Origin: an uncultured Alphaproteobacteria bacterium
Lineage (GTDB): Bacteria; Pseudomonadota; Alphaproteobacteria; HIMB59; GCA-002718135
NCBI GenBank assembly: GCA_902518895.1
Contig: CABYHL010000002.1
Span: 72,680 to 136,679 of the forward strand
Reading direction: 5' to 3'
Length of the DNA stretch: 64,000 bases
Part shown: one piece after another, positions 1 to 64,000 of the stretch
How positions within the stretch are numbered: position 1 is the first letter of the stretch
How the letters are laid out: the number at the start of each line of letters is the position of its first letter
The notes under the pieces: model-generated
The model's database searches: none
What the model was told of the DNA's origin: nothing
Seen by the model: the letters and a program-made list of their open reading frames with translations, nothing else
Made by a program: the position numbers and the translations under genes

Positions 1-530
1 TTACTTACTAAGGCTCTTGCAATTGATATTCTTTGTCTTTGTCCTCCAGAAAATGCATGAGGAAATCTTCTTAAATGCTCAATATTTAATCTACATTTTG
101 AAGCAATGTCTCTTACTCTTTCATCAGTTTCTTGTCTTGAGTTTGTTATTTTCATCACTTCTAAAGGCTCTGCAATAATATCTCTCACTGTCATTCTTGG
201 ACTTAAAGCAGCATAAGGATCTTGAAAAATTAATTGAGCTTTTTTTCTATATTCTTTTAAATCTTGTTTGTTCATATCTGTTAAATCATAATCTCTTTCA
301 TCGTCATGAAAAATAACATTTCCAGAACTAATTTTATTAGCTCCAAGTATTGCTCTACCAAGAGTAGTTTTTCCTGAACCAGATTCACCCACTAAACCAA
401 AAAAAGATCCTTTTTTAATTTTGATATTGATATTGTTTACAGCATGTATTTTTTGTTTTTTTGAAATAAAATTTTCTTGATAATCAAAATTTACTGAAAC
501 GTTATTTACTGAAATTAAATTATCATCCAT
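1..530 (-). CDS. Dipeptide/oligopeptide ABC transporter ATP-binding protein (DppF/OppF type), 3' end outside window
   Basis: Partial ATPase read from the ATG at 530 to the left window edge, about 176 codons, with the C-terminal part missing. It shows Walker A GESGSGKT, the Q-loop region (IFQDPYAAL) and the ABC signature FSGGQRQR near the edge; Walker B lies outside. It should power peptide-type import at the inner membrane as the second nucleotide-binding subunit. Its start overlaps the stop of the upstream ATPase by 8 bases, so the two are translationally coupled in the order binding protein, permease, permease, ATPase, ATPase. The substrate is not readable from the sequence. Confidence 0.9.
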   Translation of the reverse strand, partial: MDDNLISVNNVSVNFDYQENFISKKQKIHAVNNINIKIKKGSFFGLVGESGSGKTTLGRAILGANKISSGNVIFHDDERDYDLTDMNKQDLKEYRKKAQLIFQDPYAALSPRMTVRDIIAEPLEVMKITNSRQETDERVRDIASKCRLNIEHLRRFPHAFSGGQRQRISIARALVS

Positions 531-1512
531 TTTGACCACACTGAATTCCACATTGATCGACCCAGTGACCTGGTTCAACTTCAATTAATTTCATTTCTAT
601 TTTACCATCTTTTCCTTCTGGATTATGATGGGGGCATCTAGTTCTAAATACACACCCTGTTGGTCTATCTAATGGACTTGGAATATTTCCAGGTATTGGA
701 GATAACGGTGCGTCTAAGTTATTTATGTCAGGTAAAGCTTGTAATAGCCCTTTTGTATAAGGATGTTTTGGGTTTTTAAGGATCTCATTTACTGGACCTT
801 TCTCCACTACACTTCCCAAATACATAACCGCTACATGATCAGCTACCTGTGCAATAACACCTAGATCGTGAGTAATAAATATTACTCCCATTTGATATTC
901 TTTAATAATATCTTTAATTAGGTTAATTACTTGAGCTTGAATTGTTACATCTAAAGCAGTTGTTGGCTCATCTGCTAATAAAAGTTTAGGCATTGTTGAT
1001 AGTGCCATAGCTATCATTGCTCTTTGACGCATTCCACCAGATAATTCAAATGCATATTGATTAAACCGTTTTTCTGCATCTGCTATGCCTACTCTTTTTA
1101 GCATGTTTATGGATATTGATTTTGCTTCCTCTTTATTAATATTTTTATGAATTAGTAATTGCTCAACCATTTGTGCGCCAATTTTTATTGCTGGAGCAAA
1201 ACTTGCCATAGGCTCTTGAAAAATCATTGATACTTTACCACCTCTTATTTTTTTTAAGTCTTGCTTAGAGGTAAATTGAAGAACATTTTCGTTGTCTAAA
1301 ATTATTTCTGCGTCTTCATTATAAGAAGTATTACCTGGATTTAATTTCATAATCGATTTAGCAGTCACAGATTTACCTGATCCGGATTCACCAACTATAC
1401 CAAGTACTTCACCTTGATCTACAGAAAGAGAGATATTTTCAACTGCAGTAATTCTACCTTCATCAGTATCAAATTTTACATCTAAATTTTTTACTTCTAA
1501 TAAATGACTCAT
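523..1512 (-). CDS. Dipeptide/oligopeptide ABC transporter ATP-binding protein (DppD/OppD type)
   Basis: A complete 329-residue ATPase with Walker A GESGSGKS at residues 41-48, signature LSGGMRQR, Walker B LLLADEPT and the switch histidine in FITHDLGV. The C-terminal tail has the proline- and cysteine-rich region (GCVFRTRCPHHNPEG, then DQCGIQCG) typical of the oligopeptide/dipeptide/nickel ATPase family. Length fits that family. It begins 1 base after the stop of the upstream permease and overlaps the downstream ATPase, so it belongs to the five-gene importer operon. Family assignment is firm; the substrate could be peptides, opines or glycosides. Confidence 0.93.
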   Translation of the reverse strand: MSHLLEVKNLDVKFDTDEGRITAVENISLSVDQGEVLGIVGESGSGKSVTAKSIMKLNPGNTSYNEDAEIILDNENVLQFTSKQDLKKIRGGKVSMIFQEPMASFAPAIKIGAQMVEQLLIHKNINKEEAKSISINMLKRVGIADAEKRFNQYAFELSGGMRQRAMIAMALSTMPKLLLADEPTTALDVTIQAQVINLIKDIIKEYQMGVIFITHDLGVIAQVADHVAVMYLGSVVEKGPVNEILKNPKHPYTKGLLQALPDINNLDAPLSPIPGNIPSPLDRPTGCVFRTRCPHHNPEGKDGKIEMKLIEVEPGHWVDQCGIQCGQNG

Positions 1513-1513
1513 A

Positions 1514-2674
1514 TTATTTTACCTTATGAGGATCAGCTGCATCACGTAATCCATCCCCCACATAGACAAATGTTAAAATTAATACGACTAAGAAAAATAC
1601 AGGGATAAAATACCATTGATAGTTTAAAAGTACGTCGGCCTTTGTTGCATTTTGTAAAAGTACACCTAGAGAGTTTACTGGTTCTCTCAAACCAAGTCCT
1701 ATAAAACTTAAAGCTGTTTCAGATAATAACATGTATGGGAAACTAATGACTAAATCGACAATAATATAGCTCGTGAAACTTGGTAACAAGTGTCTTATAA
1801 TAATGTGAGTAGATGATGCTCCACAAAGTTTTGCAGCAAGAATATATTCTTGGCTTCTTTCACTAAGTAGATGCGTTCTTACTCTTCTAGCAAGTGTTGG
1901 CCATGAAATTAATCCAAGTAAACAGGAAATAAAAAAGAACCTTAATTCAGAACTCCATTCTAATGGCGCAAAGGCAGCAAGACACATAAACAGAGGTATT
2001 GGCGGAACCGTTCGAATTGCATCAGTAAACATTTGCAATACACTATCAATCCATCCACCATAGTAACCTGATATTCCACCTATAATTAGGGATAGTACAA
2101 ATGATATAAAAACACCAAGTGTTCCTACAGCTAGTGAAATATAAATTGCACTCAAGGTTCTGCTAAATAAATCTTTTCCTGCCTTATCTGTTCCAAATAT
2201 ATGAATACCACCTTCTTCAACTCCAAATAAATGAGTATTGAATGTAAAACCTGGAATTTTAAAATCTAAAATTTTTCCTGGAAGATTTATATTAAAATCA
2301 AAAACTTTATACTCCCAACCTTCAACAAAAAAATAAACGTATCTTCTTTTTTCAGTATCAGTTTTATAGACCCATCTAAAATTAGTATCAGCTCCTCTAT
2401 ATTTTGTTAAAGTGTGTAAAAATGGCCTTGGTGAAAAACCATTTTCATCCCAAAACATCGGAACCTGAGGTGCTCCGTTTTCATAATCTTTGTCGCGACC
2501 ATTAATAGTAGGATCATATGGAGATAAAAAATCTGAGAATAGACTACAAACAATCATGAAAAGTAATATTGAACCTGCAATCATTGCCGATCTATTTCCA
2601 AAAAAGCGTGTTCTTACTAATTGCATCTGTGTAGCTGTATAATAAGCTTCTTTTTTTTGATTACTAACCTCCAC
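1514..2674 (-). CDS. ABC transporter permease, DppC/OppC type, with long periplasmic insertion
   Basis: Inner-membrane permease of 386 residues. After the first membrane helix (about 31-49) there is a soluble stretch of about 115 residues, then about five more helices and the EAA-type loop (EYILAAKLCGASSTHIIIRHLLP). DppC proteins are usually near 300 residues; the extra length is this insertion before the GTDKAGKDLFSRT motif that normally starts the core. Such long forms are known among importers that use unusually large binding proteins, and the neighbouring binding protein is indeed large. It overlaps the DppB-type gene start region by 11 bases. Confidence 0.9.
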   Translation of the reverse strand: MEVSNQKKEAYYTATQMQLVRTRFFGNRSAMIAGSILLFMIVCSLFSDFLSPYDPTINGRDKDYENGAPQVPMFWDENGFSPRPFLHTLTKYRGADTNFRWVYKTDTEKRRYVYFFVEGWEYKVFDFNINLPGKILDFKIPGFTFNTHLFGVEEGGIHIFGTDKAGKDLFSRTLSAIYISLAVGTLGVFISFVLSLIIGGISGYYGGWIDSVLQMFTDAIRTVPPIPLFMCLAAFAPLEWSSELRFFFISCLLGLISWPTLARRVRTHLLSERSQEYILAAKLCGASSTHIIIRHLLPSFTSYIIVDLVISFPYMLLSETALSFIGLGLREPVNSLGVLLQNATKADVLLNYQWYFIPVFFLVVLILTFVYVGDGLRDAADPHKVK

Positions 2675-3677
2675 CCATAACTCCTTTTCTTATTCTTGGA
2701 TCCATTATTGCTAAAATTATATCTGTAACAAAATTAACAAAAACGATTGTTGCTGTAAGTAAAAATATTATTGCTCCAGCTAGTTGCTGATCATTTGATC
2801 TAGCCAAAGCTTCTATTAATAAAGCTCCTGCCTCAGTCAAAATTAAAATCAGAGCAACTATTGGAAGTGCACTAAAAATTCTATTTAAATCAAATCCTAT
2901 TGAATTTATTACAGGTCCTAAAGAATGCTTTGCTGGATATCGCCAAAGCAAACTCATCCCTGATACACCTCTTGCTCTTGCCGCCATTACATATAACTTG
3001 TCATTTTCATCTAACATTAAAGCTCTGACAGTTTGTAATGCAAAGGCAGTTGCATTCCATCCTAAAACAAAAATAGGTAGCCATGCTCTACCTAAAAAAT
3101 CCATTAACTTTGCTGATGACCATGGTTCATTTTCATATTCCTGAGAAAATAATCCTGTCATCGTATCTCCATAATAGATTGTCATAAAAAGCATTATACA
3201 AAGTGCTACTAAAAAATTTGGCAATGCTATGCCAAGGTAACTAACAAACTTTAGAGTGTTATCTAATGATGCATATTTTGTCGTGGCTGAAATAATTCCT
3301 ACGGGTATAGCAATTAAATATGAAAATATTAATGCCACTAAACATATGGTTAGAGATAAAGTAAATCTTCCACTTAATAATTCATTAATATTCATTCTTA
3401 GAATACAACTATCACCAAAATCTTGATTGATAACAATGTCAGAAATCCACTTTCCATATCTATAAAGGAATGGTTTATCTAAGCCTAAGCGAATTTTTTC
3501 TGCTTCAATATCTTCATAAGTAATTTGAGAGCCTTGAGTATTTTTAAAAGCTAAATATCTTTCAGCACACGTTCCAGGTACTAATTCCATTAAAGAAAAA
3601 ACTATGAAACAAACAATTAATAAAGTTACAATAGCTAAAAATGCTCTTGTAAATGTAAACTGAACAAAATTAATCAT
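2664..3677 (-). CDS. ABC transporter permease, DppB/OppB type
   Basis: A 337-residue inner-membrane permease with an N-terminal helix (about 8-30), a periplasmic domain (SQITYEDIEAEKIRLGLDKP) and five further helices. The cytoplasmic loop DKLYVMAARARGVSGMSLLWRY is the coupling helix that contacts the ATPases. It pairs with the DppC-type subunit downstream. It is separated from the binding-protein gene by about 90 bases that hold a strong stem-loop, so the membrane subunits are probably made in smaller amounts than the binding protein. Confidence 0.92.
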   Translation of the reverse strand: MINFVQFTFTRAFLAIVTLLIVCFIVFSLMELVPGTCAERYLAFKNTQGSQITYEDIEAEKIRLGLDKPFLYRYGKWISDIVINQDFGDSCILRMNINELLSGRFTLSLTICLVALIFSYLIAIPVGIISATTKYASLDNTLKFVSYLGIALPNFLVALCIMLFMTIYYGDTMTGLFSQEYENEPWSSAKLMDFLGRAWLPIFVLGWNATAFALQTVRALMLDENDKLYVMAARARGVSGMSLLWRYPAKHSLGPVINSIGFDLNRIFSALPIVALILILTEAGALLIEALARSNDQQLAGAIIFLLTATIVFVNFVTDIILAIMDPRIRKGVMGGG

Positions 3678-3713
3678 AGCATGATTTCACTTAATTGATT
3701 TTTGAGAATAGTA

Positions 3714-3750
3714 GAAAAAAGAAAAGCGGCAATAAAAAATTGCCGCTTTT
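3714..3750 (-). terminator. Intercistronic terminator/attenuator stem-loop after the peptide-type binding protein
   Basis: An 11-bp perfect stem, aaaagcggcaa (3722-3732) with ttgccgctttt (3740-3750) and a 7-base loop, is followed on the minus strand by a run of T (complement of 3715-3720). This is a textbook intrinsic terminator placed between the binding-protein gene and the permease gene of one operon, so partial read-through is expected. Confidence 0.85.
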
Positions 3751-3769
3751 AAGTATATTTATAGTTGAC

Positions 3770-5824
3770 TTATTCGTCTAACCACCACTGAGTAGCTAAA
3801 TATGGATAAGTTCTATAATATTCATAAGAAGTTGTTTTGAATTGTGTAAAGTTTTTCAAAGCATTTCTATGATATGTTGGGAAAGGTGCTTTTACAGTTC
3901 CAATTAACAAAGTTTGCTCTGTTAACATTGTTGTAATTTTTTCACCCCACTCATTTGATTCAGGTGTACCTAAAGCATATGATTGAAATTTATCAATACC
4001 ATCACTTAAATCGTAAACCCATTGAGGAGGTTCTACACCTTCATCACCGTTACTATCAATATAAGCTGCCCACAACATTCCTTGCGTATGGTTAAAGTAG
4101 TTTCCAAAAGGCGCTTTGAATGTTTCAGGATCACCTGCAATAATTGCTAATGGTTGACCTTTATCCCATGCATGGACATCTAATGCATTTGAAGATTGTG
4201 AACCACGATATTCATCAGGAGTTACCTCTTTAAAAGAAGTTTTAACTCCTACATCGTTCCACATACGAGCAACTAACTCAACCTCTACACCACCTATACC
4301 TTGAGTAGCATAGTCAATGTTCATAGCAAAAGGCTCTCCGTTAGGGAGTTCTCTAAAGCCATCACCGTCAACGTCCTTAAGACCAACTTCATCTAGAAGT
4401 GCTTTAGCACCATCTGGATCATATTGAGTCATATACATTTTCATATCTTCACGTACGAAATCAGGAGCTGGTGACATACCTGTGAACTGCTCTACAACAC
4501 CCATACCATAGTAAGCTACATCGTTAATTTCATTTCTATCTAGAGCAATTGACATTGCTTGACGGAAACGAATATCACCGTAAACTTTACGTTTTTCTAA
4601 GTCCGGGTGAGTAACATTGAAGCTAAATAGTGCTGCTCCACAACCAGGGTTAATTTGAATATTATACCCTCCAGACTCTGCTCCATCTAATAATTGAGGC
4701 GCAGACTCAAGTTGTACAGATTGAGATTTGTAATCAACTTCACCATTAACAAGTTTCAATAATCTTATTTCATTTTCATTGATATATCTCTCATTTTGAT
4801 AATCAATGTATGGTAATTGATTCCCAGCTGTATCAACTTGGAAAAAGTATGGGTTTGCAGCATATACTCTACCTTCAGTAGTATCTTCAATGGTCATGTA
4901 AGCTTCTAAAGAAGGATAAGCAGCATATGGTAAACCATCTACTAACTCTGGATTTCTTAATAATGGAGTTGGAGTATCAGTCCAACCTGAATTCCCATAA
5001 TAAGCCGCTAAAGCATCCCAGCCATCTGCAAAACCTAAAGCTTGTGCATTCGCATCAGCATTTGAATCAATTTCCGGATGGAATTGTTCTAGGAAATGTG
5101 AAGGCATAAAAGCTTGGTTATAAGATGTAGCTAAAGTAGCAAGTAAACCAGGAAATGGAGATGGTAAGTTAAATCTTACTGTTTGATCATCAATTACATC
5201 AACAGTCATTGGTTCACCACCAACTAACAGATATGGATATGGTTTTTCACGAATCTTTGGATTCATCATCAAGTCTTCGTACCAAAACTCTACATCTCTA
5301 GCTACAAAAGGTTCACCATTTGACCACTTGTGACCTTTACGTAACATGAATGTTAAAGTAGTAAAATCATCATTCCATTCATAATCTTTTGCAACATTTG
5401 GAACTACAGTTGACAAGTCATCAGCAAAACGAACTAAGTTAACATGTCGAGTAGAAAGCATATCTGAAGTACCAGCTTCAGTTGCATTAGATAAGAAGTT
5501 AATAGTGTTTCCATATTTACCAATTGATTCATATGGCACTATAACAAGTGGTTCATCAGGTAATCTATCCTCAACTGGAGGTAGGCTTCCTGGGTTCCCT
5601 TGAATTGTTGCATTAATACTTGCAATACTTGGGTTCTCTGAAAACTTCATTGTACAACTAGCTGCACTTTCGTATTCTGATAACTCATATTGCTGTGGAT
5701 ATTTTCCGCCAGTATATGCATCGCTCATGGTTGAGCCTACGCAATGACCGCCTGCAAAAGAGCTTCCACTCCATACAAACATTGCGGAAGAAAATACCAA
5801 TGCTACGAGTATTTTTTTTAACAT
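3770..5824 (-). CDS. Extracellular solute-binding protein, family 5 (peptide/nickel type), large form
   Basis: Periplasmic substrate-binding protein of 684 residues, longer than the usual 500-550 of DppA/OppA. The start is set at 5824 because MLKKILVALVF opens a clear signal peptide ending near SSFA-GGHC and is preceded by an AGGAG ribosome site; an in-frame ATG at 5890 would put unrelated residues before the signal. Typical family-5 segments are visible: LRKGHKWSNGEPFVARDVEFWYED and FRQAMSIALDRNEINDVAYYG. It heads the five-gene importer operon and is followed by a terminator-like hairpin. It is divergent from a sulfatase, which may hint at a sulfated substrate; this is only an inference. Confidence 0.92.
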   Translation of the reverse strand: MLKKILVALVFSSAMFVWSGSSFAGGHCVGSTMSDAYTGGKYPQQYELSEYESAASCTMKFSENPSIASINATIQGNPGSLPPVEDRLPDEPLVIVPYESIGKYGNTINFLSNATEAGTSDMLSTRHVNLVRFADDLSTVVPNVAKDYEWNDDFTTLTFMLRKGHKWSNGEPFVARDVEFWYEDLMMNPKIREKPYPYLLVGGEPMTVDVIDDQTVRFNLPSPFPGLLATLATSYNQAFMPSHFLEQFHPEIDSNADANAQALGFADGWDALAAYYGNSGWTDTPTPLLRNPELVDGLPYAAYPSLEAYMTIEDTTEGRVYAANPYFFQVDTAGNQLPYIDYQNERYINENEIRLLKLVNGEVDYKSQSVQLESAPQLLDGAESGGYNIQINPGCGAALFSFNVTHPDLEKRKVYGDIRFRQAMSIALDRNEINDVAYYGMGVVEQFTGMSPAPDFVREDMKMYMTQYDPDGAKALLDEVGLKDVDGDGFRELPNGEPFAMNIDYATQGIGGVEVELVARMWNDVGVKTSFKEVTPDEYRGSQSSNALDVHAWDKGQPLAIIAGDPETFKAPFGNYFNHTQGMLWAAYIDSNGDEGVEPPQWVYDLSDGIDKFQSYALGTPESNEWGEKITTMLTEQTLLIGTVKAPFPTYHRNALKNFTQFKTTSYEYYRTYPYLATQWWLDE

Positions 5825-5840
5825 ATATTTTCTCCTATAA

Positions 5841-5902
5841 GATAAATTTATCGTATGTATTTTTTTTATACAAATTTGAGCTTTTAGCAAAAATAATTGA
5901 CA
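5841..5902. promoter_or_regulatory. Divergent promoter region, binding protein / sulfatase
   Basis: The 144-base gap between the two divergent starts contains a perfect 12-bp palindrome, gataaatttatc (5841-5852), 17 bases upstream of the binding-protein ATG. It also contains a TTGACA at 5897-5902 on the plus strand that could be a -35 element for the sulfatase, though no convincing -10 box follows. In such AT-rich DNA a 12-bp palindrome has limited weight. Confidence 0.3.
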
Positions 5903-5968
5903 AATTTATTACGTTTTTATTTAAAAAATTGTGTATTTCTTTTTAATTACTTTAGTATTTTGTAGAAT

Positions 5969-7504
5969 ATGAAGAAAATCAAAAAATCTGTACTTTTTAT
6001 CTGTGCTGATCAGTGGCGCTTCGATTGCTTTAGTTTTTTAAATCATGAATATGCTCTCACTCCTAATTTGGATAAATTAGCAAAAAAAAGTGTTATTTTT
6101 AAATCACACTTTGCAGGTATTGTTCCATGTGGTCCTTCGAGAACTACAATGCTGACTGGTTTATATCCATTTATACATCGTTCAGTATATAATGGTGCTC
6201 CTCTTGATAAAAGATTTACAAATATTGCAAAAGAAGCTCGAAAATTAAATTACAATCCAAGTCTTTATGGATACACCGATACTTCTTGGGATCCAAGATA
6301 CTTAGATCCAAAAGATGAAAAAAATTTTACTTACGAATCACCAATGGAAGGGTTTGATGATGGCTGTGTTTTACCAGGAGGAAAACCGGAACCTTGGGCT
6401 AACCATCTTAATCAAAATGGTTTTGAAATTAATAAAGCAGAAGATCTGTACAAAGGAAGAAAGCCAAAAGATGATCAAGCATATATTTATGAACCATATT
6501 ATATTCCAACTGAATTTTCAGACACCGCATTTTTAGCAGACAAAGTTGTTAATGATTTAAAAAAAGTGAAAGATCCATTTTTTATGCATGTATCTTTTTT
6601 AAAACCACACCCGCCCTTTCATATAGCTGATCCATGGTTTAGTAAATTTAATCCAGATAATATTAATTTATCTAAAAATGATATTTCACTTAAAGAATTA
6701 TCAAAAAAACATCCTCTACTTAAAGAATTATGCAAAAAATTTTTATTAAAAGAAAATTTCTCTGAAATTAATTATGATCTTTTAAAAGATCAAGACATCA
6801 AAAATATTATGAGTGTCTATTTTGCAATGTGTGCAGAAGTTGATTTTAATATTGGTAAAATTTTAAATGCTCTAAAAGAATCAGGGCAAGAAGAGAATAC
6901 AATGATAATATTTACCAGTGATCATGGAGAAATGTTAAATGAAAATAATTTATGGGGAAAATTAGGTTGGTGGGACTCCTCTTATAGAATTCCATTATTT
7001 ATTTATGTACCTCAAAACAATCCAAAAGAGATTAACCATTTAACAGAATCTGTAGATGTTGCTCCTACAATTTTAGAATGGCTTGGTGGTGACATCCCCA
7101 TTGATTGGAATGGTCAATCACTGATGCACAATATCAATAATAAATACGAAAAATCACCTAATAAAGAATATGTTGTTTTTGATTATGATTTTAGAGAAAG
7201 TACTTCATTTGTTATAGATAAAAAATTAGCACCCGAACAATGTAATCTATCAGTCATTAGAGATAATAAATGGAAATATGTTCATTTTCCTTCATTACCA
7301 TGTTTATTATTTGATTTAGAAAATGATCCTAATGAAATTAATAATTTATCTAGGGTAAAAGAATTTCAAGACATTAAAAATGATTTAGTATCAAAATTGC
7401 TAAGTCACCGCATGATTCATCAGGAACGACAGTTATCGAATACTAAACTTTCTAGTTCAGGTGTTAATACAAATTCTGGACCATTTAGTAGAAAAATGGA
7501 ATAA
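5969..7504 (+). CDS. Sulfatase (arylsulfatase / phosphonate monoester hydrolase-like)
   Basis: A 511-residue alkaline-phosphatase-superfamily hydrolase that splits sulfate (or phosphonate) esters. The start has the metal-binding CADQWRFD, and Cys54 sits in the sulfatase signature CGPSR (residues 54-58), the site normally matured to formylglycine. Further family motifs are FLKPHPPFHIADPW and the metal-site FTSDHGEMLNENNLWGKLGWW. No signal peptide is evident, so it is probably cytoplasmic and acts after import. It is followed after 7 bases by a MetE-like gene and is divergent from a peptide-type ABC importer. The substrate is unknown. Confidence 0.92.
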   Translation: MKKIKKSVLFICADQWRFDCFSFLNHEYALTPNLDKLAKKSVIFKSHFAGIVPCGPSRTTMLTGLYPFIHRSVYNGAPLDKRFTNIAKEARKLNYNPSLYGYTDTSWDPRYLDPKDEKNFTYESPMEGFDDGCVLPGGKPEPWANHLNQNGFEINKAEDLYKGRKPKDDQAYIYEPYYIPTEFSDTAFLADKVVNDLKKVKDPFFMHVSFLKPHPPFHIADPWFSKFNPDNINLSKNDISLKELSKKHPLLKELCKKFLLKENFSEINYDLLKDQDIKNIMSVYFAMCAEVDFNIGKILNALKESGQEENTMIIFTSDHGEMLNENNLWGKLGWWDSSYRIPLFIYVPQNNPKEINHLTESVDVAPTILEWLGGDIPIDWNGQSLMHNINNKYEKSPNKEYVVFDYDFRESTSFVIDKKLAPEQCNLSVIRDNKWKYVHFPSLPCLLFDLENDPNEINNLSRVKEFQDIKNDLVSKLLSHRMIHQERQLSNTKLSSSGVNTNSGPFSRKME

Positions 7505-7511
7505 AAAAGAT

Positions 7512-8561
7512 ATGTTAACGACTGTTATAGGAGCCTATCCCAAACCAAGCTACTTAAAAATAACTGATTGGTTCAATGCTTCTGGTGGTACAGATACAGA
7601 ATATCCAACTAAATTTTATGAAGATGAAATAAAAAAAATGGGCGATAATGTTGAAGAGTTATTTAATAAAGCTACCAAAGAAATAATTAGTGATCAGGAA
7701 GAATGCGGTATTGATATCCTAACCGATGGTGAAGTTAGAAGAGAAAATTATATTCACTATCATTGTAGATATTTAGAAGGAATTGATTTTGCAAATCTCA
7801 CAGAAAAAGTTGCTAGGACAGGGAATTATAAATGCTGGTTACCAACAATAACTTCAAAAGTTAAAGCAAAAGAATCTTTTTTAGTTGAAGAGTGGAAAAA
7901 AAATCAGAGCTTAACCAATAAAGATTTAAAAATTACTATTCCTGGACCAATGACTATAACAGACACCATAGCAAATACATTTTATGACTCAGATGAACAT
8001 ATGGGTGAAGACTTAGCTGATGCTATTAATGTAGAAATTAAAAGATTGGTTGATGCAGGATGCAAATATATTCAAGTCGATGAACCGTTGTTTGCTAGAA
8101 AACCAGAAAATGCTCTTAATTTTGGAATCAAAAACCTAGAAAGATGTTTTAAGGATATTAATAATCAAAGTATTGAAAAAATTACTCATATTTGTTGTGG
8201 CTATCCTGATAAATTAGATGCAGTAGATTATCCGAAAGCGCCTTTAGATTCTTACAGTAAAATTAGTAAAGCATTAGATGAGTCAATTATAGATACAGTT
8301 TCTATTGAAGATGCTCATCGATATAATGATTTAAATTTTTTAAAAGATTTTAAACAAACAAAAGTTATTTTTGGTTTAGTAAAAATAGCAAGCTCTCAAG
8401 TTGAGACTAAAGAAGAAATTGTCTCAAGAATAAATGATGCATTAAGGTTTATTGATAAGGAACAATTAATTGTCGCTCCTGATTGTGGCCTTGGTCACTT
8501 ACCTCGAGATTTGGCAAAAATAAAATTAAAGATAATGGTAGAAGCTTCTAATAGTTTTTAG
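7512..8561 (+). CDS. MetE-like zinc methyltransferase, catalytic domain only
   Basis: A 349-residue protein matching the C-terminal catalytic barrel of cobalamin-independent methionine synthase. The four zinc ligands are visible: His and Cys in THICCG, Glu in SIEDAHR and Cys in APDCGLG. The N-terminal folate domain of full MetE is absent. The start at 7512 (MLTTVIGAYPKP) is chosen because this is the conserved beginning of the family; an in-frame ATG at 7461 would lie inside the sulfatase gene. Enzymes of this type activate a thiol (homocysteine, coenzyme M or other) for methyl or alkyl transfer. The acceptor here is not known. Convergent with ald, overlapping it by 4 bases. Confidence 0.85.
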   Translation: MLTTVIGAYPKPSYLKITDWFNASGGTDTEYPTKFYEDEIKKMGDNVEELFNKATKEIISDQEECGIDILTDGEVRRENYIHYHCRYLEGIDFANLTEKVARTGNYKCWLPTITSKVKAKESFLVEEWKKNQSLTNKDLKITIPGPMTITDTIANTFYDSDEHMGEDLADAINVEIKRLVDAGCKYIQVDEPLFARKPENALNFGIKNLERCFKDINNQSIEKITHICCGYPDKLDAVDYPKAPLDSYSKISKALDESIIDTVSIEDAHRYNDLNFLKDFKQTKVIFGLVKIASSQVETKEEIVSRINDALRFIDKEQLIVAPDCGLGHLPRDLAKIKLKIMVEASNSF

Positions 8562-9673
8562 TGTAATAAAGTTTCTGGATTAGCATAATCATAATTTAAA
8601 TCATCAGCAATAGCTTTATATGTAACAGCACCTTTAAAAATATTTAAACCATTCATAAAATTTTTATCATTTTTTAAAGCATCTTTAAAACCATTAGAAG
8701 CTAAGTTTTGAATAAATGGCAAAGTCACTGCATTTAAAGCAAGAGTGGAAGTTCTAGGAACTCCTCCTGGCATATTTGCAACACAATAATGAACAACATC
8801 ATCAACAACATATGTAGGGTTTGCATGAGTTGTTGGTTTACTAGTTTCAACACAACCACCTTGATCAATTGCAACATCAACAATTACAGATCCACTTTTC
8901 ATCTCTTTTATCATGTCCTTAGTTATAATCTTTGGAGCATTAGAGCCTGGAACAAGTACGCCACCAATAAGTAAATCACATTCAGAAATATAATCTTTTA
9001 GATTTATTTTATCACTGTGTAGTGGTTCTATTTTATCACCAAATTTTTCTTGTAATTCTTCTAATCTTTTTTCTGATTTATCAACAATAAAAACTTTTGC
9101 TTGCATACCGGTAGCAATTATTGCTGCATTTTCACCTACAACACCTCCACCTAAAATTAAGACATTTCCAGGTTGAACCCCAGGCGCACCCCCTAAGAGT
9201 AAACCGCTTCCACCCTTATGTTTTTCAAGTGAATACGCACCAGCTTGAATCGACATTCTACCAGCTACAGCACTCATAGGTGCAAGAAGTGGTAATTTAT
9301 TATTATGATCACTTACTGTTTCATAAGCTATACAAATTGAATTTGAATCAATTAAACCCTTTGTCAATTCTGGAGCTGCTGAAAGATGTAAGTAAGTAAA
9401 CAAAATTTGGTTTTCTCTTATCATTGATACTTCATTCATTAGAGGTTCTTTTACTTTTACAATCATTTCAGAATCATTGAAAATATCCTCAGCTGAATTT
9501 ACAATTTTTGCACCTGATAATTCATAATCACTATTTGAAAATCCAGCACCAATACCGGCATCTTTTTGAATTAGTACTGTATGTTTATTCTTTACTAATT
9601 CTTTAACACTTTGCGGAGTAAGCCCAACCCTAGACTCCTGAGCTTTAATCTCAGAGGGAACACCTATTTTCAT
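8558..9673 (-). CDS. ald: Alanine dehydrogenase
   Basis: A 371-residue NAD-dependent alanine dehydrogenase (L-alanine + NAD + water to pyruvate + ammonium + NADH). It begins with the family-typical MKIGVPSEIKAQESRVGLTP and has the Rossmann nucleotide motif LGGGVVGENAA and the late segment DQGGCVETSKPTTHANPT. It overlaps the upstream aminotransferase stop by one base (TAATG), so the two are co-translated. In taurine and beta-alanine breakdown, Ald regenerates the pyruvate consumed by the aminotransferase and releases ammonium, which fits this pairing. Confidence 0.95.
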   Translation of the reverse strand: MKIGVPSEIKAQESRVGLTPQSVKELVKNKHTVLIQKDAGIGAGFSNSDYELSGAKIVNSAEDIFNDSEMIVKVKEPLMNEVSMIRENQILFTYLHLSAAPELTKGLIDSNSICIAYETVSDHNNKLPLLAPMSAVAGRMSIQAGAYSLEKHKGGSGLLLGGAPGVQPGNVLILGGGVVGENAAIIATGMQAKVFIVDKSEKRLEELQEKFGDKIEPLHSDKINLKDYISECDLLIGGVLVPGSNAPKIITKDMIKEMKSGSVIVDVAIDQGGCVETSKPTTHANPTYVVDDVVHYCVANMPGGVPRTSTLALNAVTLPFIQNLASNGFKDALKNDKNFMNGLNIFKGAVTYKAIADDLNYDYANPETLLH

Positions 9674-11013
9674 TATCTGTCATGCATATAGTTTGAGATA
9701 CCTGTTCTTAATTTTTCAATTATCTCATCAATATGTTTTTTTTCACAAGTAAATGGAGGTGCAACAATTAAACAATCACCTGTTGCTTTCAAGCTTAAGC
9801 CTGCTTCAAATAATTTTTTAAAACAAGCATATCCAGCTTTGCCTAAACGCTCATCCATTTTAATATCAATTCCTCCCATCATTCCATATCCTCTTATATC
9901 AGTAATGATATCTAAGTCTTTCAAAGTAAATAAACCATCTAAAAAATATGGAGACATATCTTTTGCTCTATTAAATAAATCTTCTTTCTCGATTATATCT
10001 TGCATTGCTAAACCTGCCGCCATTGAAACAGGTATAGCAGAATAAGTATAACCATGAAAAAATTCTATAGCTCCTGTAGGTGAAGCATCAAGAATAGTGT
10101 CATAGATATGATCACGTGAAGCTACTGCTCCTAAAGGCACAACACCATTAGTAATTGCTTTAGCCATTGTCATGATATCAGGACAAACATCAAAAGCTTG
10201 AGCTGCAAATGGAGCGCCCATTCTTCCCCAGCCAGTAATAACTTCATCAAAAATTAAAAGAATTCCGTGTTTGTCACAAATTTCTCTTAGTCTTTTTAAA
10301 TATCCTTTTGGTGGAACTAAAGTTCCTGTTGATCCTGCTACTGGCTCAACAATACATGCTGCAATATTTTCAGCACCTATGTTACCAGCAATTCTTTCAA
10401 GATCATCTGCTAGGTCAGCACCTGTTTCAGGTTCGCCTTTTACAAATAAATTTTCAGGTAAATGAGTATGTCTTAGATGATGTACATTTGGCATGAGAAT
10501 ATTTGAAAAAGTTTTTCTGTTAGCAATCATTCCGCCTACAGAAATTCCTCCAATATTCATTCCATGATAACCTCTTTCTCTTCCCACTATATGAGATCTA
10601 TGACCTTCTCCTTTTGCTTTAAAATATGCTATGGCTGTTTTAATTGCTGTTTCTACAGCTGATGAACCACAAATAGTAAAAAATATTTTATTTAAATCTT
10701 CGGGCGTATGTTTTGAAACTTTTCTAGCTAAATCAAATGAACCACCAAAACCTTGTTGAAATGGTTGAACATAATCTAATTGCTCTAATTGTTTTGATAC
10801 TGCTTCTCTTATTTCTGGTCTTGAATGACCCGCTGGACTACAAAATAATCCTGAGCTAGCATCAATTAATTTATTTCCATAATGATCAGTATAATAAACA
10901 CCTTCTGCCTTAACCATTAATCTTGGACTATTTTTATAGTCTCTATTAGATGTAAATGGCATCCAATGTTCTTCTAATGAATTAGGTATTTCAGTTCTTT
11001 TTTCTAAGTCCAT
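9673..11013 (-). CDS. tpa: Class III omega-amino acid:pyruvate aminotransferase, probable taurine:pyruvate aminotransferase
   Basis: A 446-residue PLP enzyme of the omega-aminotransferase family. Visible are ICGSSAVETAIKTA (phosphate binding), RGYHGMNIGGIS, the Asp in LLIFDEVITGWGRMG and the PLP lysine in MTMAKAITNG. It should move an amino group from taurine, beta-alanine or a similar omega-amine to pyruvate. The taurine role is preferred because ald follows directly, a small phosphotransacetylase is divergent from it, and xsc lies about 20 kb away in the same window. A beta-alanine:pyruvate or hypotaurine role cannot be ruled out from sequence alone. Confidence 0.8.
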   Translation of the reverse strand: MDLEKRTEIPNSLEEHWMPFTSNRDYKNSPRLMVKAEGVYYTDHYGNKLIDASSGLFCSPAGHSRPEIREAVSKQLEQLDYVQPFQQGFGGSFDLARKVSKHTPEDLNKIFFTICGSSAVETAIKTAIAYFKAKGEGHRSHIVGRERGYHGMNIGGISVGGMIANRKTFSNILMPNVHHLRHTHLPENLFVKGEPETGADLADDLERIAGNIGAENIAACIVEPVAGSTGTLVPPKGYLKRLREICDKHGILLIFDEVITGWGRMGAPFAAQAFDVCPDIMTMAKAITNGVVPLGAVASRDHIYDTILDASPTGAIEFFHGYTYSAIPVSMAAGLAMQDIIEKEDLFNRAKDMSPYFLDGLFTLKDLDIITDIRGYGMMGGIDIKMDERLGKAGYACFKKLFEAGLSLKATGDCLIVAPPFTCEKKHIDEIIEKLRTGISNYMHDR

Positions 11014-11063
11014 TTTTTTCCTTAATAGAGATTGAGTATATGAAATTAACGATAAATCAAAGA

Positions 11064-11089
11064 ATATTTCTTACACAATAAAGAAATAT
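11064..11089. promoter_or_regulatory. Inverted repeat between tpa-ald and pta, candidate operator
   Basis: A perfect 9-bp inverted repeat, atatttctt (11064-11072) and aagaaatat (11081-11089), with an 8-base spacer in the 118-base gap between the divergent aminotransferase and phosphotransacetylase genes. It is centrally placed and could control both directions. No regulator gene is adjacent, so the binding protein is unknown. Confidence 0.5.
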
Positions 11090-11131
11090 CATAGGAAAAA
11101 TTGTAGCAGTGGTATAGAGAGAATACCAAAT

Positions 11132-12031
11132 ATGAGCACATTACCAGAAGATCTTAAAAGTAAAGCTTTAGAGACTCCCAACATACCAGCAGCAGTTGTG
11201 TGCCCCAATCAAGAAAGCATCTTATCAGCTGTAATTGAAGGTAAGAATATGAACCTCATCGATCCAACTTTAATTGGAAATAAAAGTTTAATTGCTGAAA
11301 CAGCTAAAAAATTAAGTTTGGATATTGCAAATTTTAATATTGTAGAGGCTAAAGATGAAGAGGATAGTGCTTCAATTGCTTGTCAAATTTCTAATGAAAA
11401 TAAAAGTAAAATCATAATTAAAGGGAATCTTCATACTGATATTTTAATGCGCTCTTATTTAAAAAAAGAATTTAATTTACTTGATGGTAGAAGATTAAGT
11501 CATATTTGGCATATGACTACACCACAGCTTAAAAAGCCCCTTTTTATCACTGATGGCGCCTTAAATGTTTTACCAAGAGTTGATATTAAATTACAGATTC
11601 TCAAAAATGCTGTTCAGTTTTATAACAAATTAAATAGCAACAAACCAAAAGTAGCAATTTTATCAGGCACAGAAGATCCAATTGAGAGTATGCCAAGTTC
11701 AGTTGATGCCAAAAAAGTTATGGAACTTGCGTTAGAAGAAAAAATTAATGCTTTTATTCATGGACCGCTTGCTTTTGATAATGCTGTTTCTGAGGAAGCG
11801 GCTACAATAAAAGGAATCAAAAATGATGTTGCTGGTGATGCTGATATACTATTAGTGCCTAATTTAGAAACTGGAAATTCTTTATCTAAAATAATGGTTT
11901 ATTTTATGAACGCATGTGCTGCAGGAATAGTAATTGGTGGTAAAGTACCAGTTGTGGTTCCTAGTAGAGCAGATAGTAAAAATTCTAAACTTGCATCAAT
12001 TATGGCAGCTGTAGTTGCTGCAAATAACTAA
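11132..12031 (+). CDS. pta: Phosphate acetyltransferase, short PTA_PTB type
   Basis: A 299-residue protein of the phosphate acetyl/butyryltransferase family; it lacks the long N-terminal DRTGG/P-loop region of enterobacterial Pta. Family segments include AFIHGPLAFDNAVSEEAA, GDADILLVPNLETGNSLSK and VIGGKVPVVVPSRAD. It converts acetyl phosphate plus CoA to acetyl-CoA. Short Pta forms accompany Xsc in alphaproteobacterial taurine degradation, where Xsc makes acetyl phosphate, and this gene is divergent from the aminotransferase-ald pair. A phosphate butyryltransferase role is the alternative. Confidence 0.88.
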   Translation: MSTLPEDLKSKALETPNIPAAVVCPNQESILSAVIEGKNMNLIDPTLIGNKSLIAETAKKLSLDIANFNIVEAKDEEDSASIACQISNENKSKIIIKGNLHTDILMRSYLKKEFNLLDGRRLSHIWHMTTPQLKKPLFITDGALNVLPRVDIKLQILKNAVQFYNKLNSNKPKVAILSGTEDPIESMPSSVDAKKVMELALEEKINAFIHGPLAFDNAVSEEAATIKGIKNDVAGDADILLVPNLETGNSLSKIMVYFMNACAAGIVIGGKVPVVVPSRADSKNSKLASIMAAVVAANN

Positions 12032-12054
12032 TTAATAGATAAATTTTAGCTCGA

Positions 12055-12912
12055 ATGCTTTTAAGACATTACTTTTTAATTTTAATAATCACTTTTTTAT
12101 TTGGAAGTGCCTACCCTGTTCAGAAAGTTATTTTTAATGAAAATGTACCTCCATTATTAATGGGAAGTTTAAGAATGTTAGTGGTTTTCATATGCCTTTT
12201 GCCTTTTTGGCGATTTAGAATTCCTGAAAAAAAATACTGGTTACCACTTCTCTTTTTTTCAATTGCTATGGGTTTTTTAGCAAATGTTTTTATGACTTTA
12301 TCTTTAAATGAAGCAAATATAGTTTCTCCAATAATTATTGGCTCTCAATTGGCTGTACCATTTGCAATATTATTAAGCTCATTTTTTTTAAAAGAGAAAG
12401 TAAGTATTAAAAAATGGTTACTAATATTTATTTCTTTTTTTGGTATCATTTTATTGGGCTTTGATCCATTAATAAGAAATGAAATTTTTGCATTATTCTT
12501 AATTACGTTAATGGCATTCTTCTATGCTAGTGCACAAGTATTTTCTAGGTACCTAAAAGATTTAGAAGTCACTCTCACAAATGCAGTAATGGGACTAGTT
12601 GGATTTGTATTACTAATTATTTCATCATCAATATTTGAAGGACAAACATTAAATGAAATAAAAAATATTAGTTTTCAGTCATGGTTATTAATATTGCATT
12701 CAGGTATCTTTGTTTCAATCGCTGCTCACATGTCGATGTTCTATTTATATAGGATGTATCCTGTTAATAGAGTATTTCCATTTTACGCTTTATTTCCTGT
12801 ATTTGGTGTTTTGTTAACATTTATAATTTTTTATGAAATACCAACTTTAATTACTTTTATTGGTGGTATGATTGTAATAGTAGCAACTTATTTTATAAAT
12901 AAAGAAAATTAA
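12055..12912 (+). CDS. EamA/DMT-family membrane transporter
   Basis: A 285-residue membrane protein with about ten hydrophobic helices arranged as two EamA repeats (GSAYPVQKVIFNENVPPLLMGSLR in the first, SAQVFSRYLKDLEVTLTNAVMG in the second). The drug/metabolite transporter family includes exporters and importers of amino acids, sugars and small metabolites. It starts 23 bases after pta and may be co-transcribed, which could mean export of a sulfonate-pathway product, but substrate cannot be read from sequence. Convergent with an SDR gene. Confidence 0.85.
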   Translation: MLLRHYFLILIITFLFGSAYPVQKVIFNENVPPLLMGSLRMLVVFICLLPFWRFRIPEKKYWLPLLFFSIAMGFLANVFMTLSLNEANIVSPIIIGSQLAVPFAILLSSFFLKEKVSIKKWLLIFISFFGIILLGFDPLIRNEIFALFLITLMAFFYASAQVFSRYLKDLEVTLTNAVMGLVGFVLLIISSSIFEGQTLNEIKNISFQSWLLILHSGIFVSIAAHMSMFYLYRMYPVNRVFPFYALFPVFGVLLTFIIFYEIPTLITFIGGMIVIVATYFINKEN

Positions 12913-12919
12913 TTTTTGA

Positions 12920-13687
12920 TTATTTAGCTGTCCACCCTCCATCAATTACTAGAGATGAACCAGTCATCATTGATGCGGCATCTGAAGCAAGATACACTAC
13001 TGCGCTAGCAATATCACTTTCTGTTGCTATTTTTCCTAAAGGTATGTTTTCAATAACAGATTTTTTAAAACTTTTATCTTTGAAAAATTTTTTGACCATT
13101 GGGGTTTCCACAAATGTAGGACAAACGGAATTAACTCTAATGTTGTGCTTAGCCAAATCAATAGCCATCCCTTTGGTAAGACCTTCAACACCAAACTTAG
13201 TCATATTATAAACACTTCTAAGAGGAGCTCCTACTTTACCTAACTGAGAAGAGATATTTATTATTGATCCACCAATTTTTTTTCTATTTTTTGATTTAAG
13301 CATAACTTTTGTAGCTAATTGAGCAATATCGAATGATGCTTTAATATTAAGATCAACCACTTCACTCATATCTTTTCTTTTAATTTTGGTGAAATATTCA
13401 GGTCTATTTGTGCCAGCATTATTTACTAATATGTCTAATTTATTGATTTCAGAAAATATTTTTTTTATTTCTTTTAAATTAGTTACATCACACACATAAT
13501 AACTACATTTCTTTTTAAGTTTTTTAATTTTGCTTTGAACAATTAAAAGGTCTTTCTCTGTACGACTAAGAATTATTACATTTGCGCCTGCTTCTGCTAA
13601 TGCTATAGCACATGCTTTACCTATGCCTTTGCCTGACCCTGTCACAAGAGCAGTCTTATTTTTTATATTAAAATTTTTTAGAAACAT
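12920..13687 (-). CDS. Short-chain dehydrogenase/reductase
   Basis: A 255-residue classical SDR. It has the cofactor motif TGSGKGIG near residue 17, NNAG at about 90, the catalytic Ser in NISSQ and YNMTK (Y-x3-K), and ends with the family-typical TGSSLVIDGGWTAK. It oxidises or reduces an alcohol/ketone, probably a sugar acid, polyol or 3-hydroxy compound. It is the last gene of the operon binding protein, two permeases, HAD protein, SDR, so its substrate is likely related to what the sugar-type importer brings in. Confidence 0.92.
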   Translation of the reverse strand: MFLKNFNIKNKTALVTGSGKGIGKACAIALAEAGANVIILSRTEKDLLIVQSKIKKLKKKCSYYVCDVTNLKEIKKIFSEINKLDILVNNAGTNRPEYFTKIKRKDMSEVVDLNIKASFDIAQLATKVMLKSKNRKKIGGSIINISSQLGKVGAPLRSVYNMTKFGVEGLTKGMAIDLAKHNIRVNSVCPTFVETPMVKKFFKDKSFKKSVIENIPLGKIATESDIASAVVYLASDAASMMTGSSLVIDGGWTAK

Positions 13688-13700
13688 TTGATCTGATTAT

Positions 13701-14360
13701 TTACAATGAAAGAATAGATTGATCTAATAAATTCATTTTTTTAATACACATTTGAAAACTATCTTCTAAATGGTAATCACCTGGGAACCCAATGCATTTA
13801 ATTCCAGCGTTTACAGCAGAATTGCTACTTTCTTCAGTATCCTCTATTGCTAGACAATCTTCTGGCTGTAAATTTAATTTATCTAATGTGACTTTGTATA
13901 TTTCTGGATGTGGTTTTTCATTTTTAACAAATGACTTATTACCAATGAATTCAAATTCTTCTTTTGAAATTTGATCAGAAAGACTTTCAAATACTGCATC
14001 AACATTATTTAAAGTTGTAGAAGTTGAGAAAGCAAGTTTAATATTATTATCTTTTGTATACTTAATTATTGCACCAACGCTCTTTCTTAATTTTTGTTTA
14101 TTCTGAATAATGTACGAGCTAAAGATTTCTGTTTTTCTATTTCTAATTTGTGAAGCATTTACATTAGTATTATTTTTTTCAGCAAAATCTTCTACCCTTT
14201 TTGTCCCGCCAGATTTTTTTAACAAAATTTTATAATCTTGCTCATCCCAATACCAATCAAGTCCAGCTTCTTTAAAAGCTTCATTAAATGAGTTACGTTG
14301 AATGTTAGAAGATTCAATTAGTGTCCCGATAGATCCAAATATAAGTGCTTTATATTTCAT
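13701..14360 (-). CDS. HAD-superfamily protein lacking the catalytic aspartates (CbbY/Gph-like)
   Basis: A 219-residue HAD-like protein resembling beta-phosphoglucomutase/CbbY phosphatases. Motif I, normally F-D-x-D-G-T-L, reads F-G-S-I-G-T-L at residues 8-14, so the nucleophile Asp (position 9) is Gly and the acid/base Asp (position 11) is Ile. Motif II (AFSTST) and the metal-loop motif IEDTEESSNSAVNAG are kept, as is the cap region (NSFNEAFKEAGLDWYWDEQDY). With no nucleophile, normal phosphatase chemistry is not expected; a binding or regulatory role, or altered chemistry, is possible. It lies between the transporter permease and SDR genes. Confidence 0.85.
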   Translation of the reverse strand: MKYKALIFGSIGTLIESSNIQRNSFNEAFKEAGLDWYWDEQDYKILLKKSGGTKRVEDFAEKNNTNVNASQIRNRKTEIFSSYIIQNKQKLRKSVGAIIKYTKDNNIKLAFSTSTTLNNVDAVFESLSDQISKEEFEFIGNKSFVKNEKPHPEIYKVTLDKLNLQPEDCLAIEDTEESSNSAVNAGIKCIGFPGDYHLEDSFQMCIKKMNLLDQSILSL

Positions 14361-14378
14361 AAGATTAGAAATTTATTA

Positions 14379-15260
14379 TTAACCTTTTACTGCTCCAGCA
14401 GTTAAACCACTTATTAATTGTCTTTGGAAAAACATGATTATCATAAAAAGTGGCGCAGTTGCTGAAACAACACTTGAGACTGCCCACATATAATTTCCAC
14501 TATGTTCAATTGTGCCCAAATAAGCATTAATTTTAGGAACCATAGTATAATTCTGCTGATTTAAAAGAAGTGAAGTAACTGTAAAATCATTATAGGCTAA
14601 CATCATACTGAATAAACCTGCTGTAACAACTCCAGGCCACATAACAGGCATTATAACAAAGCGAAACGCTTGAAAATATGAACAGCCATCAATTAGTGCA
14701 CTTTCATCTAACTCTTTAGGAACTGTTTTAAAGAAGGAATAAAGTAACCATAATGTAAATGGTTGATTGATTGCAACTAAAACAATTATGGTAGTTGGAA
14801 GTATGCCCCAAACGTTCAATTGAAAGAAAGGAAACAGATAACCAGAAACTAATGTAATGTGTGGCATCGCTCTAAAAATCAAGGCAGCTATTAAAATCCA
14901 AAAAGTATATTTATATGTCGATCTAGACAAGGCATAAGCACCTAATGTTCCTAAAAATAAAGAGATCGTAACAACTGAAACAGTGATAATAATTGTATTC
15001 ATTGTTGCTTTCCAAAATTCACCTTCAGTCCAAGACTCTACATATGCCTTAACTGTAGAAGTATTTCCTGTTTCTATCAAAGTATTAACTCCTGTGACTG
15101 CAAACATCCAATCAGCTCTTGAGAAAAAGTCGGCTTTTACTTTAAATGATCCCCAAAAAGTCCATATAAAAGGAAACACAGAAATAATTAACCAAGCAAG
15201 AATAAAAAAACTATTTATTAAAATTAGTTGTTTTGAGTATCTGTTAATTTTTGATTCCAT
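14379..15260 (-). CDS. Carbohydrate ABC transporter permease, MalG type
   Basis: A 293-residue inner-membrane permease of the CUT1 sugar-import family with six helices. The EAA loop reads ELDESALIDGCSYFQAFRFVIMPVMWPG and the C terminus QRQLISGLTAGAVKG is the family hallmark. It starts 1 base after the stop of the MalF-type gene. No ATPase gene is present in this operon, so it must use an ATP-binding subunit encoded elsewhere. Confidence 0.93.
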   Translation of the reverse strand: MESKINRYSKQLILINSFFILAWLIISVFPFIWTFWGSFKVKADFFSRADWMFAVTGVNTLIETGNTSTVKAYVESWTEGEFWKATMNTIIITVSVVTISLFLGTLGAYALSRSTYKYTFWILIAALIFRAMPHITLVSGYLFPFFQLNVWGILPTTIIVLVAINQPFTLWLLYSFFKTVPKELDESALIDGCSYFQAFRFVIMPVMWPGVVTAGLFSMMLAYNDFTVTSLLLNQQNYTMVPKINAYLGTIEHSGNYMWAVSSVVSATAPLFMIIMFFQRQLISGLTAGAVKG

Positions 15261-15261
15261 A

Positions 15262-16290
15262 TTATCTTTCTGTCCTAAATTCTCTCCATGTTCTTATAAG
15301 TACTGGTGTTAATAGAATTGCTACACCAATAATAGTTAACATAGATGTTGCTCCTGCAGACCCAAATAACATTTTGTTTTCACTTCTTAAGTCGTTATAA
15401 ATCATCCAAGAAAGTGATTGAGCAACTCCTTCAGCAGCGAACCCAATTATTGGCTCAAGAACCCTAAAATTATCCATTAGACAAATTAATATAATAAATG
15501 TTGCTACCGGATAAAGATGTGGAATAACAATGTGTCTGACTCTTTCATATCTTGAGGCGCCATCTATGATCGCTGCTTCAATTGGATCTTGAGGAACAGT
15601 TTGTAATGCAGCATAAAAGACAACAAAAGCAAATGGTGTATTGTGCCAGATCCCATAAATAATCAGAGTAATCCAAGTCAATTGACTTGAAGACTTTAGA
15701 GATAGATTTGGATCATCAAATAAGAATTGAATGAATGAACCTAATATTCCTTTAGCATCTATCATCCAAAATAAAACGAGAGACCCAATCAATGGTGTTA
15801 CAATCATAGGCAATATAACACCAAAAATGGTTGGGCCTTTTAAGCTTTTTGTAATTGTATTTACACTTAAAGCAACAATGAAACCTAAAACTACAACTGG
15901 TGGCGTAACTGCAAAACAAAATGTAAGTGTAAATAAAAGTGCTTTGTAAAAAGGTAAATTTAGTAAGATATCTGTAAACTCAGCTATCGATGAGGAATTA
16001 GTCCAAGCCTCTTTAATTTCATCAAAAGCTAAATGATTTCTATCGCCGTATGTTCCTAAACCATTAAATCTTCCAAGAGGTTGTTCTTCCTGTAATTTTG
16101 TAGTGGCCTCAATATCTACTTTAGTTTCAGTTTTACATCCAAATGGATCGCATTTTTCTACTTCCATTAAAATTTGTTCAGGTTCAATGTGAAGAGATTG
16201 AAAAAAACTAGAAATAATTGGAAGGCCAATAAATAATAGCATTGCCAATCCACTTGGAAAGAAGAACCAAAAAAATGTTCTGTGGGGCAT
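15262..16290 (-). CDS. Carbohydrate ABC transporter permease, MalF type
   Basis: A 342-residue CUT1 permease. It has an N-terminal helix, a periplasmic segment with CDPFGCKTETKVDIEA (two cysteines that could form a disulfide), then five helices. The EAA loop is DPIEAAIIDGASRYERVRHIVIPHL. It partners the MalG-type subunit downstream and lies 66 bases after the binding-protein gene, with a terminator-like hairpin in between. Confidence 0.93.
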   Translation of the reverse strand: MPHRTFFWFFFPSGLAMLLFIGLPIISSFFQSLHIEPEQILMEVEKCDPFGCKTETKVDIEATTKLQEEQPLGRFNGLGTYGDRNHLAFDEIKEAWTNSSSIAEFTDILLNLPFYKALLFTLTFCFAVTPPVVVLGFIVALSVNTITKSLKGPTIFGVILPMIVTPLIGSLVLFWMIDAKGILGSFIQFLFDDPNLSLKSSSQLTWITLIIYGIWHNTPFAFVVFYAALQTVPQDPIEAAIIDGASRYERVRHIVIPHLYPVATFIILICLMDNFRVLEPIIGFAAEGVAQSLSWMIYNDLRSENKMLFGSAGATSMLTIIGVAILLTPVLIRTWREFRTER

Positions 16291-16302
16291 CTATTTCTTG
16301 CT

Positions 16303-16336
16303 AAAAAAAAAGTGGAACATAATAATGTTCCACTTT
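16303..16336 (-). terminator. Intercistronic terminator/attenuator after the sugar-binding protein
   Basis: A 12-bp perfect stem, aaagtggaacat (16309-16320) with atgttccacttt (16325-16336) around a 4-base loop, is followed on the minus strand by a T run (complement of 16303-16310, overlapping the stem base). Its placement matches the hairpin between the binding protein and permease of the first ABC operon in this window. Confidence 0.85.
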
Positions 16337-16356
16337 ATCATAAATAATTATACGGT

Positions 16357-17592
16357 TTATAGAAAACCTTGCTCAGTAGCTTTTGCTACATAAGCAGCTT
16401 CTACATCCGCTAATGCTTTTTCAGCAGACTCATTTCCTTGAAGGAATTCAACAAGTTCTGTACTCAAAGCACCATGTAATAGACTCATGTATGGTAAGCT
16501 TGGATAAGGTGTTGCACCTCTGTTAGCAGCATCAACAACTGGTCCTGCTGTATCTCCGGGCGAATAACCATCAATCAACCAAATTGTTGCATTTGGATTA
16601 GCATTTGCCATTTCTGTTGAAGTTGCTGCACCTAAAAGAGCTCTAAAAGATGCTTCTGCATTTTCATCAGAAGTATTTGTTGCAATTCCAAATCCATCCC
16701 ACCATAGAGTTGTTGCTGGTTTACTTCCACCACCTACAGATGGAGAAGGAGCTAATCTAGTATCAGCTTTAATTGCTTGATCACCTTCATCATCTAACAA
16801 TGAAGCGGCACCTGAATTCCAGATATGCATTAATGCTACATTACCAGACTCCCATTCTTCTTTAACTGCATTTGTATCTTGAGTTAAGAAATCAGGGTTA
16901 CTTACTTCTGTTAATCTTTTAAGCATGTTAAGAGCAGCTACACCTTTAGCGTTATTTACACTAACTTCAGCTGTTCCAGCTTTAAAGAAATCACCTCCAT
17001 GACCAAGGTACATATTTACGAACTCTTGACCGAGGTTCCATCCAGATTTAAAAGCACCAGCATATGGGTTAGCCATTTTACCAGAAGCTTTAATTTTTTC
17101 TGCAGCTGCAATTACTTCTTCATATGTTGAAGGAACTGCGATACCTAAATCATTAAGAATACTTTCTCTGTACCAAAGATGCTGAGCATTAGCCATGAAA
17201 GCTATTGCATAGATCTTTCCATCAATCACGATTTTTTGATTGTCTTGTAATGCACTTCCGTATTTAGCAACTAAATCATCAAGTGGACGAATTAAGTTAT
17301 CATTCATTAAAGTTGTAATTGAACCATTAGTTACAAGTTTAGCAGAGAATTCAGCTGGGTTAGCTGATAGGGCTGCAACTTGTAATTTATTATGATCAAC
17401 GGAATGAGTGACAGAAAAATCTGCACTAGGTCCTGCACAACTTTTTACTTCATCCATGAAAATTCTGTATGTTGTAAATTCGTTTGCTAGAATCTTTATT
17501 GATCCATCTGTTACTCCACAAGGTGAATGCCCGCCGGCATATGCACTTGTGCTAACAAATGTGAACAATAGAGCTATTAATAGTTTTTTCAT
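16357..17592 (-). CDS. Extracellular sugar-binding protein, family 1
   Basis: A 411-residue periplasmic binding protein with a signal peptide (MKKLLIALLFTFVSTSAYA, then GGHSPCG). Family-1 features include AIAFMANAQHLWYRES, VPSTYEEVIAAAEKIKA, EWESGNVALMHIWNSGA and TTLWWDGFGIAT. It captures a carbohydrate-like ligand for the two CUT1 permeases downstream. A GGGGAAAT ribosome site precedes the ATG. It is divergent from a LacI-type regulator, a usual arrangement for substrate-controlled sugar uptake. Confidence 0.93.
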   Translation of the reverse strand: MKKLLIALLFTFVSTSAYAGGHSPCGVTDGSIKILANEFTTYRIFMDEVKSCAGPSADFSVTHSVDHNKLQVAALSANPAEFSAKLVTNGSITTLMNDNLIRPLDDLVAKYGSALQDNQKIVIDGKIYAIAFMANAQHLWYRESILNDLGIAVPSTYEEVIAAAEKIKASGKMANPYAGAFKSGWNLGQEFVNMYLGHGGDFFKAGTAEVSVNNAKGVAALNMLKRLTEVSNPDFLTQDTNAVKEEWESGNVALMHIWNSGAASLLDDEGDQAIKADTRLAPSPSVGGGSKPATTLWWDGFGIATNTSDENAEASFRALLGAATSTEMANANPNATIWLIDGYSPGDTAGPVVDAANRGATPYPSLPYMSLLHGALSTELVEFLQGNESAEKALADVEAAYVAKATEQGFL

Positions 17593-17614
17593 ATATTTCC
17601 CCTTATTAATAAAG

Positions 17615-17627
17615 TGTGAAATTCACA
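17615..17627. promoter_or_regulatory. Candidate operator upstream of the sugar-binding protein
   Basis: TGTGAA-A-TTCACA is a perfect 13-bp odd-centred palindrome, 23 bases upstream of the binding-protein ATG. Position and size fit an operator for the divergent LacI-type regulator, but the sequence differs from the TATTCA-N6-TGAATA motif found nearby. Confidence 0.45.
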
Positions 17628-17664
17628 TTTAAGTATAAATCCTTTATATTGGTATTAGAAAATA

Positions 17665-17701
17665 ATGCAATAATATGAATTGATATTCAAGATTTTGAAT
17701 A
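17665..17701. promoter_or_regulatory. Tandem palindromes upstream of the lacI-type gene (shared regulon motif)
   Basis: A perfect TATTCA-AGATTT-TGAATA (17684-17701) ends 20 bases before the regulator ATG. A second copy with one half-site mismatch (ATGCA-ATAATA-TGAAT, 17665-17680) lies exactly 20 bp upstream, centre to centre. The same paired motif stands in both divergent promoters of the SnoaL cluster. Confidence 0.65.
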
Positions 17702-17721
17702 TTGAAATGGGGGGATAATTC

Positions 17722-18720
17722 ATGAGTTTTAAAAAGACTGCGACATCACAGGACGTAGCAAAATTAGCAGGAGTATCCCAATCAGCAGTTTCCAGATGTT
17801 TTACTAAAGGTGCAAGCATTTCTAGCAGGACAAAGTTGAGAGTCTTGGAAGCAGCTAGAAAATTAAAATATAAAGCACCTAATATATCTTCTAATTCAGT
17901 ATCTAATGATGATAGCGGATTAGTGGCTGTCATTTTACCTTACGTTACAAGCAGATATTATCCAGAAGTTTTAATTGAGTTACATGAAGCACTTAGGAAT
18001 GGAGGCTTTAGAATTTTATTAATTACGACTGACGATGGTGAAGAATTAGATGAAAAATTAATACAGCCATACTTAAAAGAAAAACTTATTGCAATAATAT
18101 CAGCCACAAAACCTACTGAAAAATTTGTTGAAGACTGCAATCAAAAAAGAATACAGTTTATTGCCTATAATAGAAGTTGGAATATACCAACAATAAGTTC
18201 CGTTGCGTGTGATCATCGTAATGGAGGAGAAATAGTTGCAGAATATTTTACAAAGAAAAACCATAAAAATATTGGCCTCATTGAAGGGCCAAAAGGATCT
18301 TTTGTTAGCGATGAGCGATGCAAAGGTTTTAAAAATTATCTTAAAAAAAATAAAAAAATTAAATTAAATATTGAAAAAGGTTTTTTTACCTATGAAGGTG
18401 GATATCAAGCAACTGAAAAAATTTTTAATAAAAACATAAGTGCAATATTTTGTGCTGATGACACAATGGCATTTGGTTGTTTAGATTATATTAAAAAAAA
18501 TACTTCATTAAAAACACCTTCTCAATTAGAAATTATTGGTTATGACGATATATCTATGTCATCTTGGGAATCATATAACCTGACAACTGTGAGACAGCCT
18601 ATTAGACAAATGTCAAAACTAGCAACTCAATTAATAAATGAATTTATTAAGGATCCAGATTTTGAACCTATAAATCATATTGTACAGGGAAGACTTATAA
18701 AAAGAAAAACTACAAAATAA
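17722..18720 (+). CDS. LacI-family transcriptional regulator
   Basis: A 332-residue regulator. The N terminus is a LacI helix-turn-helix (TSQDVAKLAGVSQSAVSRCF, about residues 8-27) followed by the hinge-helix region, then a periplasmic-binding-protein-like sensor domain (GLVAVILPYVTSRYYPEVL, IFCADDTMAFGCLDYI, EIIGYDDISMSSWESYNLTTVRQP). It is divergent from the sugar-type importer and probably controls it, with release by a transported compound. The tandem palindrome just upstream suggests self-control, and the same motif at the SnoaL-cluster promoters suggests it, or a regulator acting on it, governs those too. Convergent with an SnoaL gene. Confidence 0.92.
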   Translation: MSFKKTATSQDVAKLAGVSQSAVSRCFTKGASISSRTKLRVLEAARKLKYKAPNISSNSVSNDDSGLVAVILPYVTSRYYPEVLIELHEALRNGGFRILLITTDDGEELDEKLIQPYLKEKLIAIISATKPTEKFVEDCNQKRIQFIAYNRSWNIPTISSVACDHRNGGEIVAEYFTKKNHKNIGLIEGPKGSFVSDERCKGFKNYLKKNKKIKLNIEKGFFTYEGGYQATEKIFNKNISAIFCADDTMAFGCLDYIKKNTSLKTPSQLEIIGYDDISMSSWESYNLTTVRQPIRQMSKLATQLINEFIKDPDFEPINHIVQGRLIKRKTTK

Positions 18721-18721
18721 T

Positions 18722-19141
18722 TTACTTAAATTTTAATCCCATCTGTTCGAAAACACCATGATTATCTACCATAACGTAATTATCTAAAAACTTTCCGTCT
18801 TTAATGGTCCAAAAATCTGAAAATTGCATTTTGATAGATTTGCCTGTTGGCTCTACTCCAAGATATGTTCCACTATGTGTGCCTGTTAGAAATCCCGTTG
18901 CACTAATCCACTCACCTTCAGCAACCACGATATCATTTTTTACATGATAATCTGGAAATGCTTCATAAAAAGGTTTTAGAACTTTATATTTAAAATTATC
19001 TATACCATGGATATCACCAAAACCTGGAGGACCATGCCAGACCATATCATCATGCCAGTATTTGTGTTGTGCTTCTAGATCTTGAGCATTAAGTGCATCA
19101 TACATATCAGCTAATAATTTTTTACTTTCATCTAAAGTCAT
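18722..19141 (-). CDS. SnoaL-like protein, single domain (NTF2 fold)
   Basis: A 139-residue protein of the SnoaL/ester-cyclase type within the NTF2-like superfamily. It carries YWHDDMVWHGPPGFGDIHGID, a W-x-GP-x-G-x-G pattern shared with the second domains of the proteins at 20385 and 24589, and ends VMVDNHGVFEQMGLKFK as family members do. The fold covers cyclases, isomerases, dehydratases and ligand binders; no function is assigned. Its start overlaps the stop of the upstream two-domain SnoaL gene by 4 bases, forming a two-gene operon. Confidence 0.85.
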   Translation of the reverse strand: MTLDESKKLLADMYDALNAQDLEAQHKYWHDDMVWHGPPGFGDIHGIDNFKYKVLKPFYEAFPDYHVKNDIVVAEGEWISATGFLTGTHSGTYLGVEPTGKSIKMQFSDFWTIKDGKFLDNYVMVDNHGVFEQMGLKFK

Positions 19142-20277
19142 TTTTTATCTCCTAAAATTTGCATTAGAATTGCAAGCTCATTAAAACCAGTCCACTCTTT
19201 AATAATTTTATTATTTTTAATTTCCCATTGAGTGATTCCCCACAAATACACTTCTCTATTAGATGGTTGGCCATATGAACCATTCCCTTTATGCGTTCCT
19301 ACTGCACCCCAACGAACCGATACTAAATAGCCGTCTTTTGTATTTCCCATCCAGTATAAATCTTCAATACTAAGTGCAAGATCAGGAAACGAAGCTAAAA
19401 GTGAAATTATAAATTTTCTTAATTGCAAAACTCCTTTAAATTTACGACCAGTTGAACCTTCAAATTCTACCTTACTCGAGTATGCTTTATTTATTGCAGA
19501 AAAGTTTCGTCTATTCCAAATTGTATCATAAACTGCATGAACAAACTCTCTTACATTTGTAATTTTATCTGGAATATCAAAACTAATTGGTTTTAATTTA
19601 GAAATATTTCTTGTTGGTTTAGAGTTTTTAAAATGAGGGGCATGGGGTCCTGCAATTCCCTCATCAACAAGTTGCTTGGCTACCTGATTTAAATCTAATC
19701 CGAGTTGTGTAATTAAACCTGCTGTATCGTAGACAACATTTTCGTAATAAATTTCATTATTTTTGGCTACACAATTAGCAATACAAAATAATCTTACTTT
19801 TTTACCAGTTGGTTTGGAAAATTTGCTAAATCCCGTATTTGTTCCAGTAATAATTGTTCTATGCGAAGTATGAAAACTTGCATTTTCATTCCCTGCCCAA
19901 ATAACTTCATCTGCAAATAATCGAATATCTGGAAAGGCGTTGTTTGTGTGTACAGTATCAGCTACTATTTTTTCAGATCCAGATTGTAAACCAAATTCAT
20001 CCCAAACTCTGCAATCTTTACTGTAGGTGTCATAGATGTAACCAATATTTTTTTCTTCCCAGATTTGATATGTAATCCTTACAATATAATCGATTATATT
20101 TTTATACTGATCCTCAAACCCCTTCATTGATTGATGTTTAAGTTTTTTTGGTTTTGGATTTAATGACTTAGCTGTTCCTCCACCACCGTATGCTTTTAAT
20201 GAAATATCATAACTTTTAGGCATATGATGATCTTGAAGAGCTTCTGGTCTTTTATCTGTAATTTTATTAAATTTCAT
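19138..20277 (-). CDS. Two-domain SnoaL-like protein, first type
   Basis: A 379-residue protein with two NTF2/SnoaL-like domains (about 55-195 and 240-375) after a basic, Gly-rich extension of about 50 residues (LKAYGGGGTAKSLNPKPKK). From the Met at residue 51 (MKGFEDQYK) it runs parallel to the protein at 22522-23514, sharing ITYQIWE, VIW-x-GN and, in domain 2, VRW followed by G-x-H-x-G-x-G. The start could therefore be at 20127; the longer start is kept because the frame is open and the shorter has no visible ribosome site. Function unknown. Divergent from another SnoaL gene across a motif-bearing promoter. Confidence 0.8.
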   Translation of the reverse strand: MKFNKITDKRPEALQDHHMPKSYDISLKAYGGGGTAKSLNPKPKKLKHQSMKGFEDQYKNIIDYIVRITYQIWEEKNIGYIYDTYSKDCRVWDEFGLQSGSEKIVADTVHTNNAFPDIRLFADEVIWAGNENASFHTSHRTIITGTNTGFSKFSKPTGKKVRLFCIANCVAKNNEIYYENVVYDTAGLITQLGLDLNQVAKQLVDEGIAGPHAPHFKNSKPTRNISKLKPISFDIPDKITNVREFVHAVYDTIWNRRNFSAINKAYSSKVEFEGSTGRKFKGVLQLRKFIISLLASFPDLALSIEDLYWMGNTKDGYLVSVRWGAVGTHKGNGSYGQPSNREVYLWGITQWEIKNNKIIKEWTGFNELAILMQILGDKK

Positions 20278-20310
20278 AATTTGTATTTGTAATGAGATAC
20301 ATTTAAAAAT

Positions 20311-20348
20311 ATTTCAAAGCAATGAAATTTTATTCAAAAAAATGAATA
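20311..20348. promoter_or_regulatory. Tandem palindromes between divergent SnoaL genes (shared regulon motif)
   Basis: Two palindromes with identical 6-base spacers stand 20 bp apart, centre to centre: ATTTCA-AAGCAA-TGAAAT (20311-20328) and TATTCA-AAAAAA-TGAATA (20331-20348). They lie in the 107-base gap between the starts at 20277 and 20385 and are placed to control both transcription units. Confidence 0.7.
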
Positions 20349-20384
20349 TTGTCTTTTTTAATATATTAATATAATCAAAATGAA

Positions 20385-21389
20385 ATGACTGATCTCCAAG
20401 CAGAAAAAAAATTAGTATTAGATTATTTCAATGAAATAGATAGTTGCAACATTGATTCATTATCTGAAGTTATATCCAAATACGCATCAGAAGATTTTAG
20501 TATGAAATGTACCCACCCATTCAACGAACTAGGTAGTATAGATCTTGTTGCAAATAATCTTTGGAAACCAATTAAAGATTCATTTTCACCTATACAACGT
20601 CGATTAGATATATTTTATGCTGGGATAAATTCATTAGATAAAAATAAAGGGAAATGGATCTCCAGCATGGGTCATTTAATGGGTGTTTTCAATAAACCGT
20701 TTGTAGGCCTTAAACCAAATTATAAATCTACTTTATTAAGATTTGCTGAATTTTATAAAGTGGAGAATAATAAAATTACTGAAGGAGCAATTTTTTTAGA
20801 TGTAATGAATTTAATGCAGCAACTAGGTCTTTCTATAATTCCTGAATCTACAGGTCTCGTTTGTGTGACTCCAGGGCCAATGAATCATAAAGGTTTAAAA
20901 TTTGATATTTCTAATGAAAGTGAAAGTCAAAAAACATTGGATTTAATTCATAGAATGCGCGATCGACTTGTTAAAGGATCCAAAATGCAATCTTATAAAG
21001 AAGAATTAGAATTAGATTGGCATAATGACATGATTTGGTGGGGACCAGGAGGCATAGGGGCTTCATATACTATTGATGGTTATGAAAAAGGTCACACAAA
21101 ACCATTTCAAGATGGTTTAGAGTTTGTTCGTTTCAATGGACACATACTTAGTAGCTCTGAAGATGATCTTGGAGGTTGGTTTGGTTGGCCAAATTTAATT
21201 ATGAAACCTAAAGGAGAATATTTAGGATTAACAAATGCAAGTGATATTGAATCAGAAATGAGAGTTGTAGATTTATATCGAAGAGATGGAGATAAACTAG
21301 CTGAAAACTGGATCTTTATTGATCATTTACATTTTTTAAAAAAACTAGGAGTGGATCTTTTAGAAAGAGCAAAATTTTTAAATCAGTAA
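20385..21389 (+). CDS. Two-domain SnoaL-like protein, second type
   Basis: A 334-residue protein with two SnoaL/NTF2-like domains (about 5-150 and 185-330). The second domain has DWHNDMIWWGPGGIGASYTI, matching the W-x-GP-x-G-x-G pattern of the single-domain protein at 18722 and of the protein at 24589. Domain ends read FLDVMNLMQQLGLS and FIDHLHFLKKLGVD, a repeated helix that supports internal duplication. It is a single-gene unit, convergent with a MetE-like gene whose stop is directly adjacent. Catalytic role unknown; isomerase, cyclase, dehydratase or binding functions are all possible for the fold. Confidence 0.82.
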   Translation: MTDLQAEKKLVLDYFNEIDSCNIDSLSEVISKYASEDFSMKCTHPFNELGSIDLVANNLWKPIKDSFSPIQRRLDIFYAGINSLDKNKGKWISSMGHLMGVFNKPFVGLKPNYKSTLLRFAEFYKVENNKITEGAIFLDVMNLMQQLGLSIIPESTGLVCVTPGPMNHKGLKFDISNESESQKTLDLIHRMRDRLVKGSKMQSYKEELELDWHNDMIWWGPGGIGASYTIDGYEKGHTKPFQDGLEFVRFNGHILSSSEDDLGGWFGWPNLIMKPKGEYLGLTNASDIESEMRVVDLYRRDGDKLAENWIFIDHLHFLKKLGVDLLERAKFLNQ

Positions 21390-22517
21390 TTAGATAACTT
21401 TTGAAGCAAGTTTAGTGCCCTCAACTAATGCATGAAGCTTTTCATAACAAATTTTTTCATCAATTTTTCCAAAACCAGCAAATGTACTAAAACCACAATC
21501 TGTCCCTGCCATTAATTGATCTTTTGGAATGACTGTAGAAAACTGAATCAATCTATCTGCAACAACTTCTGGATGTTCAACAAAATTAGAGGTCGAGTCG
21601 ATTACACCTGGTACTAAGACTTTATCTTTTGGTAACTTTATATCTTGAAAAACTTTCCATTCATGTGCGTGCCTAGGATTAGAAGATTCAATGAGAAAGT
21701 ATTTTACCTTTGATTTCAAAATTATAGGTAATATTTTATCTAGAGAAATATCGTGTGTGTGAGGTCCTTCATAATTGCCCCAACATATATGCATTCTAGT
21801 TTGCTCAACATCTACATTAGATAATGCTGAGTTTAGGCATTCAATTTGTAGTTCTGCACGTTTTATAAACTCATCTTCAGATAAATTTTTAAAATTCATA
21901 TGTCTTGCTAAAGCAAGGTCTGGGCAATCTAATTGAACTTGGATATCTGATTTTGTTATTAGCTCATATTCTTTAGCCATAATATTAGATAATTTATCCA
22001 AATATTCATCTTCGGTACTATAAAATTTATTTGGCATAAAAACATTTATGACGCCAGGTGATGCTGAGTTCATAAATGCATGTCGGTGATTAAGTTTATC
22101 AAGTGAATTTTTAAAATTATTTATATCCTGTAGAAGAGACGTTTCATCTTTTACTTTTAATTCGTTTGTACAACATGGTCTGGTATAAGTTGGCGTGCCA
22201 CCACTTTTAGCAATCTTTTCTTTGTATTCTGGAAAATCATCAAGATCAGCAGGTGCTCTTCTTTCACTTTCACCTGAGAAGCCATCAATTCTGTCTTTAA
22301 TATATGTAGCGTAGCTAATTTTACTCATCTCCCCATCACTGACAAAATCAATTCCAACATCAAGTTGGCTCTTAACAACACTTTCCACGTTATTTTTTAA
22401 TACTTCATCAAAAGTACTTTGACTAAATTTCTCTCCTTTATCTTTTGCAAATAAAAATTCTGAAAGTTCTTTTGATCTAGGAAGGCTTCCAACATGCGTT
22501 GTTAAAATATTAGACAT
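21390..22517 (-). CDS. MetE-like zinc methyltransferase, catalytic domain only (second copy)
   Basis: A 375-residue protein of the cobalamin-independent methionine synthase C-terminal family, starting LTTHVGSLPRSKEL. Zinc ligands are visible as His and Cys in RMHICWGNYEGP, Glu in LIESSNPRHAHE and Cys in GTDCGFSTFAG. Like the copy at 7512 it lacks the N-terminal folate domain, but the two differ strongly in sequence, so they are not a recent duplication. It is the last gene of a bicupin, SnoaL, MetE-like operon, which suggests methyl or alkyl transfer to a thiol within the SnoaL pathway rather than methionine synthesis. Confidence 0.85.
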   Translation of the reverse strand: MSNILTTHVGSLPRSKELSEFLFAKDKGEKFSQSTFDEVLKNNVESVVKSQLDVGIDFVSDGEMSKISYATYIKDRIDGFSGESERRAPADLDDFPEYKEKIAKSGGTPTYTRPCCTNELKVKDETSLLQDINNFKNSLDKLNHRHAFMNSASPGVINVFMPNKFYSTEDEYLDKLSNIMAKEYELITKSDIQVQLDCPDLALARHMNFKNLSEDEFIKRAELQIECLNSALSNVDVEQTRMHICWGNYEGPHTHDISLDKILPIILKSKVKYFLIESSNPRHAHEWKVFQDIKLPKDKVLVPGVIDSTSNFVEHPEVVADRLIQFSTVIPKDQLMAGTDCGFSTFAGFGKIDEKICYEKLHALVEGTKLASKVI

Positions 22518-22521
22518 TAAA

Positions 22522-23514
22522 TTAACCTGTTTTTAATAAAATCTGTTTCCAGATCATAGTTTCATCATAGAGAACCCATTCATTTTTAATACCTCTTTCT
22601 CCAAATTCAACATGATTAATACCCATTATATAAATTTTCGAATTAGAGGCTTTCCCAAAAAGACCATCCCCTTCATGTTTACCTACCATGGACCATCGAA
22701 CTGAGGCTTTTTTAGGTTGATATTTTTCTTCAGTAAATGCAATATGCTCGACTGAGAACAATGCGTTAGGAAAAGCATCTCTTAATTGTTTCCAAAATTT
22801 TATTACCTCATCTCTACCATGGTGAGTTTTTCCACCTGGTTGAAATTGCTGTATAGCTCTGTCATAACTATCATTTATTGTTTTCTCTAAATTAATGTTC
22901 ATTATAGAGGTTAAGATACTTGCATATAATTCTCCAGAATTACCAGAAGCTAATATAGGAGATTTATAAATAGATTTAACAGGTGTATTTTCATCAAAGG
23001 GTTTACTAGCTTTTTCAGGACCACCTTCATCTTTAATAAGATTGCTTGCAAATTTCTTAGGATCAATTCCAATTTGTCTCACAATTGCTCCTTGATCTCT
23101 CACAAGCCACTCATCATAAACTTGATTATTCATGCATGCACAATCAGCGATAGTTCGGTAATAAAGTTTTTTCCCTGTTGCTTTCCCATACATCCCATCA
23201 ACAGCATGAGTTGAGGTTGATAAGATGCGGTGTGATGAAAAATATCCCTCTTCATCATTTCCTGTCCAAATTACATCTTCACCTAAAAGTGTTCTGTCGG
23301 GAAATAGTTTTTTACTAGCATAAGTACTTTCTATTACCGGGTCTGCACCATAAATTACTCCAGATGGAGATCTTGTAGGTGTTGGAAGATTTACATTTGG
23401 GGTATCAGCATAATAATCTCTTATTGCTTCAACATCGTTGTTTTCCCAAATTTGATATGTGATCTTTAAAATATAATCAGGAAAATCTTTGAATTGTGCA
23501 TCAAATCCTTTCAT
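22522..23514 (-). CDS. Two-domain SnoaL-like protein, first type (paralogue of 19138-20277)
   Basis: A 330-residue protein with two SnoaL/NTF2-like domains (about 1-160 and 190-325). It starts MKGFDAQFKDFPDYILKITYQIWE and aligns by eye over its whole length with the protein encoded at 19138-20277, including VIWTGNDEEGYFSSHR in domain 1 and VRWSMVGKHEGDGLFGKAS in domain 2. It sits 4 bases upstream of the MetE-like gene and 11 bases downstream of the bicupin gene, so all three should be co-transcribed. Function unknown. Confidence 0.82.
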   Translation of the reverse strand: MKGFDAQFKDFPDYILKITYQIWENNDVEAIRDYYADTPNVNLPTPTRSPSGVIYGADPVIESTYASKKLFPDRTLLGEDVIWTGNDEEGYFSSHRILSTSTHAVDGMYGKATGKKLYYRTIADCACMNNQVYDEWLVRDQGAIVRQIGIDPKKFASNLIKDEGGPEKASKPFDENTPVKSIYKSPILASGNSGELYASILTSIMNINLEKTINDSYDRAIQQFQPGGKTHHGRDEVIKFWKQLRDAFPNALFSVEHIAFTEEKYQPKKASVRWSMVGKHEGDGLFGKASNSKIYIMGINHVEFGERGIKNEWVLYDETMIWKQILLKTG

Positions 23515-23525
23515 ATAATTAATAT

Positions 23526-24497
23526 TTAATTAGTTTGTCGTATTATAAATAAATTACCATCATGATCACTTATCTGTCTTATTGAACGAAGTGAATTTTT
23601 TGGAACAGAAAAAGTATCTTTTTCTTTAATTACAACTCTGTTTCCATCACAATCTATTTCCCATTCACCAGATAAACAATGATACACTTCTGATTTCTCC
23701 AGTTTGTATTCATGTATATGAGCACTCTTGCCGTTGAGAAGTGAAAGGCTAAAACCTGTTGCATGCGGTATATTAGGGGTAAAAGATTTATCATGAATTT
23801 GAAACTGATCAATGTAGTTGATAATTTTATTAGATTGATAGTGATCATCATCGACAAAATATTTATCTTTATCATTAAATCTAATAACAAACTTTTCTAT
23901 GTCTTCTGAAGAGTAATGATCGAAACTCTCTAATTCATTATCTTCTAGTGGCTGAATAATTTTAGTTTCATCTGTTATTTTCTGTTTCTCTGTGTCGATT
24001 AAAGAATTATCATTCATTAATACCATGCCAGATTCTTTTGCATCTTTTAAAAGTTTTGGTGTCCAAGTAATAACACCTGGATCATTTTCTCCTAACACAA
24101 CAAACATTAAAGCTTCTTCATCACTTACATTTTGAAAACCTCTGAACATGTTTGTGGGAAAGGAAGCGATGTCACCTTTTTTTAGTATTACTTCTCCTTC
24201 TGTGCCATCAACACCCCAATAAAAACGCCAAGCTCCTGAATGAATGATAAAAACCTCAGCAGTTGTGTGACTATGTAATCCAGAGCCATTCATCGGCGCA
24301 GCGCTTACCGCACCAATATTAAAGCCATGTTCTTCAGCTATTTTAACATTTTGTTTAGCATCTTCGCTTACGCCAGGACCTATAACTGAATAATTTTTTC
24401 TATCTTGATGACCTTTTAGTTTTCCCTCAACAAATGGTATATTACTAGGAATAAGTTCATCGAATTTCGCTAATCTAGATGTAATATTAATTGACAT
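23526..24497 (-). CDS. Bicupin protein
   Basis: A 323-residue protein with two cupin barrels. The first has the metal-site pattern HSHTTAEVFIIHSGAWRFYWG (about residues 76-96) followed by KGDIASFPTNMFRGFQNV; the second has HIHEYKLEKSEVYHCLSGEW with KEKDTFSVPKNSLRSIRQI. Bicupins include dioxygenases, isomerases and decarboxylases that use Fe, Mn or Ni. The His/Glu patterns suggest metal binding in both barrels. It heads the bicupin, SnoaL, MetE-like operon and is divergent from a SnoaL-HisD-like operon. Reaction not known. Confidence 0.85.
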   Translation of the reverse strand: MSINITSRLAKFDELIPSNIPFVEGKLKGHQDRKNYSVIGPGVSEDAKQNVKIAEEHGFNIGAVSAAPMNGSGLHSHTTAEVFIIHSGAWRFYWGVDGTEGEVILKKGDIASFPTNMFRGFQNVSDEEALMFVVLGENDPGVITWTPKLLKDAKESGMVLMNDNSLIDTEKQKITDETKIIQPLEDNELESFDHYSSEDIEKFVIRFNDKDKYFVDDDHYQSNKIINYIDQFQIHDKSFTPNIPHATGFSLSLLNGKSAHIHEYKLEKSEVYHCLSGEWEIDCDGNRVVIKEKDTFSVPKNSLRSIRQISDHDGNLFIIRQTN

Positions 24498-24513
24498 ATT
24501 GTAATGATCTTTT

Positions 24514-24550
24514 ATTCATTTTTTTTGAATATTATTCAAAATAATGAATA
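24514..24550. promoter_or_regulatory. Tandem palindromes between bicupin and SnoaL genes (shared regulon motif)
   Basis: TATTCA-AAATAA-TGAATA (24533-24550) is a perfect match to the sites before the lacI-type gene and the first divergent SnoaL pair. A second element, ATTCA-T7-TGAAT (24514-24530, spacer 7), lies about 20 bp away. Both fall in the 91-base gap between the divergent starts at 24497 and 24589. Confidence 0.7.
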
Positions 24551-24588
24551 AATCAATTATTATTTAACAATAGTGTTATTAAATTATT

Positions 24589-25686
24589 ATGGCAAATAAA
24601 ATACAAAACTTTGATACAGGTGAGAAAGATAACTCAAATATAATTCATTTAGATCTTGATCCAAAGATAAATATTGAAAACAAAATATATTTCAAAAATT
24701 TATTAAAAAAAATTGCCGAGTGCTCTTTAGATGATTTAGATAAAAATCTTGAAAATCTATATCACGCAGATGCTGAGTTTAATGGCTTTCATCCAATTAA
24801 TGAAATTAATGGAATTGAAGAAATAAAAAATAAATATTTAATACCTCTAAAAAAGGCATTCCCCGATCTTGAAAGAAGAAATAATCTAGTAATTGGTGGT
24901 TCATTTAGAGATAAAGTTTTTGTTTCATTTATTAGTCATTTAACTGGAACTTTTAAAAATGAGTGGTTAGGTGTAAAGCCGACTAATAAAACAATTTATC
25001 TTCGAACATGTGAAGCGCATCAAATTACAAACAATAAAATAATAAAATCTTACACATTAATTGATACTGTAGACTTTATTCGTCAGGCTGGTCATTGGCC
25101 CATTAATAAATCTCTTGGTGTAGAAGGGATGTGGCCTAGTCCCATCACAGGTGATGGAGAAAATAATCAAAATTTAGATAAGGAGCTGTCTCTTCAATCT
25201 TTGAATCAAGATTTAACCATGCAAAGAAGTTTAAATATTAAACCTGAGACTGAGCCAGGTCTTACAAAAGATCAAATAAGAGAAAAATTAATTAATCATC
25301 CTCAACAAGATTATTGGCATCCAAAAATGATGTGGTATGGGCCAAGTGGTATAGGTACAGCTAGAGGTTTAGATGGTTTTGTTGATCATCACCAACTCCC
25401 ATTTAGACTTACGTTCAAGGATAGAGATTATTGGAAAATCGGTCATTATATTGAAATTGGAGATGGAAATTATTCTATGACTGGTGGTTGGCATAGTATT
25501 CAGTGTGTTCATGGATCAAGTGATTGGCTAGGATATGAACCAACTCAAAAAAAAATAACAATGAGAGTCATGGATTTTTATTTACATCATGAAGGGCTAA
25601 TTAGAGAAAATTGGGTACCAATCGATATAGCACACTTATTAGATCAAATAGGCATTGATATCTTTAAATTAATTCATAAAAAATAA
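24589..25686 (+). CDS. Two-domain SnoaL-like protein, second type (paralogue of 20385-21389)
   Basis: A 365-residue protein with two SnoaL/NTF2-like domains (about 30-175 and 230-362). Domain 1 has the SnoaL core LTGTFKNEWLGVKPTNKTI; domain 2 has DYWHPKMMWYGPSGIGTARG and ends VPIDIAHLLDQIGIDI, paralleling the protein at 20385. A 50-residue linker connects them. It is followed after 2 bases by the HisD-like dehydrogenase gene, so the pair is an operon. Function unknown. Confidence 0.82.
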   Translation: MANKIQNFDTGEKDNSNIIHLDLDPKINIENKIYFKNLLKKIAECSLDDLDKNLENLYHADAEFNGFHPINEINGIEEIKNKYLIPLKKAFPDLERRNNLVIGGSFRDKVFVSFISHLTGTFKNEWLGVKPTNKTIYLRTCEAHQITNNKIIKSYTLIDTVDFIRQAGHWPINKSLGVEGMWPSPITGDGENNQNLDKELSLQSLNQDLTMQRSLNIKPETEPGLTKDQIREKLINHPQQDYWHPKMMWYGPSGIGTARGLDGFVDHHQLPFRLTFKDRDYWKIGHYIEIGDGNYSMTGGWHSIQCVHGSSDWLGYEPTQKKITMRVMDFYLHHEGLIRENWVPIDIAHLLDQIGIDIFKLIHKK

Positions 25687-25688
25687 TT

Positions 25689-27008
25689 ATGGCAATTGAA
25701 TATTTAAAAAAAGGTTTAGATGAAAAACAAAGAATTGAAGATAATGATAAAGTAAAAAAAATTGTTGAACAAACATTAAGTAAAATTGAATCAGAAGGCG
25801 ATAAACATATTAGAGAGTTATCTCAAAAATTTGATAATTACTCTCCAGATAATTTTAGATTAAGTGAAGATCAAATAAATCAATTAATGAGTGAAGTCTC
25901 TGATGATGACAAAGAAGATATTAAATTTGCTCAAAAACAAGTGCGATCATTTGCGGAAGCACAACTTAAAACTTTAAGTGAATTAGAAGTAGAAACACAT
26001 CCAGGTGTGATTCTTGGTCATAAAAATATACCAGTACAAGCAGTTGGATGTTATGTGCCTGCTGGAAAATTCCCAATGGTAGCTTCTGCGCATATGTCAG
26101 TTGTGACTGCCTCTGTTGCCGGGGTTCCAAGAATTGTTGCCACTACCCCACCTTTTAAAGGTAAGCCAAATCCAGCTGTCGTTACGGCAATGAAAATGGG
26201 CGGTGCTCACGAAATTTATGTTTTGGGAGGAATGCAAGGAGTTGGTGCTATGGCTATTGGTACAGAAACAATTAAACCTGTCGATATGCTTGTTGGACCT
26301 GGTAATGCATTTGTTGCTGAAGCAAAAAGACAATTGTATGGCAAAGTTGGTATCGATTTATTTGCCGGTCCAACTGAAACAATGGTAATTGCAGATGAAA
26401 CTGTTGATGGTGAAATATGTGCAACAGACTTATTAGGACAAGCTGAACATGGATATAATTCTCCTGCTGTGATGATAACAAATTCAAGAAAACTTGCAGA
26501 AGAAACATTTAAAGAAATTGATAGAATTTTAGAAATTTTACCTACTAAAGAAACAGCAAGTACAAGCTGGAGAGATTATGGAGAAATGATTTTATGTGAT
26601 ACTTATGAGGAGATGTTATCTAAAGCAAATGAAATAGCTTCAGAACACGTTCAAGTTATGACAAAAAAAGATGATTGGTTTTTAGAAAATATGACATCTT
26701 ATGGAGCTCTATTTTTGGGTGCTAGAACTAATGTTGCTAATGGTGATAAAGTCATAGGCACTAATCATACTCTTCCTACTAAAAAAGCTGGAAGATATAC
26801 TGGTGGTTTGTGGGTTGGTAAGTTCATTAAAACCCATACTTATCAAAAGATTATGACAGATGAAGCTGCAACTCTCATCGGAGAATATGGATCTAGACTT
26901 TCACATTTAGAAGGTTTTATAGGTCATGCAGAACAATGTAATGTGAGAGTAAGACGATATGGGAAAAAAAATGTTGGATATGGAAAACCAGCAGGAGAAA
27001 AAATTTAG
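25689..27008 (+). CDS. Histidinol dehydrogenase-family protein, probably HpsN-like alcohol dehydrogenase
   Basis: A 439-residue NAD-dependent dehydrogenase of the HisD family with GCYVPAGKFP, MLVGPGNAFVAEAKR, AGPTETMVIADE and QAEHGYNSPA. The zinc region reads GDKVIGTNHTLPT and the late His is in GHAEQCNVRVRR. Histidine-biosynthetic HisD usually has GDY at this point, whereas the sulfopropanediol dehydrogenase HpsN has GDK as I recall, and both that enzyme and this one start MAIEYLKK. No his genes are near. It therefore probably oxidises a secondary or primary alcohol in catabolism, possibly a C3-sulfonate. The subfamily call needs a tree; true HisD is the alternative. Confidence 0.8.
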   Translation: MAIEYLKKGLDEKQRIEDNDKVKKIVEQTLSKIESEGDKHIRELSQKFDNYSPDNFRLSEDQINQLMSEVSDDDKEDIKFAQKQVRSFAEAQLKTLSELEVETHPGVILGHKNIPVQAVGCYVPAGKFPMVASAHMSVVTASVAGVPRIVATTPPFKGKPNPAVVTAMKMGGAHEIYVLGGMQGVGAMAIGTETIKPVDMLVGPGNAFVAEAKRQLYGKVGIDLFAGPTETMVIADETVDGEICATDLLGQAEHGYNSPAVMITNSRKLAEETFKEIDRILEILPTKETASTSWRDYGEMILCDTYEEMLSKANEIASEHVQVMTKKDDWFLENMTSYGALFLGARTNVANGDKVIGTNHTLPTKKAGRYTGGLWVGKFIKTHTYQKIMTDEAATLIGEYGSRLSHLEGFIGHAEQCNVRVRRYGKKNVGYGKPAGEKI

Positions 27009-27009
27009 C

Positions 27010-27405
27010 TTATTTTAATTCCCCTTTAACTCTCATTTCATTTCTAATTTTTGTTGCCGAGATATCATGTATTTCTTTTCCTAAATCATGTTCTGTAAAT
27101 GAATAACCAACTCCTCTTCCATAAGAAATATCAATAATGTTTGGAACCTTAACAACTACATATTCTTTTCCATCAGTAAAACCATGTTGAGCTAAACCTT
27201 CATTAATTTTTGCTTTTACTTCTTCAAATTGAAATGGATTGTCAGCTTGACCCTCTACACCTGCATCTACACCTCCCACGTCACGATACATAATACATAC
27301 CTGACCTGTTTTCTGAAGAGCTCTTTTAAATAATTCTGTATGTCCGTCATGCCATGGTTGCCATCTACCTAACATTTGTACTGTTGGTTTTTTCCAATCA
27401 AACAT
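27010..27405 (-). CDS. Small nucleotidyltransferase (cytidylyl/NMN-adenylyltransferase-like)
   Basis: A 131-residue protein with the nucleotidyltransferase signature GRWQPWHDGH (H-x-G-H at residues 19-22) and C-terminal ISATKIR, the I-S-x-T-x-I-R motif. These mark the alpha/beta-phosphodiesterase fold that moves AMP or CMP onto a phosphate. The QP-W-H-x-GH form resembles NMN adenylyltransferases more than ATP sulfurylase. It overlaps the APS-kinase-like gene by 8 bases, and cysQ precedes both. Substrate unknown. Confidence 0.75.
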   Translation of the reverse strand: MFDWKKPTVQMLGRWQPWHDGHTELFKRALQKTGQVCIMYRDVGGVDAGVEGQADNPFQFEEVKAKINEGLAQHGFTDGKEYVVVKVPNIIDISYGRGVGYSFTEHDLGKEIHDISATKIRNEMRVKGELK

Positions 27406-27811
27406 TTTTAATCTCCTTTGCTAGATTTTCTATTTCTTCATCTGATAAAAATTTAGTTATTTTAATGTCAGTTTTATTTGGTTGTTCAAACATTTTATTT
27501 GTATCTTCAAACCTACCTTCTTTAATAGTATCCAGCCAGATAACAAAATCAGGCTCGAAAGCTTCTCTTGCTTTTTCAGTTGGTGCTACGAAGTCACAAA
27601 TTACCCATCTTCCATTTTGTTTTTCGAAATCGGCAAATGTTTTCATTCTATTGGCTTGTCGTATTCTACCTTCCATCGTAAAATCCCAATCGTTTGCTGA
27701 CTTCCTGACTACATCTGCGTTATACCAAGCACAATTATCAATTACTTTAATAAGCCTTTCAGCTAACCAAGTTTTGCCAGCACCAGGAAGACCACAAATA
27801 AGTATTTTCAT
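27398..27811 (-). CDS. APS kinase-like P-loop protein
   Basis: A 137-residue P-loop protein with Walker A GLPGAGKT (residues 7-14). The later segments NADVVRKSANDWDFTMEGRIRQANRM, CDFVAPTEKAREAF and VIWLDTIKEGRF correspond in order to adenylylsulfate kinase (CysC) regions. At 137 residues it is shorter than CysC (about 180-200), so it may be a divergent small kinase. If an APS kinase it makes PAPS. CysQ upstream recycles PAP and related nucleotides, so the operon may support sulfation or nucleotide housekeeping. Confidence 0.7.
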   Translation of the reverse strand: MKILICGLPGAGKTWLAERLIKVIDNCAWYNADVVRKSANDWDFTMEGRIRQANRMKTFADFEKQNGRWVICDFVAPTEKAREAFEPDFVIWLDTIKEGRFEDTNKMFEQPNKTDIKITKFLSDEEIENLAKEIKNV

Positions 27812-27822
27812 ATGATTGTAAT

Positions 27823-28614
27823 TTATATTTTAGCGATAAAATTAGGGTTAATAACACTTTCTTTCGTGTTGTATAGTAATATATTTTTATTAAAATCTTT
27901 AACTGAACCTCCTGCCTCTTCAAGAATAATATGTCCCGCAGCAATATCCCATTCTGAAGTTGGACCAAGTCTTGGATAGATATTTGCCTTACTTTCAGCT
28001 AAGTAACAAAATTTAAGAGAACTACCAATTTGGATTAACTCAAAATTATTACAATTATCATTTATCCAATTATCAAAATCTTTATTAGAATGTGATCGAC
28101 TACCAATAACCTTTGTTAAATTACTTTTGTCTTTTACTGAATTTATTTTTATAAAATCTTTAGTTGATTCAATATTTGACTCTGTAATTAATTTATATGT
28201 GCCATTGTTTTTTAAAGCATAATAAAGCAAAGACTTAGCAGGCGCATATATAATACCAAATATTGGTGAATTATTTTTTATTAATGCAATGTTAACTGTA
28301 AATTCTCCATTTTTTTTTATAAATTCTTTAGTTCCATCTAATGGATCTATTAACCAATATGAATTCCAAGTTTTTCTTTCTTTCCATTCTATTAGGCTTT
28401 CTTCACTTAATATAGGAACATTCGGGCTAAAAGATTTTAATCTATTTAAAATTAAATTATTTGATTTTATATCAGCTTCGGTAATAGGTGAATTATCATC
28501 TTTTATTTCTACATTAAAAGATTTTTTATATACTTTTTGAATTTCCTTACCTGCATCTATAGCAGTATTTAATATTTTTAATAAATTTTTTGATTTATGT
28601 AATTCTAAGTTCAT
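27823..28614 (-). CDS. cysQ: 3'(2'),5'-bisphosphate nucleotidase CysQ
   Basis: A 263-residue member of the inositol monophosphatase superfamily. It has PITEADIKSN, the metal site in LSEES and WLIDPLDGTKEFIKKNGEFT, and SEWDIAAGHIILEEAGG near the C terminus. CysQ removes the 3' phosphate from PAP and PAPS. It is the first gene of a three-gene minus-strand operon with an APS-kinase-like gene and a small nucleotidyltransferase, which supports a PAPS/PAP context. Confidence 0.9.
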   Translation of the reverse strand: MNLELHKSKNLLKILNTAIDAGKEIQKVYKKSFNVEIKDDNSPITEADIKSNNLILNRLKSFSPNVPILSEESLIEWKERKTWNSYWLIDPLDGTKEFIKKNGEFTVNIALIKNNSPIFGIIYAPAKSLLYYALKNNGTYKLITESNIESTKDFIKINSVKDKSNLTKVIGSRSHSNKDFDNWINDNCNNFELIQIGSSLKFCYLAESKANIYPRLGPTSEWDIAAGHIILEEAGGSVKDFNKNILLYNTKESVINPNFIAKI

Positions 28615-28648
28615 GATTCTTTTAACAGAATTTTTTTATTAATTAAAA

Positions 28649-29560
28649 TTATACGTAAATGAAATACATATATCCAAAATATAAAGTTAATCCAATAATT
28701 CCATAAGTACGTCCAATTTTTTTTGCAAAAATCATAAACATTAAAATTAATGCTGTAATTGATAACATGAAGTATAAGTCTTGATTTGCTAAAACTGCAG
28801 GAACTTTAAAATTACCAAAAAATGAACTAATACCTAGCACACCTAATACATTATAAATATTAGACCCCAGAATATTTCCTAAAGCGAAATCAATCTTTTT
28901 TCTAAAGGCAGAAACAATACCAACTGCAAGTTCTGGAAGGGAAGTTCCAAAAGCTACTAATGATAATCCAATTACTGAAGCTGGAACATTATAAGTTCTT
29001 GCAATATTAATTGCAGAATCAACAAGTAAATCTGCACCAAATACTAAACATGCTATACCTATTATAATTAATATTAATGAGATTGTTATTGAATAATCAT
29101 TTTTATCTATTTCTAAATTATCAATTTCTCCTTTTTTTATTTGAACATACATTAGATAAATCAATGATGTAGTTGCAACTAATCCAAAAATAAAATTAAA
29201 ATAAAAAAAAGTCATAATAATTAATACAATCCCTAAAATAATATTTATCCAAGCTTGGTTAATTTGATTTTTATTTATATTTACAATTGGAAAAATTAAT
29301 GTTGTGGTGGCCATTACAAGTATCAAGTTTGCAATATTACTTCCGACTACTGCGCCTAAAGCAAGATCCGAAAAATCATTAAGAACTGCATTAATGCTGC
29401 TTGCCAATTCAGGTAATGATGTTCCCCCAGCCACAATTACAACACCAATTGCAAACAATGAGATATTAATCTTTCTTCCAAAACTAACTGAACCTCTTAT
29501 AATTATTTCAGCACCTAAAACTAGAAGACCTAATCCAATTATCGAAAATAAAATATCCAT
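28649..29560 (-). CDS. Calcium/sodium antiporter, CaCA family (YrbG type)
   Basis: A 303-residue membrane protein with about ten helices and two inverted repeats, each holding the ion-site motif: GGTSLPELASS then GSNIANL in the first, GTSLPELAVG then GNILGSNIYNVLG in the second. Prokaryotic members exchange Na+ or H+ for Ca2+ across the inner membrane. It follows the cysQ operon on the same strand upstream (35 bases) and is divergent from a GMC oxidoreductase gene. Confidence 0.92.
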   Translation of the reverse strand: MDILFSIIGLGLLVLGAEIIIRGSVSFGRKINISLFAIGVVIVAGGTSLPELASSINAVLNDFSDLALGAVVGSNIANLILVMATTTLIFPIVNINKNQINQAWINIILGIVLIIMTFFYFNFIFGLVATTSLIYLMYVQIKKGEIDNLEIDKNDYSITISLILIIIGIACLVFGADLLVDSAINIARTYNVPASVIGLSLVAFGTSLPELAVGIVSAFRKKIDFALGNILGSNIYNVLGVLGISSFFGNFKVPAVLANQDLYFMLSITALILMFMIFAKKIGRTYGIIGLTLYFGYMYFIYV

Positions 29561-29634
29561 TGAAAACTTTTAATTATTTAAGTTAGTTATATGTTTAAAT
29601 TAAATAGTATATAATAAATAAATTTTTCTAAATT

Positions 29635-31239
29635 ATGAACGAAAGTTTTGACTATATTATTATTGGTGCAGGTACAGCTGGTTGCATATTAGCAAATAGA
29701 CTTTCAGAGAATGAAAACATTAAAGTACTGTTGATTGAGGCTGGAGGAAAAGACACTAATCCTTGGATACATATTCCGGGTGGTTATTTTAAAACAATGC
29801 ATAATCCTAAAACTGATTGGTGCTTCACAACTGAAGAGGAAAAATTTTGTAATAATAGAAAAATGCTTATTCCAAGAGGAAAAACATTGGGTGGAAGTTC
29901 ATCAATTAATGGGATGTTATATATAAGAGGTCATGCAAATGACTACAATTACTGGAGACAATTAGGTAATATTGGATGGTCTTGGGAAGACGTATTACCG
30001 TACTTTAAAAAATCTGAAGATTACAGAATTTCTAAAAGTGAATTTCATGGTACGAGTGGACCCATCAAAGTAGAGAAAATTAGATCAAATTTTAAATTAT
30101 TGGATTTATTTTTAGAGGCCTCTCAAGAATTTGGATACAAAAAAAATGAAGACTTTAACGATGGTGACAATGAAGGAATGGGTTATTTTCCAATGACAAT
30201 TGATAAAGGGTATAGATGTAGTGCTGCAGTTGCTTTCTTAAATCCTATAAAAAATAGAAAAAATTTAAAAATTATAACCAAGGGACATGTTAAAAAATTA
30301 ACAATTGAAAATTTAAAAGTAAAAACTGTCAATTTATGGAAAAACAATGAAGAATTTTCATATTCTGTAAATAAAGAAGTTTTATTGTCTGCAGGAACAA
30401 TTGGATCTCCTCACATATTACAAGCTTCAGGTATTGGTCCAGGTAAATTATTAAATGAAAATAATATTAATATTGTAAAAGAAATTAAAGGTGTTGGAAA
30501 AAATTTAACCGATCATTTAATGTTAAGACCAGTTTACAAAATTAAAAACTTAGAAACATTAAACGATATATATCACAGTTTTACTAAAAAATTTTTAACA
30601 GGATTAAATTATTTAATTTATAAAAAAGGTCCTTTAACAGTTGGAGCAAGTTACTTATGCGGCTTTATTAAAAGTGATTCGTATTTAGAAAACCCTAATC
30701 TACAATTTCATATTTCACCAGCAAGCACTGATTTATTAGGAAAAGCAGACCTACATAAATTTCCAGCATTCACTCCTACAATAACAAATATACAACCTAC
30801 AAGTAGAGGCTCTGTAGAAATTAAATCTTCAGATACAAGAATTTATCCTCAAATAAAAATGAACTATTTATCTACTGATGAAGATAGGGAAATTGCAGGA
30901 AAATCAATTAAAATTGTAAGAAAAATAGTTTTAGAATCAAAAGCCTATAAAAATTATGAACCAGAAGAATATAGACCGGGGATTCAATTTAAAGATAATC
31001 AATCTTTAGCAAAAGAAGCTGGTAAATTTGCGAATACTATTTTTCATCCAGTAAGTACATGTAAAATGGGTAATGATGAAAACTCAGTTGTAAGTGATAA
31101 TCTTAAAGTAAAAGGAATAAATAACTTAAGAGTTGTTGATGCATCTGTGATGCCAACTATAACATCAGGTAATACGAATGCTCCTACTATGATGATTGCT
31201 GAAAAAGCATCAGACTTAATTATTAACGATCAAAAATAA
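29635..31239 (+). CDS. GMC-family oxidoreductase (choline dehydrogenase-like)
   Basis: A 534-residue FAD enzyme of the glucose-methanol-choline family. It has the FAD dinucleotide site IIIGAGTAGCILANRLSE, PRGKTLGGSSSINGMLYIRG, LSAGTIGSPHILQASGIGPG and the C-terminal catalytic region FHPVSTCKMG followed by NTNAPTMMIAEKASDLI. It oxidises a primary or secondary alcohol; choline is one candidate, but family members with this similarity act on many alcohols. It stands alone, convergent with xsc whose stop is adjacent. Confidence 0.9.
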   Translation: MNESFDYIIIGAGTAGCILANRLSENENIKVLLIEAGGKDTNPWIHIPGGYFKTMHNPKTDWCFTTEEEKFCNNRKMLIPRGKTLGGSSSINGMLYIRGHANDYNYWRQLGNIGWSWEDVLPYFKKSEDYRISKSEFHGTSGPIKVEKIRSNFKLLDLFLEASQEFGYKKNEDFNDGDNEGMGYFPMTIDKGYRCSAAVAFLNPIKNRKNLKIITKGHVKKLTIENLKVKTVNLWKNNEEFSYSVNKEVLLSAGTIGSPHILQASGIGPGKLLNENNINIVKEIKGVGKNLTDHLMLRPVYKIKNLETLNDIYHSFTKKFLTGLNYLIYKKGPLTVGASYLCGFIKSDSYLENPNLQFHISPASTDLLGKADLHKFPAFTPTITNIQPTSRGSVEIKSSDTRIYPQIKMNYLSTDEDREIAGKSIKIVRKIVLESKAYKNYEPEEYRPGIQFKDNQSLAKEAGKFANTIFHPVSTCKMGNDENSVVSDNLKVKGINNLRVVDASVMPTITSGNTNAPTMMIAEKASDLIINDQK

Positions 31240-33009
31240 TTATTGAACTACTGTATCTTTAGGATCAATTCCAGCAACTTCAACTGGTGCTTTCATAGCA
31301 TCTCTTCTAAAAGGTTCTCCTAATTCTTGATTTAACATTACTTCTATAAAAGTAGTTACGCCTTCCATTTGTTCTTTGCAAGATTGTTGTAAAGCTTCTG
31401 TTAGTTCCTCTTGAGTGTAAACTTTAACGCCTTTAAATCCACATGCTTCTGCAATCTTTGCATAACTTAATTTAGGATCAAGTTCTGTTCCAACAAAATT
31501 ATTATTATACCAAAGTGTAGTATTTCTTTTCTCTGCTCCCCATTGATAATTTCTAAAAATTATCATTGTAATATTTGGCCAACCTTCTCTATTACAAGAA
31601 GTCATCTCACTCATACTAATTCCAAATGCGCCGTCACCTGCAAAGCCAACAACTGGTGTATTAGGACAACCAATCTTTGCTCCAATTACAGATGGAAAAC
31701 CATACCCACATGGCCCAAATAAACCAGGTGCCAAATACTTTCTACCATTCTCAAATGTTGGATAAGCATTGCCAATTGCACAATTATTTCCTATATCACT
31801 TGATATAATTGCATCTTCAGGAAGACCTGCTTGAATAGCTCGCCATGCCATTCTTGGTGACATTTTTTCTGGTTCTCTATCTCGTGAATCTTTATTCCAA
31901 GATGTGCCAGGATCATCTTCTTCATGATCAAGGCCAGTTAATGTTTGAAGCCAAGCTGACTTTGTCTTATGAATTAACTCCTCTCGTTCTCTTCTATCTT
32001 TATCACCTGCATTTGTTGTAAGGTTTTCTAAAATTTGTTCTGCAACTAGTTTTGCATCTCCACAAATACCAACACTTATTTTTTTTGTTAAACCAATGCG
32101 ATCAGAATTGATATCAACTTGAATGACATCCGCATTTTTTGGCCAATAATCTATTCCATAACCTGGTAAAGTTGAGAAGGGATTCAATCTTGTGCCAAGT
32201 GCTAAAACTACGTCTGCTTTAGATATTATTTCCATTGCTGCTTTAGATCCGTTGTATCCTAAGGGACCAACTGCAAGAGGATGTTTGCCAGGAAAACTAT
32301 CATTGTGTTGGTATCCGCAGGCAACTGGAGCACTTAATTTTTCTGCAAGTTTTTTGCAATCATTAATAGCATCAGCTAAAATAACTCCAGCACCAGATAA
32401 AATGACTGGAAATTTTGCATTAGATAAAAGATCAGCAGCTTCTTTAATTGCCTCTGTTCCACCTGAAGGTCTTTCAAATTTAATTATAGGTGGCAGATCA
32501 ATATCAACAACTTGAGTCCAAAAATCTCTTGGTATATTTAATTGAGCAGGTGCAGATCCTTTAATAGCTTTTGAAATAACTCGATTTAAAACTTCTGCAA
32601 CTCTGGAGGGATCTCTTACTTCTTCTTGATAACAGACCATATCTTTAAATAAGTTCATTTGCTCGACTTCTTGAAAACCTCCTTGACCAATAGTTTTATT
32701 GGCTGCTTGAGGGGTAACTAAGAGCATTGGAGTATGATTCCAAAAAGCAGTTTTTATAGGTGTAACCAAGCCAGTTATACCAGGTCCATTTTGCGCAATA
32801 CACATTGCAATTTTACCAGTAGATCTTGTATAGCCATCAGCCATAATTCCACCGTTAGACTCATGAGCAACATCCCAAAATGTTATACCAGCTTTAGGAA
32901 ATAGATCTGATATTGGCATAAACGCTGATCCAATTATTCCAAAAGCGTGTTGAATACCGTGTTTTTGTAAAACTTTTACAAAAGCTTCTTCTGTTGTCAT
33001 TTTTGCCAT
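31240..33009 (-). CDS. xsc: Sulfoacetaldehyde acetyltransferase
   Basis: A 589-residue thiamine-diphosphate enzyme that splits sulfoacetaldehyde with phosphate to sulfite and acetyl phosphate. It begins MAKMTTEEAFVKVLQKHGIQ and has GIIGSAFMPISDLFPKAGI, NKTIGQGGFQEVEQM and PAQLNIPRDFWTQVVDID, regions I recognise from characterised Xsc proteins, plus the ThDP site GDGAFGISMSEMTSCNREGWPN. Length matches the family. It is the key step of taurine and isethionate breakdown. The partner genes pta, aminotransferase and ald lie near 8.6-12.0 kb rather than next to it. Confidence 0.95.
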   Translation of the reverse strand: MAKMTTEEAFVKVLQKHGIQHAFGIIGSAFMPISDLFPKAGITFWDVAHESNGGIMADGYTRSTGKIAMCIAQNGPGITGLVTPIKTAFWNHTPMLLVTPQAANKTIGQGGFQEVEQMNLFKDMVCYQEEVRDPSRVAEVLNRVISKAIKGSAPAQLNIPRDFWTQVVDIDLPPIIKFERPSGGTEAIKEAADLLSNAKFPVILSGAGVILADAINDCKKLAEKLSAPVACGYQHNDSFPGKHPLAVGPLGYNGSKAAMEIISKADVVLALGTRLNPFSTLPGYGIDYWPKNADVIQVDINSDRIGLTKKISVGICGDAKLVAEQILENLTTNAGDKDRREREELIHKTKSAWLQTLTGLDHEEDDPGTSWNKDSRDREPEKMSPRMAWRAIQAGLPEDAIISSDIGNNCAIGNAYPTFENGRKYLAPGLFGPCGYGFPSVIGAKIGCPNTPVVGFAGDGAFGISMSEMTSCNREGWPNITMIIFRNYQWGAEKRNTTLWYNNNFVGTELDPKLSYAKIAEACGFKGVKVYTQEELTEALQQSCKEQMEGVTTFIEVMLNQELGEPFRRDAMKAPVEVAGIDPKDTVVQ

Positions 33010-33141
33010 AATAATCCCTTAATATATTATTCTTACCTACATTAAATTAATTTTTAAATGAACTACAATAATCTTGTTAGTTATTTATTAATTTTATAAG
33101 ATTCCTATTTAATGAAAAAATAATTATTTACGATTGATAAA

Positions 33142-34974
33142 ATGACGCTTCTTGGACAAGAGATTATTAAGGCTACATCTAAAACTTTGCCTAACCAACC
33201 TGGTGTATACCAAATGCAAGATGATAAAGGTAATATTTTATATATTGGAAAAGCAAAAGTATTATCCAATAGAGTAAAGAATTATCTATCTATAAATAAC
33301 CTAACTAGAAGAATTCAAAGAATGGTTAGTCTAACTAAATCAATGAACTTTTATGTAACAAATACAGAGTTAGAAGCAATCATACTTGAATGTAATTTAA
33401 TTAAAAAACATAAACCTCGATTTAATGTTCTTTTAAGAGATGATAAGTCATTCCCTTACATATTTATTTCTTCAGAGCATGATTTTCCTAGAATTGAAAA
33501 ACATCGTGGACCACAAAAGAAAAAGGGTAGATATTATGGACCATTTGCAAGTCCAGATGCAGTGAATAGAACTATTAATACAATACAACGAATATTTCTT
33601 TTAAGGTCATGTACAGATAAAGAGGTAAATGCAGGAAATAAATTATGCTTCAATTATTATCTTAAAAGATGTTCTGGTCCTTGTGGAGGAAAAATAACGA
33701 AGGAAGCCTATTCTAAATTAATAGAGGCAGCAGATGATTTTTTAAGTAGTGGTAATTCTCAAAAAATACAAAAGAGTTTTACAGATCAAATGTATAAAGC
33801 ATCAAAAAAAAATAATTTTGAATTAGCAGCATCTTTAAGAGATAGACTTAAAGCTTTAAAACATATTGAACAAAATAATTCAATTAAGATTAAGGATATA
33901 AAAAATGCTGATATTTTTGCAATAACATCAAATGAAGGCAAAACGTGTATTTATGGAAGTTTTTTTAGAAATAATACTTCTTATGGGGGTAAAGCTTTCT
34001 ATCCAGATCATGACAACTTATTGGATCACGAAGAAATAATGTTAGGTTTCTTAAATATATTTTATGCAGAAAAATATATCCCTGAAACAATTATTACTAA
34101 TATAGTTATTGATAAAAATAATAATTCACAAATTTTAGGAAAAAATTTTGATAAAACAAAATTTATTAATCCATTGAAAGGACCTAAAAAAAATTTACTT
34201 AAATTTGCAGAAAAAAATTCTAAAATAAATTTAGATATCAAATTAAATAAACTTAAATCTTTTGATAATTTTAATTCAGAAATTAAAAAAATATTCAAAC
34301 TCAAAGATGAAATTATAAAAATAGAAGCTTATGATAATAGCCATACATTTGGAAAATATCCTATAGGTGTAATGGTTGCCTATAATCAAAATGGATTTAT
34401 AAAATCAAATTATAGAAAATTTAATATTCGATTTGATCTTGAAAAAAACAAAAATCAAGTTGACGATTATTACATGATGAAAGAAATGTTAACTAGGAGA
34501 TTTAGTAATTCAAAATTTCAAGACGAAATAGATTTGCCAAGTTTATTGCTTATAGATGGAGGCAAAGGACAATATAATTCTGCAAAAAAAGTATTAGATA
34601 ATTTAAAAATAGATATACCGATTATCTCTATGGCAAAAGGCCAAGAAAGAGATGCAGGTAGAGAAATTCTGATACATGAAAAATTTACACATAGATTAAA
34701 TGAAAATAATCCACTTCTGCACTTTTTACAAAATATTAGAGATGAAGTGCACAGATTTGCAATAACAACACATCGATCAAAAAGAACAAAGATGAGTGTT
34801 AGATCTGTATTTGATGAAATTGAAGGGGTAGGTCCTGAAAGAAAGAAAATTTTAAAAAAACACTTTGGTACAGTGGAAAAATTAAAATTAGCTAGTTTAG
34901 ATGAATTAAAAGAGGTTAAATCTATACCTGAGTCAATTCTAACAAAAATTTATGAATATTTTCATAGCGTTTAA
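33142..34974 (+). CDS. uvrC: Excinuclease ABC subunit C
   Basis: A 610-residue nucleotide-excision-repair endonuclease. It has the GIY-YIG domain at the N terminus (GVYQMQDDKGNILYIGKAK), a UvrB-binding UVR segment around residues 210-235, the RNase H-like nuclease with IEAYDNSH and LLIDGGKGQ, and C-terminal helix-hairpin-helix motifs (IEGVGPERKKIL, VKSIPESI). It incises DNA on both sides of a lesion with UvrAB. It is followed by pgsA, moaD and moaE, a gene order common in alphaproteobacteria. Confidence 0.96.
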   Translation: MTLLGQEIIKATSKTLPNQPGVYQMQDDKGNILYIGKAKVLSNRVKNYLSINNLTRRIQRMVSLTKSMNFYVTNTELEAIILECNLIKKHKPRFNVLLRDDKSFPYIFISSEHDFPRIEKHRGPQKKKGRYYGPFASPDAVNRTINTIQRIFLLRSCTDKEVNAGNKLCFNYYLKRCSGPCGGKITKEAYSKLIEAADDFLSSGNSQKIQKSFTDQMYKASKKNNFELAASLRDRLKALKHIEQNNSIKIKDIKNADIFAITSNEGKTCIYGSFFRNNTSYGGKAFYPDHDNLLDHEEIMLGFLNIFYAEKYIPETIITNIVIDKNNNSQILGKNFDKTKFINPLKGPKKNLLKFAEKNSKINLDIKLNKLKSFDNFNSEIKKIFKLKDEIIKIEAYDNSHTFGKYPIGVMVAYNQNGFIKSNYRKFNIRFDLEKNKNQVDDYYMMKEMLTRRFSNSKFQDEIDLPSLLLIDGGKGQYNSAKKVLDNLKIDIPIISMAKGQERDAGREILIHEKFTHRLNENNPLLHFLQNIRDEVHRFAITTHRSKRTKMSVRSVFDEIEGVGPERKKILKKHFGTVEKLKLASLDELKEVKSIPESILTKIYEYFHSV

Positions 34975-35001
34975 AAAATTCTTCATCTACAAAGATTAGA
35001 A

Positions 35002-35544
35002 ATGAACATATCAAATATTCTAACAATAATTAGAATTGCTATAATCCCAATTATAGTTCTTTGTATATATCTTACTAATCCATACTTTGGCTGGATCGCC
35101 TTTATATTATTTTGTTTAGCTGGAATAACAGATTACTTTGATGGTTATTTAGCGAGGCTAAGAAATGAAGTAACAAATTTTGGAACATTTTTAGATCCAA
35201 TTGCAGATAAATTATTAGTAGCAGCAGTTATTCTTATTTTAACTTCTAAAGGTGTAATAAAAGATTGGGATACTATTCCAGCTCTTATAATATTATTAAG
35301 AGAAATAACAGTATCAGGTTTAAGGGAATACTTAGCTGGGATAAAAATTAGCATACCGGTTTCAAGAATTGCAAAAGCAAAAACTTTTCTTCAACTAGCA
35401 TCACTTGGTTTACTTATATTATCCGAGAGTAATCTAAATTTATTATTTATTATTTATTTAGGTAAAACTTTTCTATGGATTGCTGGAATTCTAACTCTCT
35501 ATACAGCTTATGATTATATTAAAGGGTCAATAAAACATTTTTAA
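35002..35544 (+). CDS. pgsA: CDP-diacylglycerol--glycerol-3-phosphate 3-phosphatidyltransferase
   Basis: A 180-residue integral membrane enzyme that makes phosphatidylglycerolphosphate. The CDP-alcohol phosphotransferase signature D-x2-D-G-x2-A-R-x8-G-x3-D-x3-D is seen as DYFDGYLARLRNEV continuing to FGTFLDPIADK. About five hydrophobic helices follow the usual pattern. It starts 27 bases after uvrC and ends 1 base before moaD. Confidence 0.94.
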   Translation: MNISNILTIIRIAIIPIIVLCIYLTNPYFGWIAFILFCLAGITDYFDGYLARLRNEVTNFGTFLDPIADKLLVAAVILILTSKGVIKDWDTIPALIILLREITVSGLREYLAGIKISIPVSRIAKAKTFLQLASLGLLILSESNLNLLFIIYLGKTFLWIAGILTLYTAYDYIKGSIKHF

Positions 35545-35545
35545 A

Positions 35546-35791
35546 ATGAGAATTCGATATTTTGCTTGGATTAAGGATATAACAAATAAAGATGACGACA
35601 TAATTGATATAAATCACCCTGAAACCATACAAGAATTAAAAAAATATTTAGAAAATTTATATCCAGAGCTAAAAAAACATTTTTTACAAGATGTTTTAAG
35701 ATTTGCAGTTAATCAAGAATATGTTTCAGAAAATTTGAATTTAAAACCAATTGATGAAATTGCAATCTTTCCACCAGTTAGTGGTGGGTAA
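35546..35791 (+). CDS. moaD: Molybdopterin synthase sulfur carrier subunit MoaD
   Basis: An 81-residue ubiquitin-fold protein ending in PPVSGG; the Gly-Gly tail is the site of thiocarboxylation that delivers sulfur to precursor Z. It overlaps moaE by one base (TAATG), so the two subunits are co-translated. Other molybdopterin genes are outside the window. Confidence 0.93.
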   Translation: MRIRYFAWIKDITNKDDDIIDINHPETIQELKKYLENLYPELKKHFLQDVLRFAVNQEYVSENLNLKPIDEIAIFPPVSGG

Positions 35792-36207
35792 TGATAAAAA
35801 TACAAAAAAAAAATTTTAATTTAGAAGAAGAAATTGAGAAAATTAAAAATAAACATTCAGACATAGGGGCACTAACATCTTTTGTTGGTTATGTAAGAGA
35901 TTTAAATAACAATAAAGATGTTAAATATTTAAATTTAGAAGTTTATGAAGAAATGGCATTTAAAGAATTATCAAAAATTGAACATAAAGCGACTAAAAAA
36001 TGGAGCTTAATTGATACCTTGATAATTCATAGATATGGAAAATTATATGTTAATGAAAAAATTGTTTTAGTTTGTTGTTTTTCACACCATAGAAAAAATA
36101 GTTTTGAGGCTTGTGAGTTTGTTATGGATTATTTAAAAAAAGATGCTCCATTCTGGAAAAATGAATTTTATTATAAAGATGATGAATGGTTAGAAAATTC
36201 TAGCTAG
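35791..36207 (+). CDS. moaE: Molybdopterin synthase catalytic subunit MoaE
   Basis: A 138-residue catalytic subunit of molybdopterin synthase. It has GALTSFVGYVRDLN, LEVYEEMAF, the HRYGKL motif and late conserved CEFVMDYLKKDAPFWKNE, where the Lys residues act in catalysis. It forms a heterotetramer with MoaD, encoded just upstream. Its end overlaps the end of the convergent ilvE by 8 bases. Confidence 0.94.
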   Translation: MIKIQKKNFNLEEEIEKIKNKHSDIGALTSFVGYVRDLNNNKDVKYLNLEVYEEMAFKELSKIEHKATKKWSLIDTLIIHRYGKLYVNEKIVLVCCFSHHRKNSFEACEFVMDYLKKDAPFWKNEFYYKDDEWLENSS

Positions 36208-37084
36208 CGTTTTTAACCATATCACTAAAATCATTCATAAATTTAAAAGTGGTAGTATTATCACCAGTATTATATTTAAAATCATCAATGGATTTAATAG
36301 GAGTAATTTCTGCAGCGGTTCCTGTTAAAAAAGCTTCATCATAATTTCCAATTTCATCAGGCATTAAATGCTTCTCTGTTATTTCAAAACCTTGATTAGT
36401 TGCCATTTCAATAACTGTTTGACGTGTAATCCCATTTAGAAAACAATCCGGAATAGGAGTATGTATATTGTTGTCTTTAATAAAAAAAATGTTTGCTCCT
36501 GTTCCTTCAGCAACATAACCTCTGTAATCTAACATCAAGGCATCGTGATAGCCTTTTTTTTCTGCAAATTCTTTTGACAAAGTACAAATAATGTAAGGAC
36601 CAGAAGCTTTTGCTTCATATGGAGCAGTATCTGGTGCAGGTCTTTTCCAAGGAGAGGTAATTAATCTCAAACCTGCTTTTTGATCTTCAATTTTAAAATA
36701 AGTTGCCCAATCATCCCAAACAGCAATGGCTACATTGATATTCGATTTGCCTGTTGATAAACCCATTTGATCTCCACCTCTCCAAGCTAGTGGTCTTACA
36801 TAACAATTTTTATAATTCATTTTATCAATAAGTTCGTATTTTGCTCTGTTAATTTGATCATGAGTGAAAGGAATTTCCATTCCAATTATTTCAGCAGATT
36901 TAAAAAACCTTTTAGTATGCTCCTCTGATTTAAAAATTTTGCCATTGTAGGCTCTTTCCCCTTCAAAAACTGCACTTGCATAATGAAGACCTTGAGAGAT
37001 TACATGGGAATTTGCATCCTGCCATGGAATTATTTTACCATTCATCCAAATCCATCCTTCTCTATTTTCAAATGATTTAAGCAT
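36200..37084 (-). CDS. ilvE: Branched-chain amino acid aminotransferase
   Basis: A 294-residue class IV PLP aminotransferase. It has GIWMNGKIIPW-like start (GWIWMNGKIIPWQDANSH), YVRPLAWRGGDQMGLS, DALMLDYRGYVAEGTGANIFF and FLTGTAAEITPI, typical of IlvE. It makes or breaks valine, leucine and isoleucine with 2-oxoglutarate. It is divergent (59 bases) from a marR-ompR-kinase operon, an arrangement seen in several alphaproteobacteria. D-amino acid aminotransferases share the fold but match less well. Confidence 0.92.
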   Translation of the reverse strand: MLKSFENREGWIWMNGKIIPWQDANSHVISQGLHYASAVFEGERAYNGKIFKSEEHTKRFFKSAEIIGMEIPFTHDQINRAKYELIDKMNYKNCYVRPLAWRGGDQMGLSTGKSNINVAIAVWDDWATYFKIEDQKAGLRLITSPWKRPAPDTAPYEAKASGPYIICTLSKEFAEKKGYHDALMLDYRGYVAEGTGANIFFIKDNNIHTPIPDCFLNGITRQTVIEMATNQGFEITEKHLMPDEIGNYDEAFLTGTAAEITPIKSIDDFKYNTGDNTTTFKFMNDFSDMVKNAS

Positions 37085-37143
37085 GTTCTTTATTAACTTT
37101 TTTTAATGACAATTGACTATCAGTGATGCATAATTAAGTCAAT

Positions 37144-37629
37144 ATGGCTGACCTAAATAAATTGTTAACACCTCTTTTTTTAAATGAGGGGGAAATTAGG
37201 AAGATTATAGAGCTATTATTTTTCTCATATAGAGATTTCACAGAAGGTCCTGATAAAATTTTGGAAAAAATAAATTTTGGCAGGGCGCATCATAGGGTGA
37301 TATATTTTGTTGGAAAGCAAAAAAATCTTACAATTAAGGAACTTCTTTCAATATTGAAAATAACTAAACAAAGTTTGTCTAGAGTATTGAACCAGCTTGT
37401 AAATGAAAAATATATTATATTATCTGTGGGTGAAGATAAACGTACTAAGAAATTAATACTTTCAAAAAAAGGTCAAGAATTAGAAAAAAGATTGTCTGAA
37501 ATTCAAATAAAAAAAATACGTAATGTTTTATTAAAATTTAATGAAATGGATATAAATGGTTTTAAAAAAATACTGTATGAAATGGTCGATGATAAAAATA
37601 AAGAAAAGTTTGATGAAATAAATAGATAA
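37144..37629 (+). CDS. MarR-family transcriptional regulator (PetP-like position)
   Basis: A 161-residue winged-helix regulator. The recognition region reads TIKELLSILKITKQSLSRVLNQLVNEKYI and the wing is SVGEDKRTKKLILSKKGQEL. It is followed after 2 bases by an OmpR-type response regulator and then a sensor kinase. The same MarR-OmpR pair is called petPR in Rhodobacter, where it affects bc1 complex expression; a bc1 operon is present here about 10 kb away. Role inferred from synteny only. Confidence 0.88.
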   Translation: MADLNKLLTPLFLNEGEIRKIIELLFFSYRDFTEGPDKILEKINFGRAHHRVIYFVGKQKNLTIKELLSILKITKQSLSRVLNQLVNEKYIILSVGEDKRTKKLILSKKGQELEKRLSEIQIKKIRNVLLKFNEMDINGFKKILYEMVDDKNKEKFDEINR

Positions 37630-37631
37630 TA

Positions 37632-38312
37632 ATGAATAAAAATATCTTGATTGTTGATGATGATAAAAGATTAAGAGAACTGTTAAAAGATTATTTAACT
37701 GAAAAAAATTTACAAGTTTATCAAAGTGAGGATTACAATGAAGCAAAAGAAATTTTATCTCTCGTTTTCTTTGATTTAATCATCCTTGATAGAATGATGC
37801 CAAGTGGTGATGGCATAGAGCTTATTGAGCATGTAAAACAATTTTCTAATACACCGATAATCATGCTTACAGCAATGGGAGAAGACAAAGATAAAATTGA
37901 TGGATTAAAAATTGGTGCTGATGATTATTTATCTAAACCATTTGAGCCAGAAGAATTATTTTTAAGGATTAAAAATTTACTAGATTTATTTGAAAACCTT
38001 AAAAACAAAAAAATTAAGATTTCGTTTGGAGAATTTACCTTTGATACATCTAATTTTAAATTACAAAAAAATGATAGATTAATTTATTTAACAGAAGGAG
38101 AAAATAATTTACTTGTAAAGTTAATAAATAAAAGAAATGATATTGTTTTAAGAGAGGAACTAGCAGACCAGGAATTTGATGAAACTGAACTAAGAAAAGT
38201 TGATGTACAAGTTACGCGTTTAAGACAAAAAATTGAAACAAATGCAAAACAACCTCAATTTATTAAAACTATTAGAGGTAAAGGATATAAATTAATTTGT
38301 AATGAAATTTAA
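37632..38312 (+). CDS. OmpR-family response regulator (PetR-like)
   Basis: A 226-residue response regulator. The receiver domain shows the acidic pair in VDDDKRLRELL, the phospho-acceptor Asp in LIILDRMMPSGDG, Thr in MLTAMG and Lys in LSKPFEPEEL. The C-terminal winged helix (VDVQVTRLRQKIETN, IRGKGYKLI) binds DNA. Its stop overlaps the kinase start by one base. It should be phosphorylated by the adjacent kinase. Confidence 0.94.
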   Translation: MNKNILIVDDDKRLRELLKDYLTEKNLQVYQSEDYNEAKEILSLVFFDLIILDRMMPSGDGIELIEHVKQFSNTPIIMLTAMGEDKDKIDGLKIGADDYLSKPFEPEELFLRIKNLLDLFENLKNKKIKISFGEFTFDTSNFKLQKNDRLIYLTEGENNLLVKLINKRNDIVLREELADQEFDETELRKVDVQVTRLRQKIETNAKQPQFIKTIRGKGYKLICNEI

Positions 38313-39604
38313 TGATTAAAAAAATAATACCCTCTACATTAATTGGAAGATCAATAATTATCATCTTTGTACCTATAATTATTATAGTCCTGCTTACTTC
38401 ATTTGTTTTCTATCAAACCTCATGGAGTATTATTTCTAAAAGACTAACAGAATCTGTGGCCGCTGATATTAATGTTTTAGTAAAATTGATTAATAGTGAT
38501 CTTACTAATAATGCAATTAATATAGCAAATCAGGATTTTAAAATGAAAATCAATATTATTAGTGATGAACAATTATTATCTTCAAAATTTAATTTAAATT
38601 CAGGAATATTATCTAATAGATTAAATCAATCCTTAAGTAATTTGAAAAGAAAGTTTGATTATGATTTGTCTAATCTTGAAGAAGGCGTTCTAATATTTAT
38701 TCAAATTGAGGAAGATATTCTAGAAATTAATGTTGATAAAGATAGGCTATATAGTGAATCTGCTTTTGTCTTTCTACTTTGGATGATTTTTGCTTCTATT
38801 ATTCTTTTTTTTATGTCTTACATTTTAATGAGTAGACAATTAAGACCCCTTAAAAGACTTGCAATAATTGCTGAGACATTTGGAAGAGGTTTAGATGCCC
38901 CAGATATTAAGACTTCGGGCGCATATGAAATAAGACAAACGGCCAATGCTTTCAATCAGATGAGGACAAGAATTAAAAGATTTTTAAAGCAAAGAACAGA
39001 AATGCTAGCTGGTGTTAGCCATGATCTTCGAACTCCTTTAACAAGAATGAAATTACAAATTTCATTAATGAAAGATGAAAAAGCAAAATCTGAACTAGAA
39101 GTAGATGTTAAGGAAATGACTTCAATGTTAGATAGTTATGTCAGTTTTGTGAAAACAGAATCACCTGAACCAATAGAAACAATTATAATAAATGAATTAA
39201 TTGGTGATATTGTAAAAACTGTTGAAAAAAATGGTATTGAGTTAACTATAAAAGAAAAAAACACTATTCAAACTTCTGGGAGACAGATCCAACTTAAAAG
39301 AGCTTTCAATAATATAATTGATAATTCTCAAAGATATGCAAAAAAAATTGAAATAATTCTTTATACTAATGAAAAAGATTGTGTCATTGAATTTAATGAT
39401 GATGGTGAGGGTATACCAAGAGATAAATATGAAGATGTATTTAAACCATTTTTTACATTAGACCCCTCTAGGAACAAACTTAAGGGAGAAAGCGGTTTAG
39501 GATTAACTATTACAAGGGATATTATTAGATCTCATGGAGGTGATGTCAAATTATCTGACTCGGATCTAGGGGGTCTTCAACTTAAAGTTTTACTTCCTCT
39601 TTGA
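38312..39604 (+). CDS. Sensor histidine kinase (EnvZ-like)
   Basis: A 430-residue membrane kinase with helices at about 12-34 and 150-172 flanking a periplasmic sensor of about 115 residues, then HAMP, HisKA with His237 in GVSHDLRTPLTRMK, and an HATPase domain (IIDNSQRYA, FNDDGEGIPRDKYEDVFKPF, GESGLGLTITRDI). It partners the OmpR-type regulator just upstream. The signal sensed is unknown. Convergent with csaA, 2 bases apart. Confidence 0.93.
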   Translation: MIKKIIPSTLIGRSIIIIFVPIIIIVLLTSFVFYQTSWSIISKRLTESVAADINVLVKLINSDLTNNAINIANQDFKMKINIISDEQLLSSKFNLNSGILSNRLNQSLSNLKRKFDYDLSNLEEGVLIFIQIEEDILEINVDKDRLYSESAFVFLLWMIFASIILFFMSYILMSRQLRPLKRLAIIAETFGRGLDAPDIKTSGAYEIRQTANAFNQMRTRIKRFLKQRTEMLAGVSHDLRTPLTRMKLQISLMKDEKAKSELEVDVKEMTSMLDSYVSFVKTESPEPIETIIINELIGDIVKTVEKNGIELTIKEKNTIQTSGRQIQLKRAFNNIIDNSQRYAKKIEIILYTNEKDCVIEFNDDGEGIPRDKYEDVFKPFFTLDPSRNKLKGESGLGLTITRDIIRSHGGDVKLSDSDLGGLQLKVLLPL

Positions 39605-39606
39605 TT

Positions 39607-39954
39607 TTAAAATAATTTACCCCCATTATTTACCGGTTTATCCGGAGACAATAAAACTGGTTCATTTTCTAAATCTGGCACACCAAGAACTAATACTTCT
39701 GAAATAATTTTACCAATTTGTTTAGGCTCAAAGTTTACAACAGCAATAACTTGCTTTTTAATTAATTCATCACTTTTATAATATTTTTGTAATTGTGCAG
39801 AAGTTTTTTTTATACCAATTTTTCCACCAAAATCTATTTTCAAAATTATGGATGGTTTTTTAAGTTCATTATATTCATAGGCTTCAATTACTGTTCCTAT
39901 TCTTATATCTACATTTTCAAATTCTTTGTAATTTATAAAATTGTGAAAGCTCAT
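39607..39954 (-). CDS. csaA: CsaA-like tRNA-binding-domain protein
   Basis: A 115-residue OB-fold protein with FENVDIRIGTVIEA, SIILKIDFG, GIKKTSAQL and VNFEPKQIGKIISEVLVLG, all in the order of CsaA. CsaA is described as an export-related chaperone with a tRNA-binding fold. It overlaps the stop of the upstream COQ9-like gene by 4 bases and is the last gene of the ybjN-proC-coq9-csaA run. Confidence 0.88.
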   Translation of the reverse strand: MSFHNFINYKEFENVDIRIGTVIEAYEYNELKKPSIILKIDFGGKIGIKKTSAQLQKYYKSDELIKKQVIAVVNFEPKQIGKIISEVLVLGVPDLENEPVLLSPDKPVNNGGKLF

Positions 39955-40487
39955 GAAAATTTTATAAATTTTTCAATGTTGTTTAAATATTTATCTAAGA
40001 CACTCATTGTTTTTTCTAAACTTTCATTTTCATCATTAAACCAAGTAAATAGGGTTATATAATAAAGCGCAAAAATAATTTTAATTTTTATCACACCCTG
40101 AATACCACTAGGATTAACATTTGCAAAAGTAGCAATTAGAATTTTGCTCTCAATTAATTTAGGAATAAGTTTTAATACTCCTTGTGGTCTAGACATAAAA
40201 TAATTAATTATATTTTTTACAGAAGCTCTATATTCATTTAATATATCGTAACGTGCCATCATAATTTCAAATAACATATCTCTTTGTGATGACTTTTCTA
40301 TATTAACAAGATTTTTTTTTAATTGAAAATCAAAGAAGTCATTAATATTTAAGATTAAATCAATTTTATTATTAATGTTTGGCACTTTACTATTAGATAA
40401 AAAATTTTTAAGATTTATTTCACTTAATTTTTTTTTCTCTAAATATTGTAAAGTTTTTTTTGCTAGAGATATTTTATTTTGATTCAC
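39951..40487 (-). CDS. COQ9/TetR-like protein, putative ubiquinone biosynthesis accessory protein
   Basis: A 178-residue protein. The middle part, RDMLFEIMMARYDILNEYRASVKNIINYF, resembles the C-terminal domain of alphaproteobacterial COQ9/TetR-like proteins, and the C-terminal half is rich in hydrophobic helix (IKIIFALYYITLFTWFNDENESLEKTM, in pieces). The N terminus looks like a reduced HTH. COQ9 binds lipids and helps ubiquinone hydroxylation. Similarity is recognised by eye only, so a divergent TetR regulator is possible. Overlaps proC by 4 bases. Confidence 0.6.
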   Translation of the reverse strand: MNQNKISLAKKTLQYLEKKKLSEINLKNFLSNSKVPNINNKIDLILNINDFFDFQLKKNLVNIEKSSQRDMLFEIMMARYDILNEYRASVKNIINYFMSRPQGVLKLIPKLIESKILIATFANVNPSGIQGVIKIKIIFALYYITLFTWFNDENESLEKTMSVLDKYLNNIEKFIKFS

Positions 40488-41299
40488 TTACCTGCACCTT
40501 GTTGTTTTGCTCTTGTGTATGCTGCCTTAAAAACTTGATTAAAGATATTATCAACCTTATTTATTTTCATTTTCTTGATTCCTGCCTCTGTTGTACCACC
40601 TCTAGTTGCAACAGTTTCAACCATTTTTTCAGCAGAAATATTATTAGAGGTTAATAAATTTAAAGAACCTCTAAAAGTTTCATTAATTAAAATTTTAGCT
40701 GTGTTTTTGGAAAAACCTAAACTAATCGCAGATTTTTCCATTATATCAATTAACTGAAATATAAAACCTGGACCACTTCCTGATACTGCTGTTGCTTTGT
40801 CTATAAAAGTTTCACTATTAAAAAAAAGAGTTTTGCCACTCAAAGAGAACAGTTTGTCAATCTCTTTAATTTCTTTTTTATTAATAGATTTATTTGTATA
40901 AATGCAATGAACGCCCTCTCCTATTAAAGCAGGCATGTTTGGCATTACTCTTACAATTTTGCTTATATTTAATAAATTTTTTTTAAAAATTTCTGTTTTT
41001 TTACCTGCTATTACACTTATTACTATAGATTTTTTATTTAAATTTGCATTTTTTAATTCTTTAAAGACATTTGTTAATTCAAGAGGTCGAGTTGCAAATA
41101 TTATATAATCAAAATTATTTTGATTATTGATATCATCAATTGATTTAAAAAATTTTATTTTCTTATTTCTATTTCTTTTTTTAAGAATTGAATATTTTTT
41201 TTTATCTATAACACTGATGGTGTAATTCTTAGAGTTAGACCATCCGGACATTAAAGATCCTCCCATATGACCACATCCAATTAATAAGATATTTTTCAT
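40484..41299 (-). CDS. proC: Pyrroline-5-carboxylate reductase
   Basis: A 271-residue NAD(P)H enzyme for the last step of proline synthesis. It has the Rossmann start ILLIGCGHMGGSLMSGW, VRVMPNMPALIGEG, the substrate region AVSGSGPGFIFQLIDIMEKSAISLG and the ending VATRGGTTEAGIKKM. Length matches ProC. It lies 32 bases after the ybjN-like gene in a minus-strand operon. Confidence 0.94.
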   Translation of the reverse strand: MKNILLIGCGHMGGSLMSGWSNSKNYTISVIDKKKYSILKKRNRNKKIKFFKSIDDINNQNNFDYIIFATRPLELTNVFKELKNANLNKKSIVISVIAGKKTEIFKKNLLNISKIVRVMPNMPALIGEGVHCIYTNKSINKKEIKEIDKLFSLSGKTLFFNSETFIDKATAVSGSGPGFIFQLIDIMEKSAISLGFSKNTAKILINETFRGSLNLLTSNNISAEKMVETVATRGGTTEAGIKKMKINKVDNIFNQVFKAAYTRAKQQGAGK

Positions 41300-41331
41300 C
41301 TATCTATAATATAGCAGTTTTATTATAAAAA

Positions 41332-41820
41332 TTAAGCTCTACCAATAACTTCAAAATTAGAAAATTTTATAGCTTCTTTAGGAGGAATATCATCAAAGAG
41401 AACTTGCTGAAAACTTGGATAAAATTTTTCACATTCATAAATTCCAATATCAACAAGATCTTCAAATTTTTTATGCAATGTTTCTGTTGAATTATTTGAT
41501 AATAAAGTATGTCTAAAAGCTGGGATACCATTTTTACTTGTTATATCAAAATGCCCAATCCATAAGTTCTCATTTATAAGTCCTAGTAGTTCATACGCCT
41601 TATTAAGTTTAGTTTCAGGAAACTTAATATCAAAAGTTATTGAAAAACTTAGCGCATTTATATTTTCAGACCATGTAAAATATAATCTGTAAGCGCACCA
41701 ATGTGATGCTATCTCAGCAACCAATTCATGATCGGCAGCTCTACTAAAATTCCATTTTTTTTGATGAATAACATCTTCGATGATATCTATGGGATTTAAC
41801 AATATATTCTCATTTTCCAT
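41332..41820 (-). CDS. YbjN-domain protein
   Basis: A 162-residue soluble protein of the YbjN family (bacterial sensory-transduction-regulator-like), with AADHELVAEIASHWCAYRLYFTWSENINALSFS and INENLWIGHFDI, the family's usual blocks. In alphaproteobacteria it commonly precedes proC, as here. The fold resembles type III secretion chaperones; the biochemical role is unknown. Confidence 0.82.
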   Translation of the reverse strand: MENENILLNPIDIIEDVIHQKKWNFSRAADHELVAEIASHWCAYRLYFTWSENINALSFSITFDIKFPETKLNKAYELLGLINENLWIGHFDITSKNGIPAFRHTLLSNNSTETLHKKFEDLVDIGIYECEKFYPSFQQVLFDDIPPKEAIKFSNFEVIGRA

Positions 41821-41928
41821 ACACTATATAGTCATGGCACATATAAATAGTACTATATATTGATTACTAGATTGGACTCGTATTTTGCAAGGGAAAATCT
41901 ATAAAAAATGTGAATTAGTTGAGGATTC

Positions 41929-42219
41929 CTACCTTTTTGATTTCTTTTTAATAGTTTTTTTCTTTTTGACTGTTTTTTTCTTAGATTTTACTGATCTTGA
42001 AGATGTTTTTTTTAATTTTTCATTTTCCATCATAACTTTTTGTACCATTTTTTTTAGTACATCAAATTCATCTTTTTTAACGAGGTTCATTTTTTTTATT
42101 ATTTTGTTAACTCGTAAAGATACGATTGTTTCAATCTCCTCTTTAACACCTGAGAAAGTGCTCATAGCATCAACTGCAAATTTTGATAAATCTGAAAGTA
42201 TTTTGTTTCTATCAACCAT
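41929..42219 (-). CDS. UbiK/BMFP-like accessory protein
   Basis: A 96-residue protein with an amphipathic N-terminal part (MVDRNKILSDLSKFAVDAM), a predicted coiled coil over about 45-73 (VKKDEFDVLKKMVQKVMMEN) and a very basic Lys-rich tail. This matches BMFP/YqiC proteins, renamed UbiK, which help ubiquinone assembly and can fuse membranes in vitro. The Lys tail is longer than usual. Divergent from lgt by 23 bases. Confidence 0.75.
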   Translation of the reverse strand: MVDRNKILSDLSKFAVDAMSTFSGVKEEIETIVSLRVNKIIKKMNLVKKDEFDVLKKMVQKVMMENEKLKKTSSRSVKSKKKTVKKKKTIKKKSKR

Positions 42220-42242
42220 GTTATAATATTAAATATAGATAA

Positions 42243-43034
42243 ATGAATTTTATTCAACCATCAATAGATCCTGTCATCTTATCAATCGGTTTCATTGAGA
42301 TAAGATGGTACAGTTTAGCATATATCTTGGGATTTCTATTAGGAATTTATATTATTAAAAGATTAAACGCAATTTATGGGAATCAATACAGTAATAAAAA
42401 TATAGATAGCTTTCTTATTTGGGCAGTATTAGGTGTAATTATCGGAGGACGAACAGGTTATGTGATTTTTTATCAACTTAATGAATTTTTAACTAATCCT
42501 TTTTATCTATTTGAAATTTGGAATGGAGGAATGTCATTTCATGGTGGGTTGACGGGTATAATAATAAGTACCCTAATATTTGCAAAAATTAATGGAAAAA
42601 GTTTTTTCTACCTATCTGATTTAGTTTCAATCGTTGCTCCTATTGGATTATTCTTTGGTAGAATTGCAAACTTTATTAATACAGAACTAATAGGTAGACC
42701 AACTGATTTTTATATTTCAGTTATTTATCCATCAATAGATAATATACCAAGGCATCCTTCTCAAATATATGAAGCTTTTCTCGAAGGAATTATTTTATTT
42801 CTCATATTATTAATCTATTTTTATAAGATAAAAAAATACAAAATTTATGGAGCAATTAGTGGTCTCTTTTTAATATTTTATTCCATATTTAGATTTATAA
42901 TTGAATACGTCAGAGAACCAGATTTGCACCTAGGATTATTTTTTAATTTTATTTCAATGGGTCAAATACTATGTATACCTTTTTTTATTTTTGGAATATT
43001 GATAATTATAAATGTTAAGCAAAAGAAAAATTAA
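42243..43034 (+). CDS. lgt: Phosphatidylglycerol--prolipoprotein diacylglyceryl transferase
   Basis: A 263-residue membrane enzyme with about seven helices that attaches diacylglycerol to lipoprotein cysteines. It has IRWYSLAYILGFLLG, GGRTGYVIFY, WNGGMSFHGGLTG (catalytic-region His) and FGRIANFINTELIGRPTD, the Lgt signature. Followed by a 23-base overlap with a methyltransferase gene, the usual lgt-midA-pgeF order of alphaproteobacteria. Confidence 0.95.
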   Translation: MNFIQPSIDPVILSIGFIEIRWYSLAYILGFLLGIYIIKRLNAIYGNQYSNKNIDSFLIWAVLGVIIGGRTGYVIFYQLNEFLTNPFYLFEIWNGGMSFHGGLTGIIISTLIFAKINGKSFFYLSDLVSIVAPIGLFFGRIANFINTELIGRPTDFYISVIYPSIDNIPRHPSQIYEAFLEGIILFLILLIYFYKIKKYKIYGAISGLFLIFYSIFRFIIEYVREPDLHLGLFFNFISMGQILCIPFFIFGILIIINVKQKKN

Positions 43035-44064
43035 TAAAGTAAAGCTTCTTAACAATAAAAAAAATTTTCGTTTAGATAAATTTATAGAAATGGCTCTTTT
43101 TGGAAATAATGGTTATTACCTAAGTAAAAAACCCATAGGAAGAAAATTTGACTTTGTTACATCTCCAGAAATTTCACAAATGTTTGGAGAAATTATTGGG
43201 GTGTATTTAGTTTATAATTGGAAAGAAAAAATTAACTCAAAATTTAATTTAATTGAATTAGGGCCAGGGAATGGAACCTTATTTAAAGATATTGAAAGAA
43301 CTGCAAAAATACTTCCTAACTTTTTTGAAAATGCTAATGTTAATTTAATTGAAATAAATAAAGAATTAAGAAAAATACAAGTGAAAAATTTAAATTATTT
43401 TAAGCAATCAAAAATTAGATGGTCAAAAGCTTTAAATTTCACATCTAAACTGCCTTCAATAATATATTCAAATGAATTTTTTGACTGCTTTCCTGTAAGG
43501 CAATTTTTAAATGATAATAATAATTGGTTTGAAAGATATGTGAAATTCAATGAAAAGGAAAATAAATATTATTCTATAAATAAACGAGTAATTAGTAAAA
43601 AAATATTAGATTATTTAAATAAATACAAAAGACAAAAAATTTATGAAGTTTCTTTTTCAAGAAATAAATATTTTGAGCAAATTTGTAAATATCTCAAAAA
43701 AAATAGAGGCATATGTATTTTAATTGATTATGGATATAGTAAAAAATTAAAAAGCTTTACGTTACAAGCAATATATAATCATAAAAAAACCAGTATATTT
43801 GAAAATATAGGGCAACAAGACATTTCAAGTCATGTAAATTTTAATGAATTAATTGAAATAGCAAAACAAAACAAATTACAAATCAACGAATTTGTTTCAC
43901 AAAGAGATTTTTTAATAAAATATGGAATACTAGAACGAAAGAAAAAATTGCTAACTAAAAATTCAAATTTAAATAAAAATTTATTAGATGAAGAAGTGGA
44001 TAGATTAATTAATGTTGATAGGATGGGAAAATTATTTAATTTTCTTGTTGTTTCTAATTTATGA
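43012..44064 (+). CDS. SAM-dependent methyltransferase, MidA/NDUFAF7 family
   Basis: A 350-residue class of methyltransferase related to mitochondrial NDUFAF7, which methylates an arginine of complex I. It has FGNNGYYLSKKPIGRKFDFVTSPEISQMFGE at the start, LIELGPGNGTLFKDI (SAM motif I) and IIYSNEFFDCFPVRQF. The overlap with lgt and 4-base overlap (ATGA) with pgeF show operon placement. Exact protein target in bacteria is inferred from the family. Confidence 0.87.
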   Translation: MLSKRKINKVKLLNNKKNFRLDKFIEMALFGNNGYYLSKKPIGRKFDFVTSPEISQMFGEIIGVYLVYNWKEKINSKFNLIELGPGNGTLFKDIERTAKILPNFFENANVNLIEINKELRKIQVKNLNYFKQSKIRWSKALNFTSKLPSIIYSNEFFDCFPVRQFLNDNNNWFERYVKFNEKENKYYSINKRVISKKILDYLNKYKRQKIYEVSFSRNKYFEQICKYLKKNRGICILIDYGYSKKLKSFTLQAIYNHKKTSIFENIGQQDISSHVNFNELIEIAKQNKLQINEFVSQRDFLIKYGILERKKKLLTKNSNLNKNLLDEEVDRLINVDRMGKLFNFLVVSNL

Positions 44065-44825
44065 TGATTAAAAATTATTTTACACATGCAAAAATTAAGT
44101 CTTTTGTTAAAGCTGGTTTTTTTACTAGAAATGGTGGAGTATCAAAAAAAGAAAACTATTCATTGAACTGTAGCTTAAATAGCAAAGATACAAAGGGTAA
44201 TGTAAATAAAAATATTGATATCTGTCTTAAAAATTTAAAGATTAAAAAAAAAATTAAATTTATTAGTCAAATACACTCCAACAAGATTGTAGAAATTAAT
44301 AAAAAAAATATAGGTAATAAATATTTTGGAGATGGATTAATCACAAGCAATAAGCAAATAGCTTTAGGAGTTTTAACTGCAGATTGCTGTCCAATTTTTA
44401 TTTTTGATAAAAATAAAAAATATATTTGCGCTCTTCATTCAGGTTGGAAAGGGGCATTAAAAAATATAGCTGCTAAAGGTATAGAATATTTTTTTAAACA
44501 AAAAATAATTAAAAAAAATATTATGGTTCTTATTGGCCCTTGTTTGAGCTTTAAAAACTTTGAAGTATCAAAAGACTTTAAAAGTAAGTTTATAAGCAAA
44601 AATAAAAAATACTCTATTTTCTTCAAATACAAAAATAAAGACAAAGATTTGTTTAATTTAAGAAGATTGATTAACTATCAATTCAAGGAATTAGGTATTA
44701 AAAATATATATAATATTAAAAAAGATACCTTCTCAAATAAGAAAGTTTTTTTTAGCCATCGAAGGGAATCACAAAAATTTAGAGATACTGGAAGAATGCT
44801 CAATATCATTGCATTTAATGATTAA
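44061..44825 (+). CDS. pgeF: Peptidoglycan editing factor PgeF (YfiH/laccase-domain family)
   Basis: A 254-residue protein of the Cu-oxidase_4/YfiH family. It shows GFFTRNGGVSK, SQIHSNKIV, LTADCCPIFIFD and ALHSGWKGALKNI; the His and Cys residues bind zinc in the active site. The family removes wrongly incorporated serine from peptidoglycan precursors, and some members act as purine-nucleoside phosphorylases. Very Lys/Asn-rich, reflecting local AT content. Confidence 0.9.
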   Translation: MMIKNYFTHAKIKSFVKAGFFTRNGGVSKKENYSLNCSLNSKDTKGNVNKNIDICLKNLKIKKKIKFISQIHSNKIVEINKKNIGNKYFGDGLITSNKQIALGVLTADCCPIFIFDKNKKYICALHSGWKGALKNIAAKGIEYFFKQKIIKKNIMVLIGPCLSFKNFEVSKDFKSKFISKNKKYSIFFKYKNKDKDLFNLRRLINYQFKELGIKNIYNIKKDTFSNKKVFFSHRRESQKFRDTGRMLNIIAFND

Positions 44826-44872
44826 TTTTGGTTGATCTATTATTATTCTAATATAGTAAATAATTTGATTAT

Positions 44873-45808
44873 ATGAAAATAATCGCCTGTAATAGTAGCA
44901 AATCCCTAGCAGAAAAAATTTCTAAGCATATTGATGTTCCATTAGCCGATGCCTCTGTTAGAACTTTTAATGATAGAGAAATATTTGTGGAAATAAATGA
45001 AAATATCAGAGGTGAAGATGTGTTTATTATTCAATCGACATCACATCCGGCTAATGACCATTTAATGGAACTTTTAATTACAATAGATGCTGCAAGGAGA
45101 GGATCAGCAAAAAGAATTACTGCTGTTATCCCATATTATGGATATGCAAGACAAGATAGAAAGACTGGGCCTAGAACACCAATCACTGCCAAACTTGTAG
45201 CAAATTTAATTACATCCGCGGGTGCTGATAGGGTATTAACAATGGATTTACATGCTGGTCAAATTCAAGGTTTTTTTGACATTCCTTTAGATAATATTTT
45301 TTCTGTAAGACCGATAATCGATGATGTTAAAGAAAGATTTAATGGAAACAAAGATTTAGTTGTTGCTTCACCTGATGTTGGTGGTGTTGTTAGAGCCAGA
45401 GCTTTTGCTAAAAGATTAGAAGCTGGACTGGCAATTGCCGATAAAAGAAGAGAAAAAGCTGGTGAGTCTGAAGTAATGAATATCATCGGAGATGTAAAAG
45501 ATAAAACTTGTATCTTACTAGATGATATAGCTGATTCTGCAGGTACGTTATGTAATGCTGCTGAAGCTCTGAGTAAAAATGGGGCTAAAGAAATTTATTC
45601 TTATATTGTTCACGGTGTATTATCTGGAGATGCGCTAAAAAAGATTGAAAATTCAAGCATAAAAGAATTGGTATTAACAGATACAATAGAGCCTTCTAAA
45701 GAGGTAAAAAGCACAAAAAACATTAGACATATTAGTATTGCTCCTTTAATGGGTGATGCGATTAAAAGGATTAACACTGATACTTCAGTGTCCGCCCTTT
45801 TCGATTAA
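44873..45808 (+). CDS. prs: Ribose-phosphate pyrophosphokinase
   Basis: A 311-residue enzyme forming PRPP from ribose-5-phosphate and ATP. It has [35 protein letters not shown] (ATP loop), [14 protein letters not shown] and the PRPP-binding loop [18 protein letters not shown]. Followed after 15 bases by the L25 gene, and then pth and ychF, the usual prs-rplY-pth-ychF order in alphaproteobacteria. Confidence 0.96.
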
Positions 45809-45823
45809 ATATTTTTTTATTTT

Positions 45824-46501
45824 ATGAGTGATTTTAAAGCAATAGAAAGAAATAAAGATATTGGTTCAAATCATAGTCTTTTGATGAAGGGATTAGTTCC
45901 TGGTATTATTTATGGCAAGGGAACTGAACCTAAAAAAATTGCTCTAGAAGATAAAATACTCAAAAAATTAATGGGTACTGGTTCTTTTTATTCAACAATT
46001 ATCGATCTTGATGTGGATGGAAAGAAAGAAAAAATACTTCCTAAACAATTGCAATATCATCCTGTTAGTGATCGACTTATACATTTTGATTTTTTAAGAG
46101 TACAAGAAAATACAAAAGTAAACGTTGAAATTCCTGTTGAATTTTTAAATCAAGATAAATGTCCTGGTTTGAAAAAAGGTGGAGTTTTAAATACTGTTAG
46201 AAGACTTGTTGAGCTAACATGTAATGCAAATAATATACCTAGCAAACTAGAATTTGATTTAATTGAAAGTGAAATAGGTGATGCAGTTAAAATTAGTAAT
46301 ATTCAACTACCTGAGGGAGTTGCTCCTACTATTTCAGATAGAGATTTCGTAATAGCTACTTTAGTTCCGCCGACTGTAGAAGTTGAAACTAAAACTGAAG
46401 AAACAACTGAAGAAGCTGCGGCAGAAGGTGGTGAAGAAAAATCAGAGGAAAAGAAGGAAGAATCTTCTGATAATAAAGAAGAAAATAAAGAATCTAAGTA
46501 A
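45824..46501 (+). CDS. rplY: 50S ribosomal protein L25 (CTC/TL5 form)
   Basis: A 225-residue two-domain L25. The N-terminal 5S rRNA-binding domain has LVPGIIYGKGTEP and the second, CTC-type domain has HFDFLRVQENTKVNVEIPVEF. It ends in a long acidic tail rich in Glu and Lys (after about residue 190), common in alphaproteobacterial L25. Between prs and pth in one operon. Confidence 0.94.
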   Translation: MSDFKAIERNKDIGSNHSLLMKGLVPGIIYGKGTEPKKIALEDKILKKLMGTGSFYSTIIDLDVDGKKEKILPKQLQYHPVSDRLIHFDFLRVQENTKVNVEIPVEFLNQDKCPGLKKGGVLNTVRRLVELTCNANNIPSKLEFDLIESEIGDAVKISNIQLPEGVAPTISDRDFVIATLVPPTVEVETKTEETTEEAAAEGGEEKSEEKKEESSDNKEENKESK

Positions 46502-46522
46502 CTTTACTTTATATTTCATTAT

Positions 46523-47083
46523 ATGTTTTTAATTTGTGGACTTGGAAACCCAGGTGTAAATTATAATAATACCAGACATAATGTAGGCTTCCATTTAGCG
46601 GATAATATAATCTCACATTTTAATTTGGATAAAATCAAAGAAGATAAAATAAAAGAATTATATTCAGGTGTAATTAATAATCAAAAAATCTTTGTATTAA
46701 AACCTCTTACTTTCATGAATTTATCTGGAAAAGCTGTTTCAGAAATTATAAATTTTTATAAAATAAAATTAGACCGTACTTTTGTTATTCATGATGATCT
46801 TGATTTAGAGTTATCAAAAGTAAAAATAAAACAAGGTGGTAGAAACGGAGGTCATAATGGATTGGAAAGTATTGACCAATTTATAGGGGAAAACTATTTT
46901 AGAATACGTATTGGAATTGATCATCCTGGGCATAAAGATTTAGTTTCAAATTATGTTTTAAATAAATTTTCAAAATCAGAAGAAGAAATAATAAATAAAA
47001 AAATTGATAAAATGGTTAAGAATATAGAATTAATATTTTCAGATATTCCTCTATTTTTAACAAAAATAAGTGAGCAAAATTAA
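46523..47083 (+). CDS. pth: Peptidyl-tRNA hydrolase
   Basis: A 186-residue enzyme that frees tRNA from dropped-off peptidyl-tRNA. It has ICGLGNPGVNYNNTRHNVGF with the catalytic His, FVLKPLTFMNLSGKAV, VIHDDLDL and GGRNGGHNGLESI, all family motifs. It lies 2 bases upstream of ychF. Confidence 0.96.
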   Translation: MFLICGLGNPGVNYNNTRHNVGFHLADNIISHFNLDKIKEDKIKELYSGVINNQKIFVLKPLTFMNLSGKAVSEIINFYKIKLDRTFVIHDDLDLELSKVKIKQGGRNGGHNGLESIDQFIGENYFRIRIGIDHPGHKDLVSNYVLNKFSKSEEEIINKKIDKMVKNIELIFSDIPLFLTKISEQN

Positions 47084-47085
47084 TT

Positions 47086-48186
47086 ATGGGATTTAAGTGT
47101 GGGATAGTTGGATTGCCAAATGTTGGTAAATCCACTTTATTCAATGCTCTTACCCAATCAAATAAAGCGGAAGCTGCAAATTATCCATTTGCAACTATAG
47201 AACCAAATATAGGAAGAGTTGCAGTGCCCGATGACAGATTAGATAAACTAGCGATCATTGGAAAGAGCGAAAAAATAATTCCTTCTTTTATGGATTTTGT
47301 TGATATTGCAGGGTTAGTAAAAGGAGCCTCTCAAGGAGAAGGTTTAGGAAATAAATTTTTAGGACATGTTAGGGAAGTTGACGCAATAGCTCATGTTGTG
47401 AGATGCTTTGAAGATACTAACATTACTCATGTATCATCAAAAATTGATCCACTAGATGATATTGAAACAATAAATTTAGAATTGCAATTGGCTGATCTTG
47501 AAAGCTTAAATAATAAAAAAACTAGTTTAGAAAAAAAATTAAAAGCAAATGATAAAGAAGCTAAACATCAATTTGAGATAATAAATAAAATCTTACAAAT
47601 GCTAGATGCAAATAGTATCTTAAAAATTGATGAATTTGCTAGCAATGAAATTGACATTGTAAATAGTCTAAACTTAATTAGTCTAAAGCCAACTATGTAC
47701 ATATGTAATGTAGATGAAGAATCTATTCATACCGGAAACGACTTATCAAAAAAAGTAATTGAGTTTGCAAAAAAAAATAATCATTCAGTGGTTTTAATAT
47801 CTGCATCAATAGAAGCACAAATAGCAGAATTAGAAAATGTAGAAGAAAAACTTGAATTTCTTAAAGAACTAAATTTAGATCAAACAACATTGAATAAGGT
47901 TATAAAATCCGGATATGAACTTTTAGGTTTAATAAACTATTTTACATGTGGTCCAAAGGAAACAAGATCATGGACAATAAAAAAAGAAACACTTGCACCA
48001 CAAGCAGCTGGAAAAATTCACACTGATTTTGAAAAAGGATTTATTAGAGCAGAGACTGTCTCTTATGACGACTATATAGAAAATAATGGTGATGCTGGAA
48101 GTAGAGATTCAGGAAAGCTAAGACAAGAAGGTAAAGATTATATCGTCAAAGATGGTGATGTAATGAACTTTTTATTTAATGTCTAA
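47086..48186 (+). CDS. ychF: Redox-regulated ATPase YchF
   Basis: A 366-residue P-loop protein of the Obg group. It has CGIVGLPNVGKSTLFNALT, DFVDIAGLVKGASQGEGLGN, and the C-terminal TGS-like domain (TCGPKETRSWTIKKET, HTDFEKGFIRAETVSYDD). The usual NKxD motif is replaced by CNVDE, consistent with YchF preferring ATP over GTP. Convergent with petC, overlapping by 4 bases. Confidence 0.96.
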   Translation: MGFKCGIVGLPNVGKSTLFNALTQSNKAEAANYPFATIEPNIGRVAVPDDRLDKLAIIGKSEKIIPSFMDFVDIAGLVKGASQGEGLGNKFLGHVREVDAIAHVVRCFEDTNITHVSSKIDPLDDIETINLELQLADLESLNNKKTSLEKKLKANDKEAKHQFEIINKILQMLDANSILKIDEFASNEIDIVNSLNLISLKPTMYICNVDEESIHTGNDLSKKVIEFAKKNNHSVVLISASIEAQIAELENVEEKLEFLKELNLDQTTLNKVIKSGYELLGLINYFTCGPKETRSWTIKKETLAPQAAGKIHTDFEKGFIRAETVSYDDYIENNGDAGSRDSGKLRQEGKDYIVKDGDVMNFLFNV

Positions 48187-48932
48187 GTAACGTCTCGCCA
48201 AAGTCTGTTTTTTGCTAAGTACACAATTGTTCCTAAAATAATAAAGAATAATATTACTTTGATACCTAAATTTTTTCTTTCTTCCATTTCTGGTTCGGCA
48301 GCCCAGTGAAGAAAATGAGTTACATCAGCTGATAACTGTTCTGCGTTATTATCAGTGCCATCATCATAATCTACGCTTCCATCAGCTATAGGTGCTGGCA
48401 TAGCTATTTGATTTCCAGCCATCCATTTATTGTACCACATTCCATTACCGATCTCCATTCCCTTTGGAGGCTCAACATAACCTAGAAGAAGGTTATAAAT
48501 ATAATCAACCCCATATTTTCTAGCTTTTGTAATTACACTCAAATCTGGAGGATAAGCTCCATTATTATTTGCTCTTGCCTCGTTATCATTAGCATATGGA
48601 TTGACAAATCTGTCTGCTGGTCTAGCCGGTCTTTCAAACATTTCACCATCATCATTTGGACCGTCTAATACAGTATATTCAGAAGCAATTACTTTTACTT
48701 GAGCTTCGGAAAAACCAACATCAATAAGATCTCTGTAATATAGCAATTTCATTGAATGACATCCTGCACATACTTCTCTATAAACTTTATAGCCCCTTTG
48801 AATTGCGGCTCTATCAAAAGTTCCCGTTACACCTTTAAAAGACCAATCATGTTTTGGCATTTTTTCAGTACTCATTTCCGCAGCAAGTAAATTTGAAGAG
48901 AATATTAGAAAAATAATAAGTAATAGGCGCAT
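48183..48932 (-). CDS. petC: Cytochrome c1 of the bc1 complex
   Basis: A 249-residue cytochrome c1 with a signal peptide (MRLLLIIFLIFSSNLLAAE), the heme-c site CAGCH at residues 55-59, the Met ligand probably in the PIADGSVDYDD-preceding NQIAMPAP segment, and one C-terminal membrane anchor (KVILFFIILGTIVYLA). It passes electrons from the Rieske protein to soluble cytochromes. It overlaps petB by one base. Confidence 0.95.
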   Translation of the reverse strand: MRLLLIIFLIFSSNLLAAEMSTEKMPKHDWSFKGVTGTFDRAAIQRGYKVYREVCAGCHSMKLLYYRDLIDVGFSEAQVKVIASEYTVLDGPNDDGEMFERPARPADRFVNPYANDNEARANNNGAYPPDLSVITKARKYGVDYIYNLLLGYVEPPKGMEIGNGMWYNKWMAGNQIAMPAPIADGSVDYDDGTDNNAEQLSADVTHFLHWAAEPEMEERKNLGIKVILFFIILGTIVYLAKNRLWRDVT

Positions 48933-50224
48933 TATAGATTTGTATCTTTTTGCATTGCTGGTGAAGGAATTCCTTTTTCTCCTCCACCAATATTAGGAGT
49001 TATACTTTTAGCATAAACATCACTAATACTGAGCGGTAGCTTACTTGGCTTCTCTATCCAACCAACAAAAGGTGTAATGATAAAGAAAAAACCAAAGTAG
49101 TAAAGTAAACCTACTCTAGCAATTAAAAGATATAAACCTTCAGCAGGAAGCATACCAACGTAGCCTAATGCAAAGAAGTTAACAAAAAAGCCCATCATAA
49201 ACCACTTATATATTGGTCTATAATTACAGCTTCTCACTTTTGATCTATCAAGCCAAGGTAGAACAAAGAGAATTACTATCGCACCAAACATTAGGAGAAC
49301 CCCTCCTAATTTATCAGGTACTGCTCTTAAAATTGCATAAAAAGGTGCAAGATACCAGTTTGGAACAATGTGAGCTGGAGTAACAAGTGGATCTGCTGGA
49401 ATATAATTATCAACTTCAGCCATAAGATTTGGTCCAAAGAATATTACTGCAGAAATAGCAACGCCAAAAGCACACATAGCTACTGTATCTTTAATTAACA
49501 TATATGGAAAAAAGTTTACTGAGTCGTTGTTAGTTTTAATATCAATCCCATCAGGGTTATTTGAACCATGAACATGGACTGCAGCAACATGTAATCCTAC
49601 AACACCAAAAATAACAAATGGTAAAACATAATGAAGAGCAAAGAAACGGTTTAAAGTGGCATTTCCAACGTTGTAATCACCAAGAAGCCATGTCTTTAAT
49701 CCCTCACCAATAAATGGAATTGCACTAAATAAATTTGTTATAACTGTAGCTCCCCAATAAGACATTTGTCCCCACGGTAATGTGTAACCAAGAAAAGAGG
49801 TTGCCATCATTAATAAAAATATAAATACACCTAAAATCCAATTAAGCTCTCTTGGATATTTGTAAGAACCAAAATACATTGCTCTTACTATATGAATGTA
49901 AACTATGATGAAGAAAAAGGCTGCACCATTGGAATGAATGTATCGCATTAACCATCCGTAATTGACATCTCGCATTATTCTTTCAACACTATCAAATGCC
50001 ATATCAGTATGTGGTGTGTAATTCATCGCAAGAAAAATTCCGCTTACTATCATTGTAACAAGTGTAATTGTTGCCAATGCACCAAAACTCCAGAAATAAT
50101 TACAATTTTTAGGCATCGGATAATCGCCATATTCTTTTTTGAAATAAGAAATAATTGGTAAACGAAACTCTATCCAATTAAGGACAGGGTTTTTAAACTG
50201 ATGTACTTTTCGATTCTTATCCAT
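48932..50224 (-). CDS. petB: Cytochrome b of the bc1 complex
   Basis: A 430-residue membrane protein with about eight helices. The heme b ligands are in RYIHSNGAAFFFIIVYIHI and FALHYVLPFVIFGVVGLHV; the quinone-site PEWY is altered to a VPNWYLAPFYAILR form (P-x-W-Y), as in many alphaproteobacteria. GYTLPWGQMSYWGATVITN is diagnostic. One base separates it from petA. Confidence 0.96.
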   Translation of the reverse strand: MDKNRKVHQFKNPVLNWIEFRLPIISYFKKEYGDYPMPKNCNYFWSFGALATITLVTMIVSGIFLAMNYTPHTDMAFDSVERIMRDVNYGWLMRYIHSNGAAFFFIIVYIHIVRAMYFGSYKYPRELNWILGVFIFLLMMATSFLGYTLPWGQMSYWGATVITNLFSAIPFIGEGLKTWLLGDYNVGNATLNRFFALHYVLPFVIFGVVGLHVAAVHVHGSNNPDGIDIKTNNDSVNFFPYMLIKDTVAMCAFGVAISAVIFFGPNLMAEVDNYIPADPLVTPAHIVPNWYLAPFYAILRAVPDKLGGVLLMFGAIVILFVLPWLDRSKVRSCNYRPIYKWFMMGFFVNFFALGYVGMLPAEGLYLLIARVGLLYYFGFFFIITPFVGWIEKPSKLPLSISDVYAKSITPNIGGGEKGIPSPAMQKDTNL

Positions 50225-50225
50225 G

Positions 50226-50753
50226 TTATCCTATCTTTATAGTATTATCATTTAAAAAGGTATAGGGCGGAACGTCCAAGTTTTTTGGTGCTGGTCCCTT
50301 TCTTATCCTACCTGATGTATCGTAATGTGAACCATGACATGGGCAGTACCAACCATCATACTCACCTTTCATATCTGAAACCTTCTGACCAAGTGGAACA
50401 CAACCTAAGTGTGTACATACTCCCACTAAAACTAACCATTCTTCTTTTTGTACTCTATCTGCATCATCTTGTGGATCTCTTAAGTCAGAAGCTTGAACCA
50501 TTTTAGCTGCATCAATCTCATCTTTTGTTCTTTTTTTAATAAAAACAGGTTTTCCACGCCACTTTATTGTTATACTTTGACCTTCTTCAATAGCACTAAT
50601 ATCTACTTCGGTTGATCCTGCAGCTAATGTGTCTTCTGCTGGACTCATACTTTTTAGAAAAGGCCATATAAAAGCAGCTGTTCCAACAGCACCAAGCGTT
50701 ACGGTGCTAAGTTGTAGGAAATCTCTTCTCTTATTTTTGGGTTTTTTAGCCAT
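50226..50753 (-). CDS. petA: Ubiquinol-cytochrome c reductase Rieske iron-sulfur subunit
   Basis: A 175-residue Rieske protein. The N terminus has a twin-arginine-like KNKRRDFLQ followed by one helix ([13 protein letters not shown]). The 2Fe-2S cluster is held by CTHLGC and CPCHGS, with the family's [13 protein letters not shown] at the end. It starts the petABC operon and is divergent from trmL. Confidence 0.97.
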
Positions 50754-50848
50754 TTATTGTGAATTTCTTATATCTTAATTACTCAAAAAAATACTTTTTA
50801 AATATGTGCCAGCGTGACGCAAGTAATAAAATAATATAGTAAAAAAAC

Positions 50849-51295
50849 ATGAGAATTGCTCTATTTGAACCCGACATACCACAGAATGCAGGAAACATAT
50901 TTAGACTAGGTGCCTGTCTTGGAATACCAGTAGATATAATAGAGCCAGCTGGCTTTGTGATTGATGATAAGAGATTAAAAAGAGCATCAATGGATTACTA
51001 TGATTATCTAGAATTAAAAAAACATTTAAGTTGGGAAAAATTTTATGAGTGGTCAAAAAATAATTCATATCGACTCGTTCTTTTAACAACAAAAAGTAAA
51101 AAAAGTTATTTCGATTATAAATTTCAATCAAATGATATTATTTTATTTGGCAGAGAAAGTGCAGGGGCACCTGATTTTGTCCATAGCTCTGTCGATGAAA
51201 GATTAACAATACCAATGATAAAAGGGCCTAGATCGATCAATCTTAGTAGTTCAGTTGCTATTGTAGCTGGTGAAATGTTACGTCAATTAACTTAA
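50849..51295 (+). CDS. trmL: tRNA (cytidine(34)-2'-O)-methyltransferase
   Basis: A 148-residue SPOUT methyltransferase. It begins MRIALFEPDIPQNAGNIFRLGACLG and has FGRESAGAPDFVH and IPMIKGPRSINLSSSVAIVAGEMLRQL, which form the knotted SAM site. It methylates the wobble base of leucine tRNAs. Convergent with a pirin gene, 4-base overlap. Confidence 0.95.
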   Translation: MRIALFEPDIPQNAGNIFRLGACLGIPVDIIEPAGFVIDDKRLKRASMDYYDYLELKKHLSWEKFYEWSKNNSYRLVLLTTKSKKSYFDYKFQSNDIILFGRESAGAPDFVHSSVDERLTIPMIKGPRSINLSSSVAIVAGEMLRQLT

Positions 51296-52149
51296 GCTAA
51301 GCTTCCCATTTTTCCTTCTTGATAGTCCATCATTGCTTGCTTGATTTCTCCTTCAGAATTTGCCACAAAAGGACCATAACGTGCTACAGGTTCTTTAAGC
51401 GGCTTTCCGGCTAAAACTAGGTAGGATCCTTTTTCTGATATTGATGTAAGTTGAATCTCATCACTAGATTGATCAAAATAAATCATATCACCTTTATTAG
51501 CAATTTTATCTTGCTCATTAAACTGTAACTGACCATCAATAATATAGATCATAAGATTTTGTTCTTTATCAACATTAAACTTTGTCATATCTGGTTTTGA
51601 AAATTGAATATCAAATATTGATACAGGTGAATATGTTTGAACTTTGGATTTGGTTCCATTTATTTCACCCACAAGAACTTTAATTTCTATATTTGCATTT
51701 TCAGATACTGTTGGAATAGTGTTTCTTTTAATATGTTGGTACCAAGGTTTCACTTTTTTATTTTTTTGTGGAAGATTTACCCAAATTTGTAATCCTTGCA
51801 TGATACCACCACTCTTCTTAAATTTTTCTGTTACTAATTCAGAGTGGATTAAACCTGATCCGGTTGTCATCCATTGTACATCACCAGTTTCAATTTCTGC
51901 TTGTCCTCCAAATGAGTCTCTATGCTCTACTTCACCACCAAGCATATAAGTAATTGCCTCAAATCCACAATGAGGATGTGCTGGTACACCAGTTGCACCT
52001 CCTGGCTCATAATTAATTGGGCCGAAATGATCAAAAAGAAGAAATGGATCGTTTTCTCTCATTCCGGGGACAGGGAAAGCTCTCGTTACAGGTATCCCGT
52101 CACCCTCGAAAGTCTTCATACATTGTTTAATTTCTAATGCTTTTCTCAT
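51292..52149 (-). CDS. Pirin-family protein
   Basis: A 285-residue bicupin of the pirin family. It has FPVPGMRENDPFLLFDHFGP, the metal site PAHPHCGFEAITYMLGGEVEHRDS and WMTTGSGLIHSE in the N-terminal barrel, and KPLKEPVARYGPFVANSEGEI at the end. Pirins bind iron; some have quercetin-dioxygenase activity and others act as redox-responsive regulators. Single gene; role here unknown. Confidence 0.92.
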   Translation of the reverse strand: MRKALEIKQCMKTFEGDGIPVTRAFPVPGMRENDPFLLFDHFGPINYEPGGATGVPAHPHCGFEAITYMLGGEVEHRDSFGGQAEIETGDVQWMTTGSGLIHSELVTEKFKKSGGIMQGLQIWVNLPQKNKKVKPWYQHIKRNTIPTVSENANIEIKVLVGEINGTKSKVQTYSPVSIFDIQFSKPDMTKFNVDKEQNLMIYIIDGQLQFNEQDKIANKGDMIYFDQSSDEIQLTSISEKGSYLVLAGKPLKEPVARYGPFVANSEGEIKQAMMDYQEGKMGSLA

Positions 52150-52189
52150 TTGTATTTTAAATTATTATAAAAAATATATAGGTATGATT

Positions 52190-52273
52190 ATGAAAAATCA
52201 AAATCCAAACCCACCAAAGTGTGGTTGCAGTTGTAGCTGTTGCTGTACTTGTGAAGGTGGAGATTGCTGTTAA
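52190..52273 (+). CDS. Tiny cysteine-rich peptide, possible metallothionein-like protein
   Basis: A short open frame encoding 27 residues, MKNQNPNPPKCGCSCSCCCT then CEGGDCC, with nine cysteines (positions 11, 13, 15, 17, 18, 19, 21, 26, 27). An AGG at 52180-52182 gives a plausible ribosome site 7 bases before the ATG; an in-frame ATG at 52184 is a weaker alternative. No other frame uses this stretch. The Cys-x-Cys spacing suggests binding of zinc, copper or an iron-sulfur cluster. It faces the end of the znuA-cobW-WD40 operon, supporting a zinc role. Expression is unproven. Confidence 0.6.
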   Translation: MKNQNPNPPKCGCSCSCCCTCEGGDCC

Positions 52274-52296
52274 TAAATTATTTTAAATTTAATAAT

Positions 52297-52551
52297 TTAA
52301 TGAGTGTGATTTGTTAGATTATTAATATCTGACTCCTCTATTTCTTCTATTGATTTTGCAACTCGCCAATTTTTCATTGATCCGTCTTCATTTCTTGCAG
52401 TAATTACAGTTTCAATTGGCGGACAATCAGGTTCATGACAACTGAGCTCAGCAATACTTATTATAGTATTTTCTGGTAATTTATATTTCTTGGAAATTAA
52501 ATGTTTAAGATTTCTTATTTTTTCAACATTTTGAGTTTTACGATTAAACAT
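52297..52551 (-). CDS. Small conserved-looking protein with C-x4-C motif
   Basis: An 84-residue soluble protein. It has a basic N-terminal half and the striking ELSCHEPDCPPIETVI with Cys38 and Cys43 (C-H-E-P-D-C-P-P), followed by a beta-rich segment and a His-containing tail (NNLTNHTH). I recognise the CxEPxCPPxET block from proteins that neighbour CobW-type GTPases, but know no assigned function. It is the last gene after cobW and the WD40 gene (10 bases downstream), so it may be a metal-handling partner. Confidence 0.7.
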   Translation of the reverse strand: MFNRKTQNVEKIRNLKHLISKKYKLPENTIISIAELSCHEPDCPPIETVITARNEDGSMKNWRVAKSIEEIEESDINNLTNHTH

Positions 52552-52561
52552 ATTTTCTCCT

Positions 52562-53599
52562 TTAATTGTCTGCCCATAAAGATGATAAAAGAATAGAACC
52601 TTTCATATCGCCAATTAATATTTGTGAGTTATCACTAGATATAGCTATTGTTGAAACTTCTGAACCTGTTGAACTTCTAATCATAATTGGTTTTTTGCTT
52701 TCATCAATTTCTGCTAATAAAACTGACCCATCTGTAAAACCGGTGAAAACAGCTTTTTCTCCATTAAGTGCTTTAACAAATGTTGCAAGTTCTTTACCAC
52801 CGTTTGCAACAACAATTGGCTTTCTCCCCATTGGTCCTTCTTTACCATCAAATGGCCAGCAAACTGCATCACTGGATCCAGATGTTACCAAATACGGTGT
52901 ATCACCAACCCAAGTAAAACTTTTAATTTTTGATGGATAACCTCTCATTGCTAAATCCGCTTTGTCATTTATGCGCCAACCATGAATTTGATTTTCTTGC
53001 ATTGCAGTTACAATATATTTTGTATCTGGGCTAAACGTTACAGTTCCATGCGATCCTTTCCAGGTAAAATTTGATGCTGTCCATTTATTATTATTAAGTT
53101 TCCACACTGTTACTCCACCGTATCTTGAGACCGCAAGACGCTTACCTTTATTATCAAATGCTAATCCAGCAACAGTACTTTGATGCTCTAAAGTTTGAGG
53201 TTTATCTTTGTTTTTTGTCCAAATATAAACAGTCTTTCCTGATGAACAAACTTTAGTATCTTTGTGAGAAGCTACACAGTCAACCCACTTTGAACCAAAA
53301 TTAAAAATTTCATCAATATTTCCATCAGATGATATTTTTAGAAAACGTCCATCGTCTCCTCCCGTTAACACATGATCTTCATAATTTGTCATACTCAACA
53401 CTACACCCTTATGTGCTTTTACAGTTTTAGGATCAGATCCAGATTGAAAAAATCTTACGGTGCCGTCTCCAAATCCTACCGCTATTTGATCACGAATTGT
53501 AACCGCTTCTGTAGCTGGAGCTCCAATATTAAAAATTGAACCTCTTCTTTCAAGTTCAGTTTTATTTGATTCTTGAAGTTTTTCTAAATCAGCGTTCAT
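52562..53599 (-). CDS. WD40-repeat protein linked to CobW-type GTPase
   Basis: A 345-residue protein made of WD40-like blades: VAVGFGDGTVRFF, VLTGGDDGRFLKIS, VCSSGKTVYIWT, LAVSRYGGVTVWKL, IVTAMQENQIHGWR, LVTSGSSDAVCWPF, AVFTGFTDGSVLLAEI and ILIGDMKGSILLSSL are visible, enough for a closed propeller. No signal peptide. It overlaps the CobW-type gene by 4 bases; the same pairing is common in alphaproteobacteria. Probably a protein-protein platform in metal delivery, but no direct evidence exists here. Confidence 0.85.
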   Translation of the reverse strand: MNADLEKLQESNKTELERRGSIFNIGAPATEAVTIRDQIAVGFGDGTVRFFQSGSDPKTVKAHKGVVLSMTNYEDHVLTGGDDGRFLKISSDGNIDEIFNFGSKWVDCVASHKDTKVCSSGKTVYIWTKNKDKPQTLEHQSTVAGLAFDNKGKRLAVSRYGGVTVWKLNNNKWTASNFTWKGSHGTVTFSPDTKYIVTAMQENQIHGWRINDKADLAMRGYPSKIKSFTWVGDTPYLVTSGSSDAVCWPFDGKEGPMGRKPIVVANGGKELATFVKALNGEKAVFTGFTDGSVLLAEIDESKKPIMIRSSTGSEVSTIAISSDNSQILIGDMKGSILLSSLWADN

Positions 53600-54567
53600 G
53601 CTGATTTACAATTTTCAAAGCCTTCCTTAAGATTCATATTATCAAGATCACGACCAATAAATACTACTCGAGAACTTCTATCTTTTCCTTTAGGCCAAGG
53701 TCCCATTGGTGAAGCATCCATAAGCATATGCACTCCTTGAAATACATATCGCTCTTCTTCACCTTTAAAGTTCAAAATGCCTTTTGATCGAAGAATATCT
53801 TGACCCTTAGTCCTAAGTAAATTTCCAAACCAATCTTGAAACTTATCCATATCTAATGGTGTATCAGATACAAAGGATAGACTAGTAACATCATCATCAT
53901 GTTCATGATCATGATCTGATTCAAGAAAGTCAGGTTCAATATCTAATACTCTATCTAGACTAAATGCATTTAAGCCTACGATTTCATCAAGAGGTGCATC
54001 ACAACGTGTTGTTTTAATAATCTTTGCAAAAGGATTTATTTTTCTAATACGATCATTAACTTTCACAATGTCATTATCTTCAACAAGTTCAACTTTATTT
54101 AACAAAATTACATCAGCAAAAGCAATTTGCTCTTCTGCTTCATGATGATCTACTAGTTGAGAACTTAGATGAACAGCATCAGCAACTGTAACAATTGCAT
54201 CTAATTTTGTTCTATCAGCAACGTCTTGATCAACAAAAAATGTCTGAGCAACTGGGGCTGGATCAGCTAAACCAGTTGTTTCAACTATAATTGCATCTAG
54301 TTTGTCAGCACGTTTCATTAAACCACTAAGAATTCTAATTAAATCACCTCTAACAGTGCAACAAATGCAACCGTTATTCATTTCAAATACTTCTTCATCA
54401 GCATCAACAACAAGGTCATTATCAATTCCCTGCTCACCAAATTCATTAACAATGACAGCGTATTTACGTCCATGCTGTTCAGTTAAAATTCGATTTAAAA
54501 GTGTTGTTTTTCCAGCTCCAAGAAAACCTGTTAAAACCGTAACTGGAACCTGAGAAGTATTTTCCAT
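53596..54567 (-). CDS. CobW/ZNG1-family zinc-metallochaperone GTPase
   Basis: A 323-residue G3E GTPase. Walker A GFLGAGKT is at residues 14-21, the metal-binding CICC at 67-70, ETTGLADPAP follows, and a His/Asp-rich segment (ESDHDHEHDD) sits near residue 215 before the C-terminal CobW domain. Members such as ZNG1/ZigA deliver zinc during starvation; others serve cobalt in B12 synthesis. Its place after znuA, on the strand driven from a Zur-type promoter, favours zinc. Confidence 0.88.
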   Translation of the reverse strand: MENTSQVPVTVLTGFLGAGKTTLLNRILTEQHGRKYAVIVNEFGEQGIDNDLVVDADEEVFEMNNGCICCTVRGDLIRILSGLMKRADKLDAIIVETTGLADPAPVAQTFFVDQDVADRTKLDAIVTVADAVHLSSQLVDHHEAEEQIAFADVILLNKVELVEDNDIVKVNDRIRKINPFAKIIKTTRCDAPLDEIVGLNAFSLDRVLDIEPDFLESDHDHEHDDDVTSLSFVSDTPLDMDKFQDWFGNLLRTKGQDILRSKGILNFKGEEERYVFQGVHMLMDASPMGPWPKGKDRSSRVVFIGRDLDNMNLKEGFENCKSA

Positions 54568-54593
54568 ATCAATTTCCTTATAATTAGTTCTAT

Positions 54594-54622
54594 AAATTCC
54601 ACCTTAATACAAGGTGGAATTT
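54594..54622 (-). terminator. Intercistronic stem-loop between znuA and the CobW-type gene
   Basis: A perfect 12-bp stem, aaattccacctt (54594-54605) with aaggtggaattt (54611-54622) and a 5-base loop. The minus-strand sequence after it lacks a strong T run, so it may stabilise or attenuate rather than fully terminate the znuA message. Confidence 0.6.
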
Positions 54623-54638
54623 ATTTAAATATTAAAAA

Positions 54639-55730
54639 TTAACAGCCTTTAAGCTCGTCCCCGAGATTACTAATCAACGTAAAGTAAAGTGACTTACCAG
54701 CATCGATGTTAGCACCTAAAGGATCAAAAACTCCTGTTTTGATATTCATATCCTCAGCTATTGTTGAAATAATCTTTGGATTAAATTGAGGTTCAGAGAA
54801 AATACATTTTATTCCCTTATCCTTAATAACATCCTGAATATCAGCTATTTGCTTTGCACCAGGTAAAACATCAGTATTCAATGTTAAAGCTCCGGCAGCT
54901 CTTACACCAAATCTTTCTTCAAAGTATTGGTAGGCGTCATGGAAAACGACAAATTTTGCATCGGAATTAATATCCTTGCTAACGTCATTTATCAATTGGT
55001 CTAAAGCTTTGATTGTTGCATCAGCATTTGCTTCATATTTCTCTTTATTGGCAGGATCTAAATCACCTAACTCATGAGCAATCTCATGAACCATTTCTTT
55101 AGCATTCATTGGATCTAACCAAATGTGAGCATCAAATTCACCATGTGCATGACCGTGGTCGTCGTGTCCACTGTGATCGTCATGATCATCATGATCATCA
55201 TGATCGTCATGGTCGTCGTGATCGTCATGATCGTCATGATCGTCATGGTCGTCATGGTCGTCGTGATCGTCATGATCATCGTGATCATCGTGATCGTCAT
55301 GGTCGTCATGGTCGTCGTGATCGTCGTGATCGTCATGATCATCGTGGTCACCAAATATAGATTCTTCTCTAAATTTTAATTTAGCAATTGTTTCAACTTC
55401 CATAAACTCTACGACTTCAGCACTTTTTGCTATTGACTCCAGAGGTTCTTCTAATGATGTCTCAATACTCTCACCAATCCAAAATACTATATCTGCTTCT
55501 TCAAGCATTTTTGCATGAGATGGTTTCATAGTAAAACTATGTGGAGATATGCTTCCTTCAATTATAAGTCCAGGTTCACCAATTCCATTCATAACATTAG
55601 CAATCAATGAATGAAGTGGTTTAATAGTCGTTACAACTTTTAGTTCTGCTCTAGCAGATGCAGTTGCAACAAGAATTCCTGAAAACAAGATAATTTTAAA
55701 AACATGTAGAAAAATATTCATTTGTTTCAT
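54639..55730 (-). CDS. znuA: Zinc ABC transporter substrate-binding protein ZnuA with (Asp-Asp-His) repeat
   Basis: A 363-residue periplasmic zinc-binding protein with a signal peptide ending near SARA-E. Zinc-site histidines are in TTIKPLHSLIANVM, SISPHSFTMKPSHA and GEFDAHIWLDP. The histidine-rich loop is extreme: nineteen tandem D-D-H units encoded at 55173-55349, then GHDDHGHAHGE. Such loops are thought to gather or buffer zinc. FSEPQFNPK and TGVFDPLGANI close the family match. Divergent from znuC across a Zur-type palindrome; probably read on into the CobW-type gene. Confidence 0.96.
   Translation of the reverse strand: MKQMNIFLHVFKIILFSGILVATASARAELKVVTTIKPLHSLIANVMNGIGEPGLIIEGSISPHSFTMKPSHAKMLEEADIVFWIGESIETSLEEPLESIAKSAEVVEFMEVETIAKLKFREESIFGDHDDHDDHDDHDDHDDHDDHDDHDDHDDHDDHDDHDDHDDHDDHDDHDDHDDHDDHDDHSGHDDHGHAHGEFDAHIWLDPMNAKEMVHEIAHELGDLDPANKEKYEANADATIKALDQLINDVSKDINSDAKFVVFHDAYQYFEERFGVRAAGALTLNTDVLPGAKQIADIQDVIKDKGIKCIFSEPQFNPKIISTIAEDMNIKTGVFDPLGANIDAGKSLYFTLISNLGDELKGC
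55173..55349 (-). repeat. 9-bp tandem repeat coding for (DDH)n in znuA
   Basis: About 19.5 copies of a 9-bp unit (plus strand atg/gtg-atc/gtc-atc/gtc) run without a break. The codons for Asp and His vary only at the third position between units, so the amino-acid pattern is exact while the DNA copies differ slightly. Confidence 0.95.
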
Positions 55731-55770
55731 AAAAGTATTCCTATTAGATTTAAGTGTGTTAAAGTATTGT

Positions 55771-55789
55771 AATGTTATAATATAACATT
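55771..55789. promoter_or_regulatory. Zur box between znuA and znuC
   Basis: AATGTTATA-A-TATAACATT is a perfect 19-bp palindrome in the 78-base gap between divergent znuA and znuC. It closely fits the Zur operator form known from proteobacteria (TGTTATA-x-TATAACA core), and a zur gene lies at the end of the znuCB operon. Confidence 0.9.
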
Positions 55790-55808
55790 TTAAATTGTAA
55801 ATAATAAA

Positions 55809-56558
55809 ATGGCAGAAAATAATAATTTATTGGTTAAACTAGATAACTGTGGTGTGTACAAGTCATCCAAGTGGATTGTACGAGGAATAAGCTTGGAAAT
55901 TCACAAGGGGAAAATTGTTACTCTAATAGGGCCTAATGGTTCTGGAAAAACAACTTCAGCTAAAATGATACTTAAGATACTTAAGTCTGATGAAGGGCAA
56001 ATAAAAAACTTTGCTTCTAAAATGGCTTACGTACCACAAAAAATTAATATTGATTGGACAATGCCTCTTCGTGTCGTTGATTTTATGAAATTAACAAGTC
56101 ATATAAATAATCTTGAAATTGTTGATGCTTTAAAATTAACTGGAGTAGATAACCTTCTCTATAACGATATTCATAATTTATCTGGCGGAGAATTTCAAAG
56201 AGTCTTAATCGCCAGAGCAATCGCAAAAAAACCAGACTTACTTGTTTTGGATGAACCAGTTCAAGGTGTAGATTTTAATGGAGAAATTGCACTTTATAAT
56301 CTTATTAAAAAAATTTGTTCAACACTTAATTGTGGAATATTACTGATATCACATGATCTTCATTTTGTTATGTCAGCTACAGATCATGTAATTTGCTTAA
56401 ATGGTCATATATGTTGCTCTGGAACGCCAAGATCAATTGTAAAGAATTCGGCATACATAGAATTATTTGGTGAACATAACGCCACAACTCTATCACTTTA
56501 TCAACATGATCATGATCATTCTCATGAAACAGATGGGAGAGTAACAAATAATGTTTGA
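55809..56558 (+). CDS. znuC: Zinc ABC transporter ATP-binding protein ZnuC
   Basis: A 249-residue ATPase with Walker A GPNGSGKTT, signature LSGGEFQRV, Walker B LLVLDEPVQGVD and switch His in LLISHDLHFV. The C terminus carries HDHDHSHETDG, a His-rich tail seen in ZnuC. It overlaps znuB by 8 bases. Drives zinc import with ZnuA and ZnuB. Confidence 0.95.
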   Translation: MAENNNLLVKLDNCGVYKSSKWIVRGISLEIHKGKIVTLIGPNGSGKTTSAKMILKILKSDEGQIKNFASKMAYVPQKINIDWTMPLRVVDFMKLTSHINNLEIVDALKLTGVDNLLYNDIHNLSGGEFQRVLIARAIAKKPDLLVLDEPVQGVDFNGEIALYNLIKKICSTLNCGILLISHDLHFVMSATDHVICLNGHICCSGTPRSIVKNSAYIELFGEHNATTLSLYQHDHDHSHETDGRVTNNV

Positions 56559-57354
56559 TGATTTTTTTACTAGAGCTCTCATAGCTGGCATTGGTATTGC
56601 AATAATTGCCGGACCTCTAGGATGTCTTGTAATTTGGAGAAGGTTATCCTATTTTGGAGATACGCTGTCTCACTCGGCATTATTGGGTGTAACTTTAGCT
56701 TATTCTTTTAGCTTTAATATTACATTTTCAGTTTTTATAATTTCAGCTGTTGTTGCTTTACTATTAATTAATTTACAAAAAAGAACAAAACTCGCAGGAG
56801 ACTCATTACTCGGTCTACTTGCTCACTCTACACTTGCTATAGGTTTAGTATTAATTGGGTTTCTTACATCAATTAGATTTGACCTTATGGGTTTATTATT
56901 TGGAGATATACTTGCAGTTGATGTAGAAGATATAACTATAGTTTATTTAGGTGGTGCTACAATATTATTGATTTTGTACTTTATTTGGAAATCTTTATTT
57001 TCAGCAACGGTAAATTATGATTTGTCAGCAGCAGAAGGAATGCGACCAGAAGTTTCTAATTTTATATTCACACTCTTATTGGCAGGAGTAATTGCTTTAT
57101 CTATTAAAATGATTGGCGCTTTATTGATAACTGGTTTACTTTTAATACCTGCAGCAATTGCAAGAAATATTAGCAGCAGTCCTCGTCAAATGGTTATAAT
57201 TGCAACTTTAGCTGGTGTCGTATCTGTAATTGCAGGATTGTTTGTTTCGCTTGAGATTAATACTTCTTCAGGGCCTTCTATAATTGTAGTTGCATTATTA
57301 TTATTTATTATTTCACTTATTCCTCTGGAGATAAAGGGTCAGTTGCAAAAATGA
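56551..57354 (+). CDS. znuB: Zinc ABC transporter permease ZnuB
   Basis: A 267-residue membrane protein of the ABC-3 family with about eight helices. It has AGPLGCLVIWRRLSYFGDTLSHSALLGV, typical of ZnuB, and LLITGLLLIPAAIARNIS late in the chain. It sits between znuC and zur and forms the membrane channel of the zinc importer. Confidence 0.95.
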   Translation: MFDDFFTRALIAGIGIAIIAGPLGCLVIWRRLSYFGDTLSHSALLGVTLAYSFSFNITFSVFIISAVVALLLINLQKRTKLAGDSLLGLLAHSTLAIGLVLIGFLTSIRFDLMGLLFGDILAVDVEDITIVYLGGATILLILYFIWKSLFSATVNYDLSAAEGMRPEVSNFIFTLLLAGVIALSIKMIGALLITGLLLIPAAIARNISSSPRQMVIIATLAGVVSVIAGLFVSLEINTSSGPSIIVVALLLFIISLIPLEIKGQLQK

Positions 57355-57376
57355 AAACTATTTGTTAATTAAAATT

Positions 57377-57781
57377 ATGGCATTAGCATCAGAAAATTTA
57401 ACCAAAAACCAGAAAACAGTTCTTGATATTTTAGAAAACTCATCAGAACCTCTTAAAGCATATACAATCCTTTTTGATATTCAAAAAAAAGGAATTAAAT
57501 CTCCTCTTCAAGTTTATAGAGCTTTAGATAAGCTTATAGAAATTGGTAAAGTACATAAAATAGAAAGTAGAAATTCATATGTTGCTTGTAAGCATGAAGG
57601 CTGTAATGCAAAAACTTCTACATCTTTTTTGATATGTGAAAACTGTGATAGTGTTACTGAACTAACTGGAAATAATTTGTTTTCTTATTTTTCAAAACAA
57701 GCAGAAAAAAATAACTTCAATTATAAAAAACATAATTTAGAAATATTTGGTTTGTGCGAAAATTGTAAACTAAAAAACTAA
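57377..57781 (+). CDS. zur: Zinc uptake regulator Zur (Fur family)
   Basis: A 134-residue Fur-family repressor. The winged helix covers AYTILFDIQKKGIKSPLQVYRALDKLIEIGKVHKIE (shown in order, about 30-65), followed by a zinc site SYVACKHEGCNAKTS, CENCDS and a final CENCKLK with two CxxC pairs. Start at 57377 (MALASEN) is preferred over an in-frame TTG at 57362. It should bind the 55771-55789 palindrome when zinc-loaded. Overlaps the convergent cca by 4 bases. Confidence 0.9.
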   Translation: MALASENLTKNQKTVLDILENSSEPLKAYTILFDIQKKGIKSPLQVYRALDKLIEIGKVHKIESRNSYVACKHEGCNAKTSTSFLICENCDSVTELTGNNLFSYFSKQAEKNNFNYKKHNLEIFGLCENCKLKN

Positions 57782-58572
57782 TTTATTAAATTATCAATCT
57801 TATTCAGACATTTATTTAATCCAAGATCATATTTTGTTCGTATGAAATGCTCTTGCACTATTTCAACCCATTTAAATTTTTGTAACGTTTGATGAGATAT
57901 GTAAAAACAATTTAATGGAAAAGACATATTAAACATTTTTAATATTTCTTGCCTTATTACATCGTTGGTCAACACTGCTAAAGATTCGTGAATATATTTT
58001 TCTACAATTTTTTGATCACTTAAAGATGTTTTAGGCAAATTAAATAAACCTCTAAATCTAAAGTATCGATAGATTCTTAAGTAATCTTCTTTTATTCTAT
58101 CCTCTATTTCACCAATAAAACGAATTTTACTTTCATTTAAATCTGATTGGCCATTGTAATAATCATGTAGTTTATTATTGTTTCCGACATATAAAGCATT
58201 GAAAGTAAAATCTCTTCTGGCTGAATCTTTTTTCCAGCTGTTGGTGTAAATTACATTTGTATGTCTTCCCATTTGATTAATATCTTCACGTAAAGTTGTA
58301 ATTTGTATTTTTCGATTATGAGGATAAGCAATTATAGATCCATATTGAATAGCAAAATCATCATATTCAATATTGTTATCTTTTAGTAATGACAAAACAT
58401 CCTGAGGCTCCAAAGTTGTTGCTGTATCAATATCTTTGATTTCTCTTTCAAGAAGAGCATCTCGTATACATCCTCCTACTAATCGAATTTCAATATTATT
58501 ATCTTTAAAGATAGATATTAAAAACTTAACATGCTCCAGATTCAATAAATTCGTAATTTTATTTATTTCCAT
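57778..58572 (-). CDS. CCA tRNA nucleotidyltransferase-like protein, short form
   Basis: A 264-residue nucleotidyltransferase. It has RLVGGCIRDALLEREIKDIDTATT (metal-binding D-x-D), the ARRDFTFNALY motif and LRIYRYFRFRGLF from the class II CCA/poly(A) polymerase family. Usual family members are near 400 residues; here the C-terminal body and tail domains are largely missing after about residue 230. The frame shows no sign of a break, so it may be a natural short form, as occurs in streamlined genomes. Confidence 0.85.
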   Translation of the reverse strand: MEINKITNLLNLEHVKFLISIFKDNNIEIRLVGGCIRDALLEREIKDIDTATTLEPQDVLSLLKDNNIEYDDFAIQYGSIIAYPHNRKIQITTLREDINQMGRHTNVIYTNSWKKDSARRDFTFNALYVGNNNKLHDYYNGQSDLNESKIRFIGEIEDRIKEDYLRIYRYFRFRGLFNLPKTSLSDQKIVEKYIHESLAVLTNDVIRQEILKMFNMSFPLNCFYISHQTLQKFKWVEIVQEHFIRTKYDLGLNKCLNKIDNLIN

Positions 58573-58613
58573 TATCTAGCTATTTCTTCAAAACAATTTA
58601 TATTACAATAACA

Positions 58614-59222
58614 ATGTCGACTTCTTCAAAAGAAAATGCTGCAGAAATATTTGAGGATATAAAGAAAAATTTAACTAGAGGAGTTAAAGATAGAAAACAC
58701 ACCTTTCACACGCCAGTCTTTAGTAATATTAATAGTGAAGGTGGAATTGATTCTAGAGTTGTAGTCTTAAGAAAGTTTGATCCCAGTAGCATGACACTAA
58801 ATTTTCACACAGACTTTAGATCTCCGAAGGTTCCTAATTTAAAAAAAAATAGTAGTTCTCAATTTGTTTTTTATGATCATAAATTAAAAATTCAAATGCG
58901 AATCAAAACAACGTCTTTGGTTAATAATCAGAATGATAAAGCTAAAGAAATGTGGGACAAAACAAGATTGTTTAGTAGAAAATGTTACTTAACATTGAAA
59001 GATCCAAGCTCAATCACTGAATTTCCAGAAGATGGTATCCCTGAACACTTAACCGGAAAGGAACCAAGTCATGAAGAAAGTGAAAAAGGATATAAAAATT
59101 TTACAGTAGTTGAAAATAAAATTAATGAAATTGATTGGCTTTATTTAGAAATTTCAGGTCATCGTAGATTAAAATTAACATTTAAAAATAACGAACCAGA
59201 ATATAATTGGTTAATACCTTAA
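58614..59222 (+). CDS. Pyridoxamine 5'-phosphate oxidase-like flavoprotein
   Basis: A 202-residue FMN-binding split-barrel protein. It has DSRVVVLRKFDPSSMTLNFHTDFRSPKVPNL, resembling the PdxH FMN region, and ends LYLEISGHRRLKLTFKNN. The C-terminal PdxH dimerisation motif is not clearly present, so it is called PdxH-like rather than PdxH. Convergent with panC, 4-base overlap. Confidence 0.75.
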   Translation: MSTSSKENAAEIFEDIKKNLTRGVKDRKHTFHTPVFSNINSEGGIDSRVVVLRKFDPSSMTLNFHTDFRSPKVPNLKKNSSSQFVFYDHKLKIQMRIKTTSLVNNQNDKAKEMWDKTRLFSRKCYLTLKDPSSITEFPEDGIPEHLTGKEPSHEESEKGYKNFTVVENKINEIDWLYLEISGHRRLKLTFKNNEPEYNWLIP

Positions 59223-60049
59223 TATAATTTAAAATTATCAATAATTCTAATTTCACCAATATATAAAGCAATAAATAATCTAGCTTCAGAATAATTTTTT
59301 GTTATTTCTAAATTATTTTCATTTCTTATCTCTAAATAGTCAATTTTATTTATATTATTTTGAAGAAACTCTATTTTTAATTGATCTAAATTATTAATTT
59401 CATTTTGTTTTAACAGATTAATATGTTCTTTAATTTTATTTCCTAATACATCAAAAATTTTTAATTGATCATTAGAAAATTTAGAGTTCCTTGAAGATAA
59501 ACTCATACCTGTTTTATCTCGTACAGATGGGCATTGAATTATTTTAATATTGTGATGATTAATTTTTACTAAATCTTGTATTATTTTTACTTGCTGAAAA
59601 TCCTTCTCACCAAAATAACTATTTGTTGGTTTAATCATATTAAAAAAAAGATCCACAACAGTAGTAACTCCATCAAAATGGCCAGGTCGAAATTTATCAC
59701 ATAAAATATTTCTAAAATTGTTTACAATTTTTTTCTTTGCCAATCCTTTAGGGTATATCTCTTGAATGTCAGGTAAGAAGAGTGCATTACAACCAATATT
59801 TTCTAATTTAGAAATATCTTCATCAATTGTCTTTGGATAAGAATTGAAATCATTTTCATTGTTAAATTGAGTAGGATTAATAAATATTGAACAGATCACA
59901 AATTCGTTATGTAATTGTGCTTCTCTAATGAGAGATAAATGTCCATCGTGTAAGTTTCCCATTGTTAAAACTAAACCAATAGACTGACCCTTGTCTTTGA
60001 TTGAAACTAAATTTGGCTCTAATTCACTAGCTTTTCTGAAAATTTTCAT
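59219..60049 (-). CDS. panC: Pantothenate synthetase
   Basis: A 276-residue ATP-dependent ligase joining pantoate and beta-alanine. It has LVLTMGNLHDGHLSLI (H-x-G-H), SIFINPTQFNNENDF, YFGEKDFQQVKII and RDKTGMSLSSRNSKFS, the KMSKS-like loop. Length fits. panB is not in the window. Divergent from rpmH by 63 bases. Confidence 0.95.
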   Translation of the reverse strand: MKIFRKASELEPNLVSIKDKGQSIGLVLTMGNLHDGHLSLIREAQLHNEFVICSIFINPTQFNNENDFNSYPKTIDEDISKLENIGCNALFLPDIQEIYPKGLAKKKIVNNFRNILCDKFRPGHFDGVTTVVDLFFNMIKPTNSYFGEKDFQQVKIIQDLVKINHHNIKIIQCPSVRDKTGMSLSSRNSKFSNDQLKIFDVLGNKIKEHINLLKQNEINNLDQLKIEFLQNNINKIDYLEIRNENNLEITKNYSEARLFIALYIGEIRIIDNFKLY

Positions 60050-60112
60050 CGATTACATAAGTAAATATTTGACTTATATATAATGAATTCGTATTAGGCC
60101 CAGAGATTTATT

Positions 60113-60247
60113 ATGAAACGCACTTACCAACCTAGTAGAGTAATTAGAAAAAGAAGACACGGTTTTAGGGCTAGAATGGCAACTAAAGCAGGTCGTCAAA
60201 TCATTAATAGAAGACGTGCAAAAGGAAGAGCTCAATTAAGCGCTTAA
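60113..60247 (+). CDS. rpmH: 50S ribosomal protein L34
   Basis: A 44-residue ribosomal protein: it starts [20 protein letters not shown] and continues with [19 protein letters not shown]. This is a full match to the L34 pattern. It precedes rnpA by 9 bases, the standard rpmH-rnpA-yidD-yidC order. Confidence 0.97.
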
Positions 60248-60256
60248 AAAGGCCAA

Positions 60257-60586
60257 ATGGCCCAGACATTATTTACAATTAAGAAAAGATCGACCTTCGT
60301 TATGATACGAAACGAGGGAGAATTTATAAAAGGTAAAAATATGAATATCCAAATTTTACAAAATCAAGATCTAGAAAATTCTATAGGTGTAGGATACACA
60401 GCTTCCAAAAAAATTGGCAACGCAGTAAAAAGAAATAGAGCAAAGAGAATAATGAGAGAATTAGCTAGAAAAATTATTATTAATGGTAAAATTAATTCAT
60501 ATTATGTGTTAATAGCTAAAACGTCATTGCTCGAAGAGAAATTTGATAAACTTTTATTAGAACTTAAGGAAAAGATAAATGGTTAG
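60257..60586 (+). CDS. rnpA: Ribonuclease P protein component
   Basis: A 109-residue basic protein. It has the RNase P signature in [20 protein letters not shown], preceded by the [14 protein letters not shown] start typical for RnpA. It binds the RNase P RNA in tRNA 5' processing. Overlaps yidD by 8 bases. Confidence 0.94.
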
Positions 60587-60824
60587 TAAATATATTTCAT
60601 TACCTTTAATCATAATAATTAGATTATACCAGTTATTGATTTCCCCAATACTTGGGCAGAATTGTCGGTATTTACCAACCTGTTCTGAGTATTCTATTAA
60701 AGCATTAAAGGAACATGGGTTATTTAAAGGATCAATTTTATCGGTGAAAAGAATTTCAAAATGTCATCCCTGGGGTTCCCACGGATTTGATCCAGTACCA
60801 AAAAAATCTGAGTTAAATAAATGA
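60579..60824 (+). CDS. yidD: Membrane protein insertion efficiency factor YidD
   Basis: An 81-residue protein with [20 protein letters not shown] and [12 protein letters not shown], then [12 protein letters not shown], the YidD hallmark blocks with conserved cysteines. Lies between rnpA and yidC, overlapping yidC by 4 bases (ATGA). Confidence 0.95.
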
Positions 60825-62548
60825 ACGAGCAAAGAAATTTATATTTGGCTATTGGTATTTCAATTGCGATAATTATTTTTTTTCAATTATTATTTCCAAC
60901 TCAACCAATTCAAACAACATCCTTTGAAGAAGATGAAGTATTAGAGCCTGCAACATCCATTGACGGACAAAGCAGCCAAGTTGTTTCAGAAATACAAAGT
61001 AGAGATGAAGCTTTAATTCAAACCGACAGAGTTATTTTTGAAAATGCATCTATTAAAGGTTCTATAAATTTAAAAGGAGCAATTTTAGATGACCTCATAT
61101 TATCAAAATATAAAACTAGCTTAGAACCTGATTCGACTAATATACAGCTTTTGTTACCGGATGGGACTGCTAATCCATATTATATTGAAACAGGTTGGAA
61201 AGAGCTAAAAAATTCTAACATTGAATTACCTAATTTAGAAACAAATTGGAAAACTAACTCTACCACTCTAAGCCCCTCAAGCCCTGTTACACTTAGTTGG
61301 ACGAATAATAAAAATATAACTTTCAAAATCAACTATCAAGTTGATGATGAGTATATGTTTACAATTACACAGGAAATAGAAAATAAGAGTGGTGAAGATA
61401 TTGAAGTTTTTCCATACAGATTAATCAAAAGAATAAACACACCAGATACAATTAATTTTTTTATACTTCACGAGGGTTTAATTAGTCTAATAAACGACGA
61501 ATTATTGGAAAAAAATTATGATGATATTGCCGATGATTGTAATTCATCAATGCAAACAAAAAAAGAGTTTTGCGATAATAAAACACAAGGTGGTTGGTTA
61601 GGTTTTACAGACAAATATTGGATGTCTGCTTTAATTCCTGATGCTGACCAATCCATTAATGTCAATTATAGGTATGGTAATAATGGACGTGATAGCTATA
61701 GGGCAGGTTATGTTGGTCAGATATATAAAATTAACTCGGGTGAAAATATATCTTACGGCGGAAAATTATTTGTGGGTGCAAAAAAATTAAATGTCTTAAG
61801 TGCTTATGATGAAAATCTCTCTATACCAAGATTTACTGATGCAATTGACTGGGGCTGGTTTAGTTTTTTAACTAAACCTGTTTCATATGCCATTAATTGG
61901 TTTTTTGGTTATGCAGGTAATTTTGGTCTAGCAATAATTGCCTTTACCATTTTAATGCGTTTAATTTTATTCCCACTGGCACAAGCATCTTTTAAATCTA
62001 TGGCAAAGATGAAAAAACTTCAGCCTGATATGCAAAGATTAAAAGAAACATATCCAAATGACAGACAAAAAATGCAGCAAGAACTAATGGCCTTGTATAA
62101 AAGAGAGGGAGCTAATCCTGTTGCGGGTTGTCTACCAATTTTAGTACAAATACCAATTTTCTTCTCTTTGTATAAAGTGTTGTTTGTTACGATAGAGATG
62201 TATCACGCTCCTTTTTATGGATGGATTCATGATCTATCTGCGCCAGACCCATTAGGCTTAATGACAATATTTGGATTAGTTCCTTGGGATGTGCCACCTA
62301 TACTTTCAATAATTGATATTGGTATTCTTCCTATCATTATGGGCTTCACTATGTGGTTACAACAAAAACTAAATCCTGCTCCCGCTGATCCAACACAGGC
62401 TAGAATTTTTGCATTACTTCCATTTGTATTTACTTTTGTACTAGCTGGTTTTGCAGCTGGTTTAGTTTTATATTGGTCAGTGAACAATATTTTATCAATT
62501 GCGCAGCAATGGTATATTCAAAGAAGAATTTTAGCCAAAAATGGCTAG
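60821..62548 (+). CDS. yidC: Membrane protein insertase YidC
   Basis: A 575-residue insertase. It has an N-terminal helix, a large periplasmic domain (about 30-345), then five C-terminal helices with [32 protein letters not shown] (in pieces) and [20 protein letters not shown]. It inserts inner-membrane proteins with or without SecYEG. Overlaps engB by 8 bases. Confidence 0.96.
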
Positions 62549-63161
62549 CTTAAATAAAAATTTAAATAACTTTTTTAATAATAATAAGTTTTTAGGTTCC
62601 TTTCAGTCATTTAAAGATATTCCTTATTCAGATATAAAAAAAGAATGTTGTTTTATAGGTAGATCTAATGTTGGAAAATCTAGTTTAATAAATTCGTTAA
62701 CTAAAACAAAAAAACTAGCGAAAACTAGTAAAACTCCAGGAAGAACGCAGGCTATAAATGTTTTTTTAATTAGTGAAAAAATAAATATGATTGATTTACC
62801 TGGTTATGGTTTTGCCAAAGTATCAAAAGTTGCACGAGAAAATTTAATGACCTTGATTGAAGAATATATAGAAAATAGAGATACACTTGATCATGTTTTT
62901 TTACTCATTGACTCAAAAGTTGGTATCAAAAATTCTGATATTGATATGTTGGATTTATTGAGTAATTGTTCAAGAAAATTTTCAATAATTTTAACTAAAA
63001 TAGATAAAATATCTAATAACTATTTAGAATATCAAAAAAAATCAATTTTAAGTTTAATGCAAAATTATGAAAAATCATTTACGAAAATATATCAATCTGA
63101 GACCAAAAAAAATAATGGTATTACAGAGATTCAAAGATCTATATACGGGTTATCACAATAA
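62541..63161 (+). CDS. engB: Ribosome biogenesis GTPase YihA/YsxC (EngB)
   Basis: A 206-residue GTPase acting in 50S assembly. G motifs are GRSNVGKSSLIN (G1), TPGRTQ (G2), DLPGYGFAKV (G3) and LTKIDKI (G4). It follows yidC and precedes argB by 2 bases, a common alphaproteobacterial order. Confidence 0.96.
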   Translation: MASLNKNLNNFFNNNKFLGSFQSFKDIPYSDIKKECCFIGRSNVGKSSLINSLTKTKKLAKTSKTPGRTQAINVFLISEKINMIDLPGYGFAKVSKVARENLMTLIEEYIENRDTLDHVFLLIDSKVGIKNSDIDMLDLLSNCSRKFSIILTKIDKISNNYLEYQKKSILSLMQNYEKSFTKIYQSETKKNNGITEIQRSIYGLSQ

Positions 63162-63163
63162 AT

Positions 63164-64000
63164 ATGAAATTTGATTTTTTATCAGAGAGTGATCAGGCTT
63201 ATTTTATTCATAAAGCCTCAACCTTAGTTGAAGCTCTTCCATACATTCGAGAACATAGTGGTGATACCATTGTAATAAAATATGGTGGACATGCAATGGG
63301 AGATAGAAAACTGTCTGAGAGTTTTTCAAGAGATATTGGGTTATTAAAAGAAGTAGGTGTGTCACCAATTATTATTCATGGTGGAGGGCCTCAAATTGGT
63401 GAGAGACTTAAATCAAAAAATATATCAACACAATTTGTTGAAGGATTACGAGTTACTGATAAAGAAACAATTAAGGTAGTTGAGGAAGTTTTATCTAAGG
63501 ATATCAATTCAGAAATAGTAGAATCTATAAGTGCCTCTGGAGGAAAAGCGATAGGAGTATCTGGTAATGATAACTTAGTCACTGCAACTAAATTGAATGT
63601 GGAAATTAAAGATAGTGATTCAAATATTGAAAAAATAGTTGATATTGGTTTTGTTGGACAACCAAAAAAATTAAACAAGGATATGCTAACTAGCTTTATA
63701 AAAAATGGTCAAATACCTGTAATATCTCCTTTAGGTAAGGATGAAAATAATTTTACATATAATATTAATGCTGACACTGTTGCGGGTTTTATAGCAGGTG
63801 AGTTACAGGCAAGTAAATTATTATTACTAACCGATGTACCTGGAGTTTTAGACAAAGATGAAAAATTAATATCATCAATAACTTTAGAAGAAGCTAAAAA
63901 TATTGCTAATAAAGAATATATTTCTGGAGGTATGAAGCCGAAAATTAATACATGTATTGATGCAATGAAAAAAGGTGTTAAAAAATCTACTATTTTAGAT
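63164..64000 (+). CDS. argB: Acetylglutamate kinase, 3' end outside window
   Basis: Partial enzyme, 279 codons read to the window end, likely 15-25 residues short. It has IVIKYGGHAMGD, VSPIIIHGGGPQIGERLK, GNDNLVTA and ADTVAGFIAGELQASKLLLLTDVPGVL, all ArgB motifs. It phosphorylates N-acetylglutamate in arginine synthesis. Follows engB by 2 bases, so probably co-transcribed from the rpmH promoter region. Confidence 0.95.
   Translation, partial: MKFDFLSESDQAYFIHKASTLVEALPYIREHSGDTIVIKYGGHAMGDRKLSESFSRDIGLLKEVGVSPIIIHGGGPQIGERLKSKNISTQFVEGLRVTDKETIKVVEEVLSKDINSEIVESISASGGKAIGVSGNDNLVTATKLNVEIKDSDSNIEKIVDIGFVGQPKKLNKDMLTSFIKNGQIPVISPLGKDENNFTYNINADTVAGFIAGELQASKLLLLTDVPGVLDKDEKLISSITLEEAKNIANKEYISGGMKPKINTCIDAMKKGVKKSTILD

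Follow-up and report, generated by a model that had tools for sequence, protein, structure and literature searches.

A 64,000-nucleotide stretch of DNA (the window) from an uncultured bacterium of the AEGEAN-169/HIMB59 order carries a catabolic gene cluster rich in SnoaL-type proteins. The cluster probably belongs to one LacI-controlled uptake-and-degradation regulon, built from two modules and serving a sugar-sized, probably cyclic, methylated natural compound. We observed a characteristic gene content, co-conservation of the genes, importer variants that match the SnoaL variants, a common operator, and intact metal and catalytic residues. A preliminary description had read the cluster as a complete uptake-and-degradation system for a marine compound. 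What stands is an uptake-and-degradation regulon that has an ABC importer and a LacI regulator of its own and co-occurs across Alphaproteobacteria; the restriction to marine bacteria and the completeness of the set do not stand, and the sulfonated polyol suggested as substrate is weakened.

Eight open frames lie within 18722–27008, with the strands and sizes originally given. Pfam bears out their assignment (Table 1): five encode SnoaL-fold proteins, with nine domains in all and two subclasses among the double-domain members, and the other three a bicupin, a MetE-like zinc protein and a dehydrogenase of the HisD family. The frames starting at 18722, 19138, 20385, 22522 and 24589 match the SnoaL family PF07366 (E 3e-25 to 1.5e-11), while those at 21390, 23526 and 25689 match Meth_synt_2, Cupin_2 (in two stretches) and Histidinol_dh, respectively.

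Table 1. Genes and predicted operators of the regulon, in window coordinates
Feature	Position	Strand	Basis
SDR-family dehydrogenase, last gene of importer operon	12920..13687	-	PF13561/PF00106; labelled in 15/27 related loci outside the order
HAD-like hydrolase; CbbY is its nearest solved relative	13701..14360	-	PF13419; PDB 4uat, E 1e-33
ABC importer permease B	14379..15260	-	PF00528; conserved in cluster
ABC importer permease A	15262..16290	-	PF00528
Importer solute-binding protein (SBP), sugar type, SBP_bac_1	16357..17592	-	PF01547; weak resemblance to maltose/trehalose binders
Operator 1 (predicted), importer operon / lacI intergenic	17684..17701	.	exact TATTCA-N6-TGAATA
LacI-family regulator	17722..18720	+	PF00356 and PF13377; labelled in 18/27 related loci outside the order
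Sno1, one SnoaL domain	18722..19141	-	PF07366, E 3e-25
Sno2A, double SnoaL, subclass 1	19138..20277	-	PF07366, two stretches; homolog alignment
Operator 2 (predicted), Sno2A / Sno2C intergenic	20331..20348	.	exact TATTCA-N6-TGAATA
Sno2C, double SnoaL, subclass 2	20385..21389	+	PF07366, two stretches; homolog alignment
MetE-like protein without N-terminal half of MetE	21390..22517	-	PF01717; H243, C245, E277, C341 invariant
Sno2B, double SnoaL, subclass 1, core gene	22522..23514	-	PF07366; match in 112/162 genomes of the order
Bicupin, core gene; metal ligands kept in N-terminal cupin only	23526..24497	-	PF07883; 111/162 genomes
Operator 3 (predicted), bicupin operon / Sno2D-hisD operon intergenic	24533..24550	.	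exact TATTCA-N6-TGAATA
Sno2D, double SnoaL, subclass 2, core gene	24589..25686	+	PF07366; N-terminal domain modelled, SnoaL-like fold
HisD-family dehydrogenase, motif GKFPM	25689..27008	+	PF00815, E 3e-133; nearest solved relative HpsN

All five SnoaL proteins exceed the curated whole-protein score for PF07366 (28.4 bits). In the genome at hand (1.27 Mb, 71% complete), all eight matches to this family fall inside the cluster, the second domain of Sno2C not being among them, as do five of the seven matches to the wider family PF12680. The two parallel pairs proposed earlier were recovered: Sno2A and Sno2B are 32% identical over 325 residues, and Sno2C and Sno2D 27% identical over 311. Pairs drawn from different subclasses gave partial-length matches only. 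With domain borders set by hand, the nine domains can be aligned along their length, although few columns are conserved. Eight of them have an Asp close to the C-terminal end, which is replaced by Asn in the C-terminal domain of Sno2A; this residue may be the equivalent of the catalytic Asp121 of SnoaL. Structure models of Sno2D and Sno2B were poor overall (mean pLDDT 54 and 39), probably because the homologs used were too alike. The N-terminal domain of Sno2D was modelled with fair confidence and has a SnoaL-like fold; the structure-based comparison was made with this domain alone.

In the MetE-like protein, H243, C245, E277 and C341 are invariant in 21 of 21 homologs and are presumably the zinc ligands of the MetE family. 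Its best NCBIfam methionine synthase score (106.7 bits) falls short of the equivalog cut-off (406). The N-terminal cupin of the bicupin keeps H75, H77, E81 and R119 in 29 of 29 homologs. Bicupin dioxygenases of the quercetinase type have a 3-His-1-Glu metal site; the site found here differs from it, R119 taking the place of the expected fourth ligand. Judged against the usual cupin motif, the C-terminal cupin of the window protein has presumably lost its motif. In the HisD-type protein, the zinc ligands Q251, H254, D353 and H413 and the catalytic residues E319 and H320 are invariant in 22 of 22 homologs. Its best-scoring solved relative is HpsN (PDB 8v35), at 401 bits; the best histidinol dehydrogenase scores 258. 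A role in histidine synthesis was rejected, as the host genome has a separate HisD-like gene, whose product is 35% identical to the cluster protein and presumably biosynthetic. The HisD motif G-S-A-P-L, as given in the accessible part of PMC11382572, is absent from the cluster protein, which reads GKFPM; this is a weak test, since the second HisD-like protein reads GRAFY there. The pRL8 hisD of Rhizobium, considered as a possible characterised relative, appears in one paper as a proteome-table entry with no function given.

A shared motif over the importer, LacI, SDR and HAD genes had been reported, and the palindrome is indeed present in all three divergent promoter regions. When one mismatch is allowed, the window contains four matches against 1.1 expected, and two of 100 shuffles reach four. 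The exact palindrome occurs at four sites genome-wide (1.27 Mb) and a control pattern at none. Because the motif was first picked out in these very three regions, independent support comes from its genome-wide rarity and from conservation in relatives, where operators of the form TTTGCA/TATGCA-N6-TGCAAA were found in nine of the 38 outgroup loci scanned. On sequence grounds, the palindrome would tie the importer, LacI, SDR and HAD genes into one regulon. The fourth exact site, on contig C8, is near frames that by eye resemble an acetyltransferase, a flavin reductase and a polyprenyl synthase.

The upper module of the proposed regulon would comprise an exchangeable sugar-type ABC importer and matching SnoaL proteins (here Sno1, Sno2A and Sno2C), and the lower core Sno2B, the bicupin, the MetE-like protein, Sno2D and the HisD-type enzyme. 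The gene-neighbourhood search supported co-occurrence: across 162 genomes of the order, Sno2B and the bicupin are found together in 110, neither is found in 49, and one alone in three. Where both are present they are adjacent, 6–19 bases apart, in 109 of 110 genomes. Only G062 has the bicupin without Sno2B; the two genomes with a Sno2B match and no bicupin (G076 and G152) both score at the level of paralogs. The identity of the SBP co-varies with the SnoaL block. Among 56 two-ended loci (64 minus eight that lack one end), 47 have Sno1, Sno2A and Sno2C together with an SBP 76–100% identical to that of the window, at least five genomes being counted twice (L036/L089, L037/L087, L038/L083, L039/L081 and L040/L076 share coordinates). 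Eight loci lack the three genes, and their SBP is just 40–49% identical. L035 was also scored as lacking the block, but its frames are broken and parts of all three genes are present, which leaves eight true absences rather than nine. In the second family of the order, the HisD-type (83–86% identical to the window) and MetE-like (74–81%) proteins are about as close as the upper module. Exchange of modules is therefore not supported there, and a separate transfer of the upper module into that family was withdrawn.

Rather than being scattered in relatives, the related set recurs in other Alphaproteobacteria, and there are relatives in Vibrio, Pantoea, Deinococcus, Priestia and Sinorhizobium. 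The last four argue against a specifically marine system. In 27 loci, several of them cut by contig ends, that cover 25 genomes (all 26 matches outside the order except G503), a simple ORF picker with bit-score cut-offs labelled the bicupin in 25, the HisD type in 21, the MetE-like protein in 20, LacI and an ABC ATPase in 18 each, Sno2D in 17, the SDR in 15, Sno1 in 14, a hydrolase in 13, and an RraA or HpcH aldolase in 10. Nor is the set in the window complete: in Ruegeria the clusters also encode an RraA-type aldolase, an alpha/beta hydrolase and an ABC ATPase. Phaeobacter piscinae has the importer, Sno2A, Sno2C, Sno1 and LacI, with no HisD, bicupin or MetE-like gene in the region seen. In Vibrio pelagius the importer is accompanied by four double SnoaL proteins, and the region seen shows no HisD, SDR or cupin; this arrangement falls outside what the two-module model explains. 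The clusters of Priestia, Novosphingobium, Deinococcus, Sinorhizobium medicae, Roseibium, Pantoea and Paracoccus show no MetE-like protein, so methyl removal would not be universal.

From these data we infer a substrate class, an order of steps and a reaction for each enzyme. The SnoaL proteins of the upper module would carry out the first, substrate-specific conversions, delivering a common intermediate on which Sno2B and Sno2D may act. The MetE-like zinc protein would pass a methyl group, or another alkyl group, on to a thiol, and the HisD-like enzyme, with NAD, would oxidize a primary alcohol beside a hydroxyl or amino group to the carboxylate. The bicupin, with its one metal site, may target an enol or an enediol. 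Many relatives also encode a PcaD-like hydrolase and an aldolase of the RraA or HpaI type, which could then yield pyruvate. In the genome of the window these last steps have no assigned enzyme, because no RraA was found in the available 71% and HpcH-type proteins occur only outside the cluster.

The same genes might instead degrade a methylated or branched sugar or polyol, a reading that we consider credible but hold as the less likely one. An SDR or GMC dehydrogenase and a lactonase would be followed by SnoaL proteins as dehydratase or isomerase, by the HisD enzyme acting on a terminal CH2OH, and by a pyruvate aldolase. The sugar-type importer and LacI fit this scheme, as do the CbbY-like HAD hydrolase, an Amidohydro_2 protein resembling L-fuconolactonase next to Sno2C in Ruegeria, and an HpaI/GarL-like aldolase in Pantoea. 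A GMC oxidoreductase is found inside the operon at loci L109 and L114 (from Pfam for L114), and a PfkB kinase adjoins the cluster at L117. However, no recurrent kinase and no classical sugar-acid dehydratase were identified among the frames scanned in the loci read. Moreover, no zinc MetE-like protein is known to act as a sugar O-demethylase, and SnoaL proteins are not known from sugar pathways.

A more specific proposal, which we regard as improbable, is that the operon acts on mycosporine-like amino acids or their gadusol core (algal, cyanobacterial and fungal sunscreens). Exchangeable importer and SnoaL modules would import different mycosporines and strip amino acids from the ring, the MetE-like protein would take the methyl off the methoxyl of the ring, giving a cyclic reductone, the HisD-like enzyme would oxidize the CH2OH beside the tertiary hydroxyl, and the bicupin would open the reductone ring. 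On paper the product would be 4-carboxy-4-hydroxy-2-oxoadipate, which an RraA-fold aldolase could cleave to pyruvate and oxaloacetate. The attraction of this chemistry is that it gives a role to five protein families together and arrives at a substrate of characterised RraA-fold aldolases, as described in the part of PMC5065237 available; the bicupin also has weak matches to quercetin dioxygenase (E 0.003) and acireductone dioxygenase (E 0.07). However, the aldolase is missing from the available genome of the window and from many related loci, soil rhizobia and Bacillota also have the gene set, several of them lacking the MetE-like protein, and the scheme gives the SDR no role. Among top-ranked titles, a literature search returned no paper on a bacterial pathway of mycosporine degradation; according to the accessible text of PMC3083659, Vibrio harveyi has been suggested to hydrolyse shinorine and porphyra-334.

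The weakest alternative has the HisD-like protein act as a DHPS 3-dehydrogenase (HpsN) on DHPS or a similar compound and feed the nearby xsc (31240–33009). Its relation to HpsN speaks for this, as do a class III aminotransferase (9673–11013) and a frame that by eye resembles alanine dehydrogenase (8558–9673). In the available part of PMC11382572, HpsN is marked by G-R-Y-A/S-H, whose His126 binds the sulfonate. The protein in the window has GKFPM at residues 126–130, and all aligned homologs with 60% identity or more have G-K-F/Y-P-M/L; the sulfonate-binding histidine is in none of the aligned homologs. The motif, as read from sequence, argues against a plain sulfonate pathway, and after this comparison we lowered the sulfonate reading to very unlikely. 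The importer is of the sugar type, and the stretches shown for Ruegeria, Paracoccus and Octadecabacter carry no annotated xsc, suyAB or hps gene. A tauA annotated about 10 kb from the Paracoccus cluster and a TauD/TfdA-family dioxygenase about 2 kb beyond that of Octadecabacter leave this estimate unchanged because they lie outside the conserved set. Of the methylated or sulfonated polyol or ring first suggested, the sulfonated polyol is thus weakened, and a methylated ring is still a candidate.

The compound that we favour, probably cyclic and methylated, would be handled by an importer-linked, tightly regulated pathway; in an abundant lineage of the oligotrophic ocean, 110 of the 162 genomes have it. 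Recurrence across several phyla, in soil as well as marine bacteria, implies that a common dissolved compound is involved, whose link to these genes was not found in the literature. Our searches for a described pathway with this gene set, like the earlier account, returned nothing relevant, and SnoaL and polyketide are not mentioned in the main texts of the AEGEAN-169 papers searched. Identifying the substrate would bring a further flux into the ocean carbon cycle and show what double-domain SnoaL proteins, a further class of HisD-family dehydrogenase and a catabolic MetE-like protein do. Cultured Ruegeria strains carry copies on plasmids, so the pathway can be tested directly.

Four known systems offer comparisons. 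RraA proteins of related operons share with HMG/CHA aldolase (RraA fold) an Arg-Asp pair, invariant in 10 of 10, and PDB 3noj is a weak match (E 0.006), but RraA was found neither in the window nor in its genome as far as available; one other RraA-fold enzyme is a dehydratase/decarboxylase, according to the text available of PMC8563752. With cobalamin-independent methionine synthase (MetE), the protein encoded at 21390 has in common the C-terminal catalytic domain with its invariant His, Cys, Glu and Cys, whereas it lacks the N-terminal half and is placed in a catabolic operon. HpsN, the R-DHPS 3-dehydrogenase of Cupriavidus pinatubonensis, which converts R-DHPS to R-sulfolactate, shares the HisD fold, zinc ligands and catalytic Glu-His pair with the dehydrogenase, which differs in having methionine or leucine for the sulfonate histidine (in homologs at least 60% identical) and in its operon partners. 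The SnoaL/NTF2-like ester cyclases (SnoaL, AknH, IdmH and AclR) have PF07366 and the fold of the Sno2D N-terminal domain in common with the cluster proteins, which, in contrast, carry two domains per chain, occur as several paralogs per operon and stand in an importer-linked catabolic setting.

The genes listed in the preliminary description were all found in the window, each in the class assigned to it, and pairwise comparison recovered the two subclasses of double-SnoaL proteins (Sno2A with Sno2B, Sno2C with Sno2D). The available genome (1.27 Mb, 71% complete; window on its contig C2) has its nearest relatives in the named genome collection among uncultured marine Alphaproteobacteria and MarineAlpha5, from which we place it in the AEGEAN-169/HIMB59 order. 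Its PF07366 matches, eight of eight, lie inside the cluster. The regulon reaches past the interval first described and takes in the importer operon and lacI. Three intergenic regions each hold an exact TATTCA-N6-TGAATA palindrome, a pattern that occurs four times genome-wide against zero for the backward control. Among 44 loci of close relatives, three exact sites are present in 31, two in 9, one in 3 and none in 1; LacI would bind these palindromes. Half-site variants inside the order AEGEAN-169/HIMB59 (TATGCA...TGAATA) link them to the TGCA-type operators of Ruegeria and Paracoccus (TTTGCA-N6-TGCAAA) and of Deinococcus (TATGCA-N6-TGCAAA). Such an operator was found in 9 of 38 outgroup loci scanned, and a 27-locus subset held 5 sites versus 0.2 per shuffle (single-base shuffles only). 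Because 29 of the 38 had no site of this form, we do not claim that the operator is general.

Features of the cluster, its surroundings and three fetched loci
Stretch	Position	Feature	Remark
window	5969-7504	sulfatase-like frame (by eye)	adjoins next gene
window	7461-8561	second MetE-like protein	no other protein of the available genome matches the MetE-like one of the cluster
window	8558-12031 and 29635-33009	taurine/isethionate-type route genes, on both sides of cluster	alanine-dehydrogenase-like frame (by eye), class III aminotransferase, phosphate acetyltransferase, GMC oxidoreductase, xsc
window	17592 down to 12920	importer operon	
window	17593-17721	intergenic	palindrome
window	17722	lacI	
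window	18722	Sno1	single SnoaL domain
window	19138	Sno2A	subclass 1
window	20278-20384	intergenic	palindrome
window	20385	Sno2C	subclass 2
window	21390	MetE-like	
window	22522	Sno2B	subclass 1
window	23526	bicupin	
window	24498-24588	intergenic	palindrome
window	24589	Sno2D	subclass 2
window	25689-27008	HisD-like	
window	27010-27811	small gene pair after hisD	nucleotidyltransferase-like, APS-kinase-like
L048 (Phaeobacter inhibens plasmid)	11626-14996	apparent decayed cluster remnant	ABC ATPase, Sno2D-like piece, Sno2B; IS3 element downstream
L102	8078-15122	HisD-like gene (~73% identical to window's), SDR	with TAXI-TRAP transporters; HpcH aldolase
L104	8718-15191	HisD-like gene (~73% identical to window's), SDR	with TAXI-TRAP transporters

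In the neighbourhood, xsc scores above the NCBIfam cut-off. Some relatives have the small gene pair after hisD at up to 100% identity; in stretches fetched from others we did not detect it.

Sno2B was matched in 112 and the bicupin in 111 of the order's 162 genomes, both in 110; these genomes are mutually related and hence not independent trials. Sno2B alone was matched in two genomes, at paralog level, and the bicupin alone in one of 69% completeness. The two genes are 6–19 bases apart in 109 of the 110 genomes and on separate contigs in the remaining one.

The cluster's parts were compared in 64 loci of the order (at least five genomes counted twice), of which 56 run from the solute-binding protein to HisD. 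Sno1, Sno2A and Sno2C are all present in 47, with a solute-binding protein 76–100% identical to the window's. Eight have none of the three and a solute-binding protein of 40–49% identity; seven of these carry a different SnoaL gene at the importer operon, ~30% identical to Sno2D. The last, L035 (genome G116), was kept apart for its broken frames, many cluster genes being split across neighbouring frames, probably through sequencing errors. This co-variation also tracks lineage: in the eight loci Sno2B shares 57–63% identity with the window protein. Three second-family loci (L033, L034, L042) have Sno1, Sno2A and importer 79–93% and Sno2B ~60% identical to the window's. Separate transfer of the upper module into this family is possible; Sno2C (60–77%), HisD (83–86%) and MetE-like (74–81%) in the same loci keep us from a firmer statement. 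Phaeobacter piscinae has the importer, Sno2A, Sno2C, Sno1 and a LacI with the core absent from the region covered, and in Ensifer adhaerens an importer with Sno2A and Sno2C adjoins a core without MetE-like. We infer an upper part, made up of importer and SnoaL proteins and specific to the substrate, that feeds a common lower part.

Across the class, a subclass 1 profile with the limit set at E 1e-20 picked out 30 of 387 sampled genomes, of which 26 lie outside the order. We fetched 27 stretches from 25 of the latter; some are cut off at contig ends, and their gene order is ABC-Sno1-HisD-Sno2D-SDR-LacI-Sno2B-bicupin-MetE-hydrolase-RraA with many local losses. Thirteen of the stretches have a labelled hydrolase and ten a labelled RraA or HpcH aldolase. 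Relatives of Sno2B occur in 52 of 72,556 plasmid records, among them Ruegeria, Sinorhizobium, Deinococcus, Vibrio, Pantoea and Priestia. The L102 and L104 stretches, with no SnoaL gene annotated, are perhaps a separate pathway using the same two dehydrogenases.

Zinc and catalytic residues of the HisD-like protein are invariant in 22 of 22 aligned homologs. L025, L031, L037 and L041 replace it with a 46–47% identical subtype (motif GRYNN or GRNNY), the neighbours unchanged. Four residues of the MetE-like protein, which we take to be zinc ligands, are invariant in 21 of 21 homologs, as are H75, H77, E81 and R119 of the bicupin in 29 of 29; the C-terminal cupin of the window's bicupin lacks ligands, judged against the cupin motif. 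No RraA was found in the available part (71%) of the window's genome, and its two HpcH-family proteins over cut-off lie away from the cluster.

Gene content and these residues suggest a scheme in which a sugar-sized compound would be imported and would undergo SnoaL-type conversions. An alkyl group would be passed to a thiol, a CH2OH oxidised, and enol chemistry would depend on metal; where an aldolase is present, aldol cleavage would yield pyruvate. It is improbable that the operon degrades mycosporine-type compounds, the gadusol core being demethylated, oxidised and then cleaved as a reductone. On paper, cleavage would give 4-carboxy-4-hydroxy-2-oxoadipate, a substrate of RraA-fold HMG/CHA aldolases (PMC5065237), but the aldolase is absent from the available window genome, the SDR is left without explanation, some clusters have no MetE-like gene and the gene set is widely distributed in soil. 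Vibrio pelagius has an importer with four double-SnoaL proteins; according to a suggestion relayed in a review (PMC3083659), shinorine and porphyra-334 are hydrolysed by a different species, Vibrio harveyi. We treat this juxtaposition as a lead, not as evidence.

Our search of the accessible literature, which takes in a minority of subscription papers, found no described pathway with this gene set. The HisD-like protein differs from its nearest solved relative, HpsN (R-DHPS 3-dehydrogenase), in having methionine or leucine, among homologs at least 60% identical, at the sulfonate-recognising position. The Ruegeria operon encodes a hydrolase similar to PcaD, an RraA-like aldolase with an Arg-Asp pair and an Amidohydro_2 protein similar to L-fuconolactonase, all scoring far below equivalog cut-offs. 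We regard the cluster as a variant of the importer-linked catabolic operon.
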